Both the position numbers and the translations under genes were made by a program. A DNA stretch of 64,000 bases from Bryoerythrophyllum caledonicum (Eukaryota; Streptophyta; Bryopsida; Pottiales; Pottiaceae), in NCBI GenBank assembly GCA_963971425.1, contig OZ020514.1:10731218-10795217 (forward strand), written 5' to 3'. The notes under the pieces were generated by a model, which saw nothing but the letters and a program-made list of their open reading frames with translations, did not search any database and had not been told where the DNA came from. Shown in pieces: positions 1-64,000 of the stretch (its first letter is position 1; every line of letters starts with the position of its first letter).

Positions 1-199
1 ATGGGATCGAGCAGAGTTCTTCAAGTAGGCCATGTCTACGGCCATAGAGAATTTATCTATGGCTCAACACTGTGACACCTTACGATACGCTATTATTCGT
101 AGCGTTGCCTATTGACCTCGGTTGCGACGTTTTTCCACGAGAAATAACGTTTATCTACAGCGTGAGGCGCCCACGACATTGGACGTCAAAGCATGGTAT

Positions 200-520
200 A
201 CCAGTCTTTGCGTGAAGAATGTGTTACGCAGTGGCATGTTGTTGCTAGAAGGCAAGGGTGACCAGGAGTATCGGGAGCACTCTTAAAATTGTGCTTCATG
301 CCATTTACACGTTGATGGCTCCGTTCATTTGAAGTTGGCCGTTGTGCCAGACGGTCTTCCGTGATTTGTGTGTGGTGAGAAGAAGGGCGCGGCTATCGTG
401 TTGCTTTGTGACCATTGCTAGCGTGGTTGGCATATGGCTTGCTTGACGCCGCCTCTTTCTATCCTATTGTCCGGGATTGGACTTGCCCTCGTTATTGGAG
501 GTCTTGGAGCCACCATTCAC
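200..520 (+). pseudogene. Relic of a PHD-finger coding sequence
   Basis: Reading the plus strand around 260-515 gives a broken PHD-finger pattern: C-x-x-C-H upstream, then V-C-G-E-K-K-G, L-L-C-D-H-C, R-G-W-H-M-A-C-L-T-P-P-L and, in a shifted frame, D-W-T-C-P-R. This order (Cys pairs, CDxC, WH..C, PPL, W.C) is that of PHD zinc fingers that read histone H3 tails. The frame is interrupted by a stop between CDHC and RGWH and by a shift after PPL, so it is not a working gene. It may be the end of a gene or element lying left of the window. No parent gene is identified. Confidence 0.5.
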
Positions 521-789
521 CCGATTAAACAACTTGAATTCCTTGTGAACTTGTCATTGTGTTGTGCGTTGCCATTGAGTTGGAGTTCTTGGTTTTGATT
601 CAAGGATGGGCAACGTGAAGATTAAGCAAGGGATTAACAACAAAGTTGTCTAAGTTGATTAAAGATGGCACTCACATTCCACCAGGCCTTTATTACTTCT
701 TCATATGCTTATTGATTCGGCGACAAACGGCATCTTCGACTGGATGGGTACACTTGTTGTAGCGACATCACCGTGGCGTTTAGTCTTGT

Positions 790-1385
790 TAGTGTTGTTT
801 GGTACTAGCTAGATAGAGTTTGTTTAGGTGATACCATGTAACGTCTAGGTGATATCCATTGATATCCATTGTGTCCAAACCACTACAATCTGGGAAAATA
901 ATTACGTTGGCAGGTACGGTACCCAGTGGTTGCTTTCAACACCTATTTGTTGAAAGAATTATTTTTCTTTGACATAGTGATTTAGACACAATGGGTATTA
1001 CCTAAGTATTACATGAGTATCACCTATGCATTATACGGGTAGCACCTTGATATATTACATGGTTTAACCTAGACAAAAAAATTATATTTCCCAAAATTTT
1101 GGACAACTCTCCATTTTGAACTAATTATGTACGAAAGCAACCATGGCGTTGGGTAGTGTCTAAAATTGACCACTTCCTACGAGTGTCATAAATATCTTTT
1201 TAGTCGGTGAAAATATTAATAATTAGTAAAAGGTTACATAGCCTGAGACTAAGTATCACTTTTAGAGTAGTATACAGTAGTAAATATGAACCCGTACACT
1301 AATTGCAAACTAGGCAACTATTGTAGTGACAAAACAATATAGTAAATGCCAACTAGTACACTATTTGTCAATTTAACGTATTTAA
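790..1385. repeat. Interspersed repeat X, copy 1 (interrupted by a TA-type MITE)
   Basis: Positions 800-914 and 1156-1385 match positions 7740-7990 and 8227-8330 in the same order, including the phrases tagtaaaaggttacatag and aatgccaactagtaca. Copy 1 is interrupted at 915-1155 by a MITE that copy 2 lacks at that point, while copy 2 is interrupted at 7991-8226 where copy 1 is uninterrupted. No coding capacity is seen. The outer limits are approximate. Confidence 0.6.
915..1155. mobile_element. TA-flanked MITE, family W, copy 1
   Basis: The copy begins TACGGTACCCAGTGGTTGC and ends GCAACCATGGCGTTGGGTA, an imperfect terminal inverted repeat, and is bounded by TA on each side. The matching site in repeat X copy 2 (around 7873) reads gcaggTAgtgttcaaaattg without the element, so the TA is the target duplication. 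Its interior matches copies at 7991-8226, 8363-8599 and 28464-28706. At about 240 bp with no coding potential it is a non-autonomous Tc1/mariner-type (Stowaway-like) element. Confidence 0.75.
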
Positions 1386-1787
1386 CTTCGGATTCAATAG
1401 CCTAGACTTTCAGAATCATGATACAAATCAAGCCTTATCAACACCTGATCCAGCTGAGTATTAACAGTACTGCACAGCCTCATCAGTGAAAAAAAGAAAT
1501 TACCATCTACAACAACACTCCTCATGGGCGTGACTTCAACGTGAAAGTTTAGCATGGCCGGATCAAATGTGTATCAAAGCTTCGAACTGGTCAGGGAAGT
1601 GTCAATAGACCATCGACTGTTTATATGATTCCAGAGAAGTGATTCGACATGTCACACTATCTGATGTTTCTTTCAGCAAGGACTCCGAATACTACTTCTC
1701 GAAACTGGGCAACTGATCTAACCATACATCCTATCAACCCGTGCACAAGAGCTGCACAGATTACAACAATATAATCTCATTGGATGC

Positions 1788-2291
1788 TCAGTATGGGCGC
1801 TGTCCCACGTAGTTGCCCGGCGGATTGTAGCTGCAGATGATGTACACCGCATTGTCGTTGCACAGCACCGACGCGCACCCGACCTCCGTCGTCTTGCGCC
1901 ACACCACCTGAGTGTAGTGCCCGCACACCTTCCCCGCGTTGCACGTGTTGGTGGAGTATCTGTAGTCCCGGCCCTCGTTCACCCACATGGTGACGGCCTC
2001 CAGAGGCGTCCACGCCTTCCCGGAGCCCCAGAACAGATTCTCGCCGTACGGACCCCTCGAGTGCCGCAGCGGGATGCACTTGGCCCACTGCGACGTCGCG
2101 TAGTTGCGCGCGTACGTCGCCAGGTTGTCGTTCCACTTGAGCGGGGGGACGCCCACCTTGCTCCGCGCTTCGTTGTGCGGCGTCAGGAAAGCGGCCGGCG
2201 AGTTCGCATCGGGTGACAAGTACTGCGCATCCACCGCTGCTGCAACCATCGCTGCAATCCCGAGCACTACTAGCACCCCGAACCTCGCCAT
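1788..2291 (-). CDS. Pathogenesis-related protein 1 (CAP domain), copy a
   Basis: A single-exon gene for 167 residues. Residues 1-22 form a signal peptide (hydrophobic FGVLVVLGIAAMVAAAV, cleavage likely after VDA before QYLSP), so the product should be apoplastic. The CAP domain follows: HNEARSKVGVPPLKW, GPYGENLFWGSG, VTMWVNEGRDY, then CGHYTQVVWR, with the His/Glu residues of the CAP pocket present. Six cysteines match the three disulphides usual for PR-1. The C terminus PPGNYVGQRPY has the CAPE-peptide pattern PxGNxxxxxPY. PR-1 proteins bind sterols and are induced by pathogens; that role is family knowledge. It is nearly identical to copy c (10269-10763), pointing to recent duplication or gene conversion. 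The start is the first ATG and yields the signal peptide. Confidence 0.93.
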   Translation of the reverse strand: MARFGVLVVLGIAAMVAAAVDAQYLSPDANSPAAFLTPHNEARSKVGVPPLKWNDNLATYARNYATSQWAKCIPLRHSRGPYGENLFWGSGKAWTPLEAVTMWVNEGRDYRYSTNTCNAGKVCGHYTQVVWRKTTEVGCASVLCNDNAVYIICSYNPPGNYVGQRPY

Positions 2292-2400
2292 CCTGACGCC
2301 TCCAATCTAGAGAACTCCGAAACTGAAACTGAAACTGGGGCACTTGGATCTGGACACTCGTGGATCTGGTGTTGTGATAAGTCGATCATCTGAGGCGGCG

Positions 2401-2407
2401 TTTAATA
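2401..2407 (-). promoter_or_regulatory. Weak TATA-like box of PR-1 copy a
   Basis: On the minus strand the sequence reads TATTAAA about 110 bp upstream of the ATG. Copy c has TATAAAG at the matching place (10883-10889), so copy a appears to carry a degraded version. This is inferred from position and comparison only. Confidence 0.4.
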
Positions 2408-2980
2408 GGACCTGATGGCGGTCGAAGGTTGCTCCTGCGTTCATGGAGGTGTCAACTCGTGCTCCCTCCCCGCAACTCGTGCACTAACGTCGGAGTGATT
2501 TTTATTTCAGGATTTTGGAGCGGACGTCCATGGATGGCGATACACCAAAAATGGTAATCAGAGTCGTGTACCTCATTAAGTAACGCCGTTCATTCCGGTG
2601 GTCACTGTACACCAGCCTAGTGCGGCAGAATACAATCTCAACAAATTTGGATGAAAGCAGTGACACATCCAGCGCTGTAAGGCGGCCTCAGTGAGGATAC
2701 TCCGAGTCTAGATTAAAGCTGAGATTTTCCTGGGGAGTCTTGGGTGCGACAAGAGTGGAATCAGTGGAGCTTTGGAGGAATGAGAAGTTGAGGAGAGGAG
2801 GGTACGAGAGGGCATGGGCCGCCGAAATTGTTGCCATCTTCGTTGTACCCGACTGTGCGTGGAAAGAGTACTTGTGTGTGATCTCGGTGGCGTCGATCTT
2901 GGGCTCGGAGAAGTTGCCACGGAATCAGGTGGCGGAGTGGCGGACACTGGGCCTGTTTCAGCGCCGGATTACGCGGATTA

Positions 2981-3108
2981 GCCACACACTAATCCACGCA
3001 CTAATCCACAGACTCATCCACATATTAATTCACACAGTAATCCACACACGAATCCAGGCACTAATCCACGGACTAAGCACACCCTAAGCACACCCTAATC
3101 CACACACG
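2981..3108. repeat. 12-bp minisatellite CACACTAATCCA upstream of PR-1 copy a
   Basis: About ten degenerate units of CACACTAATCCA lie roughly 0.7 kb upstream of the PR-1a start. The same array exists upstream of copy c at 11473-11602 with different unit numbers and substitutions. On the strand of the genes each unit contains GGATTAG, which includes a GGATT core of the kind bound by B-type ARR/GARP proteins; regulatory use is speculation. Confidence 0.8.
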
Positions 3109-3120
3109 ATATCAGATGCT

Positions 3121-4280
3121 TTAACTCCTAAAGGACCAGAGTCTCCTTCGGGGGGATTTCACATTTTGGGCAGGTTCCTAAAATTCGAAAAAAAATCCTT
3201 TTTTTTTAAACTTTTATTATAGATCGGCCTTGATAAGAGCTTCGTGGAGGTATTTTTAATTTTTTTTTGGATTTACGGTTTGAAAGTTAATACCACCTAT
3301 TGTCAAAAATGGAGAGGATGGGCAGCCTGGGCACCACTGGGAACCAATGAAACACAAGTGTGAAAGAGGGGCAGTAAGTATGGGCACAAAGGGTGGAGGG
3401 AGGGTGGGGTAGCCCAAATCAAGGGGAGGAATAGTGGAAGGGAAGACCCCACAAATTCCAAGAAAATGGTTAAATAGAAAATTTAAAAAAATAGCAAAAA
3501 GTGGTGCATGGCAGGGGTTGTGGGTACTGAAAGAGATGGCACGTGTGAATAAAAAAATATTAAAAAAAAAAAAAAAACGCCGCCTTGCACTGGCGGGCCA
3601 CCCCCGAGGAGTTGCACGGGTCCCGCACGGGGGAGTGGGTGAATGACGTGGCCCTTCATTTCTTGAAGGATCCCCATTTTGAAGCCCTGCCCTCACCTAT
3701 AATATTTGAATAATTCAATAAATTGATTAAAATTAGAGATTTTACCCGTTTTAGAAGAAAAAAATCTCTAAAATAAGTAAAAAATTAAATTCCACATTTC
3801 AACCGTACGGATTTCTAAATTTGTAAATTCATATTTAGCAAATAATTTCTCACTTCATTTGTAGTCATTTGCATTGTTTTATACCCCCTTTCACTAAAGT
3901 ATTTATTTGAGCATGATGTACCCCTCGGAATGACCTCAAATTTTGCACACACTTAGCTAACATCATATTCTTTACATTGGTAATGGTTTCCAACACAATG
4001 CACTATAAATACTAGAAGATATGCTTAGTCAAAGTGAGCTGACTTTGTCGGGCAAGAGGGAAAAATAACTACTTCTTACACTTCAAACACTATAATCTTC
4101 ACATCCGTGCGGTGGATTGCAACTAAAATTTTGCAGGATTATTATACATGAGTTTAGTTTTAGATCTTACGGTTAAAAGTTGAGAATTCTTTTTTAAAAT
4201 GTGGTTATTGCGGCCATGTTTGACTATGGCAGTTTTGGACTAGTTTTGGACAGAAATTGTCAAGGAACTTTAGGGGTTAA
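3121..4280 (+). mobile_element. TTAA-flanked TIR element (piggyBac-like MITE), copy A
   Basis: The copy starts TTAACTCCTAAAGGACC and ends CTTTAGGGGTTAA. The duplicated PR-1 unit at 11635-11650 shows the unoccupied site, gatgcTTAAacttg, against gatgctTTAA[element]TTAActtg here, so insertion came after the duplication or was lost from the other copy. Its interior shares the subterminal phrase atccgtgcggt with other family members. The stretch at about 3570-3640 is unusually GC-rich. No transposase frame is present, so it is non-autonomous. Confidence 0.82.
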
Positions 4281-4949
4281 CTTGATCTTTGATTTCCTCC
4301 TGCTTGCTTCTCTCTCCGCTTTTCTTTTCTCCTACTTGCATTATCTTACTTTTCTTTTCCTCCATGTTTGATTTTTCTAATACTTTCTTCCGGGCTTGCA
4401 TCGCTTTTCGAGCCTTTTCTTTCCTCCTGCTAATTCTGTTCGCTTCTTGTTTCTCTAGGTTGTTTTTATCTACTCGTCTTTCCTTTCGATAAGCTGAGCA
4501 GACTCTATTTATCTGGTCACCACTGGTCAGAAGGAACAACGTTATCTCCCATAATCAGGGTTACTTTGAAGATAAATTATGCGCTCCTTAAGTGAAAATT
4601 CAAGATCTAACCCCGGATCAGGTTCCCATTCCGTTTAGTCTGTTTACATTCAGATAACTAGTCCTCTTCTCCAGATAATGCATTAGCACACACTTCTAAT
4701 TGCGCATTCAATGTGATGATGGAAATTGATGAAACTGCCTCGCCACGGACGAAGTGATCTCTCATAACTAGGGTCTGCTGGCACATTCCTCAGGATTATT
4801 ATCAAATATACACAATCACAAACAGAAGACTTCGAAGTAAAAGAGCCAGATATGGTAAATCCGGGGTTTCGACTCCATTGATATTGAGGAAGTGATTCTA
4901 CGCGTATGCTGTTCCCAACAGGGACTCCGAATCCTAGTACTTCAATCAA
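4281..4949. other. Spacer without a recognised gene
   Basis: The first 95 bp are the continuation of the PR-1 segmental duplication (matches 11644-11735). The remainder is unique in the window. A minus-strand frame at 4270-4539 is rich in Lys and Glu and overlaps pyrimidine-rich sequence; it looks like chance low complexity rather than a gene. Confidence 0.5.
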
Positions 4950-5154
4950 TGTCAAAAGACCACCGACTGTTTATATGATTCCAGAGAAGTGATTCGGCAT
5001 GTCACACTATCTGATGCTTTTCCAGCAAGGACTCCGAATACTACTTCTCGAAACTAGTGGGCAACTGATCTAACCACGTATCCTATCAACCTGTGCACGG
5101 AGAAGAGCTGCACATGCGCATTACGACAACTTAATCATACTCTCATTGGATTGC

Positions 5155-5667
5155 TCAGTATGGGCGCTGTCCCACGTAGTTGCCCGGCGGATTGTAGCTG
5201 CAGATGATGTACACCGCCTTATCATTGCACAGCACCGACGCGCACCCGACCTCCGTGGTCCTCCTCCACACCACCTGAGTGTAGTGCCCGCACACCTTCC
5301 CCGCGCTGCACCTGTTGGTGGAGTATCGATAGTCCCGGCCCTCGTTCACCCACATGGTGACGGCCTCCAGGGGCGTCCACGCCTTCCCGGAGCCCCAGAA
5401 CAGATTCTCGCCGTACGGGCCCCTCGAGTGCCGCAGCGGGAGGCACCTCGACCGCTGCGACGTCGCGTAGTTGCGCGCGTACGTCGCCAGGTTGGCGTTC
5501 CACCTGAGCGCGGGCACGCCCACCTTCCTGCGCGCTGCGTTGTGCGGCGCCAGGAACGCGGCCGGCAAGTTCGCATCGGGTGACAAGTACTGCGCGTCCG
5601 CCACTGCTGCAACCATCACCGCTACTAGACTTACTGCAACCGCAACCAACACTCCCATCCTGGCCAT
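5155..5667 (-). CDS. Pathogenesis-related protein 1 (CAP domain), copy b
   Basis: Single-exon gene for 170 residues. The chosen start gives MARMGVLVAVAVSLVAVM, aligned with the starts of copies a and c and forming a signal peptide cleaved near VADA. An in-frame ATG 28 codons upstream (5751) exists but would bury the signal peptide, so it was not used. The CAP blocks HNAARRKVGVPALRW, GPYGENLFWGSG, VTMWVNEGRDY and CGHYTQVVWR are intact, all six PR-1 cysteines are present and the PPGNYVGQRPY tail is kept. It differs from copies a and c at many surface residues, with several Arg substitutions, and is the oldest-looking paralogue of the three. It should be secreted to the apoplast. Confidence 0.92.
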   Translation of the reverse strand: MARMGVLVAVAVSLVAVMVAAVADAQYLSPDANLPAAFLAPHNAARRKVGVPALRWNANLATYARNYATSQRSRCLPLRHSRGPYGENLFWGSGKAWTPLEAVTMWVNEGRDYRYSTNRCSAGKVCGHYTQVVWRRTTEVGCASVLCNDKAVYIICSYNPPGNYVGQRPY

Positions 5668-5909
5668 TGCGATCGACGAGTCTGGATCTGAAAGTTGAAG
5701 TGTTGCCGGGTTGTCGCTCGGGCGGGGTTTTAAGGTGCTTGCGGCGTTCATGGCGGTGTCAACTTTGGAGGGATAAGCTCGCCGCTCCGAAACTCGTGCA
5801 CTGAACGGCGGAGCTCTTTTTCGTCACCTCTAATTAGAAGAGTTGATGTCGGAAGTGAACTGATGATTATGTGAGAACTTTTCGGATAAACAGAACTCTG
5901 ATTCCGAAC

Positions 5910-7439
5910 TTAACCCCCAAAAACACTTCAAAATTGTTGAAAAAAAAGAAGGAAACAAATACTTTCATTTCTAGTTTAGACCGTAGGATCTAAACTAAGA
6001 CTTGTCAAGTAACAAACTCACAAAAATTTATAAATTTTGATTGCACGGATTGAAAGATTATAGTGATTGAAGTCAAGCAAGTGGTTCATTTACTTCCCTG
6101 CAATCAGTGGATCAACACGCTTAGACTTAACTTCGTGTCAAACTTTTGCACCGCACAAGGTCTAAATCCATTATCATCTTGTTAACCCCTGAGAGCCCAA
6201 GTGTACATTTTTACATATTTCGGGCAAGCGGGGAAAAAATTCTTCATCTTTTCTACATAAAACCTAGAGATCTTTATATTTTTAACTTTTTATTTTTTCT
6301 ACAACAATGTGTGGTGTAAACCTTCTTATTGACCATTTAGATTATCATTCCAAAACAGATTAAATTCTCAAAAAAATAAATTGTGAATTGACAATTTTTG
6401 AACCTTCACTCCTTGCACACTTGTTTTGAATATGCTACACCCCTTCTCTACCTCTAAAAATTGATGCATACGGAACTAACATCATGCTCAACACAATGGT
6501 AAAAGATTTAGACCTTGTGTAGTAAAAAAATTGATTACCAAGTGAAGTCAAAGTTTGTTGATCCACTCAATCACGGAAGAAAATGAACCATTTTATTGAC
6601 TTCAAACACTATAATCTTTCAATCCGTGTAGTCAAAGTGTATGAAATTTTGTGAGTATGTTACTTAGTAAGTCTCTATGGAGATCCTATGGTCAAAAAGA
6701 TAAATATAACGTTTTGTTTCCTTCCTAACTCATTGCACTAGAATCCAACAATTTTGAAGTGTTTTTGGTGTGAAATTGTCACGGGCTTTTTGGGATTAAG
6801 CATGATATAAGTTCCTTATACACCAATTTTTAGGAGTAGAGGAGGGGTGTAGCATATTCAAAACAACTAAGCAAGGAATTGAGGTTCAAAAATTTCCAAT
6901 TCACGCTTTAATTTTTTGTCAGCTTAATATGTTTTAGATTGATAATCCAAATGGTCAATATGAAGGCTTACACCATATATTGTTGCGGAAAAAATAAAAA
7001 GTTAGAAATATGAAAATCTCTAAGTTTATGTAGAAAAGAAGAAGTTTTTTTGGTACCATGCCCGACAATGTGTGACAATGTTTGAAAATGTTTGACTTGG
7101 GTAAAAATTCTATTTTTCACTAGAAAAAAAAAATTCATTTTGACAATTTAAAGGGAAATAATATTCCTAGCGACTATTGAAAATCTCACATTCAATAGAG
7201 TGTCCTAGCAAAAGCTTTTGGAGTAGCCCGAGGTGCCCGCTCTCCCCATTTGAAATTCAAAACCCAATAACTTTTTCATCAAGTGTCCAATTTAGAAAAA
7301 AAATTGTTCTCCTACTAAGGTCTTTGTAATGCCCTTGTACTATAAAAATTTCAAAGAGGAACATTGGAAATTGACACCATAGGAACCTGACCAAACATTC
7401 CAAAAACCCATTTTTGACACTTGGTACTTTAGGGGTTAA
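5910..7439 (-). mobile_element. TTAA-flanked TIR element, copy B1 (host of a nested copy)
   Basis: The copy is in reverse orientation: TTAACCCCCAAAAACACTTC at the left, TACTTTAGGGGTTAA at the right. It is interrupted by a second family member at 6182-6799. Removing that insertion and one TTAA restores cttgTTAAgcatgat, the uninterrupted order seen in the intact copy at 61312-62264 (read on the opposite strand). The left end has lost about 30 bp of subterminal sequence compared with other copies. It is non-coding. Confidence 0.85.
6182..6799 (+). mobile_element. TTAA-flanked TIR element, nested copy B2
   Basis: This 618-bp copy begins TTAACCCCTGAGAGCCC and ends GGGCTTTTTGGGATTAA and sits exactly at a TTAA of copy B1, which is duplicated on both sides. 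The inner sequence follows the family order (cgggcaag, acaacaatgtgtggtgtaaacc, ctataatctttcaatccgtg, gaagtgtttttggtgtgaa). It is internally shortened against the roughly 950-bp copies, lacking about 200-300 bp after the left end. This nesting is direct evidence of transposition into TTAA. Confidence 0.88.
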
Positions 7440-7484
7440 AGCGGTGGCAAACTTTGACATTCTAGAGGTATTTTGGGAAGGCTG

Positions 7485-7571
7485 ATACAAATTAGTATAT
7501 ACGGAACAGAGCTAGTGAATAGCATGCTGATACAAATTAGTATATACGGAACGGAGCAAGTGAATAGCATA
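7485..7571 (+). repeat. Two tandem copies of a ~44-bp unit
   Basis: The unit acaaattagtatatacggaa...gtgaatagcat occurs twice head to tail with only a few differences. It lies just right of element B1. No function is evident. Confidence 0.8.
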
Positions 7572-7668
7572 CTAGAAATGGTAACTAGTGCCACGTACAA
7601 GATCCGGCATAACTTTTGTACTTTTGATGGATATTTTTACAATATTTTGTGGCAAGCATAGTACATTA

Positions 7669-8330
7669 TCCTACGCAATTGTCAATTTTGTATATTGTTA
7701 ATTCAAAATGGAGAACATCCAAAACAATTGGAAAATTCAGGAGATTTGTCTAGGTGATATCATGTAATGTCTAGGTGATACTCATTGATATTCATTATGT
7801 CCAAAGTGGAAATATAATTAGTTTTTAGCAATTCCATTATGTCCAAAGTGGAAATATAATTAGTTTTTAGCAGGTAGTGTTCAAAATTGACATCTTCGTA
7901 CACATATTAATATCTTTTTGGTTTGTAAAAATATTAATAGTTAGTAAAAGGTTACATAGCATGTACAATAATATCACTATTAGTGTAGTATATCCTACGC
8001 ATTGGTCGGGTTCGTACATAATTAAATTAGAATGGAGGGTGTTCAAAAATTGTGGAAAATATAAAATATTTGTCTATACCCATGTAATGTCAAGGTCATA
8101 CCCTTATTATACGTAGGCATTACTTATGTAAAACCTAGGTGATAGCCATTGTGACCAAACCATTGTGTTAAATATAAAAAAACTGGTTTGTACAAGGGTG
8201 TCCAAACCTGACCAATGCGCACGGTACACTGAATACAAACTTGTACACTAATTGGGTAGCTTGTGTAGTAACAGAACAATACACTAAATGCCAACTAGTA
8301 CATTATTTAACAATTAAAATAAATATTGCA
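7669..8330. repeat. Interspersed repeat X, copy 2 (interrupted by MITE W2)
   Basis: It matches 800-914 plus 1156-1385 with MITE W2 inserted. Its left end, tatcctacgcaattgtcaat, resembles the terminal repeat of the W family, so X may itself be a larger W-type element. It includes a local direct duplication, gtccaaagtggaaatataat, at about 7800 and 7845. It is non-coding. Confidence 0.6.
7991..8226. mobile_element. TA-flanked MITE, family W, copy 2
   Basis: The copy begins TATCCTACGCATTGGTCGGG and ends CTGACCAATGCGCACGGTA, a clear terminal inverted repeat. Repeat X copy 1 is uninterrupted at the corresponding TA (around 1271). The element is 236 bp and non-coding. Together with W1 this gives reciprocal filled and empty sites within the window. 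Confidence 0.82.
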
Positions 8331-8362
8331 ATGTTATTTTCTTGACTTGTGGACATTTAGTT

Positions 8363-8599
8363 TACCCTACGCGGTGGTCACTTTTGTACACAATTACTTC
8401 AAATTGGAGAGTTGTCCAAAATTTTGGAAAATATAATTTTTTTGTCTAGGTGATTACCCATGTAATGTCAAGGTGTTACTCATATAATGCCTAGGTGATA
8501 CTCGTATTATACTTATCTGAGACCTATTGTAACTGAATCACTACGTCAAAGAAAAATATTTTATTTTGACAGACATGTGCCTAAAGTGAACATTGGGTA
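8363..8599. mobile_element. TA-flanked MITE, family W, copy 3
   Basis: The copy begins TACCCTACGCGGTGGTCAC and ends AAGTGAACATTGGGTA, 237 bp. The interior contains the family phrases gtccaaaattttggaaaat and gtctaggtgat. The terminal repeats align with a small gap. It is non-coding. Confidence 0.75.
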
Positions 8600-8658
8600 C
8601 AATATTTACAATACAAGAAGATTCTAGGCGGCTAGTAGACAGTTGATTGTAGGTCACA

Positions 8659-9609
8659 TTGACCTCTAAATTTCTTTGACAATTTTGCCCCAAAAACACT
8701 TCAAAACTACCAGTTTTAATGCAATGAGTAAAGAAGATTCATAAAAAAATTATTTCTAATTTTAACCGTAGGATCTCAATAAAGACTTACTAAATAACAT
8801 ACTCACGAAATTTCATGAACTTTGACAGCACGGATTGTAAGATTATAGTATTTGAAGTAGAAAAAAGGTTCATTTTCTTCCTTGGGTTTTAGTGGATCAG
8901 CAGACTTTGACTTCACTTGCTGTCAAATATTTGTACTACACAAGGTCTAAATTCATGTCCATCATGTTAAGGATGATACTAGTTCCTTGTACACCAACTT
9001 TTAGAGGTAGAGGTGGGTTGTAGCATATTCAAAAAAATTGTGCAACTAGTGGAGGTTCAATAAGTGTCAATTCATGTTATATTTTTTTGTGAATTGAAAA
9101 TGTTTTAGAATGAGAATCCAATCGGTCAATGCAAAGGTTCACACCACATAATGCTACGGAAAAAATAAAAATTGAAAAATAAGAAGATCTCTAATTTTAA
9201 TGTGGAAAAGAAGAAGTTTTTTGGTACCTTGCCCGACAATGTGTGACAATGTGTGAAAATGTTTGACTTGGATTTATATGCTTTTTTTCACTATAGGCAA
9301 GAGGATTTTTTTGACATTACTAAAGGAGATATTATTATTTGCTAGTACTTAAAATCTCACATTCAATAGAGTGTCCTAGGAAAAGTTTTTGGAGTTGCCC
9401 AACGTGCCCGCACTCCCCATTTGAACTTCAAAATACTAAAACTTTTTCATTAAATGTTAGATTTAGGAAAAAAATTGGACTCACACAAAGCTTTTGGTAA
9501 TGTTCATCCTCAGTAAAAATTTCAAAGAAAAATGTTGTAAATTGACACCTCAGGAACCGGCCTAGACCTTCTAAATCCCCGAGGGGACTCTTGAAAATTT
9601 AGGGGTTAA
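8659..9609 (-). mobile_element. TTAA-flanked TIR element, copy C
   Basis: A reverse-orientation copy of 951 bp. The left terminus is decayed (TTGACCTCTAAA for TTAACCCCTAAA) and the right terminus is AAATTTAGGGGTTAA. The interior is collinear with the copies at 59879-60839 and 61312-62264. It carries an intact TTAA at the place where copy B1 was invaded (atcatgTTAAggatgat). It is non-coding. Confidence 0.8.
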
Positions 9610-10268
9610 TGACATTGGCGGCTACACACTTAAGATTATTGGATGAACCAATTTTGTGACACCACAATTTACTCCGCATGACGAAGATAATTTATCGGCG
9701 TTCATGATTCCGAAGTTACCGAACGTGCCCGGCACCAGCACCGATTTCGCTTACGTTATTGCATGATTTCACTCCGAGTCCCTTACTAAATCAGTAAACA
9801 TTTTTATTAACTTCCAGATTCATGACAGTGAACTCATGCGCTAGTTGACATTACAACACAGGTTAGGTTTTCGCTTTTGATTTTTACAAAGCGCTGCCAC
9901 CGGTCACTGGTGATTAGGCTTGAGTTAATTTACTCCAGCTGAGTATTAACAGTTCCGCACCCACTCATCAGTGATAAAAAGAAATTACCATCTACAATAA
10001 CACTCCTCAAGGGCGTGACTTCAACGTGAAAGTTTAGCATGGCCGGATCAAATGTGCGTCAAAGCTTCGAACTGGTCAGGGAAGTGTCAATAGACCATCG
10101 ACTGTTTATATGATTCCAGAGAAGTGATTCGACATGTCACACTATCTGATGTTTCTTTCTAGCAAGGACTCCGAATACTACTTCTCGAAACTGGGCAACT
10201 GATCTAACCATATATCCTGTCAACCTGTGCACGGAGGAAAGCTACGACAATATAATCACATTGGATGC

Positions 10269-10763
10269 TCAGTATGGGCGCTGTCCCACGTAGTTGCCCG
10301 GCGGATTGTAGCTGCAGATGATGTACACCGCATTGTCGTTGCACAGCACCGACGCGCACCCGACCTCCGTCGTCTTGCGCCACACCACCTGAGTGTAGTG
10401 CCCGCACACCTTCCCCGCGCTGCACGTGTTGGTGGAGTATCTGTAGTCCCGGCCCTCGTTCACCCACATGGTGACGGCCTCCAGGGGCGTCCACGCCTTC
10501 CCGGAGCCCCAGAACAGATTCTCGCCGTACGGGCCCCCCGAGTGCCGCAGCGGGATGCTCGTGGCCTGCTGCGACGTCGCGTAGTTGCGCGCGTACGTCG
10601 CCAGGTTGTCGTTCCACTTGAGCGGGGGGACGCCCACCTTGCTCCGCGCTTCGTTGTGCGGCGTCAGGAACGCGGCCGGCGAGTTCGCATCGGGTGACAA
10701 GTACTGCGCATCCGCCGCTGCTGCAACCATCACGAGCACAACTAGCACCCCGAACCTCGCCAT
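10269..10763 (-). CDS. Pathogenesis-related protein 1 (CAP domain), copy c, lacking one conserved cysteine
   Basis: Single-exon gene for 164 residues with a signal peptide (FGVLVVLVMVAAAADA). CAP blocks HNEARSKVGVPPLKW, GPYGENLFWGSG, VTMWVNEGRDY, CGHYTQVVWR and the PPGNYVGQRPY tail are intact and nearly identical to copy a. Where copies a and b read AKCIPLRHS and SRCLPLRHS, this copy reads ATSIPLRHS, so the first of the six PR-1 cysteines is gone and one partner cysteine should be unpaired. It does have GGPYGE, closer to the usual PR-1 HSGGPYGEN than the RGPYGE of its sisters. The best TATA box of the three genes (TATAAAG) lies about 120 bp upstream. The frame is open, so it is called functional, with possibly altered stability. 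Confidence 0.92.
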   Translation of the reverse strand: MARFGVLVVLVMVAAAADAQYLSPDANSPAAFLTPHNEARSKVGVPPLKWNDNLATYARNYATSQQATSIPLRHSGGPYGENLFWGSGKAWTPLEAVTMWVNEGRDYRYSTNTCSAGKVCGHYTQVVWRKTTEVGCASVLCNDNAVYIICSYNPPGNYVGQRPY

Positions 10764-10882
10764 CCTGACGCCTCCAATCTAGAGAACTCCGAAACTGAAG
10801 CACTCGGATCTAGACACTCGTGGATCCGCGAACTGTCGTGTCTGAACTCGGTGCTGTGATATGTCAATCATCTGAGGCGGGG

Positions 10883-10889
10883 CTTTATA
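10883..10889 (-). promoter_or_regulatory. TATA box of PR-1 copy c
   Basis: The minus strand reads TATAAAG about 120 bp upstream of the ATG in a G/C-rich setting shared with copy a. Position and sequence fit a core promoter. Confidence 0.55.
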
Positions 10890-11472
10890 GGACCTGATGG
10901 CGGTCGAAGGTTGCAGCTGCGCAACGCGCCTTCCCACCCGCAACTCGTGCACTCAACGTCGGATCGCTTTTTATTTCAGGAGTTCGGAGCGGACGTCCAT
11001 GGATGACGATACACCAAAAATGGTAATCAGAGTCGAATACCTCATTAAGTAACACGGTTCATTCCGGGGCCGATCAGACAGTTCATGGTGGTTACTGTAC
11101 ACCAGCCTAGTGCGGCAGAATACAATCTCAACAAATTTGGATGAAACCAGTGACACATCCAGCGCTTTAAGACAGCCTCGGTGAGGATATTCCGAGTCTA
11201 GATTAAAGCTGAGATTTCCCTGGGGAGTCTTGGGTGCGACAAGAGTGTAATCAGTGGAGCTTTGGAGGAATGAGAAGTTGAGGAGAGGAGGGTACGAGAG
11301 GGCATGGGCCACTGAGATTGTTGCCATCTTCGTTGTACCCAACTGTGCGTGGAAAGAGTACTTGTGTGTGATCTCGGTGGCGTCGATCTTGGGCTCGGAT
11401 AACTTACCACGGAATCGGGTGGCGGAGTGGCGGACACTGGGCCTGTTTCAGCGCCGGACTACGCGACGGATT

Positions 11473-11602
11473 AGCCACACACTAATCCACACTCTAATCC
11501 ACTCACTAAACCACTCACTAAACCACACACTTAAGCACACACTAAGCCACACACTAATCCACACACTAATCCACACACTAATCACACACTAATCCATGCA
11601 CT
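11473..11602. repeat. 12-bp minisatellite CACACTAATCCA upstream of PR-1 copy c
   Basis: This is the partner of the array at 2981-3108, with about eleven units of CACACTAATCCA and variants (CTAAACCACTCA, TTAAGCACACAC). Unit order differs from the other array, showing independent turnover since the duplication. Confidence 0.8.
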
Positions 11603-11740
11603 ATTCCAGGTTACTAAACCCGCGCACGATATCAGATGCTTAAACTTGTTATTTTCTTTCCTCCAGCTTCTTTTTCTCTTCGCTTTTCTTTACTCGTAGT
11701 TGCATTTATCTTACTTTTTCTTTCCTCCATTTATTTCCTC

Positions 11741-12663
11741 CAAAAAACACTTCAAAATTGTTAATTACAGTGCAATGAGTAAGGATGGAAACAAATAATC
11801 TTATTTCTAGTTTTAACTGTAGAATCCTCATACAACACTTACAAAATAACGTAATTACAAAATCTCATTAACTATGACCATATAGATTGAAAGGTTACAG
11901 TGTTTGAAGTAGAAATAATGGTTCATTTTCATCCTTGGGTTGGGTGGATCAATAGACTTTGACTTCACTTGGTGTCAAAGTTTTGCACTACACAAGATCT
12001 AACTTTTATATCATCATGTTGATCATGATATTAACTCCATGCACACGAGTTTTTAGAGGCAAAGAAGGGATGTAGCATATTCAAAAAAAATTGTGCAAAG
12101 AGTGGAGGTTCAAAAAGCGCTAATTCACATTTAAATTTTTTAGGAACAAAATATTATGTTTTAAAATGATAATTCAAATTGTCAATAAGAAGGTTTACAC
12201 CACGTCTTATAATTAAAAAAAGTATAAAGTATAAAGATCTCAAAGTCTTATGTGGAAAAGAAGAAGTGATTTCAGTTCCTTGCCCGACAATGTGTGGCAA
12301 TGTGTGAAAATCTTTATCTTGGAATAAAATGCATTTTTTTACTAAAGACAAGAACTATCTTATAAAAAACATGAAAGGATATAATATTACTTCCTAGTAT
12401 TGAAAATCTCAAAATCACTAGAGTGTCTTAGCAAAAGTTTTTGGAGTTTCCGACGTGCCCACACTCGACAAATTTTTCTTTTAGATGGCATAACTTTTTT
12501 CTGAAAGTCCAATGAGAATAAAATATTATACTCCCACATACCTCTTGTCTTCTTGTCTCTGTACAAAATTTCAAGAATTGCAAAAATAAATTGCAACCAT
12601 GGAAACGTGCCCTTGATTTGCAAACAGACTTTTTCCCCATGGCTTTTATCATCTAGGGGTTAA
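11741..12663 (-). mobile_element. TTAA-flanked TIR element, copy D (left end eroded)
   Basis: Reverse-orientation copy collinear with copies B1 and C, from caaaaaacacttcaaaattg to the right end ATCATCTAGGGGTTAA. The left terminal repeat is missing: the body begins directly after the end of the PR-1 duplication homology. It is non-coding. Confidence 0.72.
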
Positions 12664-12938
12664 GAAAAATACTTAAATTGTCGAGATGTAAAAAAGAAAA
12701 AAAAGAAAAAAAGTTGGTGTTGAACCGTATTTCCAAACTCCCAAAGTGGCACGATGAAGCAAGCATACGGCATTCATCCCCCTAACCACTCGACATTCAT
12801 ATCCTCAACGACATTCATCCATTCGACGACAATCATCTACCATTTGCAACATCTTTTGAAGAGAAACTCAGTCACCATGACCACATTTGGCACAAAGCAT
12901 GCCAATCGAAGAGCAAGTATCATTGTGTGAGAGACAAA

Positions 12939-12966
12939 GAGCGAGAGAGAGAGCGAGAGAGAGTGT
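12939..12966 (+). repeat. GA-rich tract in the leader of the SKIP16-like gene
   Basis: A run of gagagagagcgagagaga lies 30-60 bp upstream of the ATG at 12998. GA/CT tracts are frequent in plant 5' leaders and core promoters. Confidence 0.6.
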
Positions 12967-12997
12967 GTTGGTAGTGTTTTGGTAGGGTTTGGGGGCG

Positions 12998-15900
12998 ATG
13001 GAGCAGCTGCCGAGCGCGCTGCTGCAGGAGATTCTGGCCAAGGTCTCGGCGTCCGATTGCGCCCGGGCGGCATGTGTGGCGCGCTTCCTCAAGCTCGTGG
13101 CGGACCAGGACGCGCTCTGGGAGGCGCATTGCTGCGCGGATTTCCCTGTTGCGCGCCAGCTCGACCCCTCCGATGGCCCCTGCTCCTCCTGGAAGGTGAG
13201 AAAGCGGCCTTAAACTGCTTGTGGTTCTGTCTCGGAGGAGAATACTTTTGTTACTGTGTGGTTTGTGCCGCTTAGGTGCTTCCATTTCTCTAGAATTGAG
13301 ACTATTTTAGAGCTGCAATTTTTTAGGAAGCGAGACTATTCCAGAGCTGCGATTTTCGTTTTCTTGATAGTCGGAGAGGAAATTTTAAGAATTCTGAGGA
13401 TCGCTACGGTTTGATGAAGCTTTTGGCGGTGTTTCTGGTAGAATGTTGAGTGAAGGAGTTTACTGTGGAGTTTGTTTGAGGTTTGATTCAGTGGCAGACA
13501 GTGTGTATTCTTTTAAGCAGGATTGTGATGTGTTTAATTTTAAAGTGTGACCTTTCTGGAGCTGCAATTTGAAGTTATTTGATTCTTTGATAGCCGGAGG
13601 GACATTCTAGGGTTGCAGGTGGGGTCTAGGGTTTGAGGAGGTTTGGAATGCGGTGTTTCTGGTAGAATATTGAGGATAATGTTTTTTTAAATGTGCGACC
13701 TTGCTGCTTCATACCGTATATTCGCTTCTTTGCCGTAAAAAATGAGACTATTCCGGCGCTGCAATTTGAGGTCATTTGATTTCTTGACAGCCGGATAGAA
13801 ATTCTAAGCATTCAGATGAGGTCTAGGGTTTGATGAGGTCTGGAATGGATTGGTGGTGTCTCTGGCAGGACATTGGTTAAGGCAGTTCACTATGAGAAAT
13901 TTGAAGATTTCTTTTAGGCTCTATTCAGTGGCGTAGACTGTGTATCTCTTTAGTAGTATTGTGAATCGTTATCTGGAATTCCTGTGTGTATTTGAGGCAT
14001 CGTATTGCTATGATAAGATGATCCGTGTGAGAGGCTGCGTTGGTTGGATCGAGCGGATCATAATGTGTGCTGTACTGTTGTTTTTATGCCAGGAAACCTA
14101 TGAGAAATGGAAGATGTCGCGCTTAGTTCAACGCAGCAAGCTTTGCTGGGATTCATTACGGGATTGGGTGGCAAACAACTTCAAGGAGCTTGCAAGTTCA
14201 TTGGCTCCAGGTATTTTCTTGCTGGCTGCATTGTGGTGTTCACTCTTTGTAAGCAAGGGGCTTAGTGCAGATTCAATAGAAGTCATCCTCTTTGGAGCAC
14301 AGTTGGTTTGATGAGCAGCAGCCTATTGGGAACTTATGTTATGTTTCCCACGCTAGTGCTGAAGATTTAGATTTTCCAGTAATTTCACCAATTCCTGTAC
14401 AGCATCTCATTAACGTATTTGAACACTCTTGCATATTTATTTTGAATCAGGTGCTACGCCGGAGGATCTTGATGAGGCAGAATCAACCCTGAACTGCAAA
14501 TTTCCTCCTGCTGCTCGTTTGTTGTTTCGATTCTGTAATGGACAAAAAATACCTGAAACCGAATTGGACGTAGATGAGGAGCAGCAAGGTGAAGCGCATT
14601 TTGTTGGCCTAATTGGAGGCTATAATTTCTCGCACCACTTCGTTAACGTTCATCTCCTATCCTTGCGGCAGGTAAGTTGATATTTTCTTGGCATACCGGA
14701 TAGTATTCTGATACTTGGTTAACGTGATTGACGGGGGTGATATTTCCTTGGTTTGGGTTCTGAGATGACTGGTATGTCCTGTTCAGGTGGTGAGATTGAC
14801 TGATCACATTTTGCCTCCATTGGCACGAAATCGCCGTATCATTATTGCTGCCTCAAGCAACTTGAACAAGTTTTTCTTTCTAGACTGCGAGGATGGTAAT
14901 GTCTATGTCGGCACTAGAAACTTGCCTGTAGATGGAGAGATGATGGTCTGTGTACCAGAGCAAGCCAGCAATTCGGAGGAAGAGTCAAAAGATGGAATGC
15001 TTCGGTGGCTGGAGAACTACGCTCATTGTTTGCAGTCGGGCATGTTCCACGTTCGCACAGAGGAAGGCAGTCGAAGCATTAGCCTTTATCCTGACACCGA
15101 GCCTTATTGCACTACTGCTGTTACTCGAGGCGTTCAGGTCTGCTCGATTCTAACCTCTAGCAGAATTCGGTCAATTATATCTGTTTACAAAACGAGCCAT
15201 TAGTGCACAACGTTGAGTGAATCACTAGCACTGAACTTGGTCATGGCTTTGATCTACTACCTCAATGGCTCTTGCTCAGTGTGGTTTTCACCTCATCAAA
15301 TATCCCTAAGTCCATTGGGATTCACATTTTGTGGATTCAACTCCTTGATTTGCACCCATTTTACTCGTCAGATTCCTTTTCTAATAGAGTGATGGATAGT
15401 TACTGCGTTTCCTGACAGTTTACGGTATACTACAGGTCCGATGCTCAGGAGTTTTTGTGCCAGAGCTGTCTCGAGTGGAGGAATTGGATGACAGCTACTG
15501 GTTCTCTTACTCGGTTCGCATGCGTCTGCTGGATCCGGCACCTGGCCAAACGGATGCACTCAACACCTGCCAGCTTTCAGACAGACACTGGGTTATCCGT
15601 GCCAATGATACTGTTGTAGCAGAAGTGCGTGGAAGGGCAGTTATTGGAATGGTATGTGGCTCTATAGGCTTTGTCTCGAAGTTGCTAAAGTGAGGAAATT
15701 CTTGCTCAAAATCCGTTTTCTTGTACCTGATATTGGCGAACTAACCGTTCGGGAGTTTTGTGCATCTCAGTATCCCGCGCTGAAGATAGGAGAGGAGGAG
15801 TTTGTATATGAAAGCTGCACAGGACTTAGTGCCAAGAAGGGCTCACTTGATGGCGATTTTACCTTTGTTCCTGGCAGGTGTGTAGTTCATCTCTGAGCTC

Positions 15901-16353
15901 TGTGTATCCTGCATAAATCACGTCATCTGTGGGCATGTATGCCACAACATGGGAGAGCATATTATTCCCGTCAGGGACTTGTGCCGTCTCTGATATCTGC
16001 TCCCCTTACTTCCCAACCCAGTTACCTTATACTTTATAATAAAAAGGGAACATCACCTAAATGGTAGAAGGCGATTTGGTGGATGATGTGTGTACAAGAA
16101 TGGATTAGTCTCCTAACAAATACTAGATTTATTCCATACGAAAATAAGAACGAGTCAATATTCGAAATTTCAAGACAGATTTGAGCCTCTTGCTGTGCAT
16201 ATTTTTGTTTAGGGTGGGATTAAGATGATACTCTCTTAATCTACTCTGACATTTATTTTGTGTGTTCCTTGCAGGATCCTTTCGCCTAAAGGACCTCCTT
16301 TCCAAGCAATTGTGGCTCGATTTCCTTTGGAGGTGCCGCAGTACATATATTGA
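12998..16353 (+). CDS. SKIP16: F-box protein with SMI1/KNR4-like and ApaG domains (SKIP16-like)
   Basis: Seven exons: 12998-13195, 14093-14210, 14451-14671, 14787-15137, 15436-15651, 15771-15877, 16275-16353; all junctions are GT-AG and phases agree, giving 429 residues (Arabidopsis SKIP16 is of similar length). Residues 1-45 are an F-box (LPSALLQEILAKVSASDCARAA). Residues about 85-210 fit a SMI1/KNR4 fold (GATPEDLDEAESTLNCKFPP, RFCNGQ, GLIGGYNFS). The C terminus is an ApaG domain (VPELSRVEELDDSYWFSYSV, MRLLDPAP, CQLSDRHWVI, EEEFVYESCTGL, GDFTFVPG). The family joins SCF ubiquitin ligases through SKP1/ASK proteins as substrate receptor; substrates are not known from the sequence. The start is the first ATG after a GA-rich leader. 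Confidence 0.93.
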
Positions 16354-16481
16354 TACGCACGAGGCGAGTTTTTAAGATGTTGTGGATGTTGTAAATATAT
16401 CTAACTCTGTAAGATGGCTCTCCCTGGTTATCGTTTTTTTGTCATGACATCATGTTTTTGGACGTTTCCCTCTTTCACATT

Positions 16482-18108
16482 TACAGTGACTGCCAATACT
16501 GAGTACAAAATAGCTTAGTCTACCTTTAGCCATTCATATTTTATAATTTACTGCATTTAATGCCATATCAATTGTCGGCTCATGTATACATGCAAGTAAA
16601 TGATGTGGCTACCAAATTACAAGTCTAGCAATGCAAAATAATTTGAGAAAGATATAGATCAAAGTAAATTAGCTCTAATACTCAATTATGCTCACAATTG
16701 GATTATGCAATGAATGCTACAAATTTGACATGCACAAGTGGTTTTTTGGGTTTGATTTTTTGGATGGGCATGTTCTTGGCCTTCACATTTATAATTGTGT
16801 CTCTATTCAGTGCACATCATGTATGCAAATTGAGCAAAATGGTTTCATTGAGGTCTCTTTGTGTTGCTAATAGAACGTAGATAGAAGAAGCTACTTTAGA
16901 GAAGTTGAGGAGGGGTGAAAGTACTAGAAATGTTGCTAGAGGTTTACAAGTATCCCAAAGTTGGATTGCACAATTTCGTAAGCAACATTTGAGTGAGTTG
17001 AGTGATGTGAATCGCAGTTTTGGTGGCAGGCCATAGGTGTATAGTGCAACTGATCGCAGGGCTTGTGTGAGCGAAATCACTACAGGTGGCATAGAAGTTG
17101 CATACAAAGTTGGAAATTACTTGAGAGAAGAGCTTCATGTTGGTATGAGTGATAGTACTGTGAGGAGAGTGTTACGAAAAGCAGGTTTGAAATGTAAAGT
17201 GAAGCAAAAGAAACCAAAGCTCACACTTCTTCACATTAAGAGATGATTAGAATTTGCTAAATGTCATTGCCATTGGAGTGATGATGATTGGGATTGTGTA
17301 TTCCTTGATGAAACCAATTTTGATCTGATGGTCGCAGTTGGTGTTGGTTCCGTGATGGGCAAAGTAGAAGGGTTGGAATGGTGCAACAAACTGTCAAATT
17401 TGGAGGTGGGAGAGTGATGATGTGGTTTGGATGCATGACTCCGAGGTGGCCTTGGTATATTGTGTAGGATTGACGGAAATGATGGATCAGTACATGTATA
17501 GAGAAATTTTAGAGCGAGAAATGATTCATACACTGCATGCATACAAATTAGATCCTGCCAATTTGATTTTTCAACAGGATAATGACCCGAAACATACATC
17601 TAAGAGTGTGGGCCGTTAGCTGAATTTGCAAGAATTCACCCTTTTGAAGTGGCCGGCACAATCTCTAGACATGAATCCGATTGAACACTTGTGGGCAACT
17701 TTAAAACATCGAATAAACCAATGTGAGAGACCTCCCAAAGGAATGTTAGAATTGTCAAAACGTGTTGAAGATTGTTGGGCTTTAATTACTCTCAATGAGT
17801 GTAAGAAACTTGTATAGAAGCATGCCTAAGTACATTGCAGCTGTTATAGGTGCTAAGGGTACGTGGACAAATTTTTAACTTTGTTTCATCTAGTGTGAGC
17901 AAAACGAAGTTTTGGACTGAACTTCACTTTACTTTTTTCTGTACATACATACTTGTGTGTAATAGACCTCAATCCCCATGAAAGTATGACTAATTGCAAT
18001 GGTAATCCTATACAATTTAAGGTTTCATTTTTGGTGCATCCAATTTCCTTACATTGTTTGTTGAATTTCAATATGTTATGTTTGTACTCAGTTTTGGCAG
18101 TCATTGTA
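16482..18108 (+). mobile_element. Tc1-like (DD34E) DNA transposon, full length ends, decayed transposase
   Basis: The left end TACAGTGACTGCCAATACTG and the right end, which read on the other strand is TACAATGACTGCCAAAACTG, form a 28-bp inverted repeat (continuing GAGTACAAA) with two mismatches, bounded by TA. The 1.6-kb size fits a Tc1 element. Inside is a transposase remnant with helix-turn-helix and all three catalytic positions. Land plants usually carry mariner-like DD39D elements, so a Tc1-type DD34E copy is unusual and may trace to transfer from fungi or animals (inference). Confidence 0.88.
16860..17817 (+). pseudogene. Tc1-type transposase remnant (DD34E)
   Basis: The N-terminal helix-turn-helix reads LEKLRRGESTRNVARGLQVS, followed by VRRVLRKAGLK and a basic KPKLTLLHIKR. 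The catalytic motifs are FLDETNFDL (first D), FQQDNDPKHTSK (second D) and WPAQSLDMNPIEHLW (E). Counting from the D of QDN to the E of PIEHLW gives 34 residues between them, that is DD34E. The frame is broken by stops near 16878, 17034, 17244 and 17617 and by at least one frame change between 17330 and 17430, so no active enzyme is expected from this copy. It is the only transposase frame of this type seen in the window. Confidence 0.85.
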
Positions 18109-18305
18109 CAGTACATTCGGTGCATTAGCCTTGGAAAGAAGTGAGATGATTCGCTATGATTGTAGCATATATGTTTCTTGTCCACATATTGAAAATTTTC
18201 CCCTCAAATTGCATCTGCTTATGCCAATCAAGGGTTAAGCAAAGTCTGAATGGAATTAGGATTTACATATCAATTTCAGCCAAGTAAGATTTTCCACAAG
18301 TGTTC

Positions 18306-19269
18306 ATAACCCCTAAAGGACCAATTGTCCGTTGGGGACGCTTTTGATTTCGGGCAGGCTCCTAAAATTCGATTTTTTTTAAATTTTTATTTAAAACTCT
18401 TATATGAGGTTGTCCCTAATAAGAGCTCCATGGAGATATTTTTATTATTATTTTTGGATTTGTGGTTTAAAAGTTAGTACCACTCAAACTTAGAAATGGG
18501 GACTCCGGACAGCTCCAAAATACTGCTAGAAGTTTCTATTGACATTGAGATTTTCCATTTATATAGAGGATATTATTTTCTTTGAAGATGTAAAAAAAAA
18601 ATCTTGTCTTTAGTGTGAGAAAACATTTTAACTCAAGTTAAACATTTTTACACATTTCGGGCAAGTGTGGAAGAAAACTTCATATTTTCTACATAAAACG
18701 TAGAGATCTTCATATTTTTCACTTTTTATTTTTTCAACAACAATATGTGGTGAGAACCCTCTTTCTAAGTGGTTGGATTATCATTTCAAAACATATTAAA
18801 TTCACAAAAAAATAAATCGTGAAATGACAATTGTTGAACCTCCACTCCTTGCTACACCCCTTGTCTAGAATTTTTTTTTTACAGAGAAGGGTTGTAGCAT
18901 ATTCAAAACAAGTGTGCCCCTTCTCTACCTCTAAAAATTGGGATTATATGGAACTTACATCATCCTTAATACAATGGTAAAAGAATCAAACCTTGTGTAG
19001 TGCAAAAATTTGGTACCAAGTGAAGTCAAAGTATGTTGATTCACTCAACGCAGGGAAGAAAGTGAAACATTTTCTTGACTTCAAACACTATATATAATCT
19101 TTCAATCCATGCAGTCAAAGTGCATGAAATTTTGTGAGTATGTTACTTAGTAAGTCTTAATTGAGATCTTCAAGTCAAAAGGATAAATATAAGGTTTTAC
19201 TCATTGTACTAGAATCAACAATTTTGAAGTGTTTTTGGTGTGAAGTTATCACAATCCTTTAAGTGTTAA
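18306..19269 (+). mobile_element. TTAA-flanked TIR element, copy E
   Basis: Forward copy of 964 bp. The left end is ATAACCCCTAAAGGACC (first T of TTAA mutated) and the right end is CACAATCCTTTAAGTGTTAA. The left third (gggcaggctcctaaaattcg) is most like copy A, and the remainder is like B2 and I. An internal inverted stretch around 18865-18920 repeats part of the body backwards. It is non-coding. Confidence 0.78.
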
Positions 19270-20860
19270 TTGGATCAATGGGGATATTAAATGTTTGTCC
19301 AAGGCTTTTCATTGACGGAATAAAGGCAGTAGCTCTAGCACAAACAATGATGATAGCAAAGGGGTCAACCTTCCATCCAGGAGCTACAATGTCATTAATA
19401 AGTGGTTGATATATATATATATATATATATAATTATTAAAAACTAAATCTATTGCTTCCGGAGAGAATTTGTCATTGTAGTATTTGAATTCCATAAATTG
19501 GATACAATAAATTGGATAGTAAGGTTTGGGTTTACATGGTCTGGTGGTGGGTCATTATATTATGGTAGTCGTCTAATGCATATTATGTCTTGGTTTAAAG
19601 CTATCTTTGAACATCATGTCAATATGTTTCTTTTCATTTTCAAAATGTGGCATTAACAATTAAGGGTAATCAGTAAGTCATCAATGCTTTCAAGTATCAG
19701 ATGTAGAGTTGTATTCGCACACATTGAATTCATTGAACAACTGTACAATGATTGGGTTCAAAAAGTGCCAATCATACGGTTTTTTTTTTTTTTTTTTTTG
19801 GTGGAACTTCATAAGTTTTAGAATGACGCTCCAAATGGTCAATAATAACGCTCGCACCGCAACGCGTACTAGTAAAAAACATATATATCAAAATAGGAAT
19901 ATGAAGATGTTTGATATGGTCCAAAAATTATATTTTATGCCCATATGAAGTTACCATAAGAGTTTGCATACCATTGCACTGTAGTACCACAAACTAATCA
20001 GTTCCAGCCTCCAGGTTACTTAGTCAAAACCCACGCAATTCAGCTTAAAATCACCCTCTTTTGTAGATAATATCCCGCATGAAAGAACATCACATAACAT
20101 CACATCTCAACTTTTGAACTGCTAATCCCAATATTGAGAGTCACTCTTCATTTCAAGCCAATCAATGTTCCTGCACAAACTATAATTATTGATGTCTTCA
20201 GGACTTCCCTCATGACTTTTTTTAAAATATTTTAAACGTCCAGTTAATATTTGGTTTACTAATAACCCTTGGTTTTGGTGACACTGAAGGATGCATGCGA
20301 GAGAAGGCTTAACTGATGTATATTTACCAAAGGATGAGCTGTTGCAGAAGCTTCTACCAAATTTTGTTGATGCAGGTCAGTTGTGGACACGAGCTATTCC
20401 ACGCGGGTTAGTGAGGCCGGGAGCGTTTGGCTCTTTGGTCTCCATCAAAGAGTCGCGTCAGGCTTGACTAGAGGCTAGAGCTGTAAGTGATACTTCGGAG
20501 AATGCGTCGTAAAGGTGCCTCTACGTACAACACTGCACTAGCCGTGATATTAATTTTGAAGACACCGACGTGCTGACCCGCTTGCATGACCTCCTTCACA
20601 GTACACGATGCATGATATTCATCTTGTGTACGTTGCATGGCGCGAGCGATGACTCATATCCACCCAGTGTCGATATCCTTGAGGGGTACTCCTTCGTCTG
20701 CAGACTGCACCACAAGCAGACAAGAGAGTATCAACTAGTCTACAAGTCGCACTGTGGGAATATAACTCTTTTCTACAACTTTCGCACGTCCAAGACGCTG
20801 CGTACGTCGTCGTTTCGTCACAGCAGTGAATTACCAGTGCATCTCCGCTAGCTCAGACCT
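19270..20860. other. Spacer without a recognised gene
   Basis: AT-rich sequence with a (TA)n tract at 19411-19431 and a run of about 20 T at 19779-19799. A short open stretch at 20287-20450 (EGLTDVYLPKDELLQKLLPN) looks protein-like but has no recognisable continuation. The frame at 20570-20851 has no family signature. Confidence 0.4.
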
Positions 20861-20869
20861 TAATAAAAA
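20860..20869 (+). promoter_or_regulatory. Possible TATA-like box of the small secreted protein gene
   Basis: The sequence taataaaaac lies about 105 bp upstream of the ATG at 20972, and a run of CTAGCTAG repeats lies between. It is the only A/T box at a suitable distance. Confidence 0.3.
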
Positions 20870-20971
20870 CCCTCCCGCTCCCATGCAGCTGATCATCGAT
20901 CGCTCACCACTGCTCCTGCACTGACTAGTCAGGTCAGCTAGCTGCTAGCTAGCGACTCCTGCACCTCCGCA

Positions 20972-21370
20972 ATGGCGCTCAAGTGGTCCTCCTCCAGTGC
21001 CACGAAGGCGAGCCTGGTGCTCATGCTCCTCGTCGGGGCCGTCGTGGCCGCCTACGACTATACGGAGATCCACAACGAGCTGAGCAAGCAGGTCAAGGTG
21101 AATGGCGTAACGATCGGAGCCGGCCTCACTGTGAAGGTGAAAGTCGACGCCGGCAACTTCGACTTCAGCGTGACCGACGCGGAGGGCAAGGTCTGTTCAT
21201 GGAAAGAAAGTGTCCCGGCGAGCGGGTGCTTTAAAATCAAGGTTGTGTGCAAGGGCGCCAAGGCGTGCGTGGAGGGGACCTGCAAGGAGCGCCACCCAAT
21301 CGACGTCCCCAAGCTCGAGGACCCAATCCTCGTCTCCCAGAACCCGAACTCCACATGCCCCTGCTACTAG
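20972..21370 (+). CDS. Small secreted cysteine-rich protein, unrecognised family
   Basis: Single-exon frame of 132 residues. Residues 1-27 form a signal peptide (ATKASLVLMLLVGAVVAAYD, cleavage likely after VVA). The mature part is about 105 residues with eight cysteines: KVCSW, SGCFK, VVCKG, KACVE, GTCKE and the terminal STCPCY. An amphipathic beta-like region (VKVNGVTIGAGLTVKVKVDA, NFDFSV) precedes the cysteine cluster. Third codon positions are strongly G/C, unlike the AT-rich surroundings, which supports real coding. I do not recognise the family; an apoplastic or cell-wall role is only an inference from the signal peptide and cysteines. No intron is needed. Confidence 0.75.
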   Translation: MALKWSSSSATKASLVLMLLVGAVVAAYDYTEIHNELSKQVKVNGVTIGAGLTVKVKVDAGNFDFSVTDAEGKVCSWKESVPASGCFKIKVVCKGAKACVEGTCKERHPIDVPKLEDPILVSQNPNSTCPCY

Positions 21371-21440
21371 AATTAGGGGGTCTTTAGCAACGTCAAAAAC
21401 GTTGCTAAATGTGTGGTGTGTGTAATATGTAGACTAAGCT

Positions 21441-21855
21441 TGTGTGGAAAATCTGCCACAGAGGGTGTAGGAACAAGTCACGGGTCTTCTCTTGCTCCCT
21501 AGTGTTGATGTGGGTTTGATTTTGGAATTCTTCTGATGCATGGTGAGTGATAACGATATGGGGATCCGAAAAACCTTTAGAGCTCTGGCTTTTAGTTTGG
21601 GTTGTAGATGTATATCTTTCATTACTACATACTTGTCACATGTATAGAAAACCTGCCACGAAGGGTGTACTAGGAACAAGTCAGGGGTGTTCTCTTGCTT
21701 CCTGGTGTTGATGTGGGTTTGATTTTGGAATTCTTCTGATGCATCGTGAGTGGTAACTTTTGATAACAATGTGAGGATCCGAAAAACCTTAGAGTTCCGG
21801 CTTTTAGTTTGGCTAGTGGATGTGTATCTTTCATTACTACATACTTATCACATGT
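21441..21855 (+). repeat. Two tandem ~200-bp direct repeats downstream of the small secreted protein gene
   Basis: The block starting gaaaatctgccac at 21447 recurs as gaaaacctgccac at 21647, and both run through gttgatgtgggtttgatttt and gaggatccgaaaaacc to catgtat. The copies differ by scattered substitutions and small indels. They lie in what may be the 3' untranslated region. Confidence 0.85.
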
Positions 21856-22568
21856 ATGTAAAATCGGACAAATATACTTCTAGTGAGAGTTTCAGGGGGT
21901 GGAATACCTCAAAAAATTTAGCACACATTCATGTCATAATGTATTCATACATAGTGATTCAAAATTTTAGATTGATTTAACATGATTTGGCTTTTAATGG
22001 TGAAAAATAAGCTATTTTTCTCATGAAGAGGAAATTAGAGATTAATGTTGGTTTTTGCTCTGAAATCCTATGCACCATACAAAAATCTATCTTGATACAT
22101 GTTTTGTTTTTTAATTTAAAAAATCTCATTATTTTCTTTAAAATCAAATTTTTGGACCTTGGTGCCTTAATTCAACATACATGTTGTGCAATATATTTTG
22201 ATATATTATCAGCCTATGCAGTATGCAATATACTCATCTTGGGAAAGGGCCGAGCCACCTATACAATGACATATGTTATGACAACACAAAATTCCAAAAA
22301 TCAACATTTTGCCCAAGGTATCTTCTGTAAACACAAGAGTCGAACAAACTCATAACCAGTAAATGCCGGACGAATGGTGGAAATAGCATTGCTCTTGAAA
22401 GAGTGCCTGATTAAATGTGAGTTACCTATGGTTTTTATGTGGGTAGTTACCATAGCTACGTCGTAACTTTGATGTGGCGGAAAAAGTTCACAAGAAGCTT
22501 CACTTCTTTGTCCTCTCATAATAAATTCCACGCGCGTAACTTGAAGATGGCTGCCATTTGTAGAGATG
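21856..22568. other. Spacer without a recognised gene
   Basis: AT-rich, unique in the window, ending at the copia insertion site. No coding or repeat signature was found. Confidence 0.4.
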
Positions 22569-22573
22569 AAGAC

Positions 22574-22850
22574 TGTTAAAATAGGATGAATGTACATCCA
22601 TTCACTCCGAGGTTCTTAATCAGGAGCATTCAGCTCACCTACCCGGATTAGGTAGACCTTCTAGTTAACACCAGCTACCGTTAATCCCGAGGCATTAACC
22701 ACCAGCTACCTACAGTTAACTCACAACTAGTTGAACCTACCGTTAATCCCGAGGCATTAATGCCTCGAGATAAATAAACCAAGGCTTGTGCTCATAGAGA
22801 CAGTTCATTCTTGTTGTTCATCTGGTTTGTTTGCTTCACATCTCTCAACA
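22574..22850 (+). repeat. Left LTR of the copia element
   Basis: The LTR begins TGTTAAAATAGG and ends CTCTCAACA (TG...CA). It carries two copies of CCGTTAATCCCGAGGCATTAA; the right LTR carries three. Confidence 0.92.
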
Positions 22851-23268
22851 CGTTATCAACAGGTATCTCACGCTCTCTTGCTGATTTTTTACTTTTCTCT
22901 CTTCCTTCAATCACGTAGTAGTGATCGCAGTAGGGAGTGAGGAACGGTGAAGGGGTGCTTCACGAACCCAATCACGTCCAATACACGAGGTTGTCTTGCA
23001 GGGAACTTACCGGGCTCCCTGACCCGGCAACTTTGTTGAGGATTGATGGTTTAAGTTCGTGAGTACAATCCCCCAAGCAGTCTCGAGAGCAGCCAACACT
23101 TTCGCTCATGTCTTTCAATTTTATTTTATTTTGCTCTCTTCATCATCCTCCGCTTGTATAGACATACATGAAGTTTTCTTTTTCTCTCTTTTGTTGTTTA
23201 GACAGCCAGTTTTATAGTCAGAGACACCTGAAGCCAAACCTGTTGTAGAAACCATAGAAGTCATAGCT

Positions 23269-24180
23269 ATGGCAGCACATCGCCCACCCCGCGATAGCCG
23301 CATACAGCCTCTCATCTTTGAACCTTTAGAACCCGATGGATCGAACTACTTAGGTTGGAACATAGACATGCGGACATACTTATGCGCTGACGAACTAGAC
23401 GTCACGTTAAATCCAACACCCGAGGAGGAGATTCCAGCTACATACAAATGGCAGACACTTCTTCTCCTTCGACGTCACCTTGATCCTTCATTGCGACAGC
23501 AGTATATCCAGGAAGAAGACCCTGCCGCAGTGTGGACAACTTTGGAGGCCCGATTCGAACACGAGGAAATCATATTTTTACCTCAAGCCCATAGCCAGTG
23601 GATCGCTCTTCGTGTCATGGACTTCCCCAACTTTCTTGCATTCAACTCAGAACTCCACAGGATCGTTGCACAACTCCGACTTTGCGGCGACACAGTAGCA
23701 GACACCGAGCTAATTGACAAGACGCTGTCAATGTTTCCACCTGCATGCGCGATCTTAGCCCAGCAATACCGCAACATGAGGTTCACGACGCATGCTGAAC
23801 TCATGTCTTACCTGCTCTTGGCTGAGAAGCAACAACAACTGCTGCTGAAGAACGCCGAATCGCGCCCAGCCAAGGAGATCCATACAAGCGAAGTACAGCA
23901 TCAACCGCAGACCTCGAACCCGGCGAAAACACACAACTCCAAGCCAGCACAAGGCAACGGCAGCCGGGAGTCACACATTTCTGATGCACCACGCCGAAAA
24001 CCGAAGGACAGCTGGAAGCCGAAGCAAGAGTGGAATCGGAATCTCCGAAACCCGAGGTATGCGTATAAATCCAAAAATGAAACATCTTTTCAGTCATCCA
24101 CTAGGACAGTCAAAGGCATGTGTCATAAATGTGGTCGCCTTGGTCATTACGCCAAGGAATGTCGTGCCTCCCAGTATTAA
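23269..24180 (+). other. copia gag region (fossil)
   Basis: This part encodes a gag-like polyprotein of the copia type: an N-terminal block with LGWNIDMRTYL, a UBN2-like capsid segment (LEARFEHEEI, MRFTTHAELMSYLLLAEKQQ), and a CCHC zinc knuckle (CHKCGRLGHYAKEC). It belongs to the element at 22574-28007. Confidence 0.88.
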
Positions 24181-24189
24181 TGTGTCATG

Positions 24190-27100
24190 TGAGATGTATA
24201 AAGAGTTGCAGTCACTGAAGGAGGGCAAGAGGGAAACACACACCCTCGATGCACCCTCCCTCACACTCACTGATCTAGACCCAGAAAACTATATGGTCCA
24301 GCGAGTAGCGCCGGTCAGCACAGCCAAAATTGCCTTGTTAGACAGCGCCTCTACTCACACCATTTTTCAAGACCCGTCGTACTTCGAGTTCAAAACTCGA
24401 AACGAACCGTGGCAAAGTTGTGACATAGTCACAATAGCAAGCACAAGGAACTTCAAGTTCCGTGAGGGCCGGGCATCGATTGTTTTGCCCGGGGGAGCCC
24501 CCCTCATCTGTGCACGGGCTATGTATGCCCCAGACGCCCCACGTAGCTTGGTCAGCTATCGTGACTTACGGGCCAACAATATCCACGTCTCCACTGCGCA
24601 TGAGAACGATGAAGAGGTGCTCGAGCTCAGGCGAGGGCCGACGATCCTCGCCACCGCACACGTGGGAGCCAACCGCCTATACGAGCTTGCTATCAAGCAA
24701 GTCGAGCCCCCCTACAAAGGTGAGGAAGAGGCCGATGGACGCCTTCGAGCGTGTCATCAGCGCCTACTCCCTAGGGGCATGATATCATCGTTCCTAGCCA
24801 CCAGAAGCAAGGCCAACCTATGGCACCGCCGGCTAGGCCATCCGGGAACGACGATGATGAGGAAGATGATCCCTCAGCTCACAGGCCATGACCTGTGCAC
24901 CAACGACGCGAAGCACGTGGATGAGTGCCCTGCATGCATACAAGGGAAGCTGATAAGACAACCATCGAGGTGGAAGCTCCCGATAGAGATGCCACCCGCC
25001 TTACACCGCCTCCATGGCGATTGGTGCGGTTCCATCACACCTCAATCCGGTCAGTTTAAATACTTCTTTGTGCTTGTTGATGCATCTGGGACACATGCTG
25101 AAGTTTCATTGCTTACAACCCGAAATATGGTCTTCCCTAAAACCTTAGCGATGCTTATTAGATTCCGGAACCATTTCCCCAATAATCATATTTGTTATCT
25201 TCGAATGGATAATGCCTTAGAATTCAAATCCCAAGCCTTCGAAGATTTCTGTGTAGCGTCCGGGATAGAATTAACTTACTCAGTTCCGTATAAACACGCC
25301 CAGAACGGTCTAGCACAAGCCTATATCAAAAAGATTTAGCTCATAGTTAGACCCTTTTTATTTCATGCGAACCTACCGCCTACCTTGTGGGGTCATGCTG
25401 TTTTACACGCCGCTGTATTACTTAGGCTCAGACCAACGCTTCTACAAACCCAAAGCCCGCTTGAACTAGCATCCGGTAGAACACCTCATATCGCCCACTT
25501 ACGCTCCTTTGGCTGCGAAGTATGGGTCCCTGTTTCTGACCCGAAACAGAAGACTTTAACACCCCACAGAATTAGAGCCATATACCTTGGATATGACTCC
25601 CCAAGTATCATTCGATTCAAACTCCCCAAGAGTGACGATATTTACAAGGCTAGATTTCAGAACTGTAAGTTTATAGAAAAATTCCCAGGCACCCCATACC
25701 TACCCACCTACAAAGCCCTGAACTTCAAGGATTTAGAAACCTTGACCCTAAACCCAGACCCACGGATTGCTCTAGCTGAAACTGAGGTTAGAAAATTAAT
25801 CAATCTATAGAACCTGGCCGAGAACATCCCTGATGGATATCACTCAGGACCCAGGATCATTAGAAGTCCCGTACCTGGTTCAGGTAACCCGGTCCCAGTG
25901 ACCCCAACCAAGAAACGAAAAATGAGCCCGACCCCACGAGCACGTGCAGCCATGCACCTGCATTACAACCCATCAGAGCCGACTGTAGAAATCCCGTGGG
26001 ATGATTTCCAATCATTCCTCACCCACCCCAAGACGGATCCAACTACACTAGATCAGGCTAAGAGTAGCCCAAATTGCCCAGAGTGGGAGAAAGCCTTACA
26101 AAATGAATACAAATCCCTTAGAAAACGTGAAGTTTTTGGACCCCTAGTGACCAACCTCACAACCAAACCCATAGGGCACAAATTGATATTTACCCGCAAA
26201 CGAGATGAGCACGGTAAAGTCCTTTGATTTAAGGTCAGGCTAGTAGCCTAAGGGTACACACAGAAACCAGGGATAGATTTTGAGCAAACTTACTCCCCCG
26301 TAATGGACAGTACATCTTTTCGTTACCTTCTAAGCATAGCAGTCCAGCTAACCCTCGAAACCCGTCTATTAGACGTCATTACTGCATATCTATATGGTGA
26401 CCTAGACACCCAGATTCACATTAAACCCCCACCAGACTTCTTACCAGGTGATACCTCTCCCCAACCCGGGAAGTTTGCTGGATTGAGAATCCACAAGGCC
26501 CTTTATGGCTTGAAACAAGCCGGCCGTACATGGTATCACCACCTAAAGTCCTTTCTACTTTCCCGAGGATTGACAACCCGCCCAGCCCTACCCTGTGTAT
26601 TCATCCTCAAGGACGATACTGGTTTCGTGATCCTCGCAGTATACGTTGATGATCTGAACTCGATAGGGACATCAACGTTAAGTAAATACGTAGAAACATT
26701 ACTAACCGAAAAATTCGAGATGAAAGTATTAGGTCACATATCCTACTGCTTGGGTCTATAGATCAAACACTTCGAGGACGGCAGCTTGCTTCTTCATCAA
26801 CAGACCTATGTCAAGAAGATGCTACGTGCATTCAACATGGAGAATGCTAACGTGCTGTCCGCCCCCATGATCGGCAAGAGTCGCACCGAAGACAATCCAT
26901 ATCGACTAGCTGAAGACAACGAGGAGGAGCTCGACAAATCCCAGTACCTAGCAGCCGTCGGAGCCCTACTATACCTCGCCACCAACACGAGGCCGGACAT
27001 CTCGTTCGCAGTCAGTGTACTTGCACGGCACAGCCAGAAGCCCACGGCCCGACATTGGCAAGGCATCAAGCACCTCCTCCGATACCTCCGCGGGACAGAG

Positions 27101-27633
27101 GATCTCGGACTTCACTACCGAAAACAAGCACCGAGTGACATAGTTGGATACGCCGACTCTAGATTCAAGACCGATCCCTTGACCGGCAAGTCCCAGACTG
27201 GCTATATCTTCATCAAGAACGGTGCACCAATATCATGGCGATCACCGCCACCTCCACCAACCACGCCGAGCTGCTTGCCTTCCACGAAGCATCACGCGAG
27301 GCAGTATGGCTGCGCACCGTGCAAGAAGCTATTCTTCAGATGAGCAGACTCCCACCTAGAAACAACGCAACCATCATATTCGAAGACAACGCAGCATGTA
27401 TCGAGCAAGTGTCTTCGGGATTCATCAAGGCTGACCGTGTCAAACTCATCAGCCCCCACACCTTTGGTTACACACAAGACCTCACCGAAACTAATCAGAT
27501 TCAAGTCAAGAAGATGCCATCGGTTGACAACATTGCCGATGTTCTGACGAAGGCATTACCCGCTCCCCAACACCGGAAATTAATCAGAGCAGCAGGTATG
27601 AGAACCCTGAGTGAATTAGATTCCGAACAATGA
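24190..27633 (+). other. copia pol region (fossil, broken)
   Basis: Domains in order: protease (LLDSASTHTIF, about 24337), GAG-pre-integrase (LWHRRLGHPGTTMM, about 24820), integrase core (GDWCGSITPQSG, about 25018), reverse transcriptase with YVDDL (about 26643) and a copia RNase H tail (VLTKALPAPQHRKLI, about 27541). The order integrase before reverse transcriptase identifies Ty1/copia rather than Ty3. The region is broken in several places. Confidence 0.88.
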
Positions 27634-27699
27634 CTTTACTCTTTTTCCTTCATATTTTTGAAGTTTTTTTAATGAGGAAGATCATCGTTCGAGGAGGAG

Positions 27700-28007
27700 T
27701 GTTAAAATAGGATGAATGTACATCCATTCACTCCGGGGTTCTTAATCAGGAGCATTCAACTCACCTACCCGGATTAGGTAGACCTTCTAGTTAACACCAG
27801 CTACCGTTAATCCCGAGGCATTAACTACCAGCTACCGTTAATCCCGAGGCATTAACCACAAGCTACCTACAGCTAACTCACAACTAGCTGAACCTACCGT
27901 TAATCCCGAGGCATTAATGCCTCGAGATAAATAAACCAAGGCCTGTGCTCATAGAGACAGTTCATTCTTGTTGTTCATTTGGTTTGTTTGCTTCACATCT
28001 CTCAACA
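27700..28007 (+). repeat. Right LTR of the copia element
   Basis: Matches the left LTR, with one more unit of the internal CCGTTAATCCCGAGGCATTAA repeat (308 against 277 bp). Confidence 0.92.
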
Positions 28008-28012
28008 AAGAC

Positions 28013-28222
28013 CATTAAGGTGCCGATGAAAAGCTCTGATTTAATTAAATAAAATAGGTGGTTTTGAGGTTTTCTCATTCATCCGTTAATGGATTTTATA
28101 TTTCACTTAACAAATTGAAAAAATGGGTTATGTTTGTACACATTAAAAGAATGTGTGAAAAAGAGTCACACATCAAAAGGACTAAATGCTTTCGTTCCAT
28201 GCTTTGGGCTTTTAGGGGTTAA
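28013..28222 (+). mobile_element. Fragment ending in a TTAA-family terminus (copy F)
   Basis: The stretch closes with TGGGCTTTTAGGGGTTAA, the right terminus of the TTAA family. The body to its left does not clearly match other copies, and no left terminus was found on the other side of the copia element. Either a diverged copy was split by copia or only the end is shared. Confidence 0.45.
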
Positions 28223-28463
28223 AGGGAGCCTTTTCTACCGTAAATCCAGTTATTGTGTTGGTAGTTACATTTTGTCAATGCAATGTACTGTACAACAGGT
28301 TTTCAGTTTAGACGTTTTCGGTAGTTTTCATTGATTTTCTATGAATTGTTGTCGCTTCCGCAGTAGGATCAATCTTATTAATTTGTGTCTTTTTTAGTAG
28401 TATGTTCTACCCCTTTTGTGATTGTACTTTCTAAATTTAGGCTTTGGATGGTGACTTTCAAAC

Positions 28464-28706
28464 TACCCTGTAGTACGGTCAGTTTTGTACATAATTATTT
28501 CAAAATGGGGAATCGTCCAAAATTTTGGAAGATATAAAATATTTGTCTAAGGTGATACCCAAGCAATGCCAAGGTCATATCCTTGTAACATCTAGGCAAT
28601 ACTCATGTAATACCTAGTTGATACCCATTGTGTCCAAACCACTGCATTAAGAAAATAATAATTGGTTCATATAGGGGGTTTCCAAAACTGACCGTAGCGT
28701 ATGGTA
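28464..28706. mobile_element. TA-flanked MITE, family W, copy 4
   Basis: The copy begins TACCCTGTAGTACGGTCAG and ends CTGACCGTAGCGTATGGTA, giving a near-perfect inverted repeat around CGGTCAGTTTTG. The interior shares gtccaaaattttggaag and the gtgatacc / atacc repeats with W1-W3. It is 243 bp and non-coding. Confidence 0.82.
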
Positions 28707-28985
28707 TCACAACCTGTTATTGTCTTTGGTGTTCATCATTTCATCCAAACTGTGTGGGTGATTCATCATTAATTGACTTGAAGAAAGTTAGGGTTGTGTT
28801 GATCCTCCACCACGTGTCATCACCGGGTTTCATTCGCATTCGCACCCATGTTATTAGAGAGAAGAGAGAAGAAGAGAGAAAGAAAGGTTTGCATTCTTTG
28901 AAAATAAACTCGTTCATTACTCTTTTTGCAAAAAGATATGCTAATTTAAAGAGCATCAAATCACTAACGAATAGGAAAATCATAG

Positions 28986-29361
28986 TACCGTAGGTGAACC
29001 TCTAGTTCGGCGTTTATTAATTAGAAAAATACTTGCGGAATTAAGTGGGAGAATATTTAATGAGATTGCCAAAACTAGAGAAACTCCATATTCGCAGATT
29101 TTGTCGCAATGGAAGACATCAAAGGGGAGTGGGGCTTGGAAAAGCCTTCCTTCAAGGTACCGTTGTGCATGCATGGAGGCTTTGATTTAGAATCCCAAGG
29201 TCTTGGGTTCAAGCCCCACGGCCTTCAAATGTGCTAAATATAGTAATATGTGATTTCTTGCCAAAAATTAATTTATTTTTATTTTGGATGCCAAACGGCC
29301 TTTCCTCACTCTAATTGATTATTCGACATAGAGGTGCCGAAGTAGAGGTTCACCTACAGTA
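28986..29361. mobile_element. TA-flanked TIR MITE, separate family
   Basis: The left end TACCGTAGGTGAACCTCTAG and the right end, read on the other strand as TACTGTAGGTGAACCTCTAC, form a 26-bp inverted repeat continuing TTCGGC with two mismatches, bounded by TA. The element is 376 bp with no coding frame. Its interior contains a tRNA-like B box (GGGTTCAAGCCCC at about 29197). Confidence 0.72.
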
Positions 29362-29786
29362 GTAGGAGTTGTATCAATTCAAGAAATGTATGCAAATGGC
29401 CATGTAGACAACGGTAAGAGAAGTGCAACAACAGTAATAGGAGTAGCACCAGATTTGCACCCTTGCAATAAGCAAACACACATGCGATGAGACGGAGCTC
29501 CCATTCGGACCCCAACATCAGATGTGAAATTTTGTTTTTGACATTTTAAAGTTACACATTGGGAATTCTAGGGAACGACCGTGCCCACTTGGGATCTCGC
29601 TTGGGAATGCACTTGGGAAGATTGGAGAACACATGAGAACAATGTGGAAACGCATTGGGAACGACTAAGTTACAAATATGCTAAAAATTGTGAAGTCAAA
29701 GAAGAGTAAACAAATGGTTTGGTTCGTAACCGAACGACATTTCCGCCTCAACCCAATATGGGTATGATAGCCATGAAGCAACACTT

Positions 29787-30045
29787 CGGAGGCCGGTAGT
29801 AGAGGTGCAACAACGGTAATAGGGGTGACACTAGATTGGGACCCAGGAGCCTTGAAGCAAGAGTCCGGAGGCCGGTAATAGAGGTGCAACAATGGTAATA
29901 GGGGTGGCACCAGATTGGGACCCTTGCAATGGCAAGAGCCTTGAAGCGACAGCCCAGAGGCCGGTAATAGAGGTGCAACAACGGTAATAGGGGTGGCACC
30001 AGATTGGGACCCAGGAGCCTTGAAGCGACGGTCCGGAGGCCGGGA
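29787..30045 (+). repeat. Three tandem ~79-90-bp repeats immediately upstream of the FKBP gene
   Basis: Units begin ggaggccggtaatagaggtg at about 29787, 29867 and 29956 and a partial fourth at 30034. Each ends with ccttgaagc. The second unit has an 11-bp insertion. The array stops about 90 bp before the FKBP ATG, so it lies in the promoter or leader; an older diverged unit is visible near 29400-29460. Confidence 0.88.
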
Positions 30046-30136
30046 ACGAAAGAAAACCGTTGATGTTCAACCGTCTTCCTCCAAAAACACACACAACACA
30101 CCACTCTCTCTTCCAACAACAATCCCAGCAGCCGCC

Positions 30137-33100
30137 ATGGACGCCACCGATCCCACCACGGCAGCCATGGAGTCCTCAGCTCCCGCGCGGAAGTCTCCCA
30201 CGCACCTGTGCGAGATGCACGACCGCAGCGACGAGGACGATGGCCGGGAAGCGAACAAGGACGAAGACCCGGAGCCGCTCGGAGTGGAACGGAAGCTGCT
30301 CAAGAAGGGAGGCATCACCAAGACGCTCGTCAAGCGCAGCAAATGCACCTCGGGCAAGACCCCGCTCTACGGCGACGAAGTCACAGGTGGGGTGCAAAGC
30401 GTCAGGGACGTTTCCATCGATACGTGCATTGATAGCTTCGGGTTAGGCTTTCGGAACGTCCACCGACACGTCAGGTTTGAGATATCCACTGACAATACGT
30501 GAGGGGGTTTTGCTTTGCAGTGCACTACACAGGCACGCTGCTGGACGGCACAGTGTTCGACACAACGCGCGACAAGGAGCCATTCACCTTCAAGTTGGGA
30601 GTCGGTACGTACGCGTGCTAAACCCCTCGGACACGACGTCGTCGTCAGTCCTCTGATCCACTGGAACATCTGAGGTGATGTTTTCGAGTGGCAAAACGTC
30701 GACAGGGCAGGTGATCCGGGGCTGGGACAAGGGCGTGAAGACGATGCGCAAGGGCGAGCAGGCGGCGTTCACCATCCAGGCGCAGTACGCGTACGGGCAG
30801 GCGGGCCACCCGCCTCTGCGCATCCCGCCCGGCGCGCCGCTCCGCTTCGACGTCGAGCTCCTCTCGTGGTGCGCCGTCAAGGACGTCTGCCGCGACGGCG
30901 GCGTCCTCAAGAAGGTCGTCCGCGAGGGCCTGTCGTGGGAGACGCCCCACGACGCCGACCAAGTCAAAGGTGACCTGCTCTTGCTACTACGTTGAAAAGT
31001 GTATTTGGAAGTGCTATAGTTTTTTTTTAACTTTTGATGAGGATTTTTACTACCAAAAGAGAAGGGTCGTTGTAGACATAGTTGGTAAGAATCAATTCAT
31101 CGAGAGTAAAAACTTATAGCATTTATAAATCTGTTATTTGTATAAATGGATACACTTTGAGAGTGCTTCCATAAGACAAAAGTTTTTTCATTGATAATTC
31201 CTGATTTAGTTCTCACCTTGTGTTATGGAATGGAAAGAAGTTTTGTAGTTTATGAAAATTTTGTAAACCCTCCATAACCGACAAGTTAAGCAATGTGCAT
31301 ATACAGAGAGGAGAAAGAATTGTACATGATAGCCACAATATCAACCCAAGTGGTTTCATATTTTTTTGATGAAAGGGGAATTAGTTATGGATTTTCAAAG
31401 TGTGTTGTTGTGTTTAGCTGGTGGCCACCAATAGGTACCCCCCAAAAGCGCCGACCAAAAGAAAGGGGTCTTGACTAATAGCAAACTGAGTGCACTGGGT
31501 GGAAATGGGATGGAAGTGGGTTGGATATATTACTCCAATTTTATAAGTGTTGGTTATGGGTTTTGGTTGGGAGGTTACCTTATGTTTTGACATGCCTTTC
31601 TTTTTGTTTGTTGATGCCAGTGAAGTATGAGGTGAAGCTGGAGGATGGAACGGTAGTTTCCAAGTCTCCAGAGAATGGACAGCAGTTCATCGTCGAGGAA
31701 GGTACCCACACTTTTAATATTTTAGTAAATATGCCATATTTAATTAAATCTGGACTTTCACGTTAAATTTGGACTTTGGATTGTACATACCTAAACACTT
31801 CCAGATGTATTTCACTGATTTGAGCTGAAACCATCGAGAGATTTCTTAAATCATTATCTCTGGACTTTGCATAGTCCAAATTTAATTAAATTCAACCAAA
31901 TTATATTTTATATGAGAGTGGCAACACAACATATTATGATTCAGCCAACCAATCTCACATTTTCACACAAATTCACATTTCATTCACGCACTATATAACT
32001 TCCTTCATCCACTTTTTCTCCTCTTTTCTTTTCTTTAAGAGTTTTTTTTTTTTTTTTTGCAGGATGGCTTTGCCCGGCCTTCAAGCATGCGGTGAAAAGC
32101 ATGAAGATTGAGGAGGCGGTTGTTTTGACGGTGCAACCTGAATGTAAAGCCATGACCCATTTTTCTTGCGTCTCTTTCTTGTGGAATGTTGCACCTTCAA
32201 TCTCAAGGTTTGGTTGAACTTTGTTGGTGTGGGATTCAGATGGCTTTGGAGTAGAGGGCAGGGAAGCCAAGGACTCCGAAGGCGCCGTGCCTCTAAACGC
32301 TACTCTGATTGTGGACCTGGAGCTCGTGTCATGGAATTCTGTGGAGACCGTCACGGATGACAAGAGGATCATCAAAAAAGTCACCAAGAGAGGAGAAAGT
32401 TATGAGAAACCGAATGATGGATCAACTGTGACAAGTGAGTTTATAAATCTAGACTGGGCAAAGTCAAGAATTAAAGATCGCTGCCTCATTTAAATAGAAA
32501 TCTCTCGAAGATGTAAGATAAAATCAACTTAATTTAGAGTGAAATTCCTTGTATAAGGGTTGCTTGGCAGAAAGAAATGTGAATTTTACTATGGAGCCTT
32601 GAAATTCGTATGAAAACCTCCATGCAGTCCAAAGTCTAGATTTGACGTGAAAGTCCAGATCTAGTTAAATATGGCATTTATGTTTTCTCATGATAGTTTT
32701 TCAGGTGGCTGATTTGGAACTGTACCCAATTATGATACTCCTACCTTTTCTCTACAAAATTGGGTACCTGATGTTAAATTTCGTTTGAGATCTTGCAGTC
32801 AAATATGTGGGCGCCTTATCAGATGGGACTGTCTTTGAGAAGAAAGGGCTTCATCCTGGAGACCCCATCACCATTGTCATTGATGAAGGTACTACTACAC
32901 ACTACCAAATATCAAGGCATCTTTCTTAGAGATTGGTGGTTTTTTTTTAATTTTAGTACCATAGCAATATCTGCTTCTAGGTGCATGAGGGCAATTCAAT
33001 CGTTGATATCATTCTGCATCAAAGGCATGTTAACCCTGGAACGCCTCCGAGGCGTCGATTTTGGTGCTTATGGTCTTCTAACTCTTTCCACAATTGGCCA

Positions 33101-36100
33101 TTGTCGCTCACATCCTCTAACACATTTTGAGCTCCTCGTTGGCTTTCCAACAGATCTCTCCAATCTCCAATCCATACAAACTACAATGATAATTTCCGTG
33201 CCTAGGTCATGCTGAAAATGTATCCTCTGCGTAGATGATGTTTTGCCTAGTCTATTCAGCTTGTAGATTCTTCCAGTCTTGGGCCGTCAAGGGTTAAAGT
33301 GATGGTAAGATTGTAATATGTTGTATGCAGACCAAGTTGTTCCTGGTTTAGAAGAAACACTGACCACTATGAAGAAAGGGGAAGTGTGCATTGTGGTGAT
33401 TCCTCCGGAGTATGGCTTTGGAAGTGAGGCCAAACAATGCGACAACTCAGTCCTTGTCCCCGCCAACTCAACTTTAACTTACGAAGTAGAGATGATCTCT
33501 TTTGTCAAGGTAGAGTGATGGTTGAAGTTGGTAGAATCATCATCATGGAACCAAGATTTTTCTCTCCTTCTTGTTTAACTAGCAACACATTAGTCCAACC
33601 ATTTTAATGTAGTTTTTATAATACAAAATATTTTTAAAAGAAAGGTAACATGGTTCACTGCATGGTTGGCTGCAGCATTTCCGTAGTTCACTGCACGGTT
33701 GACTGCACCGTTTCTGTAGTTTGTTGCATGGTTGACTTCTCGATTGATTACTGCGTAGTTTGTTGCGCAGATTATGATTTTTGCAGTATGATTGAAGTGG
33801 AGATAATCAGTTCTGTCAACTTGGTAGAGTTGGTTCACATTAGAATCATGTAGTTACCGAGAATTCCCTCCTTTTTCTTTTTTCTTTTGAAGTGGAGATG
33901 ATCAGTTTTGTCGAGGTAGAGCTAGAATCATGTAATCAAGAATTTCTTTTTTTCTTTTTTGTTTAATTATTTTCTTTAGTTGGCAGGCGAAAGATTCCTG
34001 GGACCTGGATGCGCAACAAAAGATTGCCGCGGCTGCCAAGAAAAAGGAAGAAGGCAACCATCTGTTCAAGCAAGGAAAATTGTTCTTTGCTGCCAGGAAG
34101 TACGAGAAGGTACTAAATGCCATACTGAACTAGATCTGGATCATGCAAAGTCCAGAAATAAAGACGGTTGTTGCAATCTCCCGATGATTTCAGTGAAATT
34201 CATCTGGAGATGTCCAGATGATATGTACAGTCCAAAGTCCAGATTTAGTTAAATTTGGCATGACTATCATGTTAGAGTGATTTCTAAATTACCCCTTTTA
34301 TAGAAAGAACTTCATGGTAGGATTATGAGACATTGCTTTCTTGGTGCTATTGTTTTTTTCAGGGAGGAAAGCATGTAGAATATGAGTCCATATTCGCGGA
34401 TGGTGAGGAGAAGAAAGACGCAAGAGCCCTCAAGATGTCCCTCAAACTGAACGAAGCAGTGTGCAGGCTCAAGTTAGAGAGCTTCCCAGAAGTGGTTGAG
34501 TTGTCCACCAAGGTTTGCTCATACTCATACTCATACTTTCTGTATCATATGAAGTATATTCATTCTACACTAATTCTCGCAAATAGTGAATTTCTAGGGC
34601 ATGCTCTATTTTGTAGAATCGCTTTGGAGAAAGTATTTTGTGAAAAGGTTTTTAACATTTAACCTTTTTGAGAGGGCTAGGACGTCGGTTGGGAACCGTA
34701 TATACATGCATGTATTTTACTCTGTAGAATACCCCAAAAAATGTATCAAACTTTAGCAAGCACGTTACACCTTTGGGTTGAAGATTCTTCAACTAACATC
34801 TTTTATTTCGAGGTCATTTCAATATCTCATCCTTATCATGTTCAAATACACCACCGTACATGTAGAATATTGTGGCTACCAGTGGCACCTTATGACATTT
34901 AACCTCTAAAGGCCCAATGTCCCCTCAGGGAACATTTTGAGTTTGGATAGGATACCACGCTCTCCAATTTAGGTATGATTTTTTGAGATTTTTTATTGAA
35001 GGAGAAACTTTTTATTAGCTACCTGTAGATATAAGTTTTTGTAGATATTTGATTTACGGTGCAAAAGTTACAATTTTTTATCAATAACATATACAAGTAA
35101 AGCAGGAGTTTAGTGTGACACATTACAAATTGTGTACCAAAGCTTTGATTAATTCTAAATTCAATAGAAATTCAAGATCTTGTCCATCTAATAAAAGGAA
35201 ATTTCTTCTTGGAAAGGAAATGGAGATCTTTGCATCTACCGTATGGATTTTTGAATTTTGAAAATATGAGAAGGATAAGATATATGCAAAACTTGAGATA
35301 AATTCATAGCACATAGTTGCATTGCAGAATTTTTAAGGACATCTTTTACCACTCTTCTACTTCTAAAATTTGGTGCACATGTGCCTAACATGATCCTTTT
35401 CAAGTTGAAATTAGAAAATGACGGACCGTAGTACAAAAAGTTGCCATAGAAGGTGGTCAAAGTTTGATGAAGGTGTTTAGTATGACCTCAAAATAGAGTT
35501 ATGTCTCACCTCAAATGCTGATATTCTTCAATCCGTGCGGTCAAATTGAACTAAAATTTTACCACATACACTTGTACAATCCTAGTACAAGATCCTACGG
35601 TTAAATATGTGAAAATTGTGTTGATTTGCATTTTGTGTTGAATGCGTTTAAAGCTGAAGCTAACTATTTTCAATGAGTTTGGGTGCTATAAAATGCCTTG
35701 GGCCTGTAGGGGTTAGGGGTAAAAGATTAAGTTATGTTTTGTAGTGAGTTTAGATCTCTATTGGTAGAAATAGAAGCTTCTGATATGCATCCAAACTACC
35801 TCAACTCCTGTCTAGAAAATTTGAGCGATTCTTTTGAGGTTGAATGGGTTATAAAGAACTAGTGGACCCCGTTGTCCCTAGCGGGCATGGGCACTCTCCA
35901 GTTAAGTCCTCATCCTCCTCCTAAACGCCGCCTAATATCTCCAAGGTTAACCCTTTAAGGCTGATCAACCATACATGGGTCGATTCTGGACAAAAACCTT
36001 AATAGAGAGTGCTACAGGCCACCTCAAAGGAAAAAATAGACCATGACTTAGAGGTGGAGGAAGATGGGCATCTATTGAGACCATCGCCACCACAATTGGT

Positions 36101-36869
36101 GCAAGCATGGGCGAGCTACAATGATTTCCGTAAAATGAGTTCGTAGATTTTTGTGCTAAAATGTACCCGTTGCGTAGATGCCATTCTACAAAATCTAAAA
36201 CCCTCGTAGATCCTCACAGGCCGAAAAAGCTCATCGGCCTTAAAGGGTTAAGTCCCCATCCTCCTCCTTGAAAACGCCATCCAACATTTCTCAACCAAGT
36301 CCATGTGGTCCCTCCATGTGACTTCACCCGGGCTATGGAAATTGTCCACATGACTTCTCACCCGGCAAGGATTGTATAGGATTAAATAGATAGAAGAGAT
36401 TAAGAGATTGTGGAATGATGCAGGTTTTGGAAATTGATTCCGTGAATGTGAAGGCTCTTTTTAGAAGAGCCCAAGCAAACTGTGCACTGATGGACCTGGA
36501 ACTCGCGGAGCAGGATCTCAAGAAGGTGTTGGATATTGATCCTGAAAACAGGTCCAAGTGCTTTCTCAATATCTCCATAAAAGTGCATGTGTTATTTAAA
36601 AGTGTTCTCTCTACTTCATAGACGGTTGGCAATTATCAACCCCATTTTGTGTCATAACTTATTCTAATTTTTTATTCATAGTATGATGTATTACGAGTGT
36701 GATAAGATGCGCATATGATCATGTTTGCAGGGATGCAAAGTTGGAGCAGAAGAAGGTGAGCAGAAAGCAGGCAGCCCATCGGAAAACCGAAGCCAAGTTG
36801 TATGGCAATATGTTTGAGCGGTTGACTAAAAAGGAAGACAAAGAGTCTATGCAACTAGGTTTGATTTAA
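30137..36869 (+). CDS. Multidomain FK506-binding protein with TPR (ROF1/FKBP62-type peptidyl-prolyl isomerase)
   Basis: Twelve exons: 30137-30386, 30521-30604, 30706-30969, 31621-31701, 32063-32143, 32240-32434, 32799-32888, 33331-33509, 33987-34109, 34363-34512, 36424-36551, 36731-36869; GT-AG junctions with consistent phase give 587 residues. FKBP domain 1 (about 65-170) keeps the drug/active-site pattern: VHYTGTLLDGTVFD, GVGQVIRGWD, AQYAYG. Domains 2 (about 195-300) and 3 (about 315-408) have lost the FD and W positions, as in ROF1. Residues about 410-545 form a TPR region (KKKEEGNHLFKQGKLFFAAR, ALFRRAQANCALMDLELAEQ), expected to bind HSP90, followed by a basic tail (KLYGNMFERL). The family acts in heat-stress signalling with HSP90. 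The ATG is in GCCGCCATGG, a strong context. Introns are crowded with small transposons. Confidence 0.94.
31000..31180 (+). mobile_element. TIR MITE family V, copy 1 (FKBP intron 3)
   Basis: The stretch gtgctatag...gagtaaaaacttatagc forms a long inverted repeat and matches the copies at 58255-58440 and, inverted, 45415-45630. This copy has lost the outer part of its terminal repeats. Confidence 0.6.
31731..31892. mobile_element. TIR MITE family Y, copy 1 (FKBP intron 4)
   Basis: Begins atgccatatttaattaaatc tggacttt and ends with the inverse, gtccaaatttaattaaatt. It starts 30 bp inside the intron after exon 4. Related copies are at 32441-32677, 34117-34261 and 41910-42166. Confidence 0.7.
32441..32677. 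mobile_element. TIR MITE family Y, copy 2 (FKBP intron 6)
   Basis: The body runs from tctagactgggcaaagtc to gtccagatctagttaaatat ggcat and matches copy 4 (41910-42166) read in the opposite direction almost throughout. It begins within about 6 bp of the exon 6 splice donor and fills most of the 364-bp intron. Confidence 0.72.
33030..33297. mobile_element. Short TTAA-flanked element, second family, copy 1 (FKBP intron 7)
   Basis: Begins TTAACCCTGGAACGCC and ends GGGCCGTCAAGGGTTAA, 268 bp. The interior (ctacaatgataatttccgtg, aaaatgtatcctctgcgtag) matches the element at 35947-36251. It is non-coding. Confidence 0.72.
33586..33795 (+). repeat. Repeat family Z, copy 1, with ~33-bp internal repeats (FKBP intron 8)
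   Basis: The stretch tagtccaaccattttaatg through aggtaacatggttcactgca matches 49855-50016 inverted. The inner part consists of about four degenerate units of gttcactgcatggttgactg. No terminal repeat was identified, and the boundaries are approximate. Confidence 0.65.
34117..34261. mobile_element. TIR MITE family Y, copy 3 (FKBP intron 9)
   Basis: Begins ATGCCATACTGAACTAGATC and ends with GATTTAGTTAAATTTGGCAT, an inverted repeat of about 25 bp. At 145 bp it takes up more than half of a 253-bp intron and starts 7 bp after the donor. Confidence 0.75.
34662..34898 (+). repeat. Interspersed repeat R, copy 1 (FKBP intron 10)
   Basis: Matches 59490-59720: shared order catgtgttttac/catgtattttac, ttgaagattcttcaa, aacatctttcattt/aacatcttttattt, cttatcatgttcaaatac, caccagtggcaccttatg. 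It is bounded by TTAA-like bases on both sides and abuts element G. It is non-coding. Confidence 0.75.
34899..35716 (+). mobile_element. TTAA-flanked TIR element, copy G (FKBP intron 10)
   Basis: Forward copy of 818 bp beginning TTAACCTCTAAAGGCCCAA and ending TTGGGCCTGTAGGGGTTAG; the terminal repeats pair over 17 bp with two mismatches, and the last A of the right TTAA has mutated. It carries the subterminal phrases tccgtgcggtcaaattg and gatcctacggttaaa. It is non-coding. Confidence 0.8.
35947..36251. mobile_element. Short TTAA-flanked element, second family, copy 2 (FKBP intron 10)
   Basis: Begins TTAACCCTTTAAGGCTGAT and ends ATCGGCCTTAAAGGGTTAA, an inverted repeat of 19 bp with one mismatch, 305 bp long. 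The flanking host sequence contains a further direct repeat, gttaagtcc(t/c)catcctcctcc, at about 35901 and 36247. Confidence 0.82.
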
Positions 36870-37175
36870 ACATGAAACTCACCATTAAAAATATGTCACA
36901 TGACCCGTGTGTTGAATGGAGGCCGAAATAACAACAAGCAACCAACCTTATTAAAATGACGTAAAAAGAGGAAGTCTCACCACATGCTCGTCCAAGTACG
37001 ACTTCCAAAGATTCCTGTACATGTACGCAATGTGCCAAAGGTTGACATGAAGGTGCATATCATAATTTTCTGATCCATTATTTTCTCTATCAAGAAAGAA
37101 TTGTTATTACACATCAAACACTGATAATAGGACATGTCACAACTGTGACAAGTTACAACAAAAGTAGAGGGGCAG

Positions 37176-37215
37176 ACCCCAAACCCTAAACCCTAAACCC
37201 TAGGGCCTAAACCTA
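37176..37215 (+). repeat. Short interstitial telomere-like tract (CCCTAAA)n
   Basis: ccccaaaccctaaaccctaaaccctagggcctaaacc contains three exact plant-type CCCTAAA units and degenerate neighbours. A shorter one is near 45138. Such tracts act as telo-boxes in plant promoters or mark repair events. Confidence 0.75.
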
Positions 37216-37408
37216 AAGCAATAATTGAACTCTAATCGGCTCACGTCAAGACGATTTTGAATTACTGCATGCATGCATTCACTCAACGGAACCTCACGTT
37301 CTCATCCGTAAGATTTGCATCTCAACCAATTCCAACAAATGCAACTACACTCATCCCTCCCATAAGTTATAGCCAAATATAGCGCAGGTGGATGGAGGTG
37401 GTAAGAAC

Positions 37409-39968
37409 TTAGGGTCTATTCGCACTCAGAGGTTAAGAGGGTGTTAGTAGGCGGTGAGTCAGTGGTAGGAAAGTGCGGTTTTGCACCTAAAATGATGGTA
37501 GATGTAGAAATGACACGGCAGATGACAAATTGGATGAAATTATGAGCTGGATGACGGTGGTAGAGTAGAGGTATGATGGTGGTTTGAGTTTAGTGGAGGA
37601 GATATTTGTATTTTTAAAATCTTATGAAAATGAACATTCTAATGAACAAAATCTACGGATCACCACAGGTAGGTGAGAGGTACCAAATTGAGCCCTGAAG
37701 GGACACTTAAGGTATTGTCACGAAGTCAAAATTTTGAGAGGTATGGCTGCTGCCCGTTGAAACAAACATTTATTGCCCGAATTTTTTTCTATTTGGTACC
37801 TCTCCACTAAACTCAAACCACCGTCATACGTCTAAAAACCTCAAAACACTACCACTCATGAAAGGACCTAAAAAAACCTCAAAACACTACCACTCATGAA
37901 AGGAACGTAGATTTTCAACTTCATGAGTAACTCTAAAGCCGACCGCAATCCCTGCACAGATGAACTGATTGAAAAATAATTCTCATAGTAACAGATAGAA
38001 AAAAGAATTGTTTAACTTTCAGGTCAAGAAAGGATTGCTTCAAATATCAGATTGTAAACATAATTCCTTAAAACTGAAAAAGAATTGCTTCAAATTTCGG
38101 ACTGCAAACAGAATTCCTTAAAATTTAAAAAGAATTGCTTAAAATTTCAGCTGTACGATCACCCTGCAGACTCCGAAAATTCTCATACATCATAGTCTTG
38201 AATCAAATCCAAGCAATTCGACATCCACCTCTGCAGCTTTTCCACGAATGCATCCCACGACAGAGTTCGAGTCAGATTCTCACATGCAGAGTGTACGAAT
38301 TCGAGAGCCCGAGCGCGCGCACCAGCCCCCATATTGAAGTTTACGGCATAGGGAGCAAAACCTGCAATCTGCACTTCTAAAATCGCTGCACTCAGCACCA
38401 GCTTCAATTGCGAGAACGACCGACTCCAGCTTCGATAGCGATCACTCGCCACCAGCTTCGATCGACATCCCGTCCTTGGTCTTCTTGTAATACTTCGATC
38501 GACTTCCTGCCGCCCTGCCTTCCCGTCTTTGGTCTTCTTGTAATACGTATGCACATTCTCGAATTTCTCCTTGCACTTCTTCGCCGTGCGGCTGTACCCT
38601 TGCTCCGCCAGCTTCCTGCAGTCCCACTCCCAAAACCAAGAAATTAATATAACACCAGTCTCAACCAAGAATTCTCACTCAACACTAAGAGCATTAAGAG
38701 TCACCACCGCTCACCGCGACACCTCCTCCCACAGCGGCCACTTCAGTCCCGAATCCCGGAACGTCAAATCCATCTCGGACCGGATCTTGATGAGCGCCAA
38801 CGTTTCCTTCCGCGGCCACCAATTGCCGCCCCTCGTCCTCTATCCCATCGTGGAGAAGGGCAAATGTTGCTGCTCATCGCGGATCCCTCCAACAACCCGG
38901 CTCGCCTGTCACCGGGAAGCAGCACCCCTTCTTGGTGTCGCAGTACGATCCCGGCCACTACCACCACCACCATTCAGGGGTTAATCCGATTCCAACGAGC
39001 AATGGAAGAAGCTCAATCGCCTTACGTAGGGTTTCGACTGAGCGGATCAGTACATGTTGCACCTTAAGAAAGTAGTCGAAGCTGCTGTTGTTGTCGGATT
39101 TGCGTCGAGAAGCGCGGTCTCTTCTACGAAACGACTTGGATTCGGCATCGTCTCCTAACTCTGCAACAATTAGAAGAAACGCGAGCGCCAGCAGCTTCAA
39201 ATCCAAGGTCCACGAGACGGCAGTACTACTGGTGACGCAAGTGAAATCAGCGGCAATGTTGAAACCCTAATGTTGCTGCAAGAAGTCATCCATGAGCACA
39301 CTAATTGCCACGCACACGTCATACTACTGCAGTTTCTCAAGGATAAAGATGACAGACAACCTTCACGCCGCTTCTGGATGCGCAATGCGCTTCTGTTTTA
39401 CAAGCACGTCACATTGACCGCACTCATGTGCAAATTCGTCAACAAGGAGGTCAGGGCCACAAACGACGACGACGATGATGCTCCAGAAGCCCTTCTAGAG
39501 TGCGAAAACCCTCCAACAACAAAAGAAAAAGAAGAGAAAGAACATTGTAAATCCCTTCCCTCCTGTCGCGATCCCATCCCGATTCCAAAACCCTAACCTG
39601 AAGTGCCGAGGAGATATGGTCAGCAGCTCGAAGCCGATAATCGGAAGAAGAGTGGGGAGAAGGGCAAACATCCAAGCTCTCGCCTAAAGAGAGACGTTGA
39701 GGCCAAGATCTGCCCGCCTACCCAAAATTTCAAATTCATCAACTCACCCCTCCTTCTCGGATCTCAGAGATGAAAATAGCTATGGAGTGGGTAAACAATG
39801 GTCGAGGTGCGAAAGCATTCATTCCTACCACACCTTTCAGCAACGGATGGAAACAACTCAACCCAATTCTTAGTTAGCCAGTGTGAATAGATTTGCGACT
39901 TTTGAGATATTATGAAAATAGGGACCACAAGTGGCAGGTACATACCTCTGAGTGCGAATAGACCCTTA
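37409..39968. mobile_element. TIR element with TTA target duplication carrying a host gene fragment (Pack-PIF/Harbinger-like)
   Basis: The left end GGGTCTATTCGCACTCAGAG (37412) is repeated exactly inverted at 39944-39965, 22 bp in all without mismatch, and both sides are flanked by TTA (37409-37411 and 39966-39968). A 3-bp TTA/TAA duplication with GGG-starting ends fits PIF/Harbinger. The interior holds a piece of a GT-2-type trihelix gene (38476-38850). A second inverted repeat (gtttgagtttagtggag at about 37582 and 37807) and a 35-bp tandem duplication (about 37832-37905) lie near the left end. No transposase is present. Confidence 0.75.
38476..38850 (-). pseudogene. Captured fragment of a GT-2-like trihelix transcription factor gene
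   Basis: On the minus strand the first part (38830 to 38715) reads PRKETLALIKIRSEMDLTFR then GLKWPLWEEVSR and stops at a GT donor; the second part (from 38615) follows a CAG acceptor and reads KLAEQGYSRTAKKCKEKFEN then VHTYYKKTKDGKAGRQE. Together these are the trihelix DNA-binding domain of GT-2/GTL1-type factors, including the normally conserved helix order, but the canonical Arg before W-P-R is Trp. A 53-bp tandem duplication at about 38476-38546 disrupts the frame after AGRQE, and no C-terminal second trihelix was found. The retained intron means DNA-level capture rather than a processed copy. Confidence 0.75.
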
Positions 39969-40680
39969 GTAGAGACTGAAGTCACTTGAAGATTTAGTGG
40001 AGAACTTTGTAACTTCAACCCAATTTCATCTCCAACCACCCCTTGTCATTTACTAAAACCTCGCATGCGATAAAGCGCCACATCACATCCCTGCACTCAA
40101 TGCACCACCACTACCAAGTTCTACAATGTCTAAACAAAACCAATCAAACTGAAAGTACGTCAACAACGTGGCTGATTAGAGCTCGTGGAACCACAGAAAC
40201 CACAGCCACTGGACCATCTATTGGCCATGGGACGTCAACAACGACATGACTCCATGATCTTAAAACAGTGATTTGGTATTGAACGCCATACTCCTTAAAT
40301 TGAAACATTTCATGAAGTTTGAGACTTCCATCCCTACTATTATCGAGTTCAAAATCACAAATATATATATAGAATATGAATGGAAATTAGTTGTACAAAC
40401 TACAATTTCAACACAATAGATTTGTCTAGTTCAAACTTGAAGGTATTTGAGGCTTTAAGAGTCAACATACGCAGTTTAATGTTCGGTTCGAGGATACCTC
40501 AAGACTCTGAAATGTCTCAAAGTTAATAAATACGGCGTTATTGGACCCATTAGAAGTAGTCACCCAATAGTTGTGGTCATAAGTTAATCAAGGTTATTAG
40601 TTAGCGAAATTATAACTTATCAGAGGTATAACTTATGGAAAGAATAAGTGAATTCCTATAAAAAAAAAAAACTCCTTCTA
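39969..40680. other. Spacer without a recognised gene
   Basis: Moderately AT-rich with no coding, repeat or RNA signature seen. Confidence 0.4.
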
Positions 40681-40684
40681 GATG

Positions 40685-41090
40685 CTTCTAAATCCACATT
40701 GACTTGGCCGTCACACTCTTTTGGCTTTTTCTTTCACTTCTACATTTACTTTTGTACTGAATCTACATAATGCCAAACAAGGACCACCAAGTCTTCATTT
40801 CTCCTTATAAATCCACGTTGACTTGGATGCCAAGTTTTTTTACTTTTACTTTCACTTTTACTTTTACACTTACACTTCTATAAAATGCCAAGCTAGGATC
40901 ACCATCCATCATTTCTCCCTATAAATCCACGTTGACCTGGGCATCAAGTTCATTGACTTTTACTTTTACTTCTACTTTACTTTTACTAATACTTTTATTT
41001 TACTTTTACTTTTACTAATACTTTTATTTTACTTTTACTTTTACTTTTGCTTCTACTTCTACTTCTACTTTTACTTTTGTGCTTCTACTA
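40685..41090 (+). repeat. Three tandem ~115-bp units with TATA- and W-box-like cores, then (CTTTTA)n
   Basis: The phrase tataaatccacgttgacttgg (first unit starting at about 40690 as aaatccacattgacttgg) recurs near 40806 and 40921, each followed by an acttttactttt tract and (twice) by aatgccaa(a/g)c...gga(c/t)cacca. Each unit contains TTGACY, the core of WRKY W-boxes, and two contain TATAAAT. The array ends in (acttttactttt)n and lies just upstream of the frame at 41241. Confidence 0.75.
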
Positions 41091-41240
41091 TAATACGAGG
41101 CCAAGAGCACATAGTTTTCCTTATGCCAGACCTTCTCGCTTCCCACATCGCCCTCCTCCTACTCCCATTCTCTTGAAAGCTGTATTTCCCTGCCATCAAT
41201 CAATCAAGCAAGCAAGCAAGCGGGATTCATCGACGTTACC

Positions 41241-41543
41241 ATGGCTAGAACGAAAGCCACAAAGAAGAAGCCGGGAAGTGCGTATCGAGAGCTTCCTGCT
41301 CACGTCCGGACATCGTACCTCATTGACTTGATGATAGCATACGAGGAGCAGCACTACGGCAAGTGCGCCTTCCGCAAGACAACCCAGCTTGCAGGCGACC
41401 AGCAATGCACCTGGAAACCGAGAAAGAAACTTCGGACGATTGACATCTACAACAAGCTTCAGCCAACAACTTCCTCCCAAGCAAGTTCCGGATTCACTTC
41501 AACCATCAACAGCAACCTTTCAAACAAATCATCTGACGGTTGA
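41241..41543 (+). CDS. Hypothetical small basic protein
   Basis: A 100-residue frame starting in a good plant context (ttaccATGGC) after a short leader. It is Lys-rich at the N terminus (MARTKATKKKPGSAYREL), with a central segment SYLIDLMIAYEEQHYGKCAF and a Ser/Thr/Asn-rich tail. The first five residues match histone H3 but nothing further does. It could be an orphan gene or the first exon of a longer one; no downstream exon was identified. The upstream tandem units with TATA-like boxes are the main reason to list it. Confidence 0.4.
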   Translation: MARTKATKKKPGSAYRELPAHVRTSYLIDLMIAYEEQHYGKCAFRKTTQLAGDQQCTWKPRKKLRTIDIYNKLQPTTSSQASSGFTSTINSNLSNKSSDG

Positions 41544-41628
41544 ACCTTTCACCGCAATACCTTCACCAAAACTCACCGTCACAGCACAAAAGCTCAAGCC
41601 GAGAATTACAAGGGCTTCACCAAAAAGT

Positions 41629-41700
41629 TACTTTAAAGTCGTCATAGAAGTTACTTTAAAGTTGTGGCAAAACAACAACTTTAAAGTAACTTTAAAGGAA
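41629..41700. repeat. Hairpin-forming inverted repeat of GTTACTTTAAAGT
   Basis: agttactttaaagttgt pairs with acaactttaaagtaact around an 8-bp loop, preceded by another direct copy (gttactttaaagtc). This may be a fold-back remnant of a MITE; no target duplication was identified. Confidence 0.6.
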
Positions 41701-41909
41701 ACTTTTCGAGGTTTTGGTTTGGCGCTCCCTTTCATGACAATAAAAAGGGCTACTTTAGTGTAATTGCAAAAGTAGTTTTGAATTTTTTGCTTTTAAGGTA
41801 TCGAACAAATTCTTATGCAAACCATTGCAAATCATTGGCCTATCAAGAAGTTAATCTTCTCTAGTCCTCATCCTTCTATACTCCAATGATTCCTCGCCAC
41901 TAAAACAAG

Positions 41910-42166
41910 ATGTCATATTTAACTAGATCTGGACTTTCACATCAAACCTAGACTTTGGACTGTATGTATTTATCTCGAGATTTTGAGATGAATTTTAGGG
42001 CTCCATAGTAAAAATTCACATTTCTTATGCCAAGCAACCCTTATACAAGGGATTTCACTCTAGATTAAGTTGATTTTATCTTATATCTTCGAGGGATTTC
42101 TATTTAAATGAGCAACGGTCTTTATTTCTTGACTTTGCATAGTGCAAATTTAGTTAAATATGGCAT
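41910..42166. mobile_element. TIR MITE family Y, copy 4
   Basis: Begins atgtcatatttaactagatc and ends caaatttagttaaatatggcat, an inverted repeat of about 22 bp. Its body matches the copy in FKBP intron 6 read backwards. It is 257 bp and non-coding. Confidence 0.75.
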
Positions 42167-43030
42167 CAAGACGAGGTTGCAATGAGACAATAGGGGTACT
42201 CAAAAGCCCCTATTGTCTCACAGCTCTTGGTTTTTCATTAATCTACTGTAATGGCATCCAATACATAATGTTATAACACATAGCACTTATAAAATTTGAT
42301 CTCAATGATTGATAACATTTATGTTTTCATCCATTGGGACAATTCTCATCCAATAGTTTCATCCATCAGGCTAGTATTAATCCAAAACAATCACCTCAAA
42401 CCCTAAATCTCGTTTTACCTGGCCAGCTTCACTTCCCTGCACTATGTTTTATTGCCCCTACTCCTATTTAGTGCCCCATAATTTCTCCAATTTTCCCAAC
42501 TTCAACACATATAGAAGTAAAATTAATGAAGTAGAGAGCAAGGCATCTCACAACACTTAATAGTGTAAATTTTATGGGAGTGTAATTTTCTCAACATATA
42601 TGAGATTATAACACTTAAAAAGGTAACATACAAAGAGTTAATACTATATCATGGTTTCTGAAAGTGATGAGCATCATGACAAGGTTGCTTTCCACTTCTC
42701 TCATCATAATGTAGAGGACCCTATTCCTGTTAGTGTAAGCCATGTAACATACTTGTAATAATGATCCTCACAACTACAAAAAATATCCACACTTGGAGCT
42801 TTGAGAGTGAGTTATTGAAGTATAAGATCATGATATTTTCTTGTGAGTTATTGAGATATATCATGATAGACCCCTGTAACTGTTAATAAATTGACCGCCA
42901 TCTAAAGAGCAATAAATAAACAAGTATTAAGCAGTACTACGGTACAATAAAAGCAGATGTATAAATACCAGCTCTCACCATCACACCAGGAAAAAAAACA
43001 AGTGAACAGTAGTAAATCTTCTCTTCATCA
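42167..43030. other. Spacer without a recognised gene
   Basis: AT-rich. The part right of about 42,900 is likely the 3' flank of the VPS55 gene. Nothing else is recognised. Confidence 0.4.
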
Positions 43031-43146
43031 CATTTTACATGATAACAACAAACAATATGCACGTCATCAACAGAGTTTTCTGAACAAGATTACAAGAATG
43101 TAAATTGTAAGCGCTATACAACAAGTGGAAAATCATAATAGTATCA

Positions 43147-44305
43147 TCAATACTGATCCTCCTGAGTGACATGTTGGAACAAGCCCACCGTGACGAGAAG
43201 CACAAAGAAGGCGGTGAACTCAATCCACATAGCGCCCGCGGTGATGAGCCCCGCGTGCCGTAAAATAGCAGGGATGGCAATGCTCCCTACCGACGAAAAG
43301 CCTGTCAAAAACTTCGCTGCATCTTCCCAACTGTCCACAAAAAACAACCAAAAAAAACAATTAATTAATGAAGAAGAAGCAGCTATCTTTGAATAGACAA
43401 CTGCTGACTACAAGTAGACCTCTTTTCTCTTCTTTCTATAGCTCTTGAAGTGGGGGAGAAACACAAGAGAAACCATGCTTTTTGAGACCACGGTTTGTTT
43501 CCTCTCTGAAACAATGATATTCTTTGCAAACAACCATTGAAACAAAGCACAGTAGAAACTTTAAAGGAAGTACTTACTCGCCACCTTCGGAGGTGAAAAT
43601 TCCAGACGATTCGCCTCCAAAAAACATGCACGGCATCGGCAGCATTACGTACATGAGACCTGAAACCAAGGGAAAAAAGGTGTGTTTGATCGATTCACAG
43701 TTCACAACACCGAACGTCACAGAAAACTATTCAATGGATGTGCCGTAGTAGCCGAACGAGAAGCGAGTCATCTGGATGACTCTCTTTGCAAAGAAATTGA
43801 GATCTTCTTGTGTGAATGTGAAATCTGAACATGAAAAACAGTAGAGAGAAAGAAACGTACCAGTGAGCATGGGCCACCAGTTGTTGTACAATGCACATCC
43901 CTGGAAGAAAAGAAAAAAATACTCCATTGTCAACCATTGATAAGAAGATGGATCAACACACTAGAGTTCTTTTCGATACGATACACCCTCTTCTGATTTA
44001 TGACCCTACTCTTTCCTCACTCTTGATCCCTGTTATATCAATGGAAAAAGGGATAAAAGGAGAGGCCGTGAATCTTTCCTCTGAGATGAGCCTAGAAATC
44101 TAGGGCGGCTTACGAATGAGAGACGAGGTCAAAACTCATGGTATCTGTGCCTCGCTATACTGAATCAACACACTAGAGATGGGGTTGCTGTTGTTGCTTT
44201 TGTTACCAGGATTTGGAGGAGAAAGCCGACGGAGAAGAGGAAGGCCAGACCCGCCAGAACTGCAGGATGGTGCGCACACAGGTCGGCAAACAGATGATCA
44301 GCCAT
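43147..44305 (-). CDS. VPS55: Vacuolar protein sorting-associated protein 55 homologue (LEPROT/VPS55 family)
   Basis: Four exons on the minus strand: 44305-44207, 43900-43861, 43659-43578, 43330-43147, all GT-AG with matching phase, giving 134 residues (the family is usually 130-140). Four hydrophobic segments: LAGLAFLFSVGFLLQILGCA, LMYVMLPMPCMFFGG, FLTGFSSVGSIAIPAILRHA and AMWIEFTAFFVLLVTVGLFQ. The family signatures ALYNNWWPML and LPMPCMFFG are intact. VPS55 works with VPS68 in late endosome-to-vacuole transport; that is family knowledge. The start is the first ATG and gives the expected short N terminus. Confidence 0.94.
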
Positions 44306-45249
44306 GATTTGCAACACTTTCCAGCGAAGTTTGCAACATCACCAACACTTTCCTGCTCAACTTAGCCAATTCAGCAACACTTGTGTAAACAACACACTTT
44401 ACAAAAGCTGGCGGTGTGTCACAGTGAGAAAAATCCTCACAACAAACCAAACCCAAACCAAACCACCACAAACAATTGGATGAAAATGCTGGCACTCTCT
44501 ATTTTTCACAGAAGTTTCGCATAAGTTTCACATGAGAAGATTCACAAAAGTTTCACAGAAGAGGTTGTTATTTGTGTCACTTGGGAAGCGATTATGCAAA
44601 AGGGAAATGAAACAGTGGTCTGTTATTACAGGTGCAAAAGTTAACCCTAAAGGATGATTATCCCAACTTGGGTTATATAGTAATTTAAGTAGGTTTCATA
44701 TGATTCTCAATGGATTTCAGCAAAAGGAAGAAAAATTTGTGGCAGGTTCTGGGAAGATTTGGTTGGCCCTCACTCTGAGAAGATTGACTTCTTACTGCAC
44801 TTACTTGGATTCACCTTCAAAACCCTAACACGCCCTCGTACACCGAAAGACTCAGAAGCATCAAAAGGCCCAAAACCCTACAAAACCTAATTCCAAGACC
44901 TGGCTCTCGGATCATCAAAGCACCCAAAACCCTAATGAAATGGGTTGCGACAAGAAACCAAGACCTGATCGTATCGATCACAGCACAGAACTAACACAGA
45001 TGCACAAAACACATCACAAGAGAAAACTCTTCGAAGAACATACACGATGTAATTTAATATAGAGCAACATAAGAAGAAGAAACTCTCCTTTTTTTAAGAA
45101 GAACCCACCCACATGAGAAAAGCGTTTGTTCGTTCCAACCCTAAACCCTAAACCTACGTACCTTCGAGGCGCATCGCCATGGCTTTGGGCATGAGCAAGG
45201 AAACAAGTCTCCTTCTCTTTGCTTGCCTTGAGGGCAAAACGAGTTGAAG

Positions 45250-45365
45250 GTTTCTTCCTTGTTGTTTCTTCTCTTTTTCTTTCCTTTTTCTTCTCCTCTT
45301 TTTCTTTTTCCTACTCTTTCCTTTCTTTCTCTTCTTCCCTTTCTTTTCCTTCTTTTTCATTTTTG
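45250..45365 (+). repeat. Polypyrimidine (TTCTTTTTC)-rich tract
   Basis: Over 100 bases of almost pure C/T on the plus strand, mirrored by a similar shorter tract near 45640-45705. It generates lysine-rich open frames on the other strand that are not taken as genes. Confidence 0.8.
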
Positions 45366-45414
45366 TTATTTTTGTTGTAGGCCAATTACAAGGGACACAG
45401 TTCTCTTTCCATCA

Positions 45415-45630
45415 AGAAATACTCTAAATTTGATGTTTAGTGTAGGCACACTATATGATTATAAATGCTGCAAGTTCTTACTCTTGATGATTATCTTTAC
45501 CAACCATGTCGATGAATGATCACCCTCTTTGAATAGTATAGATAGTGGTACTCTCCATAAAAATCTTCACCAAGAGTAAACAGTTCTAGTGCTTTCAAAT
45601 CATAAAGTACCATAATATCAAATCCAATGT
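45415..45630 (-). mobile_element. TIR MITE family V, copy 2
   Basis: Begins ctctaaatttgatgtttagtgtaggcacac and ends with the inverse phrase near aaatcataaagtaccata; inverted relative to copy 3 at 58255-58440. It contains the central caagagtaaacag / cttactcttgatg arms. It is non-coding. Confidence 0.65.
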
Positions 45631-46565
45631 AGTTGAACTTTTTCCCTTTTTTTTCCTCTTTTCTTTTTCTTTTCTTTCCTTTTTCTTCTTCTGTCCTTTC
45701 TTGTAGGACATTCCACAAGTGATAGGATTTTTTCCATCGAGAAGTAGTTGAATTTTTCAGCATAGATTGAACCATGTCTCTGTTATACAAAGTTGGATGA
45801 AAGACAGGTTCTGTTTTACAAAGTTCTCTACACAACAATCAAGTCTTTTTAGTAGAAAACGAAAGAAAAATCTCCAGGAAAATGATGAATAAGTTAACAA
45901 GTCCAGATGCAAAACGCGCATGTAGCATGTGATTCCACCTACCAATACTTTTCCTTCATAGCAACTCAAGCAACAAGCATCTTGGAACAAGGGCATGATT
46001 ATCAAAAAGAACTTTGTATTAAAAGGAGCAATCGAGCCTGTCAACACCAAATGTAAAGATGGAAGTCTCTGCATTTTATTTACAGTCACGATGCTCATGC
46101 ACAATACATGAGCTAATCAATTTTCTAATTAAAAAATTCAGCAGCAAGGAAATTGGATCCACAACTACCCTTACCCCATGTGTTGACAAAGTTGTCTAGA
46201 TGAGGAACGCCGCTTGTTGAGATTTAATCCTCTAAGTTGAACCCTGTTTGTTGTTGATGATGAAGATGATTCTATAGTTTCCTTCACTTCTGCGAGAACT
46301 GATGGAAATGTAAAAAGGTGCTATCTGTTCTACAAACTCCTCGATCAGTTTCCGATTGAAAAACGTGACATCCAACATACACGGACGATTCCGATTCCAA
46401 AATATGCTTGTCGTTGCAGACCGGCATCTTAATATCGTCAAATCCAGAGAGGACGGTAACAGAAACATGGTGAGACTCCATTTGTAGCCGATCCTCGTTG
46501 CAGGCTCCACATACCAGTCTAAGTCTATACATCAGAACCAAACGATTTGAACCGAAACTTGTCCA

Positions 46566-48964
46566 TTACTGCGCCTTGATACCTGACGCTCCTTGAGATC
46601 CCTGAAATCCTTGACACACCTGTATAGCGTGAATCAGACAATCCTTTCCGACCATCCTCTGTATCTCTTGAACAAGGGATTTACGAGACATGCTCCCAGC
46701 CTACAAAAACAACGATTGAACAAATGAGAACTACAACGACTGAACAGATGGAAACTGCAACAATTGAACACAAGAACGATTACGAAGATTGATCACAAGA
46801 ACGACCACAAAGATTGATCACAAGAACGACTACAAAGACTAAACACAAAAATGTCTACAAAGACTAAACACAACGACTACAAATATTAAACACAAGAACA
46901 TAAGACCACAAAAATTGACCACGTGAATGACTACAAAGACTGAGCACATGAGAACTAAGACATAAGTCACTGGCCCAGGAGACGAGCTCAACAATGATGT
47001 CTCAGCATGGGATCGAAAGGCATTACCTCATATTTGGCGTGACTGTTCTTCAGTGACAGACATTGCTCTGGACTTAAAAGGCGCTGTAAAAGCGCAAATA
47101 GTTGGGGAAACCGAATGAAGGCCGATGTTGGACCCTGCTGAAGGTTTGCACATCCTGTTAGCTTGTTGCGCATAGCAGCCATGCTGCATGTCTTGTGACG
47201 GAGAGATTCGGTTATTCCGCATGCCTGCAAAGCACAAACCAGTTATAGTTTTACAGGGATCACCAAGATCAAGAGAGAAAAAAATCTAAAACTCGAGAAA
47301 CTCTCCAGCTGCAGAAAGATTATTAAACACAAGAACAAGGGTGACAAAGACAAACCTACATATATGAGAGAGATACAACAGTTGTCTTGCAAGAGTGGTG
47401 TCTGTCTCAAGAACACACATCCAGTGAATAACACATACCTGCTTCGTAAAAAGGGGCTGCTGCTTCACAGGAACATCATGACAGAACAAGGAAGACATCC
47501 GCTGCTTGCCGTTCAATCCAGCCATCATGCCTGGAAAGTGCAAAAACAAACACTCATAAGAATCGTTTTCCAAGAACAAACAGAAAACGCACAATAGAAA
47601 CACAATGAGATGATGGATGAGACACTCACGATGCCAACGAGGGGGCAACTTGAAGCTGACCACGTAAAGAGGCAGCACATGAGTGTTCATATGAGTAGAC
47701 CAGACGATGAGGCGCTTCGGTGCAACCAGATCATCAACACCGGTATCATAATGCTCACTACTAGGATGAAACTGCTCCGACGGCGGTTTCACTAACTCAG
47801 TCGCCCCTGCCACAACCTGGCAGAGCACCACATGCTGCTCGCCATTCTCGTCATTATCCGCATACAAGGCACTGCAACACACAAACAAAACACCATCTGT
47901 AAGCGAGAATCGCAAACAACGCACCTGACAAAAAGATGGAGTAGAACCAGCAACAGCACAGAAATGAATCCTAACACCGACCTGACAAAGGCTTGATTCT
48001 CCACAGCCAGATACACTCCGACGCCATAAGCTGATCCATTCTTAGGTGTCTTCGGCTGTCCGAATCCGTGAAGAAAGATCCCGGCCACGCCCTTCTTGGA
48101 CGTTCCGTGCCATCCGAAACGGACGTTGGCGTTCCCACGCGCCTGCTCCGTCAATACCTTCTGCCTCTCAAACGCCTCCTGCCGCGCCATCGCCACAGGG
48201 CTGGAGTCGCGGTGAATTCCAGTGATCCTCGTCTCCTCCGCGAGCTTCCCGAAGCCGCTCAGAAACCTCGCCTTGACGTCGTCAAAATCGCTACAACCAG
48301 GCTCTAATTTCGCAAATCGCTGTCCTAGACCGGGAGAACTCTCCTCCTCCGTCTTAACTCCCAAGGTGAGCCGCGTGAGCTCGTCGTCGCCAAGAACATC
48401 GCCTCCAGACCCTAACATTAAGCTAGAAATCGAATCTGTGGCGCCATCGCGCCAGTTCGTCGTCCTGGTGGCGCCTGGCATCCCCGCGCTAGGGTTCCCC
48501 GGCAGCGAAACCTCATCGCCAATCCAAGCTATCGACCTCACGTATCCCGTCGCCACGTTCACCTGCGTCATCTCCTCAAACCGTAACAAGTAAACTCGTC
48601 CCTCAACCACGACCTCCGCCGTCTTCTCCCCGGCCAGAAACCGCTCCCAGGCCACCGAATTCGCCTCCTCCGGATACTCCTTCCAGTCTCCCTTCTCAAA
48701 GTACATGAACCGCCACGGCCTCACCCCGGACACCGACTCCACCTCGGCATCCCGGCTGCGCAGCCCCGCCTCGACGACCCTGCGGTGCACACAGGCCTCG
48801 TCTCCGTCTCCCTTGACGCGCTTAACGCTCCAGGCTTCGCTCCCTCTCTCCCGCCGCTTCCGTGACTCTCCTCCTGGAAGAGGAGTACGCAGCACAGCAG
48901 CATCGCCGCCGCCAACAGGACCTGTGCGCAAACGAAGCACGGCTCCATTCTCACACACATCCAT
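46566..48964 (-). CDS. RCD1/SRO-type protein with WWE, PARP-like and RST domains
   Basis: Five exons on the minus strand: 48964-47982, 47871-47630, 47530-47439, 47224-47027, 46700-46566; phases agree and give 549 residues. A basic motif (ESRKRRERGSEAWSVKRVKG) near residue 40 suggests nuclear import. A WWE domain follows (RPWRFMYFEKGDWKEYPEEA to YVRSIAWIGDE). The PARP-like fold spans about 240-405 (WHGTSKKGVAGIFLHGF, YGVGVYLA, ENGEQHVVLCQVVAG, GVDDLVAPKRLIVW, THVLPLYVVSF). The C-terminal RST domain (FIRFPQLFALLQRLLSPEQ to RKSLVQEIQRMVG) is expected to bind transcription factors. Family members are usually without ADP-ribosylation activity and regulate stress responses. A longer open frame upstream lacks an ATG, so the start at 48964 was taken. 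Confidence 0.93.
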
Positions 48965-49854
48965 TTCCTCAACACAGAAAACAAAACACTCCAACCTCCA
49001 AATTTTCTCACAAATTTACACTCATATGAAACTTCAATCAGATTTCTCTCGTTAAACGTTTGATTGCTCGTTTCATGCTCCAACTTCCGATCGTCGATCA
49101 ACACGGAATTTATAGTCACAGTTTCTCTCTCCACACGCTTACTCACGTTCAGAATCGCATCGCAACGAGCGAGACGAAGTGATACCCGCATGATGTACAG
49201 GTGATACTGACACGATACCCGAGGTGGAGCTGGCGATACTATGGAGATAACTAGGGATGCCCCTTTGCCGTGCCGCCTCACCATCACCGCCTTGGGAGGT
49301 TCGGGATCGTGGCCGTCAAGGGGCGCTAGGTTCGGGAGGGGTTGCGTGGGCGCCAAGGCTAGCGGGTCGTTTTCGCGGGAATGGGGTCCCGATCCCGTGA
49401 CGGCGCGGTATCTAACTTCTGTGTAGATTTCGTGTGGCGGGTTTGGGTTAGTGACGGTAATGTGACGCGGTTGTTTCGTGGAAAGGACGGGTTTAGGTGG
49501 TTGACGAAAGGTGTGGCGTCAAAAGTTCGCTTCGGTTCCAAGGCTGACGTCGCCACGGTTGTGGGGGATGGGGAGGTCGGGGACCGGTGCCCGCGCGCTA
49601 TTTGTGGAATATGGGTTGGAAATTGTGAGGATGAAGGCAAGGAAAAGGAGTGGGCTGAGTTGACATGATCCTATTTCATCCCCTTGGATTCCCTTCAACA
49701 TTTTGTGTGAGTTTGTGGAATAGTGTTGGTTTTAGATAGAAGGTAGTGAGAGGTGGTCGGTTGGATGTGCAATTTTGATTGATTCAGACCCTTTTAAACT
49801 TGTTTACTTGAGGGATTAATCATATTTTTATTAATGCATATTTTACTACTAAAA

Positions 49855-50016
49855 TCTATAACCTACGCAGTGAACCACGCAGCGATCAAACGTGCAGTCA
49901 ACCGTGCAGTGAACTATAGAAACTCTGCAGCCAACCGCGCACTGAATCATGTTACCTTTTTTTTATATAGTTTGTAATATAAAAACTACATTACAACGGT
50001 TGGACTAGTGCCTTGC
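49855..50016 (-). repeat. Repeat family Z, copy 2
   Basis: Inverted match to 33586-33795: gtgcagtcaaccgtgcagtg, ccgcgcactgaatcatgttac and aaaaactacattacaacggttgg. The inner short repeats are fewer than in copy 1. Confidence 0.65.
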
Positions 50017-50399
50017 AAAGTAAGCACCAATTGCTAGTTTCTTACAATAAAATAGGATTTGGGCCCATATCCGGGTGGTGAAGCTAATATCAGGGAGCCT
50101 AGGTATCGTCGCTGCACTGGATATCGGGACGAGGAAAAGGCGTTGCTCTCGTGCGCTCACAACGTCTCTATGTCTTCTTTTAGTGGATCCTGGTTGTCTC
50201 AAAAGGGGTAATGAAGCGAGTCTGTTTCTTTCAATGATGTTATAAGGTACAAGTATCAGTACCCGTCGTTCCGACCGGAGAAGTTTTTTTGATTAGTGCT
50301 CCTTAGAATAAAATTTGTTTGACGTATTATATTTTAGATTGCAATTTGCATCCCTCGGAGTTCAACGTTTTACATCACAGGACCCATTGATCTTATGTG

Positions 50400-51245
50400 C
50401 GGCATCAATGGCCTTTAGCGCAAGGGCTCCTCGTAAACAATGTTACGCATAAGCTGATCCTCGGCCCGTTCAACGGTTTCTGCTTCAAGAAGAACAGTGA
50501 CATTTTCGGGAGCCGTGGCGCGCGAGAAAGCAACATACAACTAACCGTGGGAGAACACGTTCTTCGTGAGGCAAATGCCAACCCTGGGAAGCGTCTGCCC
50601 TTGAGACTTGTTGATTGTCATTGCATACGCAACTCGGATCGGAAACTGCTTGCGTCGAACTGGAAATGGAAGACCAAATTGTTCAGTGATCAAGAGAATC
50701 CGCGGGATAAAAGCAACGTAACCGGCACAGTCTCCCGTCAACACTTCTGCTTCAATCACTCGCACTGCACATCGTCAAACAATAAGGCGCGTGCCGTTAC
50801 ATAGACCATTGGTTGGATCCAGGTTCTGTAAAAGCATGACCGTTGTTCCAATTTTAACCATAAGCTTGTGCGGTGGCCATCCGTTGATGTCAAGCTTGTT
50901 GAGGTACTCCACGGGAATCAAATTGACACCTTCCTCGTTGTCCACCTTATTCGCGCTCAGAAACTCAGACGTATCGCCTAGTACCATGTCGAGCATGGTT
51001 GCGTTGATCCGCGAACGTCGTCATTCCGTGCGGCAAGGATGGCACGACCGCTGAAGTACTCGCGTGCATTTGCTTCGACGTCAGCAATTCCTCCATAGAC
51101 TGCATTGATCAAGCCGTTCAAGGTGTGATTGCCGACAATCATTGCCCGTGGACACCTGATCATGTCATCCTTCACCTTCTCCAGCATGTCCTCCCCCAGC
51201 ACCAAGAGCCACTCTGGAAATGTACGGTTGCGCAGGATATGTAAC
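50400..51245 (-). pseudogene. Helitron/PIF1-type helicase C-terminal remnant
   Basis: On the minus strand: ILRNRTFPEWLLVLGEDMLEK, INAVYGGIADVEANAREYFS, then (other frame) INATMLDMVLGDTSEF, PVEYLNKLDINGWPPHKL, MLLQNLDPTNGLCNGTRLIV, then [36 protein letters not shown] and VFSHGQLYVAFSRAT. This is the motif IV-VI end of the helicase that Helitrons encode. At least one frame change (near 51015) and one stop (near 50770) break it. The Rep/HUH part and the Helitron ends were not found, so this is a truncated copy; a PIF1-like host helicase is less likely given the PVEYLN and CNGTRLIV phrases. Confidence 0.85.
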
Positions 51246-53439
51246 TCAACAACCGCATAAATTCAATCGTGTCACCCAAACTTCGCCAGAAAATTCGAAA
51301 ACAATTAAGCTCTGGAGTTTCTCACACAATCAACAAACGTTTCACTTGCCTCTCACTCAACAAAGCAAACAAAAGAAGAGGAAAAAGAGGTGACAGGCCT
51401 GACTTTATGTAACAACATTGAATCAGGTAAAACAAATATGCATTTTTCTAAAACATCAAAATAAAGCCAGAGATACAATTAGTGGCACAGAACATAGTAC
51501 TAGGAAAGTAATCAAGACAAATTATCAACTATTCACAAACTCTCTGAAACATCTCATTGCCAAACTAAACTGCAGGCAGATCATTTTTGTTAGTCGAAAA
51601 ATCATTATGTTCAGCACCTTCACCTTCTTCAGCACCTTCAGCTTCAATTAGCTTCAAAATCTTTTCGAATGTAACATCCTTTTCTTGGTTTTGGCGTACC
51701 ATGAACTTAAAAAGTTGCTCGTAAAAAATTTAGAGTACTACAGATTTCCGTTGCAGATTGAATTTTCTTGATATCATACGCCACTTAACTACAACGCAAA
51801 CCACAGAAAAATGAGCTCTAGATGCCAGATAACAGAATCGAACCAAGCTTCACTCTCGAATTTCTTTCAACTGCACTACTCAGATAACACCTAAACATCA
51901 CTGTAGCATCCCTACCTGGCCCGGACCATAGCTCCACACTCCACACTGCAAAACGTTGCTACTGCACTCTCAACCTAATCAAAGTATGCACTACCTAGTC
52001 GAGTGAACGAAAATGCAACAGAACACACACAAACGACCTACTCATAGAATACTACTCTCAATGTCGATTTCGAGCAGTGCAAGCACGTCTCAACTACTGA
52101 TTACAAAACGCAAATCGCAACCTGATTAAACAACGCCGACACGACAAACCCCCTTCAAATTCTCAGGGTTTGATGCGCCATGACTTCCCCACGTTCGCCC
52201 CCGAGATTCCGCTAATGGCCACCACAGGGACAGGGCTCCCATAGCAAACCCTGAAATTTCAGAGTTGATCATGACAAAAAAACTTCCCGCAGCCCTTCCA
52301 CTCCGATCGTCTTGTTGTTCTTCTTGGTGTTGGTCGGGTACACTCCGCCTGAGCCGACGTAATCTGCGCCGTCGCACAAGACTTACTCTGCTCGGCTTGT
52401 TCCGCCGATGATCTTCTCGAAAAACCCCCTCAAATTCCTCCTAATACCTCACACCGCCCTCCGCTGCATGATCCATGCCGCAACGTAGTACCCGAGGATG
52501 ACGAGGAAGAAGGAGAAAAACGTCACGAAGTGGATGGACACCAGCAAACTGTCCTCACTGTTCTGCTTCGATGTAGTGTCTGATTTCGCCCGCCTGAGTA
52601 GTGCTCCTGACCATGTGGTTTACTTCTTGGTCTTCTTGGTCTGTTGGTGTTAGTCTTCTTGGTCTGCTGGTCCACCAGGAGCGGCGGACAGACAGACTGT
52701 CGCCTATTATATAGGTAGATTTTATGAGTAGAACTTTAACAAGAAGAAGAAGAAGAACTCCGGTTTGTGAAGGGGGTCGGCGTGAATAAAGTGTTTGTTT
52801 GTTCCACCACTAAGTCCATGTCCATCGGATATAAGTTAGTTGTATGGAGACTTTAACAAAAAATAATTTCTAGTCTAATAATTGAGGCTACTAACACCAT
52901 GATAGGAGTCGAATCATGCCAATTCTATAAGATTTTGATTTATTAATGTTAGTTTATCAAAAGTACAAGGTGCTAGAAATGATCATTTCTCTTGTTTTAC
53001 AAACCGTTGATGATGTGTCACTATATAGTCACTTCCCTCCATAAGAAAAGTTGTTACAACAACCAACTCCCTTTACAACAGCCACTTTTATTTACCAATT
53101 GGTTAGCTGCCTTTACAACAGGGTTGTTGTAGTAGATGTTTTCATAAAAAGGGCTGATGTAGAGTGAAATGATTATACTCTTTTTCAAATACCAATGCAT
53201 TCTTTGACAATTGACATCTCGTATTCCTTGCCGTGAAGAATATCAATACTCCAAGAATGCATTGAGGTTAAAAAAAAAGGTGTCACATTGTTCATACCAT
53301 GAAGTACGAGAATGGTATTTGAAGGTAATGTGTAATTTGGATGATCATGATTTGGAGTTTTCTTGAAAGTGAAAGGAGGTGACCTTGCATGTTACTCCGT
53401 ACTTTATGATCTTAGGTCTTATATGTTAGTAACTAGGAC
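51246..53439. other. Spacer with protein-like fragments but no recognised gene
   Basis: On the minus strand, 51594-51722 reads QLFKFMVRQNQEKDVTFEKI followed by LKLIEAEGAEEGEGAEHNDF and a stop, a plausible C-terminal fragment of unknown kind. At about 52455-52620 the minus strand reads LLVSIHFVTFFSFFLVILGY then YVAAWIMQRRAV and a stop, a single membrane-span-like tail, but no ATG lies in frame. Either may be part of a spliced gene that I could not assemble. The rest is AT-rich. Confidence 0.3.
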
Positions 53440-53680
53440 CACATGGAGAGGGTCAACTTGGCTTGGAAAAGGTGTGGAGGAACTGTTGGCCAAATCTTTG
53501 AAAACTTAAAGTATTATGGGGAAGCTTTAGATAGGGTCCAGAGTATTGATTGCTATGCATTTCATTTGTACAAAAAACAAAAGCATGAAATTGCTCACAC
53601 TCATTATCTTTCCGTATTTAAATATTATCCTACCTTCTTCATTTATTTTCTCTTTAGAAAGGACTTTCATAAAAACACTA
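53440..53680 (+). repeat. Interspersed repeat P, copy 1
   Basis: Matches 62520-62740 in order: acttggcttggaaaaggt, caaa(t/c)ctttgaaaact / ctttgagaactc, tattgatt, ctctttagaaaggac / ctcttccaaaaagac. A weak open frame runs through copy 1 only. Nature unknown. Confidence 0.55.
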
Positions 53681-54543
53681 TTGTATCTCTTGGATATATG
53701 GGTTGCTACAACTACTATTGATAGTATATGTGAGGGTTGAAATCAACATCTATATACTAAGTTAATCGATTCCACATCAAGATGCGTTCAGAAATTAAAA
53801 GTTTAAATTTCATTTTTTAGACATGTAGCACTCAAACAGATACTTAAGCACTAAAATAAGCACACAAAATTTGTCAATTGGAATAGATTTGAGACCCCAT
53901 TTGTGGGCACGCTCCATTTTAGTATTTTTCTTGGAAAATCTTCTCCAAGCTTAGAATTCAACATCCAAACCAATTACCAATAAACTTTTTAAAGAAAAAA
54001 AGACATGCTTCATTCTATCACCACAAATTAATATTAGTTTTTTAAGAATATATAATTTTCCTCCACAAATGATATTTTATAATTTATAATTTTTCTTCAA
54101 TACTATTAAAAAAACATTTAGTTCCAGGTGTGGTCTTTATTCCCAAATTAATCTAAAAATTCGGGGTAGAAATCACTGGGAACTTTGGAAGAGAACGGGG
54201 GAGTTCCATGAACGCCGTGTTCCCTTCACCATCTCACCTTTTCACCTTTTCCGTCCACCTTTCGCTTTTTCACTTCATCTCTCACCTTTTCCCGATGCGT
54301 CCTTCGCAGACGCCTTCGTCGCCCTCCACAGTTCCACTCCGCCATCGCTCCGCCATTCCTCCGCCACTCCATTCCGTGTCCCCAGCTTTCAGCTCGTCTC
54401 CACTCACGCGCATTCTCTCAACTTCCTCAACACATGCTCCTCCACAATCGCGCATGCCAAAAAAATTGGACTTTTCTGGAGGACTTTCCTTGGAGAATGT
54501 ACCACCAGCGCATTCACACAGACAGAATCGAACAATGAGGTAG

Positions 54544-54575
54544 GAGAGAGAGAGGGAGAGGGAGAGAGAGAGAGG
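54544..54575 (+). repeat. GA-rich tract at the LSF1-like start
   Basis: gagagagagagggagagggagagagagagagg runs up to the ATG at 54576, a GA-rich plant leader. Confidence 0.7.
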
Positions 54576-57500
54576 ATGGATTTGATGCTGAGGGCGCCGG
54601 GGGGTGAGTTGCGGAGGGGGTGCTGCAGCTGGAGTAGGGGGAATGTGGTCCTAGGGAGGAATGTAGGGACGAAGGGAGTGGAGGTGAGGGAGGGGAGAAG
54701 GAGGAGGAGGAGGGGGAGTTTGGTGGCGGTCAGGGCGAATGCAGCTGGGAATGTGGCCACGGGTGTCACGAAGCAGCTCAAGTTCAAGATGAATCTCGAT
54801 GAGTACATGGTGACGCTGGAGAAGCCGATCGGGATCCGGTTCGCGCAGACGATCAGCGGCAAGGTGTACGTCGAGGCGCTGGCGAAGAAGGTGAGAGAGT
54901 GTAGCCTGCAATTCAGGCTCCGATTCGACGGGGGGTGTGGAGTCGCGGAATGTGGAAGGCTTAGAGTTTAGTCAGGAAGCGATCGGAGGGATTGGTGTCT
55001 GTTTTCCCTCGGACTCGACGATTATCTCGTAATTTGAGAGCTGCGGTGACGGCGAGGCGAGAGATTGCGTTTTTGATGTTTTTTCTTTGGTTTTTAGGGG
55101 AATGCGGAGAGTTCAATGATGGTTATGGTGGGGGATGTTCTGAAGAAGACGAGTGCCGTGTTCGGTGAAGGGATGTGGGACGTGGAGGACTTCTCCCGGA
55201 GCATGTTCGTTCCATACTCGTCCATTGTGTTTTCACCAGCTGTTAGCTAGGGTTTGTAGGGACTGAACCGAGCGTTTTTCGTCAACAGGCAAGCGATCAG
55301 GAGCAGATGCGGGCCCGTGAGCCTCATCTTGGAGCGGTCCTCGCCGCCAGTGCAAGCGGACCTGAGGAAGCGCGCCGAGATTCTCTTCAACGCGGGCAAA
55401 GTGGCGTTCGCGACGTGGAACAGCAACGCGCTGGCGTACCCCTACCACAGCCCCCGCGGCACCGTGGGCTTCCTCACGTTCAGCGCCAAGTACGTGATGC
55501 CCAGGGCGCTCTCCCGCCTCATGAGCCAGGAGCCCTCCTACGAGACGTTCCCGGGGCGCAGGCCGCTCGGCGACTTCCAGGCCGAGGACGAGTTCGAGGT
55601 CATCGCGTCGGCCAGCGACGAGGAGGAGGAGGAGGAGGACGACGGCGACGTCGAGTGGTCGCATGGCGACTTCAATAACGAGGAGTATCTGGCTGCTCTC
55701 GCGCGCGCGCAGAAGGATTTCACGTACAATCCCAAGCGCGGCATGAGCTACACCAAAGTGAGCACCAATTCGTTTTTGTGTCTTCAACTGAAATGAGCGT
55801 CGTCTAAAGGTCGATCTTCTGACGCTGTTGTTCGGTTGTGGATTGTTTGCAGTTGACGGATAATATTTATGTTGGATCGTGCCTTCAATCTGCTGCGGAT
55901 GTTCAACATCTTGCTGATAATATGGTGAGACTGTAGCAAAACTAGCGTTGTTTCGTTCTTTTTCTCAACCTTCACTCATACATATCTGTTTCTTCCCATT
56001 TTCATTACCCTCTTCAAATTCGAATCTCATTTAGGAGCAATTCCCTTCAAGGATTCCGCCCTATTTCTGGTTCTAGAATGAGACATTGTTGTCTTTCTTG
56101 CAGAGATGGATATGCTTGCTTTTGGAGTGGTTTGTTTGCTCTCCTTGCAGAGTTGGTCTGATGTCTCCGCTCTTCTGCTTGCCAGGGCATCACAGCGATC
56201 TTGAATCTGCAACGGAAGAGCGAGCAAGTGAACTGGGAGGTCAACGGCGAGGAGATCGACAACATGGCCAAGGAGAAGGGGCTTGTCGTTGTGGATGTCC
56301 CAATCAGGTATGTATATGTTTGTTACTTTTCATCTTCATTCGATCCGCATCACCGACTAAATGCCGACACGTTTTGGTTTTTTGTAGGGATGTCGACACG
56401 GTTGATTTGAGGTGGAAACTGCCATATGCAGTGGGCGTCTTGCACCGTCTGCTGCGGAGGTGCCACCGTGTGTATGTCACCTGCACAACCGGCCTGGACC
56501 GATCTCCATCCTGCGTCATTGGCTACTTGCACTGGATCCAGGATGTGAGTCTTCTACAAGCGTTTGAGTTTGTCACCACTCTCCATCGCTCTGGCCCTGA
56601 CAGGTGCGTCGCAATAATCTAGATTAAAAAGGATACGTCTTTCTGAAATGAGGCAAAGGTACCATGAGTTTTGACTTCTCCTTTCTTCTCAGAAGTAGCT
56701 GAAACTAGCTCTGACTTAAAGTCTAGACAGCACCAAGCTCTTCCATTGATCTCATAGCTATTAAGAGTGAGGAAAGGGTCGTAACCTAAACCAAAAGAGA
56801 GGGGGTATCTTATTAAAATTTTGTCTTTACAATTGTTTGCTTTTTCAGGTCAGCCTTGGTATGGGCCACTTGGGACCTCATTGCCATGGTTGAGCAGGGC
56901 AATCACGAAGGTCTTCCAACTCACTCTGTCCAGTTTGTGTGGAACCATGGTTGCAATCCGGTAAGCTAGTTTTATCCTACAGTACCAAGACATGATGTGG
57001 TTTTTTTGGTAGTATTCTAAAGCTGGAATGCAGGGTGAGGAGGTGCTGGTGGTTGGTGAATTCACCTCTGAATGGAGCAAGCCTGTCAAGGCAAACCATG
57101 TCAGTGGGACCAAGTACACTGTCAACCTTCGTCTTCCGCAGGGCAGGTAATTCAACTGTACTGAAGTTCTCTGTACAGTCACTCAAAAGCTTCAATAAGA
57201 TATTCCCTTCTTTAGACTACTCTTCACTAGTTCTTAGATCGATAGAAGAGCTTTTATTCTCCAATTATGTCAATGGAAGAGTGTGGTGGTCCCTAAACTC
57301 AAGCCAAAAGTAGTTTGAGAGTAGAGAAAGTGTTACTACCTTGAAGATCAGTCCTTCGAGCTGATTTTGGATTGATTGAGGAACTATTTAGAGTTGCTTT
57401 TCATGGAAAAAAGAGGAGTATCTTATTCAAACTTCAGGTGACTTTACAAATTAATCTAAGGTATGTTTCAAGTAAACCTAGATAACTGACACATCTTCAA

Positions 57501-58003
57501 ATGCAGGTACATGTATAAATTTATAGTGGGAGGCCACTGGCGCCACTCACATAATTTGCCAATAGACAAGGACCAATGGGGCAACACCAACAATGTGATT
57601 CAGATTGGCAGAGTGGCCTCTTCCACTTTTAATGTTTATTTTTCCTCTAATATCAAGGTAAATTTCCTCCTCATCTTTGTATATGCTACAGGTCACTAAA
57701 AATCATAGATATAGTGTTACAAATGTTAATTATCTTGTTAACTACTAAAGGTCAGCGATGTATTGATTGGTCCATCAAGATAAGAATTATATAAAGTAGT
57801 TCTATAGTTTCAGATAACTACTGTCATTTTTACTGTACTTTCTCATGTGTCATGTATGTATCATGTGACAGGATCCTACACAAATCAAGGTCATTGAACG
57901 GCCGTTGACCGAAGACGAGCGCTTCACGCTGGCGTTTGCAGCACGCAGGATGGCATTCTCCATCTCCCCGCTGACGTTCCGAAACAAACAACAACAAACG
58001 TGA
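54576..58003 (+). CDS. LSF1: LSF1-like plastid protein: PDZ-like, dual-specificity phosphatase and CBM48 domains
   Basis: Ten exons: 54576-54890, 55098-55204, 55289-55757, 55853-55924, 56186-56307, 56388-56603, 56849-56960, 57034-57146, 57507-57657, 57872-58003; GT-AG and phases agree, giving 602 residues (Arabidopsis LSF1 about 590). The N terminus is Arg-rich and acid-poor (about 1-55), a probable chloroplast transit peptide. A PDZ-like region follows (YMVTLEKPIGIRFAQ to SRCGPVSLILERS). An acidic insert lies near 250. The DSP domain has LTDNIYVGSCLQSAADVQHL, DVPIRDVDTVDL and the CX5R loop TCTTGLDRSPSC, Cys about 394. A CBM48 follows (VQFVWNHGCNPGEEVLVVGE, YMYKFIVGGHWRHSHNLP, NTNNVIQIG). In Arabidopsis LSF1 acts in starch breakdown as a partner of beta-amylases. 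Confidence 0.95.
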
Positions 58004-58074
58004 GGTTCGGTTTCATTTTTGCCATGCCTTCCCATGTGATGATCATTGCTTGACATACATATCTTGTGTTACTA

Positions 58075-58080
58075 ATAAAC
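58075..58080 (+). terminator. Possible polyadenylation signal of the LSF1-like gene
   Basis: aataaa (in tactaataaactcg) lies about 70 bp after the stop codon. Confidence 0.4.
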
Positions 58081-58254
58081 TCGAATCCGTCACCCACTTT
58101 GCCGCGTGTTGACTCTCATTGATTTCTTTTTGCACGACTTGCCTTAAAGTTCTGACACGATTGGATTACTCCCCAAGGTCCTACCAACCAAGATATTTTG
58201 GTTGCTTGGTTGACTCTTGGGCCTCAAGCCTCTGGTTCAACCAATTCTTTTTGC

Positions 58255-58440
58255 TACACTAAATTTTATGTTTAGTGCAGTGGTACTTTATGATTTGAAA
58301 GGGCTATAACTTTTTACTTTTGATGAAGATTTTTACTCAAAGAGGGTGATCATGGTTGGTAAAAATATTCATCAAGAGTAAAAACTTATAGCGTTTTATA
58401 AATCTTTTTAGTGTGCCTACACTAAACATCAAAATTTAGT
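58255..58440 (+). mobile_element. TIR MITE family V, copy 3 (most complete)
   Basis: Left arm acactaaattttatgtttag then cactttatgatttgaaagggctataac, right arm the inverse (gagtaaaaacttatagc, aaatctttttagtgtg, acactaaacatcaaaattt). The arms pair over about 60 bp, so the single strand would fold back. It is 186 bp and non-coding. Confidence 0.75.
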
Positions 58441-59489
58441 TTTCTATTTTTTCTCTAAGGCAATTTGCTGTGTTTGGTTCCATGGATGAAAACGCTGTTG
58501 TTTTCATCCAGGATATGGTTTCTTCATTCACAGTTGGATAAGACCAGTTTCTTTTATGAGGCATAATTAACAGTAGACTTTTTTTTATGGATTTTTTAAT
58601 GAGGGCATTGGAATATTCGAGATATGTGGCAATTGCGGTGTGGTACTGTTTGGATGGATAAGCTCAGAAATTGAGGCTTGCCGTGAAGTGCAAGTAATTA
58701 GAGTTGGTCTTGTCCCATTCCTTGCTTTGGAGCCAAGTAGCCCCATGAAAGAGGGTCTCATGGAATCCATAACATATCGAATTTCCCATGAAAATTCGTT
58801 TTGACAAATCTAAATTAAGTAATTAACCCCTAGAATATCTTTTGAAAAGTACTTACTTTGATGCAAAATTGGGTTTGGAAAAAAAACTCAATTTTTATAA
58901 TAAGATTGTGATTTGTTGTAATAAAATATATTTCGTCAACACAATAATTTTGGCTAATGGTGAAAATTCTTTTATATGGCTTCTCGAACAAGTGTGTTCA
59001 ACTTGAACTAGTCTTCAAAAGGTCCACTTTCATTCCTTGCTTTGGAGCCAAGCACACTTAATCAACTTTGGTGTGAGAATGTTAGAGAAGCTCAACAAAA
59101 GAGGTTACAAATGTATTCCAAGCCATGTGTGAGTCCTCACTAAAAGAACGATACGTGAGGGTCGGATTCGGAAAATATAAAACTAAAATGAAGAATGAAT
59201 TAATCAATCTAAAACTAAAACTAAAAATAGTTACTGAACTTTTTAGAAATTCTTTTTCATCGATTTTTTTACTTGGTAAAAAAAACGGATCTTGAGGACT
59301 ACTATTGTTGTCAAATTTTATTTTTAGATGTAAATTCATTATTTGGCACGGGAGTGCCGAATTCGAGCCTTGGGTATGGTAATTGGTAATTTTTGACCTC
59401 CACTTCTTGCACAAGAATTTATCTAAAATCTATTTTAAAAATTCCAATTATAAGACCTTGTGGCATCATACGACCTTGTGGCATTATAA
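58441..59489. other. Spacer without a recognised gene
   Basis: AT-rich. The phrase tccattccttgctttggagccaag occurs twice (about 58717 and 59030), hinting at a further old duplication. No coding signature. Confidence 0.4.
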
Positions 59490-59720
59490 CTTAATCCTTA
59501 AACATTAGTTGGAAATTGTATATGCAAGCATGTGTTTTACTTTGAGGAATATAAAATGTAGTAAAGTCTAGCAAGACTTAGACCTTTGCATTGAAGATTC
59601 TTCAAGTAACATCTTTCATTTGGTGGTTATTTCAATATGTGAACCTTATCATGTTCAAATACAAGACCATACATGTAGAAAGAAGGCTTATCACCAGTGG
59701 CACCTTATGGCGTTTAAGGC
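59490..59720 (+). repeat. Interspersed repeat R, copy 2
   Basis: Partner of 34662-34898, collinear from the ttgtatatgcaagcatgtg region to caccagtggcaccttatggc. It is flanked by TTTAAGG-type bases on the right. Confidence 0.75.
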
Positions 59721-59878
59721 TTAAAGTATAACATTGATTAACAATTGCATTTTCTATGTCCAAAATGAGACAATGGGTGAGTAAAGTAGAAATGGGAGAG
59801 CAATGATAAGGGCCCTACTAAGAAATATAATAAAGTATATGTTCTATCAAAACACATCTTCTTAAGCTCAACTTTAGT

Positions 59879-60839
59879 TTAACCCTTGAATGCCTAGGAG
59901 TTCTCTTAGGGGACTCTTGAAGATTTGGGCATGTTCCTATAGTGTCAATTTGTAACATTCTTCTTTGAAATTTTTCTTGAAGATGGACATTACTACAAGC
60001 TTCGTGTGAGTACATTCTTTTCCTAAATCCGACTTTTAATGAAAAAGTTATAGGGTTTTGACTTTCAAATGAGGAGAGCGAGCACGTTGGGCAACTTCAA
60101 AACTTTTGCTAAAACACTCTAGTGTATGTGAGAGTTTCAATAGTAGCAAGTAATATCATTTCCTTTGAGATTGTTTAAAAACATTTATTGTTTTTGGTGA
60201 AATTTATCATATGAACCCGAGTCAAACATTTTCACATATTGTCACACATTGTCGGGCAAGGTACCAAAAACACTTCTCATTTTCCACATAAAATTTAGAG
60301 ATCTTCATATTTTTTACATTTTATTTTTTCTACTACAAGATGTGGTGTAAACCTTCTTGTTGACCTGTAGACTATCATTCTAAAACATAATTAGTTTACA
60401 AAAAATAAAACATGGATTGACAAATTTTGAACCTCTATTCCTTGCACAATTGTTTTAAATATGCTACAACCCTTCTCTACCTCTAAATACAAGTGTACCA
60501 AGGAAATAATATCATGATTGTCATGATGGTAATTAGTTTGACCTTGTGTAGGGCAGAACCTTGACACCCAGTGAAGTCAAAGTCTGCTAATCCACTCAAC
60601 GCAGGGAACAAATGAACCATTTTCTGTGGTTCAACCACTATAATCTTTCAATCCGTGCGGTCAAAGTTTATGAAATTTTGTGAAGACACTACTTAACAAG
60701 TCTGAATTGAGATCCTACAATATAATGCAAAAATAATTTTTTTTGTTTCCCTCCTTACTCATTGTACCAGGACTAGAACTAAGATCACGAGATTTGAAGA
60801 GTTTTTGGTGTGAAAATGCCTCGGGCCTTTAGGGGTTAA
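59879..60839 (+). mobile_element. TTAA-flanked TIR element, copy H
   Basis: Forward copy of 961 bp beginning TTAACCCTTGAATGCC and ending CGGGCCTTTAGGGGTTAA. It is collinear with copy I throughout (ttcctatagtgtcaattt, cgggcaaggtacc, ctataatctttcaatccgtg). It is non-coding. Confidence 0.85.
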
Positions 60840-61311
60840 GATGATTTACATACAATATATAATTATGTCCAAGATTAGAGCAAATGAATGTTGTGAGTGA
60901 GAGTCTAACTTGAAGATACAGTGAGACTTTTTAGTAAATGAGGTATAAATAATATCAAGATAAAAGGGCTTTGCTCTATCATAGTGTTAATAGGAATCTA
61001 CCCCAATGAATTTTTTCTACACATCTAGTTTTCTACAAATCTTTACCGTAGATTCAATAATGAACATGGCATACAATTCCTTGGAATGCATACCCACCAA
61101 ATGAATACACCCAAACGAACCTTTGAATCAATCCCTTCTTTATGTATGAGATCACATTATTTTTCACAGAGTTTGACAATTAGCTCTTCATTGCAAGGCT
61201 TTATACCAACAAAAAAAATCAAAAAATTATAAGCCAAACATCCAAAAAATGCAATGCAAAAGTGAGAGGGGAACCCACACATTCCTTGGCCCCATAAGGA
61301 CTTTAGGTAGT
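60840..61311. other. Spacer between two TTAA elements
   Basis: AT-rich; no feature recognised. Confidence 0.4.
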
Positions 61312-62264
61312 TTAACCCCTAAGGTACCAAGTGTCCAAAAAGGGCTTCTTGAAAGTTCGATCAGGTTCCTATGGTGTCAATTTCCAACATTCTTCTTTGA
61401 AATTTTAACTATAAAAAGATATTACCAAGACCTTAGTGGGAAATTTTTTTTTTCCTAAATTGGACATTTGATGAAAAAGTTATAGGGTTTTGAATTTTAA
61501 ATGGGGAGGGCGGGTACCTCGGGCACCTCCAAAAACTTTTGATAGGACACTCTATTGAAAGTGAGATTTTCAATACTTGCAAGTAATATTATTTCCCATC
61601 ATGTTGTCAAAAAAAAGTTCTTGTCTTTAGTGAAAAATAGCATACCAACCCAAGTCAAACATTTTCACACATTGTCACTCATTGTCGGGCAAGGTACCAA
61701 AAAAGCTTCTTCTTTTCCACATAAAACCTAGAGATCTTTATATTCTTCACTTTTTATTTTTTCCACATCAATATGTAATGTAAACCTTCTTATTAAACAT
61801 TCGGATTATCAATCGAAAACATATTATGTTCAAAAAATAATAAAGTGTGAATTAACAAATTTCGAGCCTCCACTCCTTGCACACTTGTTTTGAATATGCT
61901 ACACCCGGTCTCTACCTCTAAAAATTGGTGTGTTAGGAGCTAACATCATGCTTAACAAGATGGTAATAGATTTAGACCTTTTGTAGTGAATTTTTTTGAC
62001 ACCAACTGAAGTCAAAGTTTGCTGATCCACTAAACGTAGGGAAGAAAATAAACCATTTGCTTGACTTCAAACACTATAATCTTTTAATCCGTGCGGTCAA
62101 AGTTTATGAAATTTTGTACATGTATTACTTAATAAGCCTTTATTGAGATCCTACGGTCAGAACTAAAAATCAAAGTTTTTGTTACCTTCTTTATTTTTTG
62201 CACTAGAATCCATTTAGTTTGAAGTGTTTTTGGTGTAAAACTGTCACGGTACCTTAGGGGTTAA
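61312..62264 (+). mobile_element. TTAA-flanked TIR element, copy I (best preserved)
   Basis: Forward copy of 953 bp with perfect 17-bp ends: TTAACCCCTAAGGTACC at the left and GGTACCTTAGGGGTTAA at the right. It holds an uninterrupted TTAA (catgcTTAAcaag, about 61951) at the place where copy B1 was invaded. No frame encodes a transposase. This copy is the best reference for the family. Confidence 0.9.
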
Positions 62265-62519
62265 AATAGAATTTTGGAAATGTAAAGATTTGCAAGTTTT
62301 TACTCTATCCTTCCAAGGAGAAATTATCATCTAAGCATTTGTAATCTCCAAGAAGATACTTTTTCGAAGATATCTTTAGGTGTGTTAACCATGGTTAATT
62401 AGCCCTAAATCTTATATCAAAATGAAAAACATGAACCTTAAAATATGACATCTACCAAGAAAAAGCATACTAAAACTACTTGAATCACTCCCACATATAA
62501 ATTAGTAACCAAAGGCTAC

Positions 62520-62740
62520 ACAAAAGTGGATGACTTGGCTTGGAAAAGGTATAAAAAATCACTCCTCAAACCTTTGAGAACTCCAAGTACTATGGAAAAA
62601 CTTCACCTTACATTGGGCATGGCCCAAAAACATTGATTCCTTATTCACTTGTAAAAAAAATTTTAAAAAAATTTAAAATCTCTCAAGCTCCAATTTTTCA
62701 ACTTCTCTTTCCTCTTCCAAAAAGACTTTACAACATTCAA
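62520..62740 (+). repeat. Interspersed repeat P, copy 2
   Basis: Partner of 53440-53680 (acttggcttggaaaaggtat, ctttgagaactccaagtact, ccaaaaagactttac). Confidence 0.55.
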
Positions 62741-63017
62741 CTTAACCCGCGTACGTAGGGCTCCTAAAAAAGGCGTGAAAGACACGTGGACGTTCCAGCA
62801 CCCAAAGCCGCGCGCTGACTCACGCTCCTCCATCCCACGTGGCACCCTCGTCAGAAACTCCCGCGCGCGGATCCCGAATCCGACGTGGCCGCCACCTCAG
62901 AAATCCGCCTGCGATTGTCTTCTTCGTCCGACGTGTCTGCCACGTCAGATTTCGCCAGGTGGCAGCCAAGCAGGAGCGAGCGCTAGGACGGCGACGTCGC
63001 CGGCGACCTCGTGCAGC

Positions 63018-63022
63018 GATGG

Positions 63023-63058
<36 letters not shown>

Positions 63059-63066
63059 CCGCGACG
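63018..63066 (+). repeat. (GAC)n microsatellite in a GC-rich leader
   Basis: cggcgacggcgacgacgac with about ten GAC/GGC units. It sits about 430 bp upstream of the gene starting at 63498, in a GC-rich stretch that begins near 62,750 and suggests promoter and 5' leader. Confidence 0.75.
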
Positions 63067-63497
63067 CAGCGATGGCGATCGGGACGGCGACGACCGTGAT
63101 CGCAAAGTTCAGCCTGCAATCAATCAGTTAGTTGGTCATCCAATTCGCTGCGCGCTCATCACTGACCTCCTCACCGCCAGTCAATCTCATCGCCTCACGC
63201 CCTTCGCAATTCGCCTCCGAATCTGCACAGAAACCGCTCCGAGTGGCCCGCCCCATCGAATTCCGCCGAATCTCGAGGCATTCACGCGTCGGCGAGGCAC
63301 GAGCGCGTGATTTCCGTGGCGAGTTTTTGTGGGTTCGTGAGATGGAGTGGAATTGTAGGACGCGGAATCTCATGGAGGAGTGAGTTTCAGGAGCTCGAGT
63401 TCGATGTACCTGAGAGGATTCCGCGTCCTTGTTCGGGGGTCGGATCTTATGGGTTCCGAGGATTGAAGTGTTGATCGGGGGTTGGGTTACTTTCGGG

Positions 63498-63887
63498 ATG
63501 ATTGGGGCGTGGCCGGTTGGGATGCCGCCGGCGCACGGCGGCGATCACAAGGTGGTGTCCAGGATGTTCGACGGTGGCGGGAGGGGCAGCGCCTCCAAGA
63601 ATCCGTCGCGGTTGTCCAAGGGGAAGCGCGCGCCGCTGTCGTCCTCCTCGTCGTGGAGGGCTCCGTCGTGTTCCGTCGCGCCCGTGCTGCTTGTGTGCGT
63701 GCTCATCTTGCTGGCCTCGCTCTTCACCACCCAGTTCCTCATGGGTAAGAAAAGAAGTCCGTCGCCATCCTCATTCGTTTCTTGCAATTTTCAGATGGCA
63801 TGAGTTGTTTTTGAATCAATCGTTTTTTCATTCTTTTTTGCAGGTGGCAGAAGTTTTTCTCAGCTGGATGATGTGTTTGGGAGAGAG
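63498..63887 (+). CDS. N-terminal part of a probable type II membrane protein (gene continues beyond the window)
   Basis: Two exons are visible: 63498-63744 and 63844-63887, joined in phase (GT-AG), with a further donor at 63888. The product begins MIGAWPVGMPPAHGGDHKVV and is basic and Ser-rich (KNPSRLSKGKRAPLSSSSSW), followed by one membrane span SVAPVLLVCVLILLASLFTT and then QFLMGGRSFSQLDDVFGRE. A short basic cytosolic tail, a single span and a stem is the layout of Golgi glycosyltransferases and similar proteins, but the catalytic part lies outside the window, so no family is named. An in-frame ATG at 63522 is an alternative start. Confidence 0.65.
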
Positions 63888-64000
63888 GTACCACTACTTC
63901 GTGGTTTCTCGTTCATGTGATGATTTCTTACGTTGTTTTTGTTACGGGTTTTAGGGTTTGAGATTCTGCGTAGATCAGACTAGGGTTTGGGGTTATGTGT

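Follow-up and report, generated by a model that had tools for sequence, protein, structure and literature searches.

Evidence for non-autonomous piggyBac superfamily elements at high copy number in the genome of a moss

The TTAA-flanked repeats in our window, which is the whole stretch of 64,000 nucleotides that was analysed, are almost certainly non-autonomous (MITE-type) piggyBac superfamily elements of a moss genome. We base this assignment on the TTAA duplication that flanks them, on the presence in the same genome of TTAA-delimited elements coding for a PF13843 (DDE_Tnp_1_7) transposase, and on one group of these elements, F4, sharing both ends with the index copy of the repeats (61312-62264). 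We hold the exact source element of the MITEs with less confidence. The initial annotation had proposed non-autonomous piggyBac-like elements moved by a transposase coded elsewhere in the genome, and the TTAA sites and the PF13843 elements with matching ends support that proposal.

The genome searched comprises 437,360,962 bases (437 Mb) in 894 contigs. Its LEAFY gene was recovered in the genome search as two adjacent exon matches with no further match listed, and it was compared with the structures 4bhk (E 3.4e-71) and 2vy1 (E 3.5e-49), which we take to be the LEAFY proteins of Physcomitrella and Arabidopsis, respectively. The aspartate of 4bhk (MRDYVHCYALHC) is retained in the host protein, while 2vy1 has a histidine there. 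This comparison bears out the earlier description of the host as a land plant and narrows it to a moss. Table 1 compiles the elements considered here, together with other features of the window; piggyBac MITEs sit between its three CAP-type frames.

Table 1. Positions of the MITEs, transposase-bearing elements and background features, in the window or in the fetched loci (L numbers).
Feature	Sequence	Position	Strand	Remarks
Index MITE, 953 bp	window	61312-62264	+	TTAACCCCTAAGGTACC at both ends; without transposase
Index-family MITE	window	59879-60839	+	about 79% identical to index copy; TTAA at both ends
Index-family MITE, split by nested element	window	5910-7439	-	left end altered
Nested MITE, 618 bp including both TTAA	window	6182-6799	+	inside 5910-7439; TTAA at 6182-6185 and 6796-6799
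Index-family MITE	window	8659-9609	-	left end mutated to TTGA
Index-family MITE	window	11741-12663	-	left inverted repeat and left TTAA missing
Index-family MITE, diverged	window	18306-19269	+	left end ATAA
Different piggyBac MITE, 1,160 bp	window	3121-4280	+	right 648 bp corresponds to F4 right arm, 74.5%
Separate MITE family, about 815 bp	window	34899-35716	+	similar end type; right end mutated
305-bp element	window	35947-36251	+	TTAACCCTTTAAGG at both ends; further high-copy TTAA-ended family, absent from the initial annotation
Lone end-like word	window	28209-28222	-	doubtful
CAP-type (PR-1-like) open frame	window	1788-2306	-	segments of the three frames about 90% identical
CAP-type (PR-1-like) open frame	window	5155-5823	-	middle frame; the CAP family assignment comes from a domain test on this frame only
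CAP-type (PR-1-like) open frame	window	10269-10778	-	
Copia-type LTR retrotransposon	window	22565-28007		LTR stretches about 96% identical
WWE + PARP domain frame	window	47792-49015		domain search; presumably of the plant SRO/RCD1 type
F1 element	L009	2317-9348		ends TTAACCCCTAA
F1 element	L012	2433-8987		ends TTAACCCCTAA
F1 element	L014	2477-8952		ends TTAACCCCTAA
F2 element	L017	1391-6323		ends TTAACCCTTAA; partner copy in L022
F3 element	L025	2096-7131		ends TTAACCCCTAA; partner copy in L021
F4 element	L010+L051	406-11293		10,888 bp
F4 element	L027+L052	711-11291		10,581 bp

When the window was compared by BLAST with the index copy, much of the length of that copy aligned, at about 75-84%, with the elements at 5910-7439, 6182-6799, 8659-9609, 11741-12663, 18306-19269 and 59879-60839, and with the index copy included a common body is present in seven of the nine two-ended copies. 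The single collinear body previously ascribed to about ten copies thus holds for seven; the bodies at 3121-4280 and at 34899-35716 are those of other families, and the word at 28222 is an isolated end. Within the window, 28 words match TTAACCCCTAAAGG with at most three mismatches, whereas 100 dinucleotide shuffles gave 5.43 on average and 12 at most. This excess agrees with the inverted ends that had been attributed to all copies, but the copy at 11741 has no left end, and of the nine two-ended copies only five keep TTAA on both sides, three ends being mutated, at 8659 (TTGA), 18306 (ATAA) and 35716 (TTAG). At the left end at 5910, TTAACCCC runs directly into subterminal sequence, which suggests a small deletion, and the copy at 8659-9609 resembles the MITE nested in F4 (81-82%). 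The copies had been estimated to cover roughly 13 percent of the window, and their coordinates indeed sum to 12.9%; a library built from elsewhere in the genome matches 6,468 bp (10.1%).

The remaining TTAA-ended elements of the window are distinct from this family. The MITE at 3121-4280 has only about 60 bp in common with the index copy, and that at 34899-35716 gave no match to it in the alignment within the window. Relatives of the latter are present in loci L020, L023 and L025, and inward-facing pairs of ends that span 815 and 819 bp, comparable with its own length, occur elsewhere in the genome. The 305-bp element gave at least 45 genome matches, from 40 scored among 2,239 first-look candidates (a lower bound), and five of its copies among the matches listed are adjoined by a second copy. 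The end-like word at 28209-28222 has no element body and no match nearby to the element library from this genome.

The ends of the index family are abundant genome-wide. The exact word TTAACCCCTAAAGG was counted 8,556 times (4,197 + 4,359), against 4 for the reversed word, and the 11-base core TTAACCCCTAA 20,448 times, against 265 for its control. When the genome was searched with the index copy at the DNA level, at least 7,932 first-look candidates came up; 40 of them were scored, and the others are not confirmed copies. Among the 41 matches listed, window copy included, 38 are full-length and 40 are at least 95% identical. When the first 100 listed exact ends were paired with neighbours within 2 kb, 17 pairs faced inward, 2 outward and 2 the same way, and 12 of the 17 inward pairs delimit 929-935 bp. 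On the assumption that each element is about 950 bp long and takes up two such ends, we infer, as a rough figure, some 10 Mb of such elements, or 2% of the genome; the piggyBac copy number is unusually high for a land plant. Twenty copies, picked along the match list rather than strictly as its top 20, were fetched with 100 bp of flank. Together with the index copy (n = 21) they differ from their majority sequence by 1.6-3.2% and from each other by 4.1% on average, values that understate the spread of the family because only the best matches were listed.

The analysis of the flanks indicates TTAA as the target site. TTAA stands on the left of all 20 fetched copies and on the right of 19 (the exception being L034), and the 20-base flanks, compared by eye, all differ. 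The 18-base left terminus CCCCTAAAGGACCAAGTG occurs 1,502 times genome-wide, with TTAA directly before it in 1,246 cases (83%); we assume mutation or truncation for the other 256, which have no exact TTAA before them. Inverted repeats beginning CCC after TTAA were found in the window, in the fetched copies and in the genome word counts. Two nested insertions display, in a related copy, the uninterrupted target (as distinct from an excision). The window element at 5910-7439 reads ...CATCTTG-TTAA-(insert)-TTAA-GCATGATA..., and the matching place of the index copy reads ...CATCTTG-TTAA-GCATGATG..., with a single TTAA; once joined, the flanks align with the index copy in one stretch, 82.5% identical over 891 columns. 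Likewise, L012 carries a MITE of 887 bp including both TTAA between CCCAATATAG and CAAGAAATC, a site at which L009 shows one TTAA only; after joining, the flanks align with L009 as a single stretch (90.6% identity, 18 gap columns). The TTAA target duplication claimed from the window has thus been confirmed on these genomic samples and at the two empty sites.

Potential sources of transposase are present in the same genome. The PF13843 profile gave 120 genome matches and none in the 14 control genomes; some of the matches are fragments belonging to a single gene, and many contain stops. Loci of 10 kb were fetched round 20 of the 120, mostly the highest-scoring, and four groups of elements, F1 to F4, were delimited with the support of a second copy; the boundaries in L016, L018-L020, L023, L024, L026 and L028 are single-copy assignments. 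The homology of independent F1, F2 and F3 copies ends at TTAA to within 5 bases; that of the two F4 copies begins at the left TTAA and stops no more than about 10 bases from the right one. The F1-F3 elements measure 4.9-7.0 kb, and the F4 elements, which contain nested insertions, 10.6-10.9 kb. In the short loci L001-L008, even the best candidate pairs of inverted TTAA ends agreed at only 12-13 of 20 bases.

Several of these elements are very similar to each other. The F1 copies of L012 and L014 lie on contigs C3 and C9, have different flanks and share a single stretch of 5,761 bp at 99.4% identity; such near-identity in different places points to recent movement, as judged from sequence. Six dispersed piggyBac genes (L054, L055 and four others) have a frame of 493-502 codons, free of stops in five of them; the two that were compared, from C3 and C4, share 2,990 bp at 99.0% identity, and the set is possibly a recently active lineage. 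Within F1, about 1.26 kb of L009 (approximately 6022-7281) is absent from L012, with no TTAA at the joint. The two F4 copies each contain a full-length MITE at an identical position (L010 6310-7262, L027 6409-7361), which therefore travelled with F4 during its movement or copying.

The transposase inside the elements with TTAACCCCTAA ends belongs to PF13843 (E 6e-81), and the 813-codon open frame of F1 in L012 matches this family at 2e-81. Against the solved structure of the piggyBac transposase from Trichoplusia ni (T. ni; 6x67), the F1 protein gave E 1.4e-28, and the three catalytic aspartates of the two proteins line up. The search for a source element with the DDE_Tnp_1_7 profile, suggested in the initial annotation and carried out on these samples, has therefore led to TTAACCCCTAA-ended elements that code for the expected transposase class. 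All three aspartate motifs (DDD) were found in 14 of the 20 fetched loci, a count that includes L010, where the last motif reads GVDVANQ with N at the second acidic place. The cysteine-rich tail pattern was found in 17 of the 20 (absent from L010, L018 and L027); no Pfam model was reported for this C-terminal domain in P0001 or P0002. In its matched part, the F1 protein is only about 35-40% identical to the four F2-type loci, and there are therefore at least two deep transposase lineages in this genome. A comparison of the F1 transposase with viral contigs gave 5 pattern stretches and no tblastn match, from a single-protein query of the kind that finds close relatives only.

These elements resemble T. 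ni piggyBac (6x67/6x68) in the TTAA duplication, the CCC.../...GGG termini, the DDE_Tnp_1_7 core with DDD and the C-terminal cysteine-rich region. They differ from it in their moss host, in the sizes of F1-F3 and F4 given above, and in the long acidic, glycine-rich N-terminal part of the F1 frame. The transposase core of F1 is also alike to that of piggyBat from Myotis lucifugus (9c0f; E 1.5e-24), which is an animal element. Animal piggyBac MITEs are short, non-coding and TTAA-flanked, carry the ends of a transposase-bearing element, and far outnumber the transposase genes. The moss MITEs are alike by this class description, as distinct from a sequence comparison, and differ in having a plant host.

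Among the elements fetched, the link between the MITEs and a transposase-bearing element is closest for F4. The first 67 bp of the index MITE match F4 at 84-85% (85-87% for copy L036), the last 47 bp at 85-87%, and a subterminal stretch of about 55 bp at 80-82%; in the index MITE and in F4 alike, this stretch lies about 220 bp inside the right end. In our reading, the MITEs would be larger F4-like elements that have lost their coding centre. In the proposed mechanism, piggyBac elements of the same genome would supply the transposase in trans; the enzyme would recognise the TTAACCCCTAA termini and excise the element, and the excised element would be joined into a TTAA site, which would thereby be duplicated. 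Movement was presumably by cut-and-paste, and the enzyme probably F4- or F1-like. The fetched F4 copies look degenerate, L010 having an in-frame stop and L027 only one of the three strict motifs, and close relatives of F4 are limited to a few more genes or gene pieces (87% at C10; pieces of 66-89% at C1); the mover may therefore be an F4 relative outside the fetched set, or an enzyme of F1 type that works on other families too. The F1 elements have intact-looking frames, but the short terminal core is all that their ends have in common with the index MITE. L009 was once taken as the parent, its positions 7454-8378 matching the index copy at 94.5% over 928 bp as a supposed source right arm. We rejected this candidate when the L009/L012 alignment placed the element at 2317-9348, which makes the match internal and probably the remnant of a nested MITE.

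That the MITEs might descend from older, unrelated sequences which acquired piggyBac-compatible ends and were cross-mobilised, rather than from deletion of a larger element, is a possibility that we regard as rather unlikely. It would explain why most of the index body has no F4 counterpart outside the nested MITE, the shared stretches being limited to those of 67, 47 and about 55 bp. It fits poorly with the equal distance of the subterminal stretch from the right end in the index MITE and F4, and with the 648 bp of F4 right arm kept in the MITE at 3121-4280.

The assignment to piggyBac itself could be questioned, since a TTAA target duplication is not unique to this superfamily; Sola3 is another that targets TTAA, and the repeats might resemble piggyBac in their ends only. 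We consider this extremely improbable, given that elements with TTAACCCCTAA ends code for PF13843 and that F4 and the index MITE share both ends. Equally little probability attaches to spread by segmental duplication, or inside larger repeats, in place of transposition: the tandem duplications round the CAP genes show that such events occurred in the window, but the flanks of the 20 fetched copies differ and start at TTAA, and two empty sites were found.

PiggyBac is well known from animals and is used as a gene-delivery tool. In plants, the superfamily is not new, as piggyBac is named there in passages of four sources. One multi-kingdom survey lists PiggyBac among the superfamilies found in all its groups (PMC4438587), a table of the Ceratopteris fern genome gives 1,230 PiggyBac fragments with a share of 0.00% (PMC6890710), and piggyBac-like elements are stated in passing for fungi, plants and animals (PMC8086355; PMC10813416). 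The earlier remark that the superfamily is rarely documented in land plants holds only in part, given these listings. In PMC10619864 the two text hits turned out to be the word 'piggybacking'. The relevant passages of PMC4438587 and PMC6890710 concern the same superfamily in land plants but contain no delimited elements, target sites or MITEs. No endogenous piggyBac of a moss appeared in open-access titles and abstract beginnings, which is weak evidence because subscription journals lie mostly outside that material. What is new here is a high-copy, well-delimited piggyBac set.

On balance, we lean slightly towards a broader view, in which this moss carries a diverse, recently or still active piggyBac complement with at least two deep lineages, several MITE families and about 20,000 ends, as one of its main DNA transposons and on a scale beyond the parts of the land-plant literature considered. 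If this is true, a natural TTAA mutagen would be open to direct study in a plant. The interest of the case lies in its abundance, its completeness and its signs of recent movement: one moss genome presents transposase-bearing elements, MITEs, target sites and empty sites together, and offers a concrete plant case in which to study the arrival of piggyBac in plants, its spread there and its possible continuing movement.
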